42,163 nucleotides of DNA from positions 1 through 42,163 of IMG/VR virus record IMGVR_UViG_3300040751_002463; one strand, 5' to 3'. A program made the position numbers and the translations under genes. The notes beneath the pieces are model-generated. The model worked only from the letters and a program-made list of their open reading frames with translations. It made no database searches and was not told the DNA's origin. The stretch's first letter is position 1; every line of letters begins with the position of its first letter. This DNA is from a virus. Shown piece after piece: positions 1-42,163 of this stretch.

Positions 1-1
1 T

Positions 2-3000
2 GGCGAGCAGTATAGAGTTGGTCAAATTGTCCGCAACGGCGACAACTTCTTTAGAGTAAAAGTAACACACACTGGTGCTGGATTTAATTTAGATAACTTT
101 ACTAGACTAGCAGAGTTACCAATTGAAGGCGGCGTTGAAGGTGTTATTAGAAGAAACTTTGAACTTGATGCGACACAATTAAAGTACGGAACATTAATGC
201 GTACACCTCAAGAAGTTATCGACTTCCTATTAGGATACGGACAATGGTTAGAATATAAAGGGTTTTCTTTTGATAATTTTAATCGTGAAATTGAAACTAT
301 TGAAAACTGGGAACTAAGTGCTAGGGAGTTTTTATTCTGGACCACACAGAACTGGAGTGCAGGTGCATTACTTACACTTTCACCTAGTGCAAGCAATTTA
401 AAATTTAGTAAAGACTATGCAGTTGTTGATAACATCTTTGATAATTTTTATGATTATACATTATTAAAAGCAGATGGACAAAAATTAAGTGAAAACTTTG
501 CTAATACTATTAGAACAAATCAAAACGAATTTGGATTAAAACTTAAAAATACTGCTGATGGAATATACTTTTTAAAACTTCCATTAGTACAAAAAGAACA
601 CGTTGTATTAATTGATAATACAACAGTCTTTAATGATACAATTTATAGTCCAGCATCTGGTTATAGACAAGCACGTATTAAAGGTGTTGGCTATCGTACT
701 AGCGGTTGGAATGGAAGTTTTGATGTTCCTGGCTTTACGTACAATGATGTTAGAATTAAAGACTGGGAAGAAAATACTGATTATGCTATTGCTGATATTG
801 TAAAGCATAAAACATTTTATTATAGTGCTAAAAAGAAAATTCCAGGAAGTTTAAATTTTGATGATACAGAATGGTACAGATTACCTCAAGAACCTAAATC
901 AGAACTTATTCCAAACTTTGATTATAAAGCAAATCAGTTTGCAGACTTTTATGATCTTGATACTGACAACTTCGATAGTGAACAACAACGTATTGCACAA
1001 CATTTAATTGGATATCAAAAGAGACAATATTTAGAAAATATTATTCCTGATCCAGTTAGTCAATATAAATTCTATCAAGGATTTATTCAAGATAAAGGTA
1101 CACAAAATAGTTTAAGTAAATTGTTTGATGCTTTGTCTAATACAGAAAATTCAAGTTTAGAATTTTTTGAAGAGTGGGCATTTAAAGTAGGTCAATATGG
1201 AGCAAGCGGTGGCTTTGAAGAAGTTGAATATTTAATTGACGAATCAAAGATGCGTTTACAGCCACAGCCATTCCAGTTGGTACAAAATATAGATCCACAA
1301 GCAACAGACTTAGTATATAGATATGCTAAAAATGATGTTTATTCTAAACCTGAAAATTATAATCATACACCATTCCCAACTAAAGATTTAAGCGATTCAG
1401 ATTCGTATATTAAAACTGCTGGGTATGTTGCTGAAGATGATATTGATTTTAAATTTACAAACTACGATAGTATTTTAGACTTTTCTGTAAAATCAGTTTC
1501 AGTAGGTCAGTATGTTTGGGTTAGTAAACGTGGACAATCGTGGGACGTTTTACGACAAACTGAAACACCATTCAAGGTTAAAAGTATTATTAATAGTGAT
1601 AGTTCAAGTTCTATTGAGATTGAACTTAATAGAGTCCCGCAATTTGAAAAAGATGACATTATTGGTGTACTAGGAACAATACCAGATTCAGAAAGATTTT
1701 ATAAAGTTAAACGAGTAAGTCTTAATATTGTATATGCTGAAACTACAGGAGAAGTACCTGACGTTCCAGAAGCAAACGGATTCCTTGTTAAACTTAACTC
1801 AGTAAGAGTTCCGTCATTGACAGATGTTAATGCAGTTGTTACCCGAGATAATTATTCAGCAAATGAGCGTGTTTGGGTTGATTCAGATGAAGTTAACCGT
1901 TGGACTGTTTTAGAGAATACAAACAATTATAAATTAAATCAAAAAAGTTATAATGCTACACTCGATGGAGTGTTTGGCAGTGATACTAGACGTTTTGGAT
2001 CAAGCATTTCTGCTAACGATATTAACACAGTAGTTGCCGTAGGTGTTCCTAATCCTACTAACACTAGTTTAGGTAGAGTAGACATTCACTATAGAGCGGC
2101 AGAAAACTTGAATATGATTCAATCACAAGTACTTGACTGTCCTCCAAACTTGTTTACAGGTGGCGAAAGTTTTGGTAGTTCTACAGCAGTAAGCACTGAC
2201 GGTAAGTTTATTGTAGTTGGAATTCCTTATGCTGGCAATGTTAAAACAACATACAAAGGTATATTTGATCCTGTTTCAACATATCAACAAGATGACATTG
2301 TACAGTATACTAATCAATTCTGGAAAGCAAAAACAACAGTATTTCCAAGTGATGACAGTTTAGCATATCCAAGTTTTGCATCTCATGTTAACGCAGTTGT
2401 CGGTACAGATGACGACGGAGTCTATGATAACCTTTGGTTAATTTTACGAGGAAACTTTACATTCCAAGAAGAAGTAACTGATCACGTTTTAATTAGAGCC
2501 CAATCAGTTCAATACGAAGGAAGTGCAGTTGGCGACAAATTACAGTTAATTTGGAACTCTAAAAATACTAGATATCCATCAGGTGTTAATCCATTTAATG
2601 ACAGCAATATATTATCATCAGACTTCTTTACAGGAGAACACATCATTGAAGAAAAGGTTGATGATATACTATTAGTTGACAATACACAAGCAATTCCAGA
2701 TATTGGAGAAACAATTAGCAGTGATATTGCATTAGGTATTGTTGTATACAAATATACAACTGGTGACAATAGAACACTTATCTATGTTAATGAAACAAAT
2801 GGCGATTTTGCAGATGAAGGTACATTAACAGTTGGCGATATTAATATCGGTAGTTACGAACGTGCAGTACAACAACCTAATGATGATCTTGCAGGTTGGT
2901 GGAAAATTCCAGTCGGTCAAACATTTAACGTAACACAAACTATTGAAACTAAACCATATTTAATTGTTCAAGACATTATTAAACAAGCAGAAGTTCGTAC

Positions 3001-6000
3001 AGTTAATTATTGGGAAAATGTTTATAACATTGTAGATGACGCTGATCCTGGAGTTCCGTCATATATTGAAACATTAACATGGAATAGTGAAGCAGGATAT
3101 GAAATCTCAGACAAGTGGGTATTCAGATTACCTAAAACACTTGAAAATGATCTTACAGCACCGAACGATGAATTTCAATTTTGGTTTAATGAATATCGTA
3201 ATGCAGATGGAATTGTACAAGAGCCATCAGTTATTGCTCCTGAATTAGACCACGATTATCTGAATAGAACAACTCACAGAGTTTATGATATCTGGGACGG
3301 TTGGGCGAATGTAAACTTAACTAACTTTGATAATAGTGGTTCGCCAACACCAGGCGATCCTGACTACAATCCCAATTATGGTAATCCGTATATTCCAGTT
3401 GTTGGCGATATTGTAAGAGATAACGATACTCTTGCAACAGGTGAAGTCATGTATGTCGAAAAGGTGTTTAATAACTTAAGACTCTTCCTTAGAAATACAA
3501 CAGGAACATGGAAGAAAGGTAGTGAATTTGGGAACATTTCAAGTTTAAGTATAGTTGAAGGTTCACAAGGTGCAGGAACTATTAGACTTGTTGGTACTAC
3601 AATAGGAGTATATTTAACAAACAATACAGTGGGTCCACTTATTGTTATTGATAGAGGCGAAAACCTTACTCCAGGAAGTACTAGAACATTACAAAATTTT
3701 GAATACTGGGTTTATAAACAAACAGTAATACAAGGTTCTCCAAGAGAGGCAAATCCACCTTCATTATCAAATAATGATTGGACTAGAGTCTATAACATAC
3801 CTGTAACTGAAACAGGGATAGCAAGCGGACTTGTGCGTCAAGGAGCATATGCAGTTTACGAAAGAAATGCTAGTAACTTCTATGTATTAACAAACGTCTA
3901 TACAATGCCAGATAGTACTAACTACAAACATCTTGGAGCAACTATAGATTTAATTACTCGACCAGATGGAAGTCGTGCAATTTATATTTCAAGTAAGGGT
4001 AATAACACATTTGCAGAACCTGGTAGAATTAATATTGTTAATTACGATGAGTCACTAGGCTGGCAATTAGGTTCAGATGAAAACTATCGTGGAGAACACG
4101 ATCCGACTATTACATATTACGAAGGTGAATATGTAAAATATGCAGAAGAAATTTATCAAGCAACTACTAATGTTTTACCTAGAGCATTTAATTTAGCAGA
4201 CTGGGTGTTAGTTGAAACAGGCGTTGACTTAAACGGATACATTCCTAACAATACAGGATTTATTGTTGGCAATGATAGTGCATTAGAAACTTCTAATCTA
4301 TTACAGTTTGGATCAAATTATGATGTAAGTAAAAACGGACACGTATTAGCATCAGTAGTTAAGTATGGCGATCAAGTTGACAGTGCATTAAGTACTCCTA
4401 AACTTGCGATTTACAGATTAATTAACGGACAGTTCCTTTGGGATCAGTTAGTTGATTCGGAGAAAGTAGATATTAACTACGGATCAAGTGTTGCTGTTTC
4501 TGATGATGGCAAATTTATTGCTGTAGGTGCAACTAATTGGAGCACAACTTATACAAATGCTGGTGCAGTTTATCTATATGAATCAATTCACGGAACATTT
4601 AGTCTAGTACAAACACTAACTGGTCCAAAAGGATTACCAAATGAAAAGTTTGGTTCTAAAGTAAAATTTAGTGGAGACAGATTAGTTATTACATCATCAG
4701 GCGGAGATTCAACAAGCATAACAGAATTTGATGCAAACTTAACATTATTTGATAACGGAACAACATTGTTTAATACAACACTTACTGATACAGGTGAGAT
4801 ATTTGTATTTGAGTTAACAGGAAATAGATATGTTTATGCTGATAAAATTAAAAACTCAGATCCAAATGTTGTATACTTTGGTGAAGTATTAGCAGTTAGC
4901 AATAATCACATTTATGCAGGATTACCTACTTACTTAAACGAAGAAGAAAATAGTTCTCCGGGCGCAGTATTTGATTATAGAAGCCCTTCAACAGGTAAGT
5001 TATGGACAAGAAAGCGTCAAGCAAGACCAGTTGTTGATGTTAACAAAATTAAAAGTGTTAGTATTTACAACAAACAAACTAATGTTGTAGATGAGTATCT
5101 TGATTATATTGATCCGCTACAAGGAAAAATTGCCGGACCGGCAGAAGTTGAATTATCATATAAAACTACATATGATCCTGCAAGTTATAATATTGTAGAT
5201 GATAGTGTAGTAGGGGTAGTTAAAGATGCTACTATTTTTAATACAGTTGATATAGTTGGTAAACTATGGTGGGATATTGATGCTGTAAGATTTATTAATC
5301 CTTATAGTAATACTGGAAATATTTTTAGTGTTACAAATCAGTTTAATACAATTTTTCCAGGTACTGAAGTTGAAATTTATGAATGGGTAGAGACAACATT
5401 ATTACCAAGCGAATGGGACGAAGATGCAGATACAGAAGAAGGACTTACACGCGGTATTAGCGGAAAATCTAAATACGGCGACAGTGCATATTCAACTAGA
5501 AGAGTATATGACGAACCTGCACAAAAGTTTACAAATTACAATTATTTCTGGGTAAGAAATAAAAAAACAGTTCCAGATGTACCAGGTAGATCAATTAGTG
5601 GTGCCGATGTTCAAGAATTAATTAGAGATCCTAATGGTCAAGGATACAAATATGTAAACTTATTAAGAGATAATGAGTGGGCGTTACATAATTTAGGATC
5701 AAGTATTACAGGAAAAGATAGTGTTATTAAATTTAGTTATTGGACTATTGATAACCTTGAACAGAATATTCATAATCAGTATAATATTATTACTGATGGA
5801 CTTGGTACAAGTATTCCTAAATCAGACTTAGAAGAAAAATGGTTTGATAGTTTAATTGGGTTTGACAAACAAGGTAGAGAAATTCCTGACAGACAGTTAG
5901 GAAATCAAGACAAATACGGAGTACTAAACAACCCACGACAAACTATGTTTGTTAACAGAGTTGAAGCACTTAAACAAGCAATTGAAAGAGTAAACATTGT

Positions 6001-9000
6001 ATTAAAACAAAATGTATTAATTGATGATTTTGATTTATCAGATCTAGATAGTAATGATCCTAAACCAACCCTAGCATCAAGACTTTATGATTTGACAATT
6101 GATACAGATTTAGAACTTCAATATGTTTCAGTTAGTAAAGTAAGAACTGCACAACTTAATGCAACTATAATTGATGGTAAATTAATTAGAGTAGATATTA
6201 TTGACGGAGGAAGAGGCTATAAAACAAATCCAACAGTAGAGTTTGTTACTACAGCAGGAGAAAATGCTGAAGTTGCTCTTGAAATTAACAGCATTGGATC
6301 GGTTATTAGTGCAACAGTAATTAATCAAGGTTTAAATTACAGCAGTACAGACGTAATTACCGTACGTAAGTTTTCTGTGTTAGTTAATACAGACACTTCT
6401 TATGCTAATAGATGGTCAGTTTACGAGTACGTCGGCGGCAATTATCCGTGGAATAGAATTATTAGTCAAAGTTATGATGTAAGAGATTATTGGAGTTATG
6501 ATAATTGGTATGCAGAAGGTTATAATGAATTAACTAAAGCAGATTTCGTAATTGACGAAACATACGAATTAGAATCGTTAGATGACGTTTATGGTCAAAT
6601 TGTAAAAATTAACAATGTAGGTTCCGGCGGCTGGTTACTTTTACGTAAAATTGACGAACAAGTAAATGTTGATTATACTATTAACTATGAAACAATCGGT
6701 AGAGAAAATGCTACAGTACAACTATCTAAAGCATTGTACGATTATAGCGATGAATTAGTTGGTTATGATAGTTTTGGATATGATGATAGTGCGTTTGATT
6801 TAATACCAGTTCAAGAATTAAGAATTATACTGTCATCATTACGTGATAAAATATTTGTTGATGACTTAGCAATTCATTATAATGAATTATTCTTTGCACA
6901 AATGCGTTATATTTTAAGTGAACAACCATTTATTGATTGGGCATTTAAAACTTCATTTGTTAAAGCAAAGCATAATGTTGGTAAACTAAGAAAAGACATT
7001 ACATTTAATAATGACTTCTTAGAAAGTTATGAAGAATATGTAAAAGAAGTTAAACCTTATAAAACTAAAATTAGAGAATACTTATCAACATATGAAGGTG
7101 ATGATAATACTCAAACAATCGTTACTGATTTTGATTTGCCACCTTACTATAGTGATGCTAGAGGAAAAATTGTTCCTGTAGATACTAGAGTAGTAAATGA
7201 TACTGTACAAGTAAACGGTATCACATCTTATCCACAAAAGCACTGGTTAGAAAATGTAAGTTTTAAAATTAAAGAAATCAATATTTACGAAGCAGGTTCG
7301 GGTTATCTAAATGCACCATCAGTTGAAATATCCGGCGGCGGCGGCACCGGAGCCGAAGCAATAGCATATGTTGGCGGCGGAAAAATTACAGAAATTAAAA
7401 TAACAAATGCGGGCCAAGGGTATGTTTCCGCACCCACAATAGTACTTAACGGTGCAGTAACAGATGGCGGCACTGTTGGTAAAGCAAGTGCAATTATAGG
7501 CAATTCAAATCTAAGAACTACACACATGACTGTTAAGTTTGATAGAGTAACAGGAACATTCTTTATTACAACACTTGATGAAACAGAAACATTTACTGGA
7601 ACAGGCGGAAGATATAAATTTACTTTAAAATGGCCAGTAGATTTAAGAACAAATAAAATTAAAATTACTATCGGAGACGACGAAATACTGTCAAGAGATT
7701 ATACTATTACTAATGTTAATGACAGTAATGGTAGAACACATGATAGAAAAATAGGCCAAATTGTTTTTAATACTCCTCCTGCTAATAACAAAACTATAAC
7801 AATTGAGTATTTTAAAGATATATCATTATTAACTGCGGCAGATAGAATTAACTTATTCTACAATCCAACTACAGGACAGTTAGCAAATGACTTAGGGCAA
7901 TTACTTGACGGCATTGACTACGGTGGTGTTCAAGTTAAGAGTTTCAACTTTGGCGGTGGCTCGGGTTGGAGTGCAGATTCGTGGTTTACTTCTGCATATG
8001 ATACATATGATAATACATATGAAGATGAAGTATTCCGTTTAAGTGATGACAGTACAAAAATTTATGACTTTGCTAAAGCATTAGAAACAGGTATTGAATA
8101 TAATGTTTATAAAAATGGTATAAGAATTGATGATCCTAACTTTGGAACAGGAAATCCTGTTACAAATCCAAATGCAATCATCCAAAGTATTACTGGAGCA
8201 AGCCAAACAGGATTTATTTTAACTGATGATGGTACTATTGTTGGGTCTACGGTAATCAAATTTGATGAAGAGATTTTACCAACACAATCAGGCGATGTAA
8301 TTGTTATTCGCAAAAATACATCAGACGGTTCGTTTATTCCTGATCCAAGAGCATATGATACATTAATTACCGGCGGTGACTTAGCATATGCAACTGCTTC
8401 AGGTATAAATCCAGAAGATATTGTTATCGACGGTGACGGATTTGTTACACCTACAACATCTAAAGGACCAGAGGAACTTATTCCTGGACAAGTTCTTGAT
8501 ACATTAGATATTAAAGTATACGATAGAGTTGGTGAAGGCGGAAGTAGAATTGAAAGTGTAGCATATGTTGGAGATAATGTTACAAAGATATTTAACTATG
8601 ATGGTCAACCACAAAGTAAGTTTGCTATTTTTGTTAAAGTAAACAACATTGTTAGAACAGATTATACAGTAGATTATAAAAACAAAACAATAACATTTAC
8701 TTCAGCACCAGCAATTAATAGTTCTGTAAACATTATTACAATGAGCGGCAATGGTGAGGAAATATTAGATCTAGATACATTTACTGGAGACGGCTCAACA
8801 ATTCAATTCCTTACAAGAGTTGACTGGAAAGATGAACTTAACAGTTTAATCACAGTTAATGGCGAGAAAGTTGATTATATTTTAGAAACAACAGACAGTT
8901 CATATGATACTGCTAACAAAGTTGCAATTACATTTGGTCAAGCACCGGCTGAAGGTGCAGTAATTAATTATGGAATTTATGCAAGCAACGCACAAACATT

Positions 9001-11392
9001 TAGTGAAATTAAAACTGATAATATTAGATCAGATGGAAGTACATCAACATATGAATTAAGTGTAACACCGTTTAGTAGTTTACCTTCAAGTCATAACATG
9101 ATTGTAAGAGTTTCAGGTTCAGGATCAGCAGATGCAGAATACAACAACGGAGCAATTAGCAATGTTACTGGAGATGGTAGTGATTTCTTCAAACGTGAAG
9201 TTACAACTAACGGTGTAAGAATTATGGGTGCTGGCACAGTAGGCGGCCAAACAGCAGTTCCAGATGCGTGGTTAGAAAAAGTTGCTCGTATGTTTGAATT
9301 ATTTACAGATCCAACTGGTGCAGGTATTAATCAATCATACCAAAGAGCGTTAATTAAAACATTAAGAGGAGATGCTGGAACGTATCACGCAGGCTTACCG
9401 ACTATACAAAGAGTAGCAAGAGGTGCAGGAGCAGATTACACTCCAAACTTCTTAACTGACCAAGGTGTTATTGATTGGAACTTAACTCCATTGTTTGACA
9501 CTCATGTACAAAATGACATGGTGTGGTATTTGAATTCAACTGGTAGTGGTTATGGCGACGGTGATCAAGACGCACAAGAAGTTATTGAACACGTATTCCA
9601 CACACTTCATATGCACGGTTTACCTGCAGATGACATAAAATTATATGAGTTCTTAGCCGCTGATTGGCAGTCAGGTGATTTGTATGCGGCAATGGAAGAA
9701 GCATACGATGCTGGCAAGTGGGATCCATCAGGTTACCAAGCAAATCCAGATGATTGGAAAACAATCGCAGATGCGTTTGAAGTAGCGGCAAAAGAATACT
9801 TGTATCTACTAAACTTTTGTATGTTTGAATATACAAGTTTATGGGACGGCGGAAGTCTTGCTCCAGAGTGGTCAGATGATATGCGTACCCAAGCAGGTAT
9901 TCTAGCAAACAATCCATTAGGTTATGCTTTCCACAACACATACATTGCTCCAGTAATTAGTAAGCCATCACTTGCTACTATTAGAAGCATATTCCAAGAC
10001 GGTAATACACCAGCACAAGACGATCCAAGTCAAGCAGGAGCATCAGGATATGTAGTTGATACGCCAACTGGTGATAGAATTCTTAATGCAGGATACAACG
10101 AATCATTTATTATTGATGACAGAGTAGAATATGCATTACGTAACTGGCAACAACCAGGCGGTACATTAGGTGCTAATGATATCTTAGTATTATTGAACGG
10201 CGTAGAACTTACATATACTATAGATTACATTTTCCGTCCTGCAAACTCTAGTGTTGAAATTTTTGAAAACGTTAAAGTTCCTGGAGCAAGACTAGATGTG
10301 TATGTAACTGTTGACGGAGAATACACAGTAAGTGGAAATACAATTACACTTAACACAGTTCCACCTGAAGGCGAAATCTTTAGAGTAACACATTTTAGTA
10401 GACACGATATTCAAGAAATTGATCGTAAAAATTATGACATTGTAACAAGAACTACACTAAACTTTGAAAGTGCTGGCGATATTGAATACAATCATCTGAA
10501 AGCAGGTCTAATTAAACTTGAGAGACAAACTATTGATGCTGAGTATGTTTGGATTATTGTTAATGGAAGGATTCAAACACCTAGTGTTGATTATAAAGTA
10601 ACAAATGACAGATTCTTTGTGCGTATGGCAACACCGTTAAATGAAAACGATGCTGTTGAAGTAATTCAGTTTGCTGAATCAGGACCAACAGTTTCTAAGT
10701 TTGGATTTAGACAATTTAAAGATATGTTGAATAGAACAGTTTATAAACGTTTAGGTGATGTGAATAAGTATAGACTACAAGCAGATTTAAAACAGTTTGA
10801 TAAAGAAATTTTAGTTGAAAACGGTGAAACCATGTTTATACCTGATAAAGCCAATAATGTTCCAGGTGTTGTATTTGTTAACGGCGAGCGTATTGAATAT
10901 ATGGTTAAAGACGGTAACAGTTTACAACAGTTACGTAGAGGTACATTAGGTACAGGTGTTAGAGACATTCATAATGTAGGAGACGAGTTGTTTGATCAGG
11001 GATTCCAACAAACAATTCCATACCAAGATAAAACATTAGTTAATACATATGAAGGTGATGGCACTACATCAGAATTTACACTAGATTGGACTCCGGCTAG
11101 TGTTAATGAATTTGAAGTATTTGTTGGTGGCAAGCGTCAACGCAAGAATGCTATGTATATGTTTGACCCAACGGTTGATCAAGATTCACCAGAAGGTGAC
11201 GTATTGCAACCAGCGCAATATAGCATTTTAGGTAATACAATGACGCTATTAACTGCACCAGCAGATGGAGTTCGAATAACAGTAATTAGAAGGGTTGGAA
11301 AAGTATGGAATGACCCTGGAAAAACACTAGGTAAGACAGAAAATGCTATCGCACAGTTCTTAAGAGCGGAAGAGGTTGACTTACCTAAATAA
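2..11392 (+). CDS. Giant repeat-built virion/tail structural protein, 5'-truncated by window edge
   Basis: The frame is open from base 2 with no stop, so the ATG at 197 is internal and the gene begins outside the window; at least 3796 residues are visible (numbered here from base 2). Visible units: short Trp/Tyr-rich carbohydrate-binding-like segments (about 1-38, 252-297, 752-782, 1362-1417), FG-GAP-like blades with FGSS..A.S.DGK...VG patterns (about 657-749, 1492-1570, 1623-1662), Gly-rich GxGYxxxPT beta repeats (about 2048-2122, 2423-2503), several GDGST-type beta units toward the end, and a helical insert at about 3080-3332 with an HxxHxxHxH cluster at 3197-3205. The early segment FLLGYGQWLEYKGF (from about residue 75) resembles, from memory, very large structural proteins of marine T4-like phages. 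Likely a baseplate or fibre-network component; exact virion position unknown. First gene of the late structural block; stop overlaps the next late promoter. Confidence 0.5.
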   Translation, partial: GEQYRVGQIVRNGDNFFRVKVTHTGAGFNLDNFTRLAELPIEGGVEGVIRRNFELDATQLKYGTLMRTPQEVIDFLLGYGQWLEYKGFSFDNFNREIETIENWELSAREFLFWTTQNWSAGALLTLSPSASNLKFSKDYAVVDNIFDNFYDYTLLKADGQKLSENFANTIRTNQNEFGLKLKNTADGIYFLKLPLVQKEHVVLIDNTTVFNDTIYSPASGYRQARIKGVGYRTSGWNGSFDVPGFTYNDVRIKDWEENTDYAIADIVKHKTFYYSAKKKIPGSLNFDDTEWYRLPQEPKSELIPNFDYKANQFADFYDLDTDNFDSEQQRIAQHLIGYQKRQYLENIIPDPVSQYKFYQGFIQDKGTQNSLSKLFDALSNTENSSLEFFEEWAFKVGQYGASGGFEEVEYLIDESKMRLQPQPFQLVQNIDPQATDLVYRYAKNDVYSKPENYNHTPFPTKDLSDSDSYIKTAGYVAEDDIDFKFTNYDSILDFSVKSVSVGQYVWVSKRGQSWDVLRQTETPFKVKSIINSDSSSSIEIELNRVPQFEKDDIIGVLGTIPDSERFYKVKRVSLNIVYAETTGEVPDVPEANGFLVKLNSVRVPSLTDVNAVVTRDNYSANERVWVDSDEVNRWTVLENTNNYKLNQKSYNATLDGVFGSDTRRFGSSISANDINTVVAVGVPNPTNTSLGRVDIHYRAAENLNMIQSQVLDCPPNLFTGGESFGSSTAVSTDGKFIVVGIPYAGNVKTTYKGIFDPVSTYQQDDIVQYTNQFWKAKTTVFPSDDSLAYPSFASHVNAVVGTDDDGVYDNLWLILRGNFTFQEEVTDHVLIRAQSVQYEGSAVGDKLQLIWNSKNTRYPSGVNPFNDSNILSSDFFTGEHIIEEKVDDILLVDNTQAIPDIGETISSDIALGIVVYKYTTGDNRTLIYVNETNGDFADEGTLTVGDINIGSYERAVQQPNDDLAGWWKIPVGQTFNVTQTIETKPYLIVQDIIKQAEVRTVNYWENVYNIVDDADPGVPSYIETLTWNSEAGYEISDKWVFRLPKTLENDLTAPNDEFQFWFNEYRNADGIVQEPSVIAPELDHDYLNRTTHRVYDIWDGWANVNLTNFDNSGSPTPGDPDYNPNYGNPYIPVVGDIVRDNDTLATGEVMYVEKVFNNLRLFLRNTTGTWKKGSEFGNISSLSIVEGSQGAGTIRLVGTTIGVYLTNNTVGPLIVIDRGENLTPGSTRTLQNFEYWVYKQTVIQGSPREANPPSLSNNDWTRVYNIPVTETGIASGLVRQGAYAVYERNASNFYVLTNVYTMPDSTNYKHLGATIDLITRPDGSRAIYISSKGNNTFAEPGRINIVNYDESLGWQLGSDENYRGEHDPTITYYEGEYVKYAEEIYQATTNVLPRAFNLADWVLVETGVDLNGYIPNNTGFIVGNDSALETSNLLQFGSNYDVSKNGHVLASVVKYGDQVDSALSTPKLAIYRLINGQFLWDQLVDSEKVDINYGSSVAVSDDGKFIAVGATNWSTTYTNAGAVYLYESIHGTFSLVQTLTGPKGLPNEKFGSKVKFSGDRLVITSSGGDSTSITEFDANLTLFDNGTTLFNTTLTDTGEIFVFELTGNRYVYADKIKNSDPNVVYFGEVLAVSNNHIYAGLPTYLNEEENSSPGAVFDYRSPSTGKLWTRKRQARPVVDVNKIKSVSIYNKQTNVVDEYLDYIDPLQGKIAGPAEVELSYKTTYDPASYNIVDDSVVGVVKDATIFNTVDIVGKLWWDIDAVRFINPYSNTGNIFSVTNQFNTIFPGTEVEIYEWVETTLLPSEWDEDADTEEGLTRGISGKSKYGDSAYSTRRVYDEPAQKFTNYNYFWVRNKKTVPDVPGRSISGADVQELIRDPNGQGYKYVNLLRDNEWALHNLGSSITGKDSVIKFSYWTIDNLEQNIHNQYNIITDGLGTSIPKSDLEEKWFDSLIGFDKQGREIPDRQLGNQDKYGVLNNPRQTMFVNRVEALKQAIERVNIVLKQNVLIDDFDLSDLDSNDPKPTLASRLYDLTIDTDLELQYVSVSKVRTAQLNATIIDGKLIRVDIIDGGRGYKTNPTVEFVTTAGENAEVALEINSIGSVISATVINQGLNYSSTDVITVRKFSVLVNTDTSYANRWSVYEYVGGNYPWNRIISQSYDVRDYWSYDNWYAEGYNELTKADFVIDETYELESLDDVYGQIVKINNVGSGGWLLLRKIDEQVNVDYTINYETIGRENATVQLSKALYDYSDELVGYDSFGYDDSAFDLIPVQELRIILSSLRDKIFVDDLAIHYNELFFAQMRYILSEQPFIDWAFKTSFVKAKHNVGKLRKDITFNNDFLESYEEYVKEVKPYKTKIREYLSTYEGDDNTQTIVTDFDLPPYYSDARGKIVPVDTRVVNDTVQVNGITSYPQKHWLENVSFKIKEINIYEAGSGYLNAPSVEISGGGGTGAEAIAYVGGGKITEIKITNAGQGYVSAPTIVLNGAVTDGGTVGKASAIIGNSNLRTTHMTVKFDRVTGTFFITTLDETETFTGTGGRYKFTLKWPVDLRTNKIKITIGDDEILSRDYTITNVNDSNGRTHDRKIGQIVFNTPPANNKTITIEYFKDISLLTAADRINLFYNPTTGQLANDLGQLLDGIDYGGVQVKSFNFGGGSGWSADSWFTSAYDTYDNTYEDEVFRLSDDSTKIYDFAKALETGIEYNVYKNGIRIDDPNFGTGNPVTNPNAIIQSITGASQTGFILTDDGTIVGSTVIKFDEEILPTQSGDVIVIRKNTSDGSFIPDPRAYDTLITGGDLAYATASGINPEDIVIDGDGFVTPTTSKGPEELIPGQVLDTLDIKVYDRVGEGGSRIESVAYVGDNVTKIFNYDGQPQSKFAIFVKVNNIVRTDYTVDYKNKTITFTSAPAINSSVNIITMSGNGEEILDLDTFTGDGSTIQFLTRVDWKDELNSLITVNGEKVDYILETTDSSYDTANKVAITFGQAPAEGAVINYGIYASNAQTFSEIKTDNIRSDGSTSTYELSVTPFSSLPSSHNMIVRVSGSGSADAEYNNGAISNVTGDGSDFFKREVTTNGVRIMGAGTVGGQTAVPDAWLEKVARMFELFTDPTGAGINQSYQRALIKTLRGDAGTYHAGLPTIQRVARGAGADYTPNFLTDQGVIDWNLTPLFDTHVQNDMVWYLNSTGSGYGDGDQDAQEVIEHVFHTLHMHGLPADDIKLYEFLAADWQSGDLYAAMEEAYDAGKWDPSGYQANPDDWKTIADAFEVAAKEYLYLLNFCMFEYTSLWDGGSLAPEWSDDMRTQAGILANNPLGYAFHNTYIAPVISKPSLATIRSIFQDGNTPAQDDPSQAGASGYVVDTPTGDRILNAGYNESFIIDDRVEYALRNWQQPGGTLGANDILVLLNGVELTYTIDYIFRPANSSVEIFENVKVPGARLDVYVTVDGEYTVSGNTITLNTVPPEGEIFRVTHFSRHDIQEIDRKNYDIVTRTTLNFESAGDIEYNHLKAGLIKLERQTIDAEYVWIIVNGRIQTPSVDYKVTNDRFFVRMATPLNENDAVEVIQFAESGPTVSKFGFRQFKDMLNRTVYKRLGDVNKYRLQADLKQFDKEILVENGETMFIPDKANNVPGVVFVNGERIEYMVKDGNSLQQLRRGTLGTGVRDIHNVGDELFDQGFQQTIPYQDKTLVNTYEGDGTTSEFTLDWTPASVNEFEVFVGGKRQRKNAMYMFDPTVDQDSPEGDVLQPAQYSILGNTMTLLTAPADGVRITVIRRVGKVWNDPGKTLGKTENAIAQFLRAEEVDLPK

Positions 11393-11395
11393 ATA
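11388..11395 (+). promoter_or_regulatory. Late-promoter-like element (AATAAATA)
   Basis: AATAAATA matches the T4-type late consensus NATAAATA and straddles the stop codon of the giant gene. By T4 spacing (start about 6 nt after the element) transcription would begin near 11401, leaving a short leader that contains AGGA 8 nt before the ATG at 11414. Chance occurrence is possible in such AT-rich DNA, but the position is right. Confidence 0.5.
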
Positions 11396-11413
11396 CAATG
11401 TAGGAAAACACAA

Positions 11414-12028
11414 ATGACAGATAATTTATTAGATAAAAACGGAGTGTTAGTGCAGGGTCATATTAAGATATATAACCCCGAGACTAGCGAAATTTACATT
11501 GATAAGCGCAATGCAATTCACTATGAGAATATGAGTATTGCACTTGCTGAATCATTAGCCAACGCAGGACAGGGATTTGTATACGAAATGGCATTTGGGA
11601 ACGGTGGTACTAGTGTTGATCCTACAGGCATTATTACATACTTAACACCAAATAGCACTGGTACAAATGCTTCATTATACAACCAAACTTATAAAAAGGT
11701 TGTTGATGACAGATCAGCAAATAACGTAGATCCAAATAGAAACAAAATTGAAACACGACACGTTACAGGCACTAGTTATACAGATATCTTAGTAAGTTGT
11801 TTGTTAGACTACGGTGAACCAAACGGGCAAGAAGCAAACGATACTGCTACTAATACAGAAAGTTCATTTGTATTTGACGAACTAGGATTAGTAAGTTATA
11901 GTCCAACTGGTGACGGCAAACTTCTTACACACGTTATTTTCCATCCTGTACAAAAGTCGTTAAACAGATTAATTCAAATTGATTATACAGTTAGAGTACA
12001 ATCATTAACTGGTTTTAACGAGGGGTAA
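11414..12028 (+). CDS. Putative virion structural protein (204 aa)
   Basis: I do not recognise a named domain. The product is soluble and beta-rich with no signal peptide or membrane segment. It opens with DKNGVLVQGHIKIYNPETSE and then a short helical stretch around residues 38-52, followed by long polar Asn/Thr/Asp-rich segments. It lies between the giant tail protein and three fibre paralogs, with its own late-promoter-like element and an AGGA ribosome site, and ends 4 nt before the next gene. The composition matches the structural neighbours rather than an enzyme. A small baseplate or fibre-attachment protein is the best guess; a chaperone or adaptor for the fibres is possible. Confidence 0.5.
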   Translation: MTDNLLDKNGVLVQGHIKIYNPETSEIYIDKRNAIHYENMSIALAESLANAGQGFVYEMAFGNGGTSVDPTGIITYLTPNSTGTNASLYNQTYKKVVDDRSANNVDPNRNKIETRHVTGTSYTDILVSCLLDYGEPNGQEANDTATNTESSFVFDELGLVSYSPTGDGKLLTHVIFHPVQKSLNRLIQIDYTVRVQSLTGFNEG

Positions 12029-12032
12029 TTAG

Positions 12033-14102
12033 ATGGCATATACTATTAACTACACTGACATTACTAATAAAGGTAGTATAGTCATTGAGGATAACACAGT
12101 TGATACGTCAACTAGTTTAAGTATCCCAGGAAGATTTACTACTGATTACGGTACGTTAATTGGTCAAAACTTTTTACAACTATTAGAAAACTTTTCAAAT
12201 ACAACAGCACCACAAAGACCAGTAGAAGGTCAGTTATGGTATGATACATCTATCGGTGTTAACATTCTTAAAATTTATGACGGCACTAACTGGATTGAAG
12301 CCGGAGGATTAAAAAGAGGTGAGTCAGCACCAGATGTTGCTAATTCAGTTGCTGGAGATTTATGGGCAGATACAGACAATCAACAGTTATATTTGTATAC
12401 AGGTTCAGGTTGGATTTTAGTTGGTCCAGAATTTAGTGACGGTTTAGCCGCAGGTGTTCGACCTTCAACATTAACAGGAACAGACAACGTTAATTATACA
12501 GCACTTAAAGTTGAAATAGGCGGCAAAGTACTTGCCATTTATGCTACAAGTGCATTTACTCCAAAGGCAACAATACAAGGATTTAGTTCGCTGAAGGCAG
12601 GCTTTAATATGAGTTCTGCTGATATTACTGGCGCTGGTGTTGCAAAGTATTACGGTATTGCAGAAAAAGCAGAAAGTTTAATTATTGCTGGAGAGGCTAA
12701 CCCTGTTTCAGCAGAAAATTTCTTAAGAGGCGACAAAGAGTCAATTTCTTCTAAAGGATTAATTATTAGAAATAACTCAGGTGTACAAGTTGGAAGTGAT
12801 GCAGTTGTTCAAATTGGTATTGAAGGACAGAATGCAATTATTTCAAATAATACTTCTGGTGCAAACATTGACTTAAGAATTAATAATGCAGGTAACCTAC
12901 AACCTGTTATCAGAATTGACTCAACACAAAAAGTTGGTATTAATAACTTATCACCAGCAGAAGCATTAGACGTAACTGGTAATGCTATTATTAGTAACAA
13001 CCTTATTATTAATGGAATTGCAGAAGCAGTTAATATTTCAACAGGTGCTATTACAACAAAAGGCGGACTTGGTGTTGCTAAGAGTGCAAGGATTGGAAAT
13101 GAATTAGAAGTAGGATCAACCGCAACGTTTGGCGGATCACTACTTCCAGATACATCAAACACAAGAAGCATTGGATCTGCAATATTAAAATTTGCAGAAG
13201 TTAATGCAAATACTTTTAAAGGTAACTTAGTAGGTAATGTAACTGGAACAGTTACAGGACGTTCAGGAAGTTCAGATAAACTTGCTTCAAGAACAACATT
13301 CCAAGTTACAGGTGACGTAACTGCTCCGAACATTATTTTTGACGGACAGTATACAGCACCAGGCGAAACTACACTAGTTAAAACATTTGATATTAGTGTT
13401 AATAGTACATTTGTTACTAATAAGCCAAACGTTCCAACATCGAGATTTGATGACGAACTTTTAATTAATAGACTTAATGACGAAAATGGTAGCGGAACAG
13501 GTCTTAAAAAAATATCAAGAAGTAACTTGTTTAGTGCATTACCAGTTAATCCAGTTGGAATGATAGTTCCATATGCAGGAGATAACAGTACAGCATCAGA
13601 TTTAAATGGATGGTTATTATGTGATGGTAGAGAAGAATTTATTGTTGATTGGCCTCAATTGTATGAAATTATCGGAACAAAATATAAAGCAAATCCGGCG
13701 TTAGGTAAATTTGCATTACCAGACTTACGTGGTAGATTCCCGCTAGGCCAAGACAACATGGGTACACAACAAGGATCAGCAAATAGAGTTACTGATGCTA
13801 ACGCTGATACACTTGGCGGCACAGCAGGATTTGAAAAGAAACCAATTAAAGTTGAAAACTTACCAGAACACGAACACGATTTACGTGGACCAAGTGGTAC
13901 ACAATATTACGTATCACGTGATGTTCAAGGTACACCAGTAGATGCAGATGCTACAGTAGCCGATGCTCCAACAGGAACAAATGCAGGACAGAAGTTTCCA
14001 TTCTCAGGAGGCGTGGTAAGTACAACAACAGTAGGACAAGATTTTGATATTATGAATCCTTACCTGGCTGTTAACTATCTAATTTACGCGGGGGCAAAAT
14101 AA
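12033..14102 (+). CDS. Tail fibre protein with C-terminal tail collar domain (689 aa)
   Basis: Residues 1-95 form the N-terminal module shared with the next two fibre genes (MAYTINYTD start, FLQLLENFSN, then QLWYDTS and IYDGTNW). A second GDLWADTDNQQLYLY unit follows at about 109-133. The middle is beta-repeat-rich with an LDVTGNAIISNN-like shaft and a NTRSIGSAILKF segment. From about 506 a tail collar domain is evident: PVGMIVPYAGD, GWLLCDG, LPDLRGRFPLG. Downstream come a PEHEHDL segment at about 609-615 and a closing MNPYLAVNYLIYAG, typical of collar-containing fibres. It probably acts in host binding at the virion tail. AGGGG lies 7 nt before the start; the stop overlaps the next gene by one base (TAATG). 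Family assignment is firm; receptor is unknown. Confidence 0.5.
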   Translation: MAYTINYTDITNKGSIVIEDNTVDTSTSLSIPGRFTTDYGTLIGQNFLQLLENFSNTTAPQRPVEGQLWYDTSIGVNILKIYDGTNWIEAGGLKRGESAPDVANSVAGDLWADTDNQQLYLYTGSGWILVGPEFSDGLAAGVRPSTLTGTDNVNYTALKVEIGGKVLAIYATSAFTPKATIQGFSSLKAGFNMSSADITGAGVAKYYGIAEKAESLIIAGEANPVSAENFLRGDKESISSKGLIIRNNSGVQVGSDAVVQIGIEGQNAIISNNTSGANIDLRINNAGNLQPVIRIDSTQKVGINNLSPAEALDVTGNAIISNNLIINGIAEAVNISTGAITTKGGLGVAKSARIGNELEVGSTATFGGSLLPDTSNTRSIGSAILKFAEVNANTFKGNLVGNVTGTVTGRSGSSDKLASRTTFQVTGDVTAPNIIFDGQYTAPGETTLVKTFDISVNSTFVTNKPNVPTSRFDDELLINRLNDENGSGTGLKKISRSNLFSALPVNPVGMIVPYAGDNSTASDLNGWLLCDGREEFIVDWPQLYEIIGTKYKANPALGKFALPDLRGRFPLGQDNMGTQQGSANRVTDANADTLGGTAGFEKKPIKVENLPEHEHDLRGPSGTQYYVSRDVQGTPVDADATVADAPTGTNAGQKFPFSGGVVSTTTVGQDFDIMNPYLAVNYLIYAGAK

Positions 14103-16201
14103 TGGCATATCAGATTAACAAAACGAATGGTGATTTATTAGTAGAACTAGTTGATGGACAACTTAATACACAAACAACAGATATTTCTCTAATTGGTCGT
14201 AACTATTCAGGCTTTGGTGAATCTATTAATGAAAACTTTGTCAAGATGTTGGAAAACTTTACCAACACACAAGCACCTGCTAATCCTTTAACTGGACAAT
14301 TATGGTACGACTCAAGCGAGTCACGTTTAAAATTATATGACGGCGCACAATTTAAAAGTGCCGGCGGACCTATTGTAAGTCCAACACAACCACAAATGGT
14401 TACAGGTGATCTTTGGATCGACAATTTAAACAACAAGTTATATTTCTATGATGGAACTGATTTAGTTCTTGTAGGACCTCCATATGCAAGTTCAGAAGGA
14501 CTGTCGGGATTTTCAACCGAAACAGTTCTTGATAATACACAAAGTAACAGAACAATAGTAAAATTAAATGTAGGAGGTACAACAGAAGCAGTACTTTCTA
14601 ATATTAGATTTACTCCAGATTCAAGTAATACTATTAATGGCATTAACGGCGCAGTTGAAAAAGGAATTAATATAATTAATGACGATTTTAAATTCCACGG
14701 AACAGCAACGTCAGCAGATACTATTATTAATGCACAAGGTATTAAGAAAAACGCATCACAGTTTTTACCTACAGATGCTAATGGTGTAACCAATGGAACA
14801 ATTACTACTATTAATAACGGTGGTATTATAATTGGTCCAGAAGATAATATTGGTATTAAAATTGTAAATAACCAAACATTAATTGAAAATACAGTTCGTG
14901 ATAGAAACTTAGAAATTAAAGTTAGAAAAGCAACAGGTTCCACAAGTGCAATTAAAGTTAATACTGCAAATAGTTATATAGGAATTTTTAATAATAATCC
15001 TCAAGCAACATTAGACGTTGGCGGTGATGTAAAAATTGCCGGTAACCTAACTATATCTGGCGAAACATTCCAAACAGATGTAGAAAACATGAGGATTCAA
15101 GATAAAAATATTGAACTTGCTATTGCAAGTGATAGTACATTATTAACAGATCCAGAAGTTGATAATGCTGGTTTTATTGTAAAAGCAACTCCGAACGATA
15201 AAGAGTTACTTTGGAAAAATACAACTAATTCTTGGACATCAAATGTTTATTGGGATTCAGACCTAGGGTACAAGTTAAACGGTAACACAGTGTTTAGTGG
15301 TACAGAAATGACTTACATTGCAAGTGCTCCTGATTTAACATCAGTTGGTACCCTTACTAACTTGAATGTAGATAGTGTTAACATTAACGGAAACTTAATT
15401 TCATCAGTTGTACAACCTTTACAATTAACAAGTGCAACAGCAATTATTGAAATTGTTGATAGCAAAATAATTAGAGGATTAGGAACACCGGCACAAGATA
15501 CAGATGCGGCAACAAAACTTTATGTTGATAATGCAATTGATAACGAAGGTGTAGTACTGGCATTAAACATTACTGGATTAGGATATGATCCAGCACAAGG
15601 TGGCGGAGCAACATTTGCGGCAAAAATTACAACATTGTTAGAAGAAATTGTTCCAGCAAGTACAAAGATTAATGGAGTTCAAGCAAAGATTCATGCAACA
15701 GATCAAACATCAGCATCAGCATTGTTTACTGCAAGTGATCTAAACACTGCATTAGAAGAGTCAACAGTTGAAGTTGATCATACTGTTTCAGCAAGTTCAA
15801 ATCTTATTACGAGCATTATTAAAGGTACAACAACTACAATTACTACTAATGGTGTTCACAAATACACAGCAGGTAGACAAATTGATATTACAGGTGCTAC
15901 AGTAAATAGCGGTACACCTATGGCTTCGCTAACTGGAACATTTACAGTAGACAGTGTATTGTCAACTACTGAAGCAATTATTTCTGCAAACACAAGTGGT
16001 GAAGCAGGAACATACGATGCTAATTCAGCAACAGCAACTAGAGTTTCTGAAGTAGGTAATGAGAACGAAAGTGTACTTAAAGACGTAGAATTTAGTGATG
16101 TTAACGGTGCAGTTAGTTTAACTGTTTCAAGATACAAACTAATTTGTACAGTAAACGGGGGCGTATGGACTTATACTAGCGGACAAAGTTCTGCGGTATA
16201 A
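14102..16201 (+). CDS. Tail fibre-like protein, second paralog (699 aa)
   Basis: The N-terminal 90 residues align by eye with the flanking paralogs (MAYQINKTNG, FVKMLENFTNTQAP, GQLWYDSS, LYDGAQF), followed by a GDLWIDNLNNKLYFYDGTD unit. A shaft-like stretch at about 292-341 (ATLDVGGDVKIAGNLTISG) and ATKLYVDNAI at about 469 are typical of trimeric phage fibre shafts. There is no tail collar; the last 150 residues are Thr/Ser/Val-rich with an Ig-like look and end in SGQSSAV. Its start is coupled to the previous stop (TAATG). It is probably a second fibre or fibre-connecting protein of the same tail assembly. Which paralog is distal cannot be told from sequence. Confidence 0.5.
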   Translation: MAYQINKTNGDLLVELVDGQLNTQTTDISLIGRNYSGFGESINENFVKMLENFTNTQAPANPLTGQLWYDSSESRLKLYDGAQFKSAGGPIVSPTQPQMVTGDLWIDNLNNKLYFYDGTDLVLVGPPYASSEGLSGFSTETVLDNTQSNRTIVKLNVGGTTEAVLSNIRFTPDSSNTINGINGAVEKGINIINDDFKFHGTATSADTIINAQGIKKNASQFLPTDANGVTNGTITTINNGGIIIGPEDNIGIKIVNNQTLIENTVRDRNLEIKVRKATGSTSAIKVNTANSYIGIFNNNPQATLDVGGDVKIAGNLTISGETFQTDVENMRIQDKNIELAIASDSTLLTDPEVDNAGFIVKATPNDKELLWKNTTNSWTSNVYWDSDLGYKLNGNTVFSGTEMTYIASAPDLTSVGTLTNLNVDSVNINGNLISSVVQPLQLTSATAIIEIVDSKIIRGLGTPAQDTDAATKLYVDNAIDNEGVVLALNITGLGYDPAQGGGATFAAKITTLLEEIVPASTKINGVQAKIHATDQTSASALFTASDLNTALEESTVEVDHTVSASSNLITSIIKGTTTTITTNGVHKYTAGRQIDITGATVNSGTPMASLTGTFTVDSVLSTTEAIISANTSGEAGTYDANSATATRVSEVGNENESVLKDVEFSDVNGAVSLTVSRYKLICTVNGGVWTYTSGQSSAV

Positions 16202-16202
16202 C

Positions 16203-16210
16203 GATAAATA
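16203..16210 (+). promoter_or_regulatory. Late promoter, GATAAATA
   Basis: GATAAATA is an exact NATAAATA match in the 33-nt gap between the second and third fibre genes. The predicted start near 16216 gives a leader of about 19 nt carrying AAAGGGG ahead of the ATG at 16235. Position, spacing and match make this one of the better supported promoters in the window. Confidence 0.5.
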
Positions 16211-16234
16211 TATACAATAAAGGGGTTAGAAACT

Positions 16235-17713
16235 ATGGCATATATTATTAATAAAACCGACGGTTCGCAGATTGCGGTAGTTGAAGACGGTACAGTCGAT
16301 CAAACTACTAGTCTTAAACTAGTTGGTAAAAACTATGCTGGTTACGGTGAAATCCAGAACGAAAATTTCGTTCATTTACTAGAAAATTTTTCAAGTGCAA
16401 ATTCACCATCCAGAGCAATAGCAGGTCAAATTTGGTTTGATTCAGGAGTAAGCAAACTAAAATTTTATGACGGCACAAAATTTAGAACAACTGGCGGTGC
16501 TGAAGTAAGTTCTTCACAACCATCAGGACTTACTGAAGGTGACTTTTGGTGGGATAATGCAAACAATCAGTTGTATGCAAACACAGGAACAGGTTTTATC
16601 CTAATTGGTCCACAATCACAAGGTGATACTTTAACTAGTTTTGTTACTGATACAGTAAGAGATATTTCACAAGCACAACGAACAGTTATTAAAGGTACTG
16701 TAAACGATGAAGTAGTTGTTGTACTTTCAGCGTCAGACTTTACGATTGACTCATCCGACCCCGACAATGCCATAACAGGATTTGATGTCATTCATAGAGG
16801 TATGACTATGAAGAACACAACAAACGCTACACAAGGTGTTACTTCAACTGCTCATAGATGGTGGGGAACTGCTACTAACTCAGAAAAATTAGGCGGAAGA
16901 GATGCAAGCGAATACGTTGTAAGTATTCCGGGACAAGAATCATCATTTACTGAAATTGTAAGATTTAGTGATACAGGCTTTACTGTTGGTGCATCAAATG
17001 ATTTAAGAGTTTCAATTGAAAATGATAACCAAGGTGTTATTGCAAACGAAGTTGGAACTGTAATTAGATTTAAAGTTGACAACGATCAGTCACAAGTAAC
17101 AGAACCAATGCAAATTAAAGCAGAAGGTATTGTTCCTGGTGCAAACAACACTTACAACTTAGGTAATACTAATAACAAGTGGAACAACGTTTGGGCAACA
17201 ACATTTAACGGTACAGCAACTACAGCAAACGCAATGGTAGTTGGTCAGAATAACAGAACAGCAAGTACTTCGGCTACTGCTGATACAGTTGCAGTTAGAG
17301 ACAGTCAAGCAAATCTAAATGCAAACCTATTTAACGGTACTGCTACAACAGCACGTTACGCTGACTTGGCAGAGAAATACACAACTGATGACGAGTATCC
17401 AACAGGTACTATTATGGCAGTTAGTGATAATGAAGACTCAGAAACTACATGGTGCCAAATTGACGGAATGCCAATTGGTGTTATTTCTGCTAAACCTGCT
17501 TACTTAATGAATGCAGATGCAGAAGGTCAAGCGATTGCACTTAAAGGTAGAGTACCAGTAAGAGTTGTAGGCCCTGTTAACAAAGGCGACAAACTATACG
17601 TAGGTGCTAACGGTACTGCACAAAAAGCCAACGAAGGCGAATTAGTAGGTGTTGCACTAGAGTCTAATGATAGACACGAAGAAAAATTAGTAGAAGTTGT
17701 ACTAAAAGTTTAA
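16235..17713 (+). CDS. Tail fibre-like protein, third paralog (492 aa)
   Basis: It shares the same N-terminal module (MAYIINKTDG, FVHLLENFSS, GQIWFDSG, FYDGTKF), then GDFWWDNANNQLYANTGTGF. The middle carries NTYNLGNTNNKWNNVWA at about 306-322, a common phage-fibre shaft/intramolecular-chaperone border pattern. The last 120 residues, from about 372, form a different globular end: ARYADLAEKYTTDDEYPTG, then VGVISAKPAYLMN-like and VPVRVVGPVNKGDKLYVG segments, resembling C-terminal tips of marine T4-like fibres and possibly the autoprocessing tip domains of other phages. A strong SD (AGGGG) and its own late promoter precede it. Structural role confident; proteolytic activity of the tip is only a possibility. 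Confidence 0.5.
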   Translation: MAYIINKTDGSQIAVVEDGTVDQTTSLKLVGKNYAGYGEIQNENFVHLLENFSSANSPSRAIAGQIWFDSGVSKLKFYDGTKFRTTGGAEVSSSQPSGLTEGDFWWDNANNQLYANTGTGFILIGPQSQGDTLTSFVTDTVRDISQAQRTVIKGTVNDEVVVVLSASDFTIDSSDPDNAITGFDVIHRGMTMKNTTNATQGVTSTAHRWWGTATNSEKLGGRDASEYVVSIPGQESSFTEIVRFSDTGFTVGASNDLRVSIENDNQGVIANEVGTVIRFKVDNDQSQVTEPMQIKAEGIVPGANNTYNLGNTNNKWNNVWATTFNGTATTANAMVVGQNNRTASTSATADTVAVRDSQANLNANLFNGTATTARYADLAEKYTTDDEYPTGTIMAVSDNEDSETTWCQIDGMPIGVISAKPAYLMNADAEGQAIALKGRVPVRVVGPVNKGDKLYVGANGTAQKANEGELVGVALESNDRHEEKLVEVVLKV

Positions 17714-17726
17714 AGGGAAGAAGTAA

Positions 17727-18659
17727 ATGGCAGTTGTAACAGCGGCAAGGTATAATACATTACAAGCAAAGGTGGCTAACGTTTTAGGTAACGGAAGCGG
17801 TCAATTTGGATATGGACAAGTGTTAGCAAGTTCACAAGTAGCCGCAGAAACAGTTATCGATTCGACACACATGGCTGATCTGTACACTGATTTAGTTGCA
17901 ACAAGAGTACACCAAGTTGGAAGTGTTCCACAGTCTATTGCAACAGTAGCGGCAGGCCAAGTTATCGAAGAAGATTCGGCTGATACCGGAACAGGTAGAG
18001 GTATTCTTCAATATGAAGATTTAGCAACTACTCTTGAAACAGATAAAGATTTAATTTATACTGTAGATACATCACAAAGCACAATTACTAATAGTAAAAC
18101 TTCAAGTACTAGAACTACTTCATGGTCTGGTATTGTTGATCATGTTGTTACAGTTACTTTTGCAAGTGCTGATGCACGTAGACACTTCTTTAATGCAGGC
18201 GGAGAAATTCGTTTTACAGCAGACTTAGATCCTGATGTTTCAAACGGTAAGAACAACGATTGGAATAACTTATTATCATCAATGGGAACAGTTCTTTTTA
18301 AATCAGATGACTGTACTTCAAATGGTACTACTCCAGGAACTCCACAAGGTCTTGGAAACTTTGATTTAACATCAACTTATCAACTTGTATTTCAGAAAGA
18401 TGGAACTGGTGTATATTCAATGAACGATTATAATATCAAAGCAAAAGAGAATACAACAGCACAAATTGAATTTTTAATTGAATTTAGAGACGACGATGTT
18501 GGTTCTGATGCTGGCGACTCAAATAATGATGGCGCAATTAACCCAATTGACGAAAGTGTAACTGGTACATTAGAGAGTGTAGTTGGCGAAAGATTACCAA
18601 CTGGTCTTTATGTAGCATTAACTAGTCCAACATTTGCTACAACAAATAACTTAACATAA
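17727..18659 (+). CDS. Virion structural protein (310 aa), last gene of structural block
   Basis: The N-terminus is ARYNTLQAKVANVLGNGSGQFGYGQ, then a short helical stretch with SSQVAAETVIDSTHMADLYTD (helix about 35-60), followed by a beta-rich body. HHFF-like RRHFFNAGGEIRFTADLD at about 154-171 and the FRDDD/GDSNNDG acidic loops are characteristic of a protein family I associate with marine T4-like phage particles. No enzyme motif is seen. GGGAAGAAG lies just before the ATG, 13 nt after the third fibre gene. It is followed directly by hairpins and a terminator, so it closes the late operon. The structural assignment is by resemblance and context. Confidence 0.5.
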   Translation: MAVVTAARYNTLQAKVANVLGNGSGQFGYGQVLASSQVAAETVIDSTHMADLYTDLVATRVHQVGSVPQSIATVAAGQVIEEDSADTGTGRGILQYEDLATTLETDKDLIYTVDTSQSTITNSKTSSTRTTSWSGIVDHVVTVTFASADARRHFFNAGGEIRFTADLDPDVSNGKNNDWNNLLSSMGTVLFKSDDCTSNGTTPGTPQGLGNFDLTSTYQLVFQKDGTGVYSMNDYNIKAKENTTAQIEFLIEFRDDDVGSDAGDSNNDGAINPIDESVTGTLESVVGERLPTGLYVALTSPTFATTNNLT

Positions 18660-18662
18660 GAA

Positions 18663-18702
18663 TTCCTACTACCTTAGGAACCGTGATGTTGCAAGGCGTC
18701 AC
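18663..18702 (+). other. Two tandem RNA hairpins in the 3' untranslated stretch
   Basis: Hairpin one: TTCCTA (18663-18668) pairs with TAGGAA (18675-18680) around a 6-nt loop. Hairpin two: GTGATG (18683-18688) pairs with CGTCAC (18697-18702), including one T-G wobble, around an 8-nt loop. They sit immediately downstream of a stop codon and upstream of the strong terminator, giving three stem-loops in a row. They may protect the late mRNA 3' end or be a small RNA. I see no tRNA-like fold. Confidence 0.5.
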
Positions 18703-18705
18703 ACT

Positions 18706-18736
18706 AGAGTCACTTTTTAAGTGACTCTTTTTTTTT
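18706..18736 (+). terminator. Rho-independent terminator closing the structural operon
   Basis: AGAGTCACTT pairs perfectly with AAGTGACTCT (10 bp) around a TTT loop (18716-18718), followed by eight T residues (18729-18736). This is the strongest terminator in the window and separates the virion block from the accessory region. Confidence 0.5.
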
Positions 18737-18737
18737 G

Positions 18738-18751
18738 ACTGTAAATACAGT
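18738..18751 (+). promoter_or_regulatory. Palindrome containing a late-promoter-like TGTAAATA
   Basis: ACTGTA-AA-TACAGT is a perfect 6-bp inverted repeat directly after the terminator. It contains TGTAAATA (18740-18747), which differs from NATAAATA at one position. If used like a T4 late promoter, transcription would start near 18753, only 2 nt before the ATG at 18755, giving an almost leaderless message. It could instead be an operator for a dimeric protein. Confidence 0.5.
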
Positions 18752-18754
18752 ACT

Positions 18755-19099
18755 ATGGACGAGAAGTTATCAAAAGCCCTTGAATTTGGCAATTATTCTG
18801 CTACACTAGAAAATCAAAAGCGTATGTTACAAGAAAAATTTGTAACAGATACGATTTATTTCTGCGCAGGTGGACAATTTACTATTACTAAAGAACTTAT
18901 TAATTATTGCCAAACATTACTAGGTAGCGGACAAGAGTCGTTTATATTAATTGATGATAATAGTATTCCTATTGAAATACAAAGTATTGAAAAATTTAAA
19001 GAAGAAATTTTTGACAAGTACTTTGTTGCTCTTAATGAATATCATACGTCTTATCAAAAATTAACAAAAAGTAGGTCCGTTGACGGATTAGTAGAATGA
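18755..19099 (+). CDS. Small conserved phage protein (114 aa), function unknown
   Basis: A soluble, mostly charged protein with no signal peptide or membrane segment. It opens with a helical KLSKALEFGNYSATLENQKRML stretch (split by Gly/Asn), then a beta region including FCAGGQFTITKELI at about 36-49, an acidic LIDDNSIPIEI loop at about 65-75, and a C-terminal helix. From memory it resembles a small protein found in many T4-like cyanophages beside tail genes, but I cannot name a function. It starts right after the terminator without a visible SD and its stop overlaps the next start (ATGA), so it heads a new operon. Start choice is the only ATG here. Confidence 0.5.
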   Translation: MDEKLSKALEFGNYSATLENQKRMLQEKFVTDTIYFCAGGQFTITKELINYCQTLLGSGQESFILIDDNSIPIEIQSIEKFKEEIFDKYFVALNEYHTSYQKLTKSRSVDGLVE

Positions 19100-19935
19100 C
19101 AAATGGGATTCTTTTATTTGCATACAATAATGAACAAATAGATTACGTTGCTCAAGCGTGTTATCTAGCCAATCGTGTAAAACAGTACATGAACCTTCCT
19201 ACTACTTTAGTTACTGATGATAAAGCAAGGGTTGAAAAATATTATAATGGTAATGAAGTATTTGATAACATTATAGAAGTTTCATCTATTAGATATAATA
19301 AAAAACGCTATCATGATGGAGCGTTGTCGTTCAAACTTCTTAACTTTAAGAATTTTAATAGAGATAATGCTTATAATGTTTCGCCATACGATCAAACACT
19401 AGTACTAGATACTGACTATATTATTTCCAATGACTTATTACTAAGTTGTTTTAATAGTGTTAATGACTTAATGGTTTATTCAAAGAGTCTTGATATTTCG
19501 GGATGGAGAGAAGCAGAAGAATTTGATTTAATAAGTGAAACTAGTATAAAATTTTATTGGGCCACAGTTGTGTTTTTTAGAAAAACAAAATCTAATAAAG
19601 TGTTCTTTGATCTAATAACACATATTAAAGAAAATTATGAACACTATCGAAACTTGTATCAACTTACTAACAGTGTTTATAGGAATGACTTTGCTTTTAG
19701 TATAGCAATACATATTATGGCAGGACACTATGGATCTGGATTCGTAAAAGAATTACCAGGAAAGATGATTTATAGTACAGGTAAAGATATCTTAGAAAAA
19801 ATTAAAGATGATGAATTAACTTTATTAGTTGAAAAACAAAATAGATCGGGAGAGTATACCCTTTTAAAATCTAAAGGCTTAAACTTACACGTAATGAATA
19901 AGTTTAGTTTGAATAGGAACATTTCTAATGCCTAA
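19096..19935 (+). CDS. GT-A-like glycosyltransferase (279 aa)
   Basis: The N-terminal beta strand ILLFAYNNEQIDYVAQA and the later VLDTDYI (D105-x-D107) fit a nucleotide-sugar transferase of GT-A fold, where the DxD motif binds the metal-sugar nucleotide. Between them are TTLVTDD and an acidic/aromatic loop. The C-terminal half has an FFRKTKSNKVFFDLI segment and helices as in GT8-like enzymes. The length is near that of a minimal single-domain transferase. The next gene has the same plan (AQNNEQDNYVRQAELLA, LDTDMI), so the two are divergent paralogs. ATGA coupling on the left, 8-nt overlap on the right. It would transfer a sugar in the cytoplasm; donor and acceptor are unknown. Confidence 0.5.
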   Translation: MTNGILLFAYNNEQIDYVAQACYLANRVKQYMNLPTTLVTDDKARVEKYYNGNEVFDNIIEVSSIRYNKKRYHDGALSFKLLNFKNFNRDNAYNVSPYDQTLVLDTDYIISNDLLLSCFNSVNDLMVYSKSLDISGWREAEEFDLISETSIKFYWATVVFFRKTKSNKVFFDLITHIKENYEHYRNLYQLTNSVYRNDFAFSIAIHIMAGHYGSGFVKELPGKMIYSTGKDILEKIKDDELTLLVEKQNRSGEYTLLKSKGLNLHVMNKFSLNRNISNA

Positions 19936-20749
19936 CTTTACTTTTCTTGCACAAAATAATGAACAAGACAATTATGTACGTCAAGCAGAATTACTAGCAA
20001 TGAGTATTAGAAAAACTAATCCAGACAGTAAAATTTGCTTAATAACTAATGAAGACACTGAATGGATTAAAGAAGGACTGTTTGACGATATTGTACCTAT
20101 TCCGTGGGAAGATAAAGCAGATGAGCACAAATGGAAAGTACAAAACAGATGGAAAATTTATCATGCTTGTCCATATGACGAAACTTTTGTATTAGATACA
20201 GACATGATAGTATGTCATAACTTAACACATTGGTGGAATTTAATGCAAAATTATGATGTATTTTATACAACTAATGTAACAGATTATAAACAGTGTAAAC
20301 TTAATGTAACATACTATAGAAAAATGTTCGAAGCAAACAACTTACCAAACATCTATGTCGCATTACATTATTTTAAAAAGTCAGAATTTGCAAAACAGTT
20401 TTATACTTGTTTAGAAGAAGTAATGAAAAACTGGGAATACTATTATGAAAGGTATGCACCTAAGAAAATGCAAAAGTTTTTAAGCGTTGACGTATGTACA
20501 GCAATAGCAATTAGAGTGTTAGGTGTTGAACATATAGTTACAAATACTAAACTACCATTTCCTACGTTTGTACATATGAAACCGTATGCACAAAGTTGGA
20601 AAATACAAACAACAAAATGGCAAGACCGTGTTAGTTGCTTTATTGATGATAAACAACAACTTAAAATAGGTGGACATTTGCAGGACACAGTGTTTCATTA
20701 TACTGAAAAAGATTTTACGGAGAAATATTATGACAGATTCAATAATTAA
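19928..20749 (+). CDS. GT-A-like glycosyltransferase, paralog of the preceding gene (273 aa)
   Basis: It starts FTFLAQNNEQDNYVRQAELL, has KICLITNED as second strand, and a DxD motif at D90-x-D92 (VLDTDMIV). A KWKVQNRWKIYHACPYDETF stretch precedes the motif, as in GT8-type proteins where a Lys-rich segment follows the nucleotide pocket. The C-terminal third contains HMKPYAQSW and an FHYTEKDF ending. Only the core folds of the two neighbours agree; sequence has drifted far, so different sugars or acceptors are likely. The start ATG lies 8 nt inside the previous gene without a clear SD; translation is probably coupled. The 3' end overlaps the next gene by 20 nt. Confidence 0.5.
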   Translation: MPNFTFLAQNNEQDNYVRQAELLAMSIRKTNPDSKICLITNEDTEWIKEGLFDDIVPIPWEDKADEHKWKVQNRWKIYHACPYDETFVLDTDMIVCHNLTHWWNLMQNYDVFYTTNVTDYKQCKLNVTYYRKMFEANNLPNIYVALHYFKKSEFAKQFYTCLEEVMKNWEYYYERYAPKKMQKFLSVDVCTAIAIRVLGVEHIVTNTKLPFPTFVHMKPYAQSWKIQTTKWQDRVSCFIDDKQQLKIGGHLQDTVFHYTEKDFTEKYYDRFNN

Positions 20750-21284
20750 TTTTCCAGTTAAAGTTCAGAAATTTAAAGAACATAGTGTTCTTAAAGAATT
20801 ATTATTAACAGCAATTAATGAACAAAAAGAAGTAGAACATTTAATCGGACCTAATAATGATATTACTCGTTGTGATTGGCAACCTGCAAGATTTAATACT
20901 AACCGACGTTGGGTAAAGGATATAAAAGATCCGTTAACTGAACATATTGCAAAGTGGGCAGAGTCGTTTGGATATGCAAATTTTAAAGTGCTTGAAATTT
21001 GGTTTCAACAATATGCACAGAACAGTAAACACTCTTGGCACACACATGGCGGAAATTTTACGTGTGTGTATTATCTAGATTTGCCTAAAGATACTCCACG
21101 TACTCAGTGGATTAATCCTACAACTCTAAATGAAGAAACTTTTTGTGTTGCAGAAGGTGATATTATTATATTTCCAAGTTGGTTAATACATAGAGCACCA
21201 CAAAATGAATCAAAAAATATGAAAACAATTATTTCATGGAACATTGAAGTTGGGATATCTGATTTCTACGGAGAAGGTCAATGA
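20730..21284 (+). CDS. Putative 2-oxoglutarate/Fe(II) oxygenase (184 aa)
   Basis: The ATG at 20730 is chosen because GGAG sits 7 nt upstream; an in-frame ATG at 20670 would overlap the previous gene by 80 nt. The core shows SWHTHGGNFTCVYYLDLP with candidate metal ligands H104 and H106, then GDIIIFPSWLIHRAPQN with H154, and K165 in KTIISWNIEV at the usual place for the 2OG-binding residue. This order (H-x-H/D, FPS..xHxx.PN, basic residue, SxN) matches the small phage/bacterial oxygenase family often annotated as 2OG-FeII_Oxy_5. The first pair is HxH instead of the usual HxD, which could also suit a related cupin. A hydroxylase acting on protein or small molecule is the likely role; substrate unknown. 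Confidence 0.5.
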   Translation: MTDSIINFPVKVQKFKEHSVLKELLLTAINEQKEVEHLIGPNNDITRCDWQPARFNTNRRWVKDIKDPLTEHIAKWAESFGYANFKVLEIWFQQYAQNSKHSWHTHGGNFTCVYYLDLPKDTPRTQWINPTTLNEETFCVAEGDIIIFPSWLIHRAPQNESKNMKTIISWNIEVGISDFYGEGQ

Positions 21285-21856
21285 CAATGTCTTGGAAAGA
21301 AGTTCCGTTAAAGCCATCACAAACTTGGCTTGATTTTGATTTAGATAGTGGTGTAATAAAAACTATCGGAGCAACACCGTTAAGTAAACATAGTATCGAA
21401 GTTGACTATGAGCAAGTTAAAGATTTAATTGAAGGTAAAGTATATTTTAAACACTTTTTAGTTCAATTTAATCCAACTAGCACAATGTATGAGTTGGTTA
21501 ATAAGCACGACGAAAAGAAATACGAATATAACGTTAATTCTAGTTTATATAAAATACAAAAAACTAATAAAGCAGATATTATAATTTGTAAAAATTATAA
21601 AAAGAAACAATGGGAATTAAAGTTTGGTGATTTATTTGCAAAAACATTGCTCAAAAACAACGTTACATTACAAACAGTAAAGCATTTTAGTGTAGTAGAA
21701 AAGAATAACCCATTTGTACTATACAGAACATTAACATTCAATTTAGCGTCAAATAATTTAGTCTTGCAATTTAATGATAATGATGCTATAATAGAATTTG
21801 ACATTTATACGAATAAACTTTTTAACAGTTATGGGATACAAATTGAACAAGATTAA
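21281..21856 (+). CDS. Hypothetical protein (191 aa)
   Basis: Not recognised. The start is coupled to the previous stop (ATGA) with GGAGAAGG just upstream; an ATG six bases later (21287) would serve as well. The N-terminus (VPLKPSQTWLDFDLDSGVIKT) and the rest look like a beta-sandwich: alternating hydrophobic strands, many Lys/Asn, FKHFLVQFNPTSTMYEL at about 56-72 and repeated LVLQFND/IIEFDIY strands at the end. No cysteine cluster, catalytic motif, signal peptide or membrane segment. It could be a small particle-associated or adaptor protein rather than an enzyme. It overlaps the next gene by 26 nt. Confidence 0.5.
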   Translation: MTMSWKEVPLKPSQTWLDFDLDSGVIKTIGATPLSKHSIEVDYEQVKDLIEGKVYFKHFLVQFNPTSTMYELVNKHDEKKYEYNVNSSLYKIQKTNKADIIICKNYKKKQWELKFGDLFAKTLLKNNVTLQTVKHFSVVEKNNPFVLYRTLTFNLASNNLVLQFNDNDAIIEFDIYTNKLFNSYGIQIEQD

Positions 21857-22730
21857 GATACAAGATGTTGATATTATCTTTCTAAGTTATGATGAGCCTA
21901 ATGCTGAAGAAAATTGGGCAGACTTACAACGGAAGATCCCTTGGGCAAAACGTGTACACGGAGTAGAAGGATCAGATGCGGCACACAAAGCCTGTGCAGA
22001 TTTATCTGAAACAAAACATTTTGTAACTGTAGATGGTGACACTATTGTCGACCCTAAGTTTATGCAAGTTGAATTAGACTTAGATAAGTTAGGTGTAGAC
22101 GATGACTATCAATTTAGTTGGTGTGGTAAAATTGATGTTAACGGACTTATGTACGGCAATGGAAGTTTAAAGATGTGGACAAAAGATTTTGTTAAAAATA
22201 TGAAGACACATGAAAACACTGACGGATCAGATGAAACAAGTATTGAATTTTGTTACTTTGACAACTATTATCAATTAAATGAAAACTATAGTAAAAGTAT
22301 TATTACAGCAACTCCACATCAAGCATGGCGTGCTGGATTCCGTGAAGGCGTTAAAATGAGTCTGGATAGGGGAAAGCCAACAGAAGATATTAATTCATTA
22401 TGGTGGCAAAATAGACACAGACTTTTTATTTGGCAAATGGTAGGTTGTGATGTTCCTAATGGTATCTGGGCGGTATATGGCGCACGACTTGGAACATATA
22501 TGAATATGTGTACAGATTGGGATCATACACAGACAAGAGACTTTACTTACCTCAATGAGTTATGGAAAGAACACGAGACTGTTACAGTCGCAGAAGAATG
22601 TAAAGAACTAGGAAAGAAACTAATTAATGAATTAGAATTACCTATTGCCGTTGTTCCGTTTGATAAATTACAAAGTGAATTTTTTAAGACAGTATACATA
22701 AACGGCGATAGAGTAATTAGGCGTAAATGA
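21831..22730 (+). CDS. GT-A-like transferase family protein (299 aa)
   Basis: The ATG at 21831 is taken as start; a TTG at 21798 would extend it by 11 residues into the previous gene and has no support. The N-terminus DVDIIFLSYDEPNAEENW, then KRVHGVEGSDAAHKACADL and VTVDGDTIVD (D68-G-D70) matches the protein at 31129-31815, which has FISYGEPHADQNFEF, VKDIEGIHQAHILAA and VVDGDAVL. The DGD triad behaves like a GT-A DxD motif, but this is not a classical glycosyltransferase, so acceptor and even sugar use are open. The long insert at about 125-215 includes HQAWRAGFREGVKMSL. The gene couples to the next by ATGA. Confidence 0.5.
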   Translation: MGYKLNKIKIQDVDIIFLSYDEPNAEENWADLQRKIPWAKRVHGVEGSDAAHKACADLSETKHFVTVDGDTIVDPKFMQVELDLDKLGVDDDYQFSWCGKIDVNGLMYGNGSLKMWTKDFVKNMKTHENTDGSDETSIEFCYFDNYYQLNENYSKSIITATPHQAWRAGFREGVKMSLDRGKPTEDINSLWWQNRHRLFIWQMVGCDVPNGIWAVYGARLGTYMNMCTDWDHTQTRDFTYLNELWKEHETVTVAEECKELGKKLINELELPIAVVPFDKLQSEFFKTVYINGDRVIRRK

Positions 22731-22972
22731 AAATAAGATATTATCATAATATTGATGGTTGGCGTTGGCTAGGATTTGTATTAGCAATGGTTAGTGCATT
22801 TTTATTAAGTGGCGGTAATCCTGCAATACAATGGTTAGGATGGGGCATCGCTTGCTTTAGTTGTAGCATATGGATTTACATGGGATGGAAAGATGGTGAT
22901 ACTCCTAGGGCATTAATGGAGTTAATGTATTTGCTTCTTGCTATAAGAGGCGTTTGGAATTGGGTTCAATGA
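22727..22972 (+). CDS. Small three-helix membrane protein (81 aa)
   Basis: Three hydrophobic stretches are visible: about 11-29 (GFVLAMVSAFLLSG), 33-54 (GWGIACFSCSIWIYMGW) and 62-80 (LMELMYLLLAIRGVWNW). A short charged loop KDGDTPR connects the last two, and Trp is very frequent at the interfaces. The look recalls one repeat of PnuC-type transporters, a resemblance too weak to name a substrate. It is the only obvious integral membrane protein in the accessory region. It is coupled at both ends by ATGA overlaps, so it is co-translated with the GT-like protein and the radical SAM enzyme. It might anchor or feed the pathway at the host inner membrane. Confidence 0.5.
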   Translation: MKIRYYHNIDGWRWLGFVLAMVSAFLLSGGNPAIQWLGWGIACFSCSIWIYMGWKDGDTPRALMELMYLLLAIRGVWNWVQ

Positions 22973-24336
22973 GTGAATTAGACAGAATTAAAACAGTAAT
23001 GCCAGAAATTGATAAAATTTCTCCTTCATTCTGCTTGGCTAAATGGCATCATGTTACTATCTATTTGCAAACAGGCGAAACACACAGTTGTTATCATCCA
23101 GCACCTCACAAGATTCCTTTAGAAGGGTTAATAGATAATCCAAGTCAATTGCATAATACTCCGCAAAAGAAACTCGAACGTAAAGAAATGTTAGCAGGAT
23201 TAAAACCTAGTGGTTGTCAATACTGTTGGAACATTGAATGTATGGGTAAAGATTACATTAGCGATAGACATATTAAAACAGCAAGTATTCATACACCAGA
23301 ACGTATTGAAGAAATTACAAGTAATCCTTGGGACTATAATATTAATCCCGAATATATTGAAGTAAACTTTAGTAATGAGTGTAATTTTAAATGCGGTTAT
23401 TGTCATCCTAAGTTTAGTAGTAGATATTGGAACGAAATTAAACAACACGGACCATATAAAGATAGTACAGCACATCGTAACGATATTGACTGGATAGAAT
23501 TATATGAAGAAGAATCTAATCCTTATGTAGAAGCATGGTGGAAATGGTGGCCTGAAGTTAGTAAGACATTGAACATCTTACGTGTTACAGGTGGAGAGCC
23601 TTTGATGCATAAAAGTACTTGGAGGCTTTTTGAAGAATTAAAATCAAATCCAAAGCCGCATTTAAATATTGAACTTAACAGCAATATGGGTGTAAAGCCT
23701 GCACTAGTTAAAAAATTAACACAAGTCGTAAAAGAACTTAGAGAAACTAATTGTATTGCAAGTTTTAAATTATATACAAGTATAGATACATGGAGTAACC
23801 GTGCAGAATATACACGTACTGGATTAGATTTAAAAATTTGGGAAACAAATTTAGATTATTATCTATCCAACACACCCTGGCCTGTAACATTTATGATTAC
23901 ATTTAACATATTCTCTGTTACAAGTTTCAGTTCTTTGTTAGAAAAAATATTAGAATGGCGTAAAAAATATAATACAGATGAACAAACAAAATGGCAACGT
24001 ATAAGGTTTGATACGCCATACCTAACTGATCCTATTCAGTTTGATATAAACATACTTCCTAAAGATGAATTCATGCCTTATATGAAAAAGCACTTAGAGT
24101 TTATTGTTAATAATTTAGATGACACAAACAGAACTAAATTTAGTAGTTTGGAATATGAAAGATTTAGGAGAGTAGTTGACTATATGGAAACAACAAACTA
24201 TTCTGAGAAAAAACTATTAAACGGAAGAAAAAACTTTCATACATGGTTTAGAGAATACGATAAAAGACGCAATACTAATCTTGTAGAAACGTTTCCTGAA
24301 TTTAAAGAATTTTACAATTTTTGTAAAACTTGCTAA
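22969..24336 (+). CDS. Radical SAM enzyme with N-terminal four-Cys (twitch/SPASM-like) module (455 aa)
   Basis: Start ATG 22969 overlaps the previous stop (ATGA); a TTG at 22954 is not needed. The radical SAM cluster is C138-x3-C142-x2-C145 (CNFKCGYC), with VTGGEP about 70 residues on. Ahead of it lie C22, C41, C83 and C86 (C-x18-C-x41-C-x2-C), the same layout as in the enzymes at 34330, 37186 and 41040, suggesting an auxiliary iron-sulfur cluster placed before the barrel. Such proteins are called twitch-domain radical SAM proteins. They cleave SAM to a 5'-deoxyadenosyl radical and abstract hydrogen from a substrate, here unknown. The C-terminal 180 residues form a helical extension. The last 35 bp overlap the convergent gene. 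Confidence 0.5.
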   Translation: MSELDRIKTVMPEIDKISPSFCLAKWHHVTIYLQTGETHSCYHPAPHKIPLEGLIDNPSQLHNTPQKKLERKEMLAGLKPSGCQYCWNIECMGKDYISDRHIKTASIHTPERIEEITSNPWDYNINPEYIEVNFSNECNFKCGYCHPKFSSRYWNEIKQHGPYKDSTAHRNDIDWIELYEEESNPYVEAWWKWWPEVSKTLNILRVTGGEPLMHKSTWRLFEELKSNPKPHLNIELNSNMGVKPALVKKLTQVVKELRETNCIASFKLYTSIDTWSNRAEYTRTGLDLKIWETNLDYYLSNTPWPVTFMITFNIFSVTSFSSLLEKILEWRKKYNTDEQTKWQRIRFDTPYLTDPIQFDINILPKDEFMPYMKKHLEFIVNNLDDTNRTKFSSLEYERFRRVVDYMETTNYSEKKLLNGRKNFHTWFREYDKRRNTNLVETFPEFKEFYNFCKTC

Positions 24337-25447
24337 CTAATTTCTGATTGTGTATTAATACGTCTTCTATATCTTGTAAGTTACAATCATTATTAGCAAT
24401 GTGTTCAATTAATTCAAAAATAGCAATTAACCTATCTGTAGGATTTTGAATACTGTCGTAGTCTTCATTCCACAAACTATCAAATGTTTTAAATCCAAGT
24501 TCTTTAATATATTTTAAAGTATGCGGCGGTCCAACCATAACAAACGGTCTACCATATAACATTGCATTAAATGTTTTTTCACTAAAGTTAGCAGTAGGTT
24601 GTGCAAAACGTGTTTCGTTAACAATAGCACACATACTATCTAAATAAAATGCTTCTAGTCCTCTACCTTGAGGAGCAAACACAGGCCATTGCTTCATGCT
24701 GGCATCAGTTGTTTTTGCATTTTTATAATCTAATACATATGGAATATTTTGATTTAATGTATCGATATTTTGTTTAATTATTGTTTCGTAATTAGTACCA
24801 CTCCATTTGTCTAGTTCAATCCAAGTGCGGTCCATTAATAATTCATAGTTAGTTTTAAAGTTCCAACTTAAATAACAATCTTTGTCTACAAGAAATGCAG
24901 ATAGTAAATGACGATGTTTAGTATAACGCCAGTTTGGACAAATAAATTTTTTATTATAATTTAAATCAAGTGTAGTATTACCACCACAAAAGAAATCACG
25001 TAAAAATATATCCATGCAAAATAAGTTTAATGTTGGATAATTTTTAGCATAATATTTTTGTATATTATAATCTCCTGTATATACATTGATATTTTTAATA
25101 CTGTTCTTTTGTTGCCAATTAACAATACTATCTAATTCGTCTGCATAAAGATTATCAAATGTATTAAATTCACTATAGAAATGGTTGTTATGGATCGTAT
25201 CTTTTATATATGGACTAACAGGCTCGTACAAGTAGATATCAACACCCTTACTTAATTTTTTATATGTTTTAGGAGACAGTTCTAAACTGTCAAACTGTTT
25301 GATATGATTAGTACCTGTGTAAACAAAAGTAGGACGAGTTGTATCTTTTAATAAAGATTCACGGAATAGTTCAGTTAACATTCCTTTATCTTTGTTGCGT
25401 ATATTTTTCTGTGGAATATTTTTCCAGAATAAGTCCTGGACAAACAT
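24302..25447 (-). CDS. GT-B-like glycosyltransferase (381 aa)
   Basis: The C-terminal third holds a recurring phage transferase signature: VNETR at about 276-280, FSEKTFNAMLYGRPFVMVGPP (288-308), then LKYIKELGFKTFDSLWNEDYD (311-331) and a QNPTDRL helix. The SEKT/YGRPF/GFKTF order is the nucleotide-binding half of a GT-B-like fold. An NWRYTKHRHLLSAFL segment at about 172-186 is also typical of this group. The protein at 28195-29133 has the matching FPTEKTYAPIYYKKPFLVF and FGFEMYDELFDYSFDS, so these two are paralogs on opposite strands. No signal peptide. It is last in the minus operon, coupled to the oxygenase upstream by a TAATG overlap, and converges with the radical SAM gene. Confidence 0.5.
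   Translation of the reverse strand: MFVQDLFWKNIPQKNIRNKDKGMLTELFRESLLKDTTRPTFVYTGTNHIKQFDSLELSPKTYKKLSKGVDIYLYEPVSPYIKDTIHNNHFYSEFNTFDNLYADELDSIVNWQQKNSIKNINVYTGDYNIQKYYAKNYPTLNLFCMDIFLRDFFCGGNTTLDLNYNKKFICPNWRYTKHRHLLSAFLVDKDCYLSWNFKTNYELLMDRTWIELDKWSGTNYETIIKQNIDTLNQNIPYVLDYKNAKTTDASMKQWPVFAPQGRGLEAFYLDSMCAIVNETRFAQPTANFSEKTFNAMLYGRPFVMVGPPHTLKYIKELGFKTFDSLWNEDYDSIQNPTDRLIAIFELIEHIANNDCNLQDIEDVLIHNQKLVSKFYKNCKIL
24310..24328. other. Perfect inverted repeat in the convergent overlap
   Basis: TTTTACAA and TTGTAAAA form an 8-bp stem around a TTT loop, lying inside the 35 bp shared by two converging genes. It reads the same on both strands, so it could slow both RNA polymerases, but it has only one G-C pair and no T-run follows. 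Bidirectional termination is a guess. Confidence 0.5.
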
Positions 25448-25938
25448 TAGTAACTTCCTGTAATTTGTAAAGTGTATCTTGGATCTACGCCAATGTTACT
25501 TGCGGCGTGTGGAGCATCGGCATCCCATAAAACATATTCTCCTGCTTTATAGTTTACAACACCAATACCTTCTACTTCAAAGTAATGACCTGGTTTCCAA
25601 TCTTCTAAAAATACAATAGCACGTCTTACATTTTTTCGTTCTTGATTAAACACACGACAATATGTATTAAAATGATCAACGTGTGTAGGCATAATATCTA
25701 ATGTATCCATTCTATAAAACACAAATCCAGGATTACGTAAATTTAATAATGATGCAACTTTTTCTACCCATTCAGGCATTGGATTTTTACTGTCATACAT
25801 TTTGCCTGTTGTAGTAGTATGTGTATATCCTTGTTCACGCCAAGCATCTGCTTCTTCACCTGTAATAGGTTGTCTAACGTAATTAAAATCTTTGAAATCA
25901 TCATTCCAAAGTTTGCTAATAATCCCTCTATAAAACAT
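25447..25938 (-). CDS. 2OG-Fe(II) oxygenase (163 aa)
   Basis: The compact jelly-roll shows a complete metal/2OG set: H86-x-D88 (PTHVDHF), distal H144 (DADAPHAASNIG) and R154 (DPRYTLQITG). The spacing of about 56 between HxD and distal His suits a small aspartyl/asparaginyl hydroxylase-like or phage prolyl-hydroxylase-like enzyme. A FLEDWKPGHYFEVEGIGV strand pair sits between. It would use 2-oxoglutarate and O2 in the cytoplasm to hydroxylate a substrate that cannot be identified. Its start overlaps the amidinotransferase stop by 11 nt, and its stop overlaps the GT-B-like gene by one base, so it is in one translational unit with both. Confidence 0.5.
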   Translation of the reverse strand: MFYRGIISKLWNDDFKDFNYVRQPITGEEADAWREQGYTHTTTTGKMYDSKNPMPEWVEKVASLLNLRNPGFVFYRMDTLDIMPTHVDHFNTYCRVFNQERKNVRRAIVFLEDWKPGHYFEVEGIGVVNYKAGEYVLWDADAPHAASNIGVDPRYTLQITGSY

Positions 25939-26896
25939 CTCTATGTGTATCCAGTGTTACGCAGTGAAATCCACCGCCAAGTGTTCTTTGATGTCTTGTT
26001 GGCAACATAGCACAATCAATACCTTGTGCTTCAAGAACTTTACGTAGTGGCTCCTGATGTTTCTCAAGTGCTACTAACTTAGTATTTACACTAAACAAGT
26101 TCATATTAATCCATGTACTTGCATTACACCATTTAGGATAGTGACCGATATCAACAGGTTCAGGACACCATAATATATCCCAGTTTCTAAAAGGTTCTGG
26201 CAAATCGTCTTTACTTTTAATCCTACTTGGGTTAGCAAGTAATAATCCTTCACGTAAGAATGCTATAGTACTATCAATATGCATATAACTATAAACGTCT
26301 TGTAATAAATGCACTTTGGCTCTATCACCTAATGCATCTTGCAGTAGTGTTGCACCTAGTTTATTTCCGCTATTACTTACAAGATATAAAACGTGATCGT
26401 TAGCACGAATAACATTTGCGGCATCGAAAGCAGGTTCAAATTCGTTTAATGCAAGTATGTCTTTATTGCCAATGCAGTCAGTGTTATACAATGCACTTTC
26501 GTAATAACAACGTATTTCTTTAGGATTATTTAAATGTTTTTCAAATGCTTTCCATTCGCCTTTTCTTGCACGAATAGGCATAGGTGTTGCAAGTGTTAAA
26601 TCTCCATGTACAAATACACTATCTCGAGGACAATAATTATAATAATTACAATCAGTAGCATCTGGCCGTACAACCTCAACTGATTCTCCTTTTAAAAAAT
26701 CTACAAAAACTTCTAAATCTTCATTTGCTTCATCGATAACTTGTTGCGGATAAGAGCCTTTAATAATTTCCGTTTCGTCAGATTTATCTGCAAAGTTTAC
26801 ACAGCGTAAACTAATATCAATGTCATTTGGAATTTTAGCATTATCTGCAATTCCTACAATTACTTTACGAAGTTGTCCCCATTCGTTACTAGACAT
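25928..26896 (-). CDS. Amidinotransferase (322 aa)
   Basis: All landmarks of the glycine/inosamine amidinotransferase fold are visible: PRDSVFV at about 90-96, EPAFDAAN with D158 (catalytic Asp of the FDAAD motif), H206 in HIDST, and C312 in GGGFHCVTLD, the nucleophile that carries the amidino group from arginine. The length is near the family norm of about 340-390. The family includes arginine:glycine amidinotransferase and StrB-type inosamine-phosphate amidinotransferases; both donate from arginine to an amine. It sits next to a sugar-aminotransferase-type gene, so an amino-sugar or aminocyclitol acceptor is reasonable but unproven. It overlaps the SGNH gene by 8 nt and the oxygenase by 11 nt. 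Confidence 0.5.
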   Translation of the reverse strand: MSSNEWGQLRKVIVGIADNAKIPNDIDISLRCVNFADKSDETEIIKGSYPQQVIDEANEDLEVFVDFLKGESVEVVRPDATDCNYYNYCPRDSVFVHGDLTLATPMPIRARKGEWKAFEKHLNNPKEIRCYYESALYNTDCIGNKDILALNEFEPAFDAANVIRANDHVLYLVSNSGNKLGATLLQDALGDRAKVHLLQDVYSYMHIDSTIAFLREGLLLANPSRIKSKDDLPEPFRNWDILWCPEPVDIGHYPKWCNASTWINMNLFSVNTKLVALEKHQEPLRKVLEAQGIDCAMLPTRHQRTLGGGFHCVTLDTHRDVL

Positions 26897-27569
26897 ATGA
26901 TTTACGTCCTTCCCAATGTTCTAAAATTAAATCTTCTAATTCAAGATTACTCATTCGAGAATTTTCGCCTTTTAATTGTTGAATAGTTATTTCCATGTTA
27001 GAACACCAGTCTTTTGTTGATTGTTTTAAATGATATCCAAGACTTGGATAAATTGTATTTTCCACATAATCCATATGTTCTAGTACACTAGGGTGTGCGT
27101 CATCTTGATATACGCATTTTGTTTTAGGAAATATATTATTTGAACCTGGCAAATGATTTGGAACACTTGTAATATGCCCATTAAAAATATCTTGTGTAAA
27201 TTGTTTTATATAAGCATTGCCTTGTAATATAGCAGTTTCGTTTCTTATGTCGTCGTTTTCTACACTCCAGTGTTTTTGTAGGTATTCGTTTGAATAATAA
27301 TCACTGTTTAGTATGTTGCCTTCGGTCATCCATTTTTCGTCTTTAAGTAAATCAACTCTAGTCCAACTACTCCAAACTATACAAATAATATCTTCTGTCT
27401 GAAAACTATGTTTGCGATTTGCTTCCACTAGTCTACAAGCAATGCCCTGATTCCCCATACCTGCTTTTCCATAGTTATGATTTTCACAGCCTAAATCTTT
27501 TGCAACAATATCACTCCATGTAGGCCAAATGTATTCGGTATACGAGCAACCAAAAGTAAACAATCTCAT
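26889..27569 (-). CDS. SGNH/GDSL-type hydrolase (226 aa)
   Basis: The N-terminal block is FTFGCSYTEY with nucleophile S9. The Gly/Asn oxyanion block is AGMGNQG around G37-N40. The catalytic D-x-x-H is QDDAHPS with D156 and H159. Between them comes IICIVWSSWTRVD, the usual block III strand. Together these make an SGNH esterase, probably removing or transferring an acyl group on a glycan or lipid. No signal peptide, so it acts inside the infected cell. A second, different SGNH protein lies at 30320-31141 on the other strand. ATGA overlap with the aminotransferase upstream and 8-nt overlap downstream show translational coupling. Confidence 0.5.
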   Translation of the reverse strand: MRLFTFGCSYTEYIWPTWSDIVAKDLGCENHNYGKAGMGNQGIACRLVEANRKHSFQTEDIICIVWSSWTRVDLLKDEKWMTEGNILNSDYYSNEYLQKHWSVENDDIRNETAILQGNAYIKQFTQDIFNGHITSVPNHLPGSNNIFPKTKCVYQDDAHPSVLEHMDYVENTIYPSLGYHLKQSTKDWCSNMEITIQQLKGENSRMSNLELEDLILEHWEGRKSYV

Positions 27570-28156
27570 TTAAAAACATCCATATCTGGCAGATACGGAT
27601 AATCATCACTACTCCATATTTTGCCTTTTTCTAAATCGTTAATTTTATCTAAACCAAGTTGTGCAGTTTCTGGAGTCATATAATAATGATATCCTACAAA
27701 TTTAATATTTTGTTCCGCCCAAGGTTTGTCGTCTGTTCGTCCATCATATGCCATTTGTTTTAGAATATTATAATCTCTCTCACTAGGACAAAGTATTGCA
27801 CCGCCTCTGCCTAAACTTAATGCTTTTTTATATTGAAAACTTAAACACATAAACATATTATTAATGTATGAGTGTCTTTCAAACATTGTAGCCGCATCGA
27901 TTATTCTTGTATTACCTAGAGGATAAGATCTAGTCCATTCAATGTCTTGAAATTCCCAATCAAGGCCGAGTTTTTCTAAGGTAAAGGGTATGCTAATATA
28001 TGTCCTACTTGGAACAGTAATTTTAGTTTGTGGCTGTAAGTATCTTAGGCTCAACTCAATAGCATGAGTGCAACTATCTACAGCAACAGCATAAGGAGAA
28101 CCATAGTACTCTGCTATTGCTTTTTCAAATTTATTGACGGTTTCAAACATACACAT
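27566..28156 (-). CDS. Short DegT/DnrJ/EryC1/StrS-type aminotransferase (196 aa)
   Basis: Signatures of sugar aminotransferases are present in order: VAVDSCTHAIELSLRYL (about 25-40), IIDAATMF with D87 (contact to pyridoxal nitrogen), and the Schiff-base lysine region LSFQYKKALSLGRGGA with K111. The SFxxxK spacing matches the family. The protein ends soon after YHYYMTPETAQLGLDKI, where complete enzymes of about 360-400 aa continue into a C-terminal domain, so about half is missing. The stop is coupled by ATGA to the next gene, so this is not an obvious sequencing break. Start may be 28156 or the ATG at 28150; a late promoter sits directly upstream. Activity without the C-terminal domain is doubtful. 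Confidence 0.5.
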   Translation of the reverse strand: MCMFETVNKFEKAIAEYYGSPYAVAVDSCTHAIELSLRYLQPQTKITVPSRTYISIPFTLEKLGLDWEFQDIEWTRSYPLGNTRIIDAATMFERHSYINNMFMCLSFQYKKALSLGRGGAILCPSERDYNILKQMAYDGRTDDKPWAEQNIKFVGYHYYMTPETAQLGLDKINDLEKGKIWSSDDYPYLPDMDVFK

Positions 28157-28163
28157 ATTTATA
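28156..28163 (-). promoter_or_regulatory. Late promoter TATAAATA at the head of the minus operon
   Basis: On the minus strand the sequence is an exact TATAAATA, the T4 late consensus. Its last A is the first base of the ATG at 28156, and the expected start six bases on falls at the second ATG of the aminotransferase (28150). Either the message is leaderless at 28150, or the element is a chance match. The plus strand of the same gap also has a GATAAT -10-like hexamer at 28170-28175, which could serve the divergent gene but lacks a clear -35. Confidence 0.5.
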
Positions 28164-28194
28164 TACGCAGATAATAAGTATAAGTGTGAGTGAA

Positions 28195-29133
28195 ATGAAT
28201 TATAACAACATCGTTATGTGGTCAAAGCATTGGAGTCTAACCAACTTCTTGAAGACTATTGACAATAATACAAATTCTAATATTGTAATATTAGGTGCAG
28301 AAGAATTTAGTATGTTAGGTTGGGAAAATTATCCTAATCAAAAAAAAGTTAATAAGCATATTAAAGGAAAGAATGTTCATTTTGTTGCAGGACATTTTGG
28401 AGGCAACAATAACTTTTGGCCTAAGTATGGAAATTTGATTGTTTGGAAAAGTTTTTGGCCGGCAAACACAGTTTACGAATTTAACAAATTTAATCATTCA
28501 ATTTCTAATAAAGATATATCAATTCCATTTATTAGTATGAACAACCAACCTTGGCAACATCGTTGTCTAATGATGGATACACTTGCAAAACATAACTTAA
28601 TTGATAAGGGTAGTATTAGTTGGAATAATCTTATTAATGATTATGATTGGAAGTATTGGAAACAAGAACGATTAATTATTGATAAAGAGTATGCTAGTAC
28701 AACTGCTCAATACAGTACGTTGCCAAATGATTATAATTTTAGTTTAGTAAGTCTAGTTAATGAATCAACAATGGAAACAATGTTTCCTACAGAAAAGACT
28801 TACGCTCCTATATATTATAAGAAACCATTTTTGGTTTTTAGTGTACAAAACTATCACAAGATGTTAAGTGAAGAATTTGGATTTGAAATGTATGATGAAT
28901 TATTTGATTATAGTTTTGATTCAGAGTCAAATCAAGAAAAACGTGCAGATATGATTGCAATTCAAATTAGAAATTTAGTTAATCAAAACTATAACGATCT
29001 TTATAAAAAGGTTGCACAAAAAGTAGAAAGAAACTATAATAAACTAATATCTATTAGTTTAGATAAAAGTCGTGTTCCAAAAATTGTATTGGAATGCGGT
29101 GCGTATAAAAAATTAATTGAGGTTATGAAATGA
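28195..29133 (+). CDS. GT-B-like glycosyltransferase, paralog of 24302-25447 (312 aa)
   Basis: The C-terminal half carries SLVNEST, MFPTEKTYAPIYYKKPFLVFS and EFGFEMYDELFDYSF, the same order as the VNETR, SEKTFNAMLYGRPF and GFKTFDSLWNEDYD segments of the minus-strand protein. The N-terminal half differs: VILGAEEFSMLGW, VHFVAGHFGG and WPKYGNLIVWKSFW. It is therefore a divergent two-half transferase, probably binding its nucleotide sugar through the C-terminal half. The ATG at 28195 is preferred (GAG upstream); a GTG at 28186 would add three residues. It heads a plus operon that runs to 37206 without a gap and couples to the sugar dehydrogenase by ATGA. Donor and acceptor are unknown. Confidence 0.5.
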   Translation: MNYNNIVMWSKHWSLTNFLKTIDNNTNSNIVILGAEEFSMLGWENYPNQKKVNKHIKGKNVHFVAGHFGGNNNFWPKYGNLIVWKSFWPANTVYEFNKFNHSISNKDISIPFISMNNQPWQHRCLMMDTLAKHNLIDKGSISWNNLINDYDWKYWKQERLIIDKEYASTTAQYSTLPNDYNFSLVSLVNESTMETMFPTEKTYAPIYYKKPFLVFSVQNYHKMLSEEFGFEMYDELFDYSFDSESNQEKRADMIAIQIRNLVNQNYNDLYKKVAQKVERNYNKLISISLDKSRVPKIVLECGAYKKLIEVMK

Positions 29134-30323
29134 GTATTATTGGATATATTGGTGTAGGTAAATTAGGTGTACCCTGTGCTGAGGAAATTGTTAAGAAAGG
29201 TCATAAAGTAAATGGATATGACATTTCGCCAATTGTTTCTGATTTAATTAATCAGAAAGACACTATTGAAGAAACTGTTAAAGATGCTGATATTGTATTT
29301 GTTGCTGTTCCAACACCTCACGATCCTGCATATGATGGGAAACGTCCGACAAGTCATTTAGAACCTAAGGATTTTAATTACGATATTGTTAATACAGTAT
29401 TAGAAGAGGCAAACAAATATATGAATAAAAAACAGTTGCTTGTTTTAATATCAACTGTATTACCTGGAACAACACGTAGAGAATTTGTACAACGTGTAAC
29501 TAATACTAGATTTGTTTATAATCCTTACTTAATTGCAATGGGTACTGTAGGTTGGGATATGATTAATCCCGAGATGATTATGATCGGTACTGACGACGGT
29601 AGTGAAACTGGCGATGCAAAACAGTTACGTGATTTTTATGATACCATAATGGAAAATAATCCTCGTTATGTAATTGGAACATATGATGAGTGCGAATGTA
29701 TCAAAGTATTTTATAACACATTTATTTCAACAAAACTAAGTCTTGTTAATATGATTCAAGATGTAGCCGAACGTCAAGGAAATATTAATGTTGACGTAGT
29801 TACTAAAGCACTTGCTGAATCAACAATGCGTATTATGAGTGATCGTTATATGACAGCCGGCATGGGAGATGGCGGAAGTTGCCATCCAAGAGATAACATC
29901 GCTTTACGTTTTATGGCAAAAGAACTTAATCTTGATTATGATATATTTGATAGCATTATGACAGCAAGAGAAGTGCAAGCAAAGAACCTTGCTAAATTTG
30001 TTGTTAAAACAAAAGAGAAATATGGTGGAAGTATTTTGTTAAATGGAGTTTCTTACAAACCGGGTGTTTCTTATACTGACGGAAGTTATGCATTATTAGT
30101 AGATTACTACATTCGAGAACTGGGTGAATCGGCAATTTACATTGATCCGTTAGTATCTGAAATCCCAAGTAGTGCATACAATCCTACTGGAGTAATTTTA
30201 TTGTGCCATCCAGAACCATATGTAGAGTATGGAACAGATTCTGTGTTTATCGACCCTTGGAGACAAATGAAACCTGACTCTAACTATATGGTTATTCATT
30301 ACGGGAATACAAGAAAGAAATGA
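29130..30323 (+). CDS. UDP-glucose/GDP-mannose dehydrogenase family protein (397 aa)
   Basis: The N-terminal Rossmann motif is IGYIGVGKLGVPCAEEI with GYD at 29-31 binding the NAD ribose. The central domain has YNPYLI at 130-135 and the helix ECIKVFYNTFISTKLS, whose K192 and N197 are the expected catalytic pair. The active-site cysteine C251 sits in GMGDGGSCHPRDNIAL, matching GGxCxPKD of the family. The C-terminal nucleotide-sugar-binding domain follows with LNGVSYKPGVSYTDGS. The product is slightly shorter than the usual 420-450 aa. It would oxidise the C6 alcohol of a nucleotide sugar to the acid in two NAD-dependent steps, supplying a uronic acid for the neighbouring transferases. The exact sugar cannot be told. 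ATGA overlaps on both sides. Confidence 0.5.
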   Translation: MSIIGYIGVGKLGVPCAEEIVKKGHKVNGYDISPIVSDLINQKDTIEETVKDADIVFVAVPTPHDPAYDGKRPTSHLEPKDFNYDIVNTVLEEANKYMNKKQLLVLISTVLPGTTRREFVQRVTNTRFVYNPYLIAMGTVGWDMINPEMIMIGTDDGSETGDAKQLRDFYDTIMENNPRYVIGTYDECECIKVFYNTFISTKLSLVNMIQDVAERQGNINVDVVTKALAESTMRIMSDRYMTAGMGDGGSCHPRDNIALRFMAKELNLDYDIFDSIMTAREVQAKNLAKFVVKTKEKYGGSILLNGVSYKPGVSYTDGSYALLVDYYIRELGESAIYIDPLVSEIPSSAYNPTGVILLCHPEPYVEYGTDSVFIDPWRQMKPDSNYMVIHYGNTRKK

Positions 30324-31141
30324 TTTATTCAAAGTCTAAACCTTTATTATATTTTGAGGAAGTTGCAGGAAAGTCATTACATTGGTATTGCGGAGATGAT
30401 TCTGAAAACTATGTAATACATAATAAACCAGATTGGAAATATTATTCTACTGCTGACAAGTTAGATTACACTTTTAATAGTTTAGGTTATAGAACTAAAG
30501 AGTTAGACAAATTAGATAATGACTATATTCTTGTTTTTGGATGTAGTTATACTGAAGGCGTTGGGTTATTTGAAAACGAACTATGGTGTAATATATTAGG
30601 TAAAGATTTAAACATTGACGTTGTTAACTTAGCCAAAGCAGGTACTGGACCTGACATTATTAATATTAACACACAATTATTTGTTAAAAATAAATTTGTT
30701 AAACCTCGTGCAGTTGTAATACAATGGCCACAAGCATCAAGAAAAAGTTTTGGTTATATAGAACGTGAAGGACTATTTAAAAAAGCAATTAGATTAGAAG
30801 ATAGAAATATTCAATGGTCTAATGTTTTAGACGAACCGGCTGACACTTACGAAATGTTAGATTCTCAGTGGTATTTTAAACGTTGGGCGTTAGAAGACGG
30901 TCAAATGTTATTTGAAAATAGTTTACATATTAATAGTGTAAACAACTTATGGAACGCACTAGGCGTTCCAGTCTTTCATTGGACCTTCCAAGGAGACTTT
31001 GCTACTTCTTATGATAAGGATATGTTTGCTAAACTTAATTTAAAAAATGAAGATAGAGCCAGAGACAATGCACATGACGGTCCGTTGATTCATCAGGAAG
31101 TAGTAGATAAAATTAGGGATAACGTAAGATGTATGATATAG
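30320..31141 (+). CDS. SGNH-type hydrolase, second copy (273 aa)
   Basis: The nucleophile block is VFGCSYTEGVG with S76, the Gly block is AKAGTGPD (about 106-112), and the closing D-x-x-H is ARDNAHDGP with D249 and H252. A RAVVIQWPQASRKSF strand follows the central helix. A 60-residue N-terminal extension with SLGYRTKELD precedes the nucleophile; this is common in phage SGNH proteins that also have a lid. The other SGNH protein lies on the minus strand at 26889-27569 and is shorter. It may add or remove acetyl groups from the same glycan. It overlaps the dehydrogenase by ATGA and the next gene by 13 nt. Confidence 0.5.
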   Translation: MIYSKSKPLLYFEEVAGKSLHWYCGDDSENYVIHNKPDWKYYSTADKLDYTFNSLGYRTKELDKLDNDYILVFGCSYTEGVGLFENELWCNILGKDLNIDVVNLAKAGTGPDIININTQLFVKNKFVKPRAVVIQWPQASRKSFGYIEREGLFKKAIRLEDRNIQWSNVLDEPADTYEMLDSQWYFKRWALEDGQMLFENSLHINSVNNLWNALGVPVFHWTFQGDFATSYDKDMFAKLNLKNEDRARDNAHDGPLIHQEVVDKIRDNVRCMI

Positions 31142-31815
31142 TTTTTATTAGTTATGGTGAGCCTCATGCTGATCAGAACTTTGAATTTTTAAAAAGTAAA
31201 TTTCCAATGGCAAAGCGTGTAAAAGATATAGAAGGAATACATCAAGCACATATACTTGCGGCAAAGAAATGTTTTACTAAAATGTTTTGGGTAGTGGATG
31301 GCGATGCAGTATTGCAAAACGATTTTAATTTTGATTACGAGGTTTCCGAGTGGGATTTAGAAACAGTTCATGTATGGAGAAGTCTAAATCCTGTAAACAA
31401 CTTGGAATATGGATACGGTGGGGTTAAACTTCTCCCTAGATCACTCACACTGAACATGGACACCACCGTACCCGACATGACAACAAGTATTAGTAGTAAG
31501 TTTAAAGCAATGCCTGAAACAAGCAACATGACTGTTTTTGACACCGACGAGTTTGCAACTTGGAAGAGTGCGTTTAGAGAATGTGCAAAATTAGCAAGTA
31601 GATCTATTAAAGGCCAAGTAGATGAAGAAACAGAAAAGCGTTTAGAAACTTGGTGTACTGTAGGAAACGGACAATACGGCAAATATGCTATTCATGGTGC
31701 TCTAATAGGAAAACATTGGGGAGAACAATATAAAGATGACAAAGAAATGTTATATAAAATTAATGATTTTAAATGGTTAAAAGAACAATTTAATGACTAT
31801 AGCGATTCCATTTAA
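31129..31815 (+). CDS. GT-A-like transferase family protein, paralog of 21831-22730 (228 aa)
   Basis: It shares the FISYGEPHADQNF, KRVKDIEGIHQAHILAA and WVVDGDAVL (D57-G-D59) segments with the 299 aa protein upstream. It lacks roughly 70 residues of the insert and the final extension of that protein, so this is the minimal form of the family. The DGD triad suggests metal-nucleotide-sugar binding. Later landmarks are SAFRECAKLASRSI and YAIHGALIGKHWGEQY, which mirror AGFREGVKMSL and WAVYGARLGTYM in the paralog. It overlaps the SGNH gene by 13 nt and the following radical SAM gene by 23 nt. The role is a guess beyond transferase-like fold. Confidence 0.5.
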   Translation: MYDIVFISYGEPHADQNFEFLKSKFPMAKRVKDIEGIHQAHILAAKKCFTKMFWVVDGDAVLQNDFNFDYEVSEWDLETVHVWRSLNPVNNLEYGYGGVKLLPRSLTLNMDTTVPDMTTSISSKFKAMPETSNMTVFDTDEFATWKSAFRECAKLASRSIKGQVDEETEKRLETWCTVGNGQYGKYAIHGALIGKHWGEQYKDDKEMLYKINDFKWLKEQFNDYSDSI

Positions 31816-32767
31816 AGATATTAACAAGTTCGGTCAACGCACAATGTTAGACACACAGTTGTTTAATGTTAGTTGGATACTTGGACGTTTTTGTAATTAC
31901 AAATGTAGTTACTGCTGGCCATATGCTAATACAGATAAACCTGATCATCAAGACTTAACCGTTTATAAAAATACTATTGATGAAATAAAACGTCAAGCAC
32001 GAGAAAATGGATTCACTGATTTTCATTTTAGTTTTAGCGGAGGAGAACCTACTGCCTATAAATACTTTGGGGAGATTATAGATCATTACTGTAGTGATAC
32101 AGTACCTGAATATCAAAGTATACACATGACTACAAATTTGTCACCGGGCAGTAAGTGGTGGAATACTTTTATAAAGAATACTAAGAGTTTACAACGTCGA
32201 AGTGTTACAGCAAGTTTCCATGCAGAGTTTGCTAATGAACAAGAGTTTGGAGATAAATGTCTTCAATTAATGAAGGACGGAGTATATGTTACAATTAATC
32301 AAGTTATGGTTCCAGAGCAGTTTGACGAGTATCTTGAAAGATGTCAAAGATTTGCCGACAGAGGAATCAATGTTACGGTTAAGCCGCAATCAGATCCTAC
32401 TGCGTCATTTGTGGTCAATAGTTACACGGAAGAACAGTTAAAAATTATGCAACAAGGATTTCCACAACATATACAAGATGAGGAAGTCTATCAGATTAAA
32501 TTAACAGATGGCATAAAGGAATATTATTTAGATCAAGCAGAACGCTTTAATGCTTTTGACTTTAACAAGTTTAAAGGTTGGACTTGCAATGCAGGGTATC
32601 AAAGTTGTATTATACGCGGTAATGAAGTTAAGAGAGCATACAGTTGTAAGGAAGAACCCTTAGGCACGCTACAAGACGGTTTTACGCTGTTTAAAGCACC
32701 ATCTAAGTGCGTTACTGATACTTGTGTAAGTAGTGCAGATAGCAAAATACCAAAGGTTCAACGATGA
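31793..32767 (+). CDS. Radical SAM enzyme, C-terminal four-Cys type (324 aa)
   Basis: The SAM cluster is C34-x3-C38-x2-C41 (CNYKCSYC) with the SGGEP motif in the next strand (HFSFSGGEPTAYKYF). The C-terminal end has C265, C285, C306 and C311 in a C-x19-C-x20-C-x4-C arrangement, plus a spare C272. The protein at 36301-37206 has exactly the same spacing, so these two are sister enzymes with a likely auxiliary iron-sulfur cluster at the end of the barrel (SPASM/twitch-like). It has a lone radical SAM barrel otherwise, in cytoplasm, substrate unknown. The start ATG lies inside the preceding gene; it couples to the methyltransferase by ATGA. Confidence 0.5.
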   Translation: MTIAIPFKDINKFGQRTMLDTQLFNVSWILGRFCNYKCSYCWPYANTDKPDHQDLTVYKNTIDEIKRQARENGFTDFHFSFSGGEPTAYKYFGEIIDHYCSDTVPEYQSIHMTTNLSPGSKWWNTFIKNTKSLQRRSVTASFHAEFANEQEFGDKCLQLMKDGVYVTINQVMVPEQFDEYLERCQRFADRGINVTVKPQSDPTASFVVNSYTEEQLKIMQQGFPQHIQDEEVYQIKLTDGIKEYYLDQAERFNAFDFNKFKGWTCNAGYQSCIIRGNEVKRAYSCKEEPLGTLQDGFTLFKAPSKCVTDTCVSSADSKIPKVQR

Positions 32768-33372
32768 AAATAGATATCGAAGACATAAAATTTTGGATGG
32801 ATGCAATTCGTAACAGCGAAGATAGAGATAGAATGCTAGATAGTTTTTGGGGAGGACAACTATTTTCTAAAAGATGGTTAGTAGAGCATTTAGAAAAAAT
32901 TTGTAGAATTCAAAATGCAAGTATAGTAATTCATGGCGGCTGGAATGGTGTATTAGCAAGTATGCTTTTTAATAGTAGTGTAGGTATTAAACGTATTATC
33001 AGTGTTGACATTGATCCTAAGTGTGAACAAATTGCATATACTATTAATAAAAGACATGAAATTGATGGAAAATTTAAAGCAGTAACTTGTGATATGGCAG
33101 AATATGAATATGAGTTCCATCCTGATATTATTATTAATACTAGTTGTGAACATATTACACAAGAAACTTATGACAAGTGGTTAGAAAATATTCCTAACAC
33201 TCCTACAATTATATTACAAAGTAATAATTATAATAAGTTAGAAGAACATATTAATTGTGTTAATAGTATTGAAGAGTTTAAAGATAAATCTAATTTACAT
33301 GATGTAACAGGCTTAGAATATAAACCACCTCATGTTGAATACACACGATTTATGTTAGTAGGAAGACCTTAA
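32764..33372 (+). CDS. Class I SAM-dependent methyltransferase-like protein (202 aa)
   Basis: A helical N-terminus (KFWMDAIRNSEDRDRMLDSFWGGQLFSKRWL) precedes the Rossmann-type SAM site: motif I is VIHGGWNGVLASMLF at about 55-69, motif II is ISVDIDPKC at 79-87, and the catalytic-strand end is DIIINTSCEHI at about 121-131. This combination, including the WMDAIRNSEDRDR start, is one I know as a frequent small methyltransferase of T4-like marine phages. It is small but complete for a class I fold. The substrate is not evident; a nucleotide-sugar or peptide made by the radical SAM neighbours is reasonable. It is tightly fitted between two radical SAM genes, ATGA before and TAATG after. Confidence 0.5.
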   Translation: MKIDIEDIKFWMDAIRNSEDRDRMLDSFWGGQLFSKRWLVEHLEKICRIQNASIVIHGGWNGVLASMLFNSSVGIKRIISVDIDPKCEQIAYTINKRHEIDGKFKAVTCDMAEYEYEFHPDIIINTSCEHITQETYDKWLENIPNTPTIILQSNNYNKLEEHINCVNSIEEFKDKSNLHDVTGLEYKPPHVEYTRFMLVGRP

Positions 33373-34358
33373 TGTATAAACTAAACGAAATACGAGCAAT
33401 CCATTTAGAAGTTACATCAAAGTGTCAAGCCTCTTGTCCTATGTGTGCTAGAAATTTACAAGGCGGCATACTAAATCCCTTCCTTAAATTAAACGAAGTT
33501 GATCTAGGAACTTTTGTTAACTGGATACCGAGAGATATTGTACGTCAACTAGATCGTTTGTATATGTGTGGTAACTTTGGCGATCCTATTATTGCAAAAG
33601 ATACACTTGAAATATTTAAGTATCTACGTGAAACAAACGAGTCAATTAATTTAAGTATGAATACAAACGGCAGTGCTAGAGATCCTAAATGGTTTAAAGA
33701 CCTTGCTAAACTAAATGTACGTGTTCGATTTGGTATTGACGGATTACAAGATACACATAGCAAATATCGCATTGGTACAGACTGGAATAAAATTATAGAA
33801 AACGCAAGGGCATTTATTAATGCTGGTGGATATGCTATTTGGGATATGTTAATTTTTAGTCATAATGCTCATCAAGTTGATGCTTGTAGAGATCTAGCAG
33901 GTACAATAGGCTTTAAAGAATTTTATAGTAAAAATACAAGTAGGTTTAGAGATGACGAATTACCTGTACTTGATAAAAATGGAAAACAAGTAGATGTATT
34001 ATATCCAACAGAAAAAAGTACAGAACAAAAAGATAAAATTAAACAAGTAAAAGCCTCAGAAGAAGTTTGTACTATCAAATGTAAAGTAAAAGAAGAACGT
34101 GCAATTTATATAGGTGCTAATGGAAACTTATTACCTTGTTGCTGGCTGGACCATGATTATATACAACCTACATCAACAAGTAGAATTGACTTTTTAAATC
34201 ATTTTGCAAATTACCCTAATTTGCATAGGAATACTATGCAAGAAGTGTTTTCTTCAAACTTCTTTAATAAAATAGAACAAGGTTGGAAAACTAATCCATT
34301 AAAAGAATGTAAAAAACAGTGTGGAACATATGACAGATTCAAAGAACAATTCAACTAA
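33372..34358 (+). CDS. Radical SAM/SPASM-type enzyme (328 aa)
   Basis: The SAM cluster is C18-x3-C22-x2-C25 (CQASCPMC) close to the start, with CGNFGDP taking the place of GGEP. The strand order and the SMNTNGSARD and RFGIDGLQD segments agree with SPASM-type radical SAM enzymes. Near the C-terminus lie C233, C237, C256/C257 (LLPCCW) and C313, C317, fitting one or two extra iron-sulfur clusters, and the NGNLLPCCW block is typical of SPASM. The third cysteine architecture in this region. TAATG joins it to the methyltransferase and its end overlaps the next gene by 29 nt. Reaction unknown; SPASM relatives modify peptides or small sugars. Confidence 0.5.
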   Translation: MYKLNEIRAIHLEVTSKCQASCPMCARNLQGGILNPFLKLNEVDLGTFVNWIPRDIVRQLDRLYMCGNFGDPIIAKDTLEIFKYLRETNESINLSMNTNGSARDPKWFKDLAKLNVRVRFGIDGLQDTHSKYRIGTDWNKIIENARAFINAGGYAIWDMLIFSHNAHQVDACRDLAGTIGFKEFYSKNTSRFRDDELPVLDKNGKQVDVLYPTEKSTEQKDKIKQVKASEEVCTIKCKVKEERAIYIGANGNLLPCCWLDHDYIQPTSTSRIDFLNHFANYPNLHRNTMQEVFSSNFFNKIEQGWKTNPLKECKKQCGTYDRFKEQFN

Positions 34359-35661
34359 AACATTTTGTCCTTTACCGTGGATACACTTAGCAACTCGTCC
34401 CAACGGCGATGTGCGTGTATGCTGTACTGCTAATGCCAGTGGCGCAGGTGTAACTGACGACAAAGAAGTTGGACTTGTAAAACGTGATGGTGTTGCAATG
34501 AACGTTCGAGATCATACTATTGAAGAAGTATGGAACAGTGAACATATGCGTAATACTAGATTACAAATGTTAAATGGTGAAGTGCCTGCAAGTTGTCGCA
34601 AATGCTTTGAAGAAGAATCAAAAGGAATTAAAAGTAAACGTAACTGGGAAACAGAAGTTTGGAAAGAACGTATTGATGTTGACAGCATAGTAGCACAAAC
34701 TAATGATGATGGAAGTTTACCTGTAAACATTCCTTATTTTGATTTACGTTTAGGTAATATGTGTAATCTTAAATGTGTGATGTGTAGCCCGCACGATAGT
34801 TCAAGTTGGATTAAAGACTGGAAGTTACAATATCCGCAATATAAAAATCCTCAACTAAAAGAAGACCAAGGGTGGAATCCTAACTTTGATTATACTTGGT
34901 ATAAGAAAGGTAGTTTTCTTGACAGTATGAAAAATCAAGCACAGCATATTAAAGAGTTATATTTTGCCGGCGGTGAACCTTTAATGATTCCAGAGCATTA
35001 TGATATACTTGAATTTATGGTTGCTGAAGGCCATGCAAAAAATTGCATACTCCGATACAATTCAAATGGTACAGAAATTAATGATACAATATTAAAATTA
35101 TGGACTAACTTTAAACAGGTTAAATTTAATTTTAGCATTGATGCTATTCACGAACGTAATGATTATATAAGATATCCTAGTAAGTTTAAACAAATTGAAC
35201 AAAACTTAAAACTATTAGACGATACTCCGGATAATATTATAATTAATATTGCTTGTGCAGTACAAGCATTGAACGTACATCATATTGTAGATTTAGCAGA
35301 ATGGAAACTACAACAAAATTTTAAAAAGATTAATAAAGCACCATTCGGCGCAGGAATAATAGGATTACATTTAGTTTACTTACCTAGTTATATGAACGTT
35401 AGAGTATTGCCCAAAGAGATTAAAGAGAAAGTATCTGCAAAGATAACTAACTTTGCAACACATTTTTTACGTGACTTTGAGTTTAATACAAACCCTTATG
35501 GTAAAGAACGTTGGTTAGGACTTGTTAATTATATGAATGCAGAAGATTGGAGCCACAAACTTCCTGCATTACAAGAGTATTTAAAAATTAGTGATAAAAC
35601 TAGGGAACAAGACTTTGTTAGTGTGTTTCCTGAATTGGAGATAGTATATGGACCAAACTGA
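34330..35661 (+). CDS. Radical SAM enzyme with N-terminal four-Cys module (443 aa)
   Basis: The ATG at 34330 is preferred to a GTG at 34321. The SAM cluster is C145-x3-C149-x2-C152 (CNLKCVMC) with FAGGEP in the next strand. Before it, CPLPWIHLATRPNGDVRVCC gives C13 and C31/C32, and CRKC gives C89 and C92. The block CPLPW...NGDVRVCC is otherwise characteristic of SPASM domains placed at the C-terminus of radical SAM proteins, here at the front. SIDAIHERNDYIRY, the strand after the barrel half, is typical of the family. Its overlap with both neighbours, 29 and 14 nt, keeps it in one unit. A redox-active auxiliary cluster is the natural reading; reaction unknown. Confidence 0.5.
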   Translation: MTDSKNNSTKTFCPLPWIHLATRPNGDVRVCCTANASGAGVTDDKEVGLVKRDGVAMNVRDHTIEEVWNSEHMRNTRLQMLNGEVPASCRKCFEEESKGIKSKRNWETEVWKERIDVDSIVAQTNDDGSLPVNIPYFDLRLGNMCNLKCVMCSPHDSSSWIKDWKLQYPQYKNPQLKEDQGWNPNFDYTWYKKGSFLDSMKNQAQHIKELYFAGGEPLMIPEHYDILEFMVAEGHAKNCILRYNSNGTEINDTILKLWTNFKQVKFNFSIDAIHERNDYIRYPSKFKQIEQNLKLLDDTPDNIIINIACAVQALNVHHIVDLAEWKLQQNFKKINKAPFGAGIIGLHLVYLPSYMNVRVLPKEIKEKVSAKITNFATHFLRDFEFNTNPYGKERWLGLVNYMNAEDWSHKLPALQEYLKISDKTREQDFVSVFPELEIVYGPN

Positions 35662-36304
35662 AATTGAAAGAGCATTGCGTTGGCAAAGCCTAGTCAACTT
35701 GGGTCATCAAGTTAAACTTAAATGGCATATCAATCATCACGCTGTTGAACAACAACTAGAGCAGTTTAAAGATAACTGGTGTCCTTATAATGCTAAGAAA
35801 GATACACATAACAATAGATGGGGATTACCAGTAACTAGTCACACAGGCGATGTTATGGACAATTACCATTTGAATAGTTTTGGACATATGCAAAAATATC
35901 ATGATGTTGAAATGAAGGAAGAAAACTTTAACACTCCTACAGAAGTATATCATAAGATCCCCGAACTTAAAAAAATAGTAGATATATTCTCACCCGACAT
36001 TGGGCGTGTACATTTATTACGTATAGATCAAGGCGGATTCTTCCCACCACATAGAGATTTTCACGGAACTAGTCCAGAATACTTTAGACTGTTAGTTGTG
36101 TTTGGAAGATGTAGTCCTGAAAACTATGTACAGATGTTAGACGGTAAACCTTTGTACCCAGAAGCAGGATATGTGTACTTTACAAACTTTCAACTAGATC
36201 ACAGTGTGTTTAGTTTTAGCGATAACTTGTATAGTCTTATTTTGACAGTAAAACTAAATGAGCGCACACAGAAACTTATACTAGATAACACAATGGCAGA
36301 ATGA
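35648..36304 (+). CDS. 2OG-Fe(II) oxygenase-like protein (218 aa)
   Basis: The iron-binding triad is H135-R-D137 (PPHRDFHG) and H185 (LDHSVFSF), about 48 apart, on a jelly-roll with strands RVHLLRIDQGGFF and FRLLVVFG around it. The distal residue that should bind 2-oxoglutarate (Arg or Lys ten after the His) is not clear; the SDNLYSLILTVKL stretch has no Arg, with K202 the nearest base. R147 may substitute. The layout resembles aspartyl/asparaginyl beta-hydroxylases, but shorter at the N-terminus. It overlaps radical SAM genes on both sides (14 nt and ATGA). If active, hydroxylation of an intermediate is plausible; it may also be inactive. Confidence 0.5.
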   Translation: MDQTEIERALRWQSLVNLGHQVKLKWHINHHAVEQQLEQFKDNWCPYNAKKDTHNNRWGLPVTSHTGDVMDNYHLNSFGHMQKYHDVEMKEENFNTPTEVYHKIPELKKIVDIFSPDIGRVHLLRIDQGGFFPPHRDFHGTSPEYFRLLVVFGRCSPENYVQMLDGKPLYPEAGYVYFTNFQLDHSVFSFSDNLYSLILTVKLNERTQKLILDNTMAE

Positions 36305-37206
36305 AATTAACTTACCAAGACATAGCAAAAGAAAACTGGTTCCTTGTTAGTTGGACATTAAGTAACAAGTGTAACTATCGCTGTTCCTATTGTCCTGATC
36401 ATCTACATAACGGTAGTACAGGTCAACCTCAATGGGAAACAGTAAAACGATTTGTTGAAAATTTTAAAGTTACAGGTAAAAATATTTGTTATAGATTAAG
36501 TGGCGGTGAACCTACACATTGGAAACATTTTTTAGATCTTGCTAAATTGATAAAAAACCAAGGACACACTTTTAGTTTTTTAACTAACGGTAGTAAAAGT
36601 GTAGATTATTATAAAATAATTTCACAATATACAGATGGATATATTATTTCATATCATCCTGAATACGCAGATCTAGAACATATTAAAAAAGTAATACAAA
36701 AAAGTTACTGTCCTGTATTTGTTAATCTAATGTTGGCCCCTGAGAACTTTGATGAAATGTTTAACATTGCAGAAGAAATTTATTTAAGTAGTGATAATGT
36801 TAGCGTATGGCCTAAAATTATTTTAGATAAATCTAATATAGATGCAATTACAAATACTCCAGCAAAATATACACAGGAACAATTAGATACAATTAAAAAT
36901 TGGCCTTTCTTTAGTCAACTTCCAGATACACATTTACATAGAGGCGAATTATTTTTAGATGAACAACCAGTTACTGCAAATGATTTAATAGCCAATGATC
37001 AAAATAAATTTTATGGTTGGAAATGTTGGGCCGGACTACATATGATTAATGTTGATATGTGGGGTAACATATATAGAGCAGATTGTAAAGAAGGCGGCGC
37101 ATTAGGAAACATTGAGCGTTATAAGTTACCAACTGAAACAGTACAATGCGGTAAACAAGTATGTGCTTGTTTAAGCGATATCTATTTAAGAAAAGAGAGT
37201 GTCTAG
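36301..37206 (+). CDS. Radical SAM enzyme, sister of the 31793 gene (301 aa)
   Basis: The SAM cluster is C24-x3-C28-x2-C31 (CNYRCSYC) and the LSGGEP motif follows (YRLSGGEPTHWKHFL). The C-terminal ligands C242, C262, C283 and C288 have the same C-x19-C-x20-C-x4-C spacing as the protein encoded at 31793-32767; an additional C290 lies nearby. The GWKCWAG start of this block matches GWTCNAG in the sister. The two probably do similar chemistry on different positions or substrates. It is the last gene of the plus operon, coupled to the oxygenase by ATGA, and its final 21 bp overlap the end of the converging radical SAM gene. Confidence 0.5.
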   Translation: MKLTYQDIAKENWFLVSWTLSNKCNYRCSYCPDHLHNGSTGQPQWETVKRFVENFKVTGKNICYRLSGGEPTHWKHFLDLAKLIKNQGHTFSFLTNGSKSVDYYKIISQYTDGYIISYHPEYADLEHIKKVIQKSYCPVFVNLMLAPENFDEMFNIAEEIYLSSDNVSVWPKIILDKSNIDAITNTPAKYTQEQLDTIKNWPFFSQLPDTHLHRGELFLDEQPVTANDLIANDQNKFYGWKCWAGLHMINVDMWGNIYRADCKEGGALGNIERYKLPTETVQCGKQVCACLSDIYLRKESV

Positions 37207-38271
37207 TTCAGGACAAACATCTAGTACGTTTGTACCTCTCAACTTATCAAGTTCTACAGTAAATTCAATAAACTTTTCTAAGTTATTAGGATCATAGTTT
37301 TCTGTATATTCAGTCTTATCTAAAATAAACGTTGGAAGAATTGTTGGATTAAGATATGCAGGCGTTGTAACTACGTTGTTAAGATATAATTCATAATTGT
37401 CTTTGCGTACATTTTCAAACCAACTTCGAATTTCATCTAAGTGACAAACATTATAAGTCATTACAGTTCCAGCAAAAATAACACGATCCATTTTATCAAA
37501 GTGTTTTAGATTTTCTTCAAATTGCTCAAATGTAAAGTTATTACCGCCTCGAATGTACTCGTATAATTTACCTACACCTTCAATACTAATGTGCCATTTA
37601 GTTTCTTTAAACTGTTGTGCAAGTTCGTCAAACTCTAAATCAACAATAGTACCGTTTGTACTAATATCAAGTGTAATATTTTTAGAAAGATCTAATTCGA
37701 TTAGTTTTTGCATTATTTGTTTGTTTGCCGGTTCCATATAAGGTTCGCCGCCTTTAATATTAACATACTGCAAGTTCTTAAAATATTCTGGATATTCAAA
37801 TAATCTATCAACGATATCTGGCGATAGATTTCTATAACCAAAATCTGGCTCATGTATAGGACGTTGAATTCCTAATGAATCAAGTTTAAGATCCTCTTTG
37901 ATCCAAGCAGTTGAGTTTACCCCACTACACATACGACATTTTAAATTACAAACATTACTCATATTAAATTCTAAAAAGTAAATGTCATTCTTACCTTTGC
38001 TTTCTGGTTTAAGCATAGGATTTAATACTTGTTCAAAAAACTTACGCCTGCTATGTCCGTTGGTACTTTCTTTTGCCGTACATTGTAAACAGTTGCTAGG
38101 AAACTCTCCGGTTGCAATTATTTGTTGTGTTGATATTAATCCAGGATGACGAAGTATTGTTGGCAAATCATCTTTAAGTAAATTTCCGTGACGACCTGTG
38201 TAAACACAATCAGGTACAACGTCACCGTTGAAACGTATACTTAAGGCGTGCCAAGGAGCGTAACAGTTCAT
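37186..38271 (-). CDS. Radical SAM enzyme with N-terminal four-Cys module (361 aa)
   Basis: Start ATG 38271 overlaps the stop of the upstream gene (ATGA); a TTG ten codons further up is not required. C3, C22, C61 and C64 form the N-terminal C-x18-C-x38-C-x2-C block with CYAPWHAL and NGDVVPDC, matching the enzymes at 22969, 34330 and 41040. The SAM cluster is C108-x3-C112-x2-C115 (CNLKCRMC), followed by IKGGEPYMEP and ISIEGVGKLYEYIRGG. It is shorter than the 443 aa relative and ends in a DVCPELDTLF tail, similar to the TFPEFKEFY and VFPELEIVY ends of the other members. Substrate unknown; it converges on the sister-type radical SAM gene. Confidence 0.5.
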   Translation of the reverse strand: MNCYAPWHALSIRFNGDVVPDCVYTGRHGNLLKDDLPTILRHPGLISTQQIIATGEFPSNCLQCTAKESTNGHSRRKFFEQVLNPMLKPESKGKNDIYFLEFNMSNVCNLKCRMCSGVNSTAWIKEDLKLDSLGIQRPIHEPDFGYRNLSPDIVDRLFEYPEYFKNLQYVNIKGGEPYMEPANKQIMQKLIELDLSKNITLDISTNGTIVDLEFDELAQQFKETKWHISIEGVGKLYEYIRGGNNFTFEQFEENLKHFDKMDRVIFAGTVMTYNVCHLDEIRSWFENVRKDNYELYLNNVVTTPAYLNPTILPTFILDKTEYTENYDPNNLEKFIEFTVELDKLRGTNVLDVCPELDTLFS

Positions 38272-39401
38272 AGTACAGCCACCGTTTCTATGTCCAACCA
38301 ATCGTTAACAGTAACTAGTGTTGAACTATCATCGTGTGTATTATAAACGATTGTGTGTATTTTGTCTTTGTAAATTACAGGACGCCCAAACATTAAATTA
38401 TCTGGATATGTTTTTGAAATCCATATTCCGTTAGGGTCTACTTTATATAAAGAACATCCAGGAGTTCCTGCTGGTAAGAAATAAGCATAGCCTTTAAAAG
38501 CAATACCGCTACGATATCTAAACTTACCACCGTAAGTTTCTTTTATACTAAATTGAAAACTTTCTTTAGTAACAGTATTAAACACTACACCTTTATTACT
38601 TTCTCCATGTTCTGTTCCGTATGGTAATCCAATAATAACATCGTCAACTAGTACTTGTGCATTATATTTTTTAGCAAAGTCGTCAACATTTAATTTATGT
38701 AGTTGGCAGTCTTTTGTTTTTGTATCAAACTCAATTACTTCGTTTAGTCCTGGAGTTTCTCCGAACGGTAAACTAAAAAGTTTATCGCCTACAACAACAG
38801 CATCGGTATACTTGCGTGATACTTCTGGTAAGTCTAGTTTGTGCTTAATTACTTTCTTGCCATTAAACTCTAGTATATTTGAATAGTGAACACTTTCACC
38901 TCTTGGCATACTGTAATAACTTCCGTTACAATACACAGTCCCCATATGTGCTTTCTTTTCGTTTGTATCTACTTCAATAGTTTTAACTTTGTTGTCTTTA
39001 ATATAAATTAAGAATTGGGTATCTTCGTAACCTAAAGGAAAACTACAAGCAGTGTTACCGTGACTAGCAACACTGTAAAACTGTCCTTTACCTGTTTTAT
39101 CTAGTGTATGATATATAGGTTTTTTATCTTTTAGTTGCACAACAACATTTAAGTCGTCATAAATGCCGTATGGTATAAGCCATACACTATCGTCAGTAAC
39201 GCCTACCGCATTAAATTTACTTGTCGCCGGAGGTACATCTAAACTAATAAGAGTAGTGTGGTTTTTATGGAAAGCACACATATTATAATCTTCATTGTTC
39301 TTAGTACCAAACGGCGGACTAATTAGTTCGTCTTTGTTTACTTCTAATACCAGATGTCTAATACGTGCTTCTTTATAAAAATCTTCAAATGCTTTATACA
39401 T
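38268..39401 (-). CDS. Beta-propeller-like protein with PYG/PFG repeats (377 aa)
   Basis: About eight units repeat every 40-45 residues, each with a hydrophobic strand ending in a P-[FYLRA]-G-type turn: ISPPFGT, VWLIPYGI, CSFPLGY, YSMPRGE, LFSLPFGE, IIGLPYGT, YFLPAGT and a degenerate IHTIVYN. After each turn an EVIEFDT-like strand follows. This makes a propeller with seven or eight blades, similar in outline to Kelch or WD folds but with its own signature, and lacking catalytic motifs. The upstream gene encodes a sibling. No signal peptide. Its stop overlaps the radical SAM gene (ATGA) and its start overlaps the sibling gene by 8 nt. A binding or scaffold role is the best guess. Confidence 0.5.
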   Translation of the reverse strand: MYKAFEDFYKEARIRHLVLEVNKDELISPPFGTKNNEDYNMCAFHKNHTTLISLDVPPATSKFNAVGVTDDSVWLIPYGIYDDLNVVVQLKDKKPIYHTLDKTGKGQFYSVASHGNTACSFPLGYEDTQFLIYIKDNKVKTIEVDTNEKKAHMGTVYCNGSYYSMPRGESVHYSNILEFNGKKVIKHKLDLPEVSRKYTDAVVVGDKLFSLPFGETPGLNEVIEFDTKTKDCQLHKLNVDDFAKKYNAQVLVDDVIIGLPYGTEHGESNKGVVFNTVTKESFQFSIKETYGGKFRYRSGIAFKGYAYFLPAGTPGCSLYKVDPNGIWISKTYPDNLMFGRPVIYKDKIHTIVYNTHDDSSTLVTVNDWLDIETVAVL

Positions 39402-40617
39402 TGTTTAAATCTATTGTGTTTAATACAGTGCCGGATATTGTATCAAAAATTAATACTGTTTGAAATGTTTCACTTTCACCGTATGGAAATGCAAAAATTG
39501 TGTCTTGTACCATTACACAATCATTATACTTTTCTATAGTTGTACTGTCTTTAAAATGATCACCGATATCTATAGTATATGTACTATCGTCTTTTGTATC
39601 AATAACCAATACTTCTGCTAAATCGCCCTGGCTCTTCCAAGTATCTTCAGGTTCACAAACACAACCGCCTCTTGGAATATAATAAATTTTCCCTTGACTA
39701 TTTTCTAACCCAGTAAAATATTTTTTACTTTCTTTTCCTATGTCTAAATTTTTAATATACCAATCATCTGTAACACTGTTGATCACCAGCATCTCACTCC
39801 AGTCTTCATCGTGCCCTGCTGGAGGAAAATAAACTTTTCCGTTTTTTGCAACAGTATGTGAGTAGTATTTTCTACTAGTTTGTTGTTGTTTTGTTTTTAC
39901 ACCTTGCCAACCTTTTCCGTCAAACTTTGCTAGAATGTCAAACACAGGACTTTCGCTATATGGTGGTGCATATAATTTGTTACCTACTTTTGCTAGTGTG
40001 GTAAACTTTTTATTACAGGTTCGATCCTCATCGTAGTCTACCCACCAAGAACTCATATCAATTAATTTATAACTGCTATTAAAACAATCATACTCTAATC
40101 TATAAGGAAAGAATGTGTCGTGATTTTCACCTCGGGGCATTCCGTAAATAATACCATCTACCATTTGTGTAGTGTGCCACATTTTAGTATCAGTAACAGG
40201 AATGTCTAAACTCATCATTTTAAAGTTATGCGATTTCATATTGAAGTCTAATACATAGGTAAACGGTTCGTGTTCCCCGTAAGGAATAGCAATAATTCTA
40301 TCACCGTAAACGTGTCCTTGTACATACTTGCCTCGTCCTTTTATTCTTAAATCAATATAATCAACACTGTCGTCTTTTGTGTCTACAATTAGTATACGGC
40401 TTTCGTTGTAGGGCAAGAAATATATTTTGTCACGGTGTACAATACCTTTTTGCCACTTTTCTGTAGAGTTATCTACGTCTAATTTAATCTTCTCTATGCG
40501 ATATGTTTTCGGATCCATCTTGAGCATATAATCAAGAGATTCTGTAAGTCCGTAAGGAGGAACATAAATCATTCCATTGCTACCTACTGTAGCATAACTA
40601 AATGCTTGCGGTGTCAA
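39394..40617 (-). CDS. Beta-propeller-like protein, sibling of the next gene (407 aa)
   Basis: Eight blades can be picked out by their turns: IYVPPYGL, IYFLPYNE, IIAIPYGE, IYGMPRGE, LYAPPYSE, VYFPPAGH, IYYIPRGG and IFAFPYGE, each followed by a DxxxxxxLxxD-type strand such as VLVIDTKDD. The start is uncertain: a TTG at 40617 has GGAG at ideal spacing and is used here; a GTG at 40635 or TTG at 40629 would add up to six residues. No ATG is available until codon 22 counted from the GTG. It overlaps the kinase-like gene by 20 nt. The repeat motif is the same as in the downstream sibling, so they arose by duplication. Function unknown; ligand binding by the open face is plausible. Confidence 0.5.
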   Translation of the reverse strand: MTPQAFSYATVGSNGMIYVPPYGLTESLDYMLKMDPKTYRIEKIKLDVDNSTEKWQKGIVHRDKIYFLPYNESRILIVDTKDDSVDYIDLRIKGRGKYVQGHVYGDRIIAIPYGEHEPFTYVLDFNMKSHNFKMMSLDIPVTDTKMWHTTQMVDGIIYGMPRGENHDTFFPYRLEYDCFNSSYKLIDMSSWWVDYDEDRTCNKKFTTLAKVGNKLYAPPYSESPVFDILAKFDGKGWQGVKTKQQQTSRKYYSHTVAKNGKVYFPPAGHDEDWSEMLVINSVTDDWYIKNLDIGKESKKYFTGLENSQGKIYYIPRGGCVCEPEDTWKSQGDLAEVLVIDTKDDSTYTIDIGDHFKDSTTIEKYNDCVMVQDTIFAFPYGESETFQTVLIFDTISGTVLNTIDLNNV

Positions 40618-41053
40618 ACTTATCTCCAAAGGCACTTTTTAAATCACTTTTTAGTTTTGTTAATACTTCTTTAGGATTATAAATGCCAACGTTATCCCAA
40701 TCAACCATATACATATTATCTCCGTCGATTATAATATTACTTAGCACCCAATCTCCATGTGCATACGGTTCAGTTTCTTTTATATTACTAACACAAAAAT
40801 TATAAATTTTATCTATAAATTCTGGAGTATGTTCAAACGTATTTGCAGGAGTGCCTGGAATAATATTAAAGCAAATATACATACTACTATCTTCAATGCC
40901 GTGCGATTGTACATAACCGGGCATTATATTATTTAGAACATCGACGTGCCATTCTAACCATTCCTCGTCAATGTAGTGCCAAACTTTTTTATAACAGTTG
41001 TTAAGTTTATAAACCCTACGTGCTTTTTCTTTGTTTACTTTAACTAATTCCAT
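40598..41053 (-). CDS. Miniature APH/choline-kinase-like protein (151 aa)
   Basis: The catalytic core is unmistakable: AHGDWVLSN with H99, D101 and N106, then MYMVDWDNVG with D118, corresponding to HGDxxxxN and the DFG-like D of aminoglycoside phosphotransferase-type kinases. The whole protein is half the usual size. N-terminal-lobe remnants are only a Lys-rich KLNNCYKKVW strand and a hinge-like SSMYICFNIIPGTPA, and no glycine-rich loop is seen. It could be a compact phosphotransferase for a small alcohol or sugar, or a degenerate binder. Overlaps of 14 nt with the radical SAM gene and 20 nt with the propeller gene place it in the same minus operon. Confidence 0.5.
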   Translation of the reverse strand: MELVKVNKEKARRVYKLNNCYKKVWHYIDEEWLEWHVDVLNNIMPGYVQSHGIEDSSMYICFNIIPGTPANTFEHTPEFIDKIYNFCVSNIKETEPYAHGDWVLSNIIIDGDNMYMVDWDNVGIYNPKEVLTKLKSDLKSAFGDKFDTASI

Positions 41054-42074
41054 ATGCTTGTGCTACTTCTGGTAAGTAGTCCTTAATATTTACACGTCTA
41101 AAGTTATCTAGTTTTGTAATTTCTTCAACAAAAATTCTTTGTTGATTTGTATCAGCAGGTTCACTAAACCAGTTTGTGTTAATTTTAAATTGTTCTTTTA
41201 AACTATCTGGAGCATTTTTAACGTGTAACCAATCGGGTTGAGAAAGGTAATTTTCCCAGACCTGCAAATTGTGTTTATCACTCCATTCTAATAATTCGTT
41301 ATGGTATGCACTGTTCAGTATACTTAAACACGGAGCAATATCTGTCTTATACATATCTTTATAACGCAATGTATTTTCTTCTACAGTTTTCCAATCTGCG
41401 CCGTACCTAATGTATTCAATTCTTTTCCCTACAGAGTCCATACTTACACTCATTATAACACGATTAAAGCGTTTGAGCAAGTTGTGTACACGAGGATTAA
41501 ATAAACTTCCGTTTGTATTAAACCGTATAGTAACACTTGAGTCTAGTCTTTCTAAAAACTGTGGCAAGTGTTTAACCATCATAGGTTCGCCTCCTGTCAG
41601 GTAAACTTCTTTTAATGGCAAGTTTTCAAAGTAGTGTAAAAATTTTTCATCATACCAGTTGTAATTTTTTACATCTAGTACAGTATGATATGGATTTAAG
41701 TTTTGTCTAGCCATTTCTGCGGCTTCTTCTGCAATGCTACTACTTGCACCACTATGACAACTTATACATTTAAAATTACAACTATTACCAAAACGTAAAT
41801 CTAAGTGTGTTATATCAGGACCGTAAAAGTCCTTTTGTTGACGTCTGCTAGGTATTCCTGCTTCTTCATGTTTCTTGCAAGTAATACAAGCATCAGGCCA
41901 TTCGTCTTTTGCTAGAAGTTCTTTAGCATTTATAACAGGTTGACTGTTAAGCCATTGTTGCGGAGTATGTGTATGCACAGTTTCTACATTATCAGGCTCG
42001 TTACTAGTACAGCATAATCGATACTGTCCGTTTGCCGCAATGTATACGTGACTTTCTAAAAGTTTACATCTCAT
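41040..42074 (-). CDS. Radical SAM enzyme with N-terminal four-Cys module (344 aa)
   Basis: C3, C21/C22, C63 and C66 form the N-terminal block (NGQYRLCC, CITC), and C99-x3-C103-x2-C106 (CNFKCISC) binds the SAM cluster. VYLTGGEPMM follows, then RFNTNGSLF and MSVSMDSVGKRIEYIRYG, as in the other twitch-type proteins here. It is the shortest of the four and has the most compact linker between the two Cys clusters. The start ATG overlaps the stop of the gene at the window edge (ATGA), and its stop overlaps the kinase-like gene by 14 nt. Substrate unknown; family assignment firm. Confidence 0.5.
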   Translation of the reverse strand: MRCKLLESHVYIAANGQYRLCCTSNEPDNVETVHTHTPQQWLNSQPVINAKELLAKDEWPDACITCKKHEEAGIPSRRQQKDFYGPDITHLDLRFGNSCNFKCISCHSGASSSIAEEAAEMARQNLNPYHTVLDVKNYNWYDEKFLHYFENLPLKEVYLTGGEPMMVKHLPQFLERLDSSVTIRFNTNGSLFNPRVHNLLKRFNRVIMSVSMDSVGKRIEYIRYGADWKTVEENTLRYKDMYKTDIAPCLSILNSAYHNELLEWSDKHNLQVWENYLSQPDWLHVKNAPDSLKEQFKINTNWFSEPADTNQQRIFVEEITKLDNFRRVNIKDYLPEVAQAYGIS

Positions 42075-42163
42075 AGCATATTTGCCTGTTGCATTAATTC
42101 TTCTGTATTATCTTTTATGTCAACTATTTTTACATCTATAATATTTTTGTAGTTGCTTAAAAA
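42071..42163 (-). CDS. C-terminal end of an unidentified gene, cut by the window edge
   Basis: On the minus strand an open frame enters from the right edge and gives 30 residues ending NTEELMQQANML before a TGA that overlaps the start of the radical SAM gene in the usual ATGA manner. The coupling and the coding-like composition argue it is real. Too little is visible to name it. Confidence 0.5.
   Translation of the reverse strand, partial: FLSNYKNIIDVKIVDIKDNTEELMQQANML

Follow-up and report, generated by a model that had tools for sequence, protein, structure and literature searches.

Does the histidine-bearing segment of a giant tail protein represent a domain in its own right and, if so, what does it contribute to the phage that carries it? 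The question arises from the window, the whole 42,163-nucleotide stretch of viral DNA analysed here (IMG/VR record IMGVR_UViG_3300040751_002463), for which a preliminary description, made from the letters and their translation, had placed a distinct helical domain at 9241–9995 and proposed that it might bind a metal and act as an enzyme, for example a peptidase, or in binding.

Limits and composition of the module

A domain is indeed present at this position, but its limits are wider than proposed. In comparisons with 96 distinct viral loci, whose flanks are unrelated, homology begins sharply at EYNNG and ends equally sharply at SGYVVD, defining the unit that we refer to as the module (Table 1). 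The reading frame of the carrier comprises 3796 visible amino acids and is open at the edge of the window, its 5′ end lying beyond. The EHVFHTLHMH motif lies exactly where the preliminary description had put it, and the TSLWDGG and NPLGYAFHNTYI segments that it listed are both found in the carrier.

The composition of the module is unlike that of the remaining gene, with a GC content of 41.2% as compared to 33.3 ± 1.8% (maximum 36.7%) in same-length windows of the latter, and with a His content of 2.3% versus 0.8%. The proposed richness in Trp and Tyr holds for Trp (2.6% versus 1.5%) but not for Tyr, for which the comparison with the remaining gene revealed no enrichment. Across loci the GC content of the module (0.411 ± 0.018) does not correlate with that of its flanks (0.371; r = 0.06), and the module therefore has a composition of its own.

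Table 1. Coordinates of the carrier, the module and its conserved elements in the window
Feature	Position	Strand	Basis
Carrier, giant virion structural protein	2..11392	+	Open frame; PHROG 10938 'virion structural protein', E = 1.7e-140
Mobile module, residues 3046–3353 (EYNNG...SGYVVD), 308 aa	9137..10060	+	Sharp homology ends
Invariant His84 of the module (TYHAG)	9386..9388	+	101/101 rows
His/Glu helix, module residues 142–160 (E148, E151, H152, H155, H158, H160)	9560..9616	+	AlphaFold2 helix; conservation
EHVFHTLHMH motif, residues 3196–3205	9587..9616	+	Read from translation
Second helix, module residues 211–229, invariant E220 (AKEYLYLLNF)	9767..9823	+	AlphaFold2 helix; conservation

Horizontal mobility between carriers and sites

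Copies of the module are 74–96% identical to that of the window across the 96 distinct viral loci. In the first 80 loci this identity is 77–96%, while the flanks show 28–47% over long alignments or no long match at all. We counted 31 insertion contexts among 90 full loci, the carriers being baseplate wedge proteins, tail fibres, a wedge-fibre connector, a lectin-like protein and subtilases, as named by the respective PHROG families (baseplate wedge, tail fibre, wedge-fibre connector) and by Pfam S8 and Laminin_G. The module sits in frame, either internally or at the C-terminus, and several carriers stop exactly at its end; homologous giant proteins carry it at differing positions, some contexts have the same carrier site in several loci, and one phage copy (L115) stands alone. 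The tree of the module requires 44 context changes, and copies from different contexts share up to 97.1% nucleotide identity, one pair with 97% identical DNA residing in unrelated genes. Among cyanophages the site is filled in S-RIM12 W1_08, Syn33 and S-RIM2, and empty in S-RIM12 RW_01 and S-SSM5. This combination of unrelated virion proteins with presence/absence polymorphism in related phages identifies a mobile accessory domain, and demonstrates that the module moves horizontally between carriers, at least 31 different insertion sites being occupied.

Each record holds one full copy, with a single partial second copy seen. The module is under purifying selection, as dN/dS lies at about 0.09–0.26 and mostly near 0.1 for the nonidentical pairs examined. 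A search of plasmid records gave no match, and no dedicated transposition machinery was seen within the module; its movement would probably proceed by recombination, homologous at matching flanks and illegitimate elsewhere.

Conserved residues, fold and bacterial relatives

Seven residues of the module (E148, E151, H152, H155, T156, H158 and E220) are invariant in all 104 copies, and H160 is kept in 100 of them. Homologues devoid of the histidines, the finding that was to speak against the preliminary description, did not appear among these copies. As H152, H155 and H158 are present in 104/104 copies and H84 in 101/101, the histidine motif is not a product of chance. An AlphaFold2 model built from 63 sequences (mean pLDDT 93.4, pTM 0.92), which replaced a poor first model from 22 similar sequences (pLDDT 64.6) whose fold search was uninformative, is mainly helical with a few strands, in agreement with the distinct helical domain that had been proposed, and it does not contradict the assumed clustering of the histidines. 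The invariant polar residues gather on its two helices at 142–160 and 211–229. We infer that E151, H152, H155 and E220, with E148 and H158 nearby, bind a metal, zinc or iron being the likeliest, and that E220 is a candidate for the third ligand.

No family in Pfam, PHROGs or NCBIfam matches the module, PDB sequence and profile searches returned chance hits only, and Foldseek detected no significant match to its fold in either PDB or BFVD, which leaves no known enzyme from which the site could be deduced. In gluzincin zinc peptidases such as M1, HExxH is the zinc-binding and catalytic motif and the third ligand is a Glu on a following helix. The order of elements in the module, with strands, a helix bearing a His pair and a later helix with an invariant Glu, resembles that of these peptidases, and the M1 enzymes 6koz and 6ifg ranked first and third in the Foldseek search of PDB, with the M1-type LTA4 hydrolase 4gaa in seventh place. 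However, none of these matches is significant (E 0.57–1.9, TM-score at most 0.21), hhalign against seven M1 sequences gave a probability below 1%, and the only candidate helix reads E-H-x-x-H rather than HExxH in 104/104 copies. As HExxH is absent, membership in a known zinc peptidase family is unsupported; the module has neither the motif of M1 gluzincins nor a significant similarity to them in fold or profile, and the suggested peptidase likewise draws no support from Pfam, NCBIfam or PDB sequence matches. A second point of comparison is the YHYH domain, a predicted tail-associated metal-dependent hydrolase of large-phage tail/baseplate proteins (PMC7824862) that is listed for pelagimyophages too (PMC7029224). 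It resembles the module in being a conserved-histidine domain fused to such proteins, but the motif of the module is EHxxHTxH plus a distal Glu, and no hit to Pfam YHYH was obtained with the domain of the window (E up to 1) or with members from bacteria and elsewhere (E up to 10).

Relatives in secreted proteins of marine bacteria, which the preliminary description had suggested, do exist: they are secreted lipoproteins of Actinomarinales (marine actinobacteria), in which the module makes up the entire C-terminal globular part, and one secreted Opitutaceae MAG protein. Loci L083 and L084 adjoin a reductase gene and a PPDK-like gene and are chromosomal as judged from these neighbours. The MAG contig of the Opitutaceae copy could be contamination, and a sample of 289 Verrucomicrobiota genomes held no copy besides this known one. 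The uncharacterised P0003-type lipoproteins of Actinomarinales, also secreted, are profile homologues (97.2% probability) with about 26% identity to the module that keep E148, E151, H152, H155, T156 and E220, i.e. every invariant residue of this set except H158, but lack H158, H160 and H84. Pattern scans revealed no viral relatives of this paralogue, and its profile recovered only the known genome from a sample of the phylum Actinomycetota. Overall, the earlier interpretation is partly supported; mobility among many unrelated phage tail proteins had no place in it.

Function and alternative explanations

The module looks like an interchangeable, likely metal-binding part on phage particles. 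The reading that we favour, with confidence that is about even, is that of a mobile accessory domain displayed on the virion and probably serving as a metal-dependent enzyme whose targets are surface polymers. It would be a self-contained, horizontally mobile domain of marine T4-like phages whose nearest relatives in cells are proteins that marine bacteria secrete, and phages would carry it in frame within, or C-terminal to, an available tail or baseplate protein, nearly always as one copy per genome. Because it is carried in tail and baseplate proteins it would be displayed on the virion, incorporation being suggested by the annotation of the carriers. The invariant Glu/His set would bind a metal, and the module would act as a hydrolase while the phage adsorbs and penetrates, its target being a surface polymer or a protein that belongs to the host or to its surroundings; this catalysis, proposed by analogy with other tail-displayed enzymes, is less certain than metal binding. 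That several of the carriers belong to the subtilases or resemble lectins we counted in favour of this explanation; the same Glu/His conservation could serve a binding function, which we counted against an enzyme. A bolder version is possible but less likely than not: here the module would have a novel fold and found a novel family of metal-dependent enzymes (E-H-x-x-H...E), a near-identical catalytic plug-in that marine phages swap among many exposed tail/baseplate loops and share with surface lipoproteins of marine actinobacteria.

Alternatively, the module may be a mobile adhesin, recognising a surface ligand that several marine hosts share, with the His/Glu residues forming a structural or ligand-binding metal site. 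Its presence in tail fibres, baseplate wedge and lectin-like proteins, its relatedness to bacterial surface lipoproteins and the failure to find a known catalytic motif or fold in it are all consistent with such a role. However, receptor-binding domains usually diversify, unlike the very conserved module with its dN/dS mostly near 0.1, and the clustering of invariant polar residues on two helices argues in the same direction, leaving the adhesin possible but rather unlikely.

Clearly improbable is a module that scavenges or presents metal, tail-borne iron or zinc then exploiting host metal uptake. This 'Ferrojan horse' idea is named in work on a tail fibre from a marine phage whose domains potentially bind iron (PMC11705849), and in further papers. 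While the invariant His/Glu cluster and the marine setting would suit it, each copy has one compact site and genomes usually hold one copy, the acidic residues are conserved as strongly as the histidines, and we saw nothing that would link the module to siderophore receptors.

We consider it very unlikely that the module is a selfish, intein-like or endonuclease-borne insert that is tolerated without benefit to the phage, even though its in-frame insertion in many unrelated proteins and its clean empty sites would suit one. The splice junctions of inteins carry Cys/Ser on the N-terminal side and His-Asn together with Cys/Ser/Thr on the C-terminal side; these splice residues are absent here, the junctions being D/PEYNNG and SGYVVD, variable and in some cases at the carrier C-terminus. 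Carriers that end precisely with the module, the stand-alone phage copy and the chromosomal bacterial lipoproteins further oppose such an element, as do the facts that all nameable carriers are virion proteins, that genomes nearly always hold one copy, that purifying selection is strong and that the Pfam search revealed no recognisable nuclease family. Finally, an ancient tail-protein part lost in some lineages can be discounted almost entirely: some carriers do have the same site across several loci, but carriers are unrelated and sites differ among homologous carriers. Vertical inheritance is refuted by flanks that have diverged far beyond the module, by the 31 contexts and 44 tree changes, and by DNA identity that reaches 97% across different contexts.

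The movement of accessory domains among phage virion proteins is already known, Ig-like folds being one example. BACON tandem repeats are likewise accessory surface domains in unrelated virion proteins (PMC6949934). The module resembles both of these small beta-sandwich domains in this respect, but is unusual in being a mainly helical unit of 308 residues with a strict Glu/His candidate active site, 74–96% identity to the window copy across its 31 contexts, and empty and filled sites at the level of isolates. Phage host-contact proteins also swap fragments, and exchange is recent there as it is here; what differs is that here a single identifiable module is inserted internally at many sites, and that isolates form pairs with empty and filled sites. 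We did not find it among open-access papers, an absence that is no proof of its being undescribed; absent from the searched Pfam, PHROGs and NCBIfam, the family would deserve its own model. How virion proteins can take up large in-frame domains and stay intact, and how marine phages benefit from a conserved, probably metal-dependent tail function, are now testable, and the filled and empty isolates of S-RIM12 provide a natural comparison that needs no engineering.

A compositionally distinct helical module

The giant gene at the start of this 42163-base virus record carries a 308-residue module that differs from the remainder of the gene both in GC (41.2% versus 33.3 ± 1.8% for same-length windows) and in His content (2.3% versus 0.8%). 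A segment unlike its surroundings had been noticed here in the preliminary description, and the EHVFHTLHMH motif it had reported lies exactly at residues 3196–3205. Neither Pfam, PHROGs and NCBIfam nor a PDB sequence search returned a match to the module.

The AlphaFold2 model (63 sequences; pLDDT 93.4, pTM 0.92) consists of a short strand region followed by helices. Helix 142–160 (module numbering) bears E148, E151, H152, H155, H158 and H160, in agreement with the helical, His-clustered domain first proposed, and helix 211–229 bears E220. All 104 aligned rows share E148, E151, H152, H155, T156, H158 and E220, and a 26%-identical paralogue keeps all of them but H158. Invariant Glu and His residues carried on two helices would fit a metal site.

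Elsewhere, the window holds an unusual number of radical SAM-like enzymes for one phage region (one of the PF04055 matches with SPASM), two adjoining, similar-looking proteins with PYGE/LPFG-type repeats that appear propeller-like by eye, and sugar-modification genes near the structural region.

Coordinates of the module, window features and associated loci
Feature	Position	Strand	Remark
Virion structural protein, 3796 residues, 5′-open	window 2-11392	+	PHROG 10938, E=1.7e-140
Module	window 9137-10060	+	residues 3046-3353
Open frame opposite module, 119 codons	window 9582-9941	-	no sign of gene status
Radical SAM-like	window 22954-24336		PF04055
Radical SAM-like	window 31793-32767		PF04055
Radical SAM-like	window 34321-35661		PF04055
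Radical SAM-like	window 33372-34358		CxxxCxxC-type motif only
Radical SAM-like	window 36301-37206		CxxxCxxC-type motif only
Radical SAM-like	window 37186-38301		CxxxCxxC-type motif only
Radical SAM-like	window 41040-42074		CxxxCxxC-type motif only
DegT/DnrJ-type aminotransferase, short (196 aa)	window 27566-28156
UDP-glucose/GDP-mannose dehydrogenase	window 29130-30323
Two repeat proteins	window 38268-40635	-
Repeat protein scanned	window 38268-39401	-	no Pfam match
Partial second module copy	L013 record (G006) 3-311	opposite	contig end; profile positions 195-309
HEYEH lipoprotein	L084 1688-5569
HEYEH lipoprotein	L083 1807-5709

Carriers and insertion contexts in viruses

Searching phage records with tblastn yielded 85 with the module, all cyanophages and 80–90% identical throughout, with no weaker matches up to E=10. 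In IMG/VR 165 stretches match (the best 80 of them 77–96% identical), mostly in frames unrelated to the window's giant protein. Where giant proteins are homologous, the module's position varies, and flanks are ∼28–47% identical over long alignments versus 79–96% for the module. The shared sequence sets in sharply at (D)xEYNNG and breaks off at SGYVVD, which in several carriers is exactly the carrier's own end. After duplicate removal there are 96 distinct viral loci, and the 90 full ones (window included) occupy 31 insertion contexts. One copy is present in 33 of the 34 viral records searched, the other having a partial second copy; L115 is a stand-alone phage copy.

By PHROG and Pfam matches, carriers are baseplate wedge proteins (PHROG 708, 13163, 17744, 32294), tail fibres (PHROG 9729, 15006), wedge-tail fibre connectors (PHROG 677), subtilases (PF00082, phrog_9158/3677) and a Laminin_G (concanavalin-like) protein; those of L013 and L014 have no PHROG match. 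The module lies within a baseplate wedge subunit in isolates Syn33, S-RIM2 and S-RIM12 and within a giant baseplate wedge initiator in RB11-B and S-B43. In L012 and relatives it splits a subtilase, with the catalytic Asp region on one side and GHGTH on the other. Pro/Ala/Val-rich linkers (PAVPAVPG, GSPEIPAIPG) recur beside it in different carriers (L002, L004, L006, L014, L018, L023) and could be hinges or short homology for recombination.

Domain exchange among tail proteins is established (PMC10684548). The same wedge gene is module-free in S-RIM12 isolate RW_01_0310 and S-SSM5 and filled in S-RIM12 W1_08, Syn33 and S-RIM2. The filled genes have ∼319 additional codons (957 alignment columns), inserted cleanly and in frame after the DATIG/DASVG segment and before LDEFNGK; a target duplication is not obvious in the alignment. 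The module DNA tree requires 44 context changes for 31 contexts (minimum 30), and well-supported branches separate same-context copies; L105 and L106, in different contexts, share 97.1% DNA identity, and L015 and L016, at different sites, have a dS of 0.10. Module GC (0.411 ± 0.018) does not track that of the flanks (0.371; r=0.06), to which protein constraint may contribute. dN/dS is 0.09–0.26 in the nonidentical pairs examined, mostly near 0.1, and the protein is therefore maintained.

Bacterial relatives

Two strict patterns, run once across the genomes of 84,980 species, picked out five bacterial loci at 63–68% identity, in four marine actinobacterial genomes (labelled Acidimicrobiia/Actinomarinales from titles) and one Opitutaceae MAG. 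The actinobacterial proteins begin with a Cys-containing signal, continue through a linker of low complexity that is acidic or rich in Thr, and close with the module, ending at SGY; the preliminary description had stated that similar helical segments occur in secreted proteins of marine bacteria. At bacterial loci L083 and L084 the neighbours read as a short-chain reductase and a PPDK-like gene, which would place the module genes in chromosomal surroundings. Directly upstream lies a conserved secreted lipoprotein of ∼1300 residues with HEYEH (an HExxH motif), a possible functional partner.

In a class sample, 8/296 genomes match the module search (four full or long copies, two contig-end fragments and two distant paralogues). 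Among 42 genomes from the order, 13 encode the paralogous lipoprotein family P0003, which is related by profile (97.2%). As the actinobacterial outgroup of the tree was chosen and L082 sits on a long branch among phage copies, the tree does not prove the direction of transfer.

Proposed function

The peptidase first suggested as an example finds no support as a known type, as the module lacks HExxH and has neither a fold match nor a profile match to M1; M1 entries head its PDB fold list at non-significant values (E 0.57–1.9, TM at most 0.21), a lead only. The YHYH domain, a predicted metal-dependent hydrolase fused to tail and baseplate proteins (PMC7824862), comes closest as a conceptual precedent; no sequence relation to the module was seen. 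We found no paper on the module in the open-access literature, whose coverage is incomplete. We see an even chance that virions display the module as a metal-dependent enzyme; pure binding is less likely. Its occurrence in tail and baseplate proteins, together with its frequent company with subtilases and lectins, suggests that it acts on surfaces.
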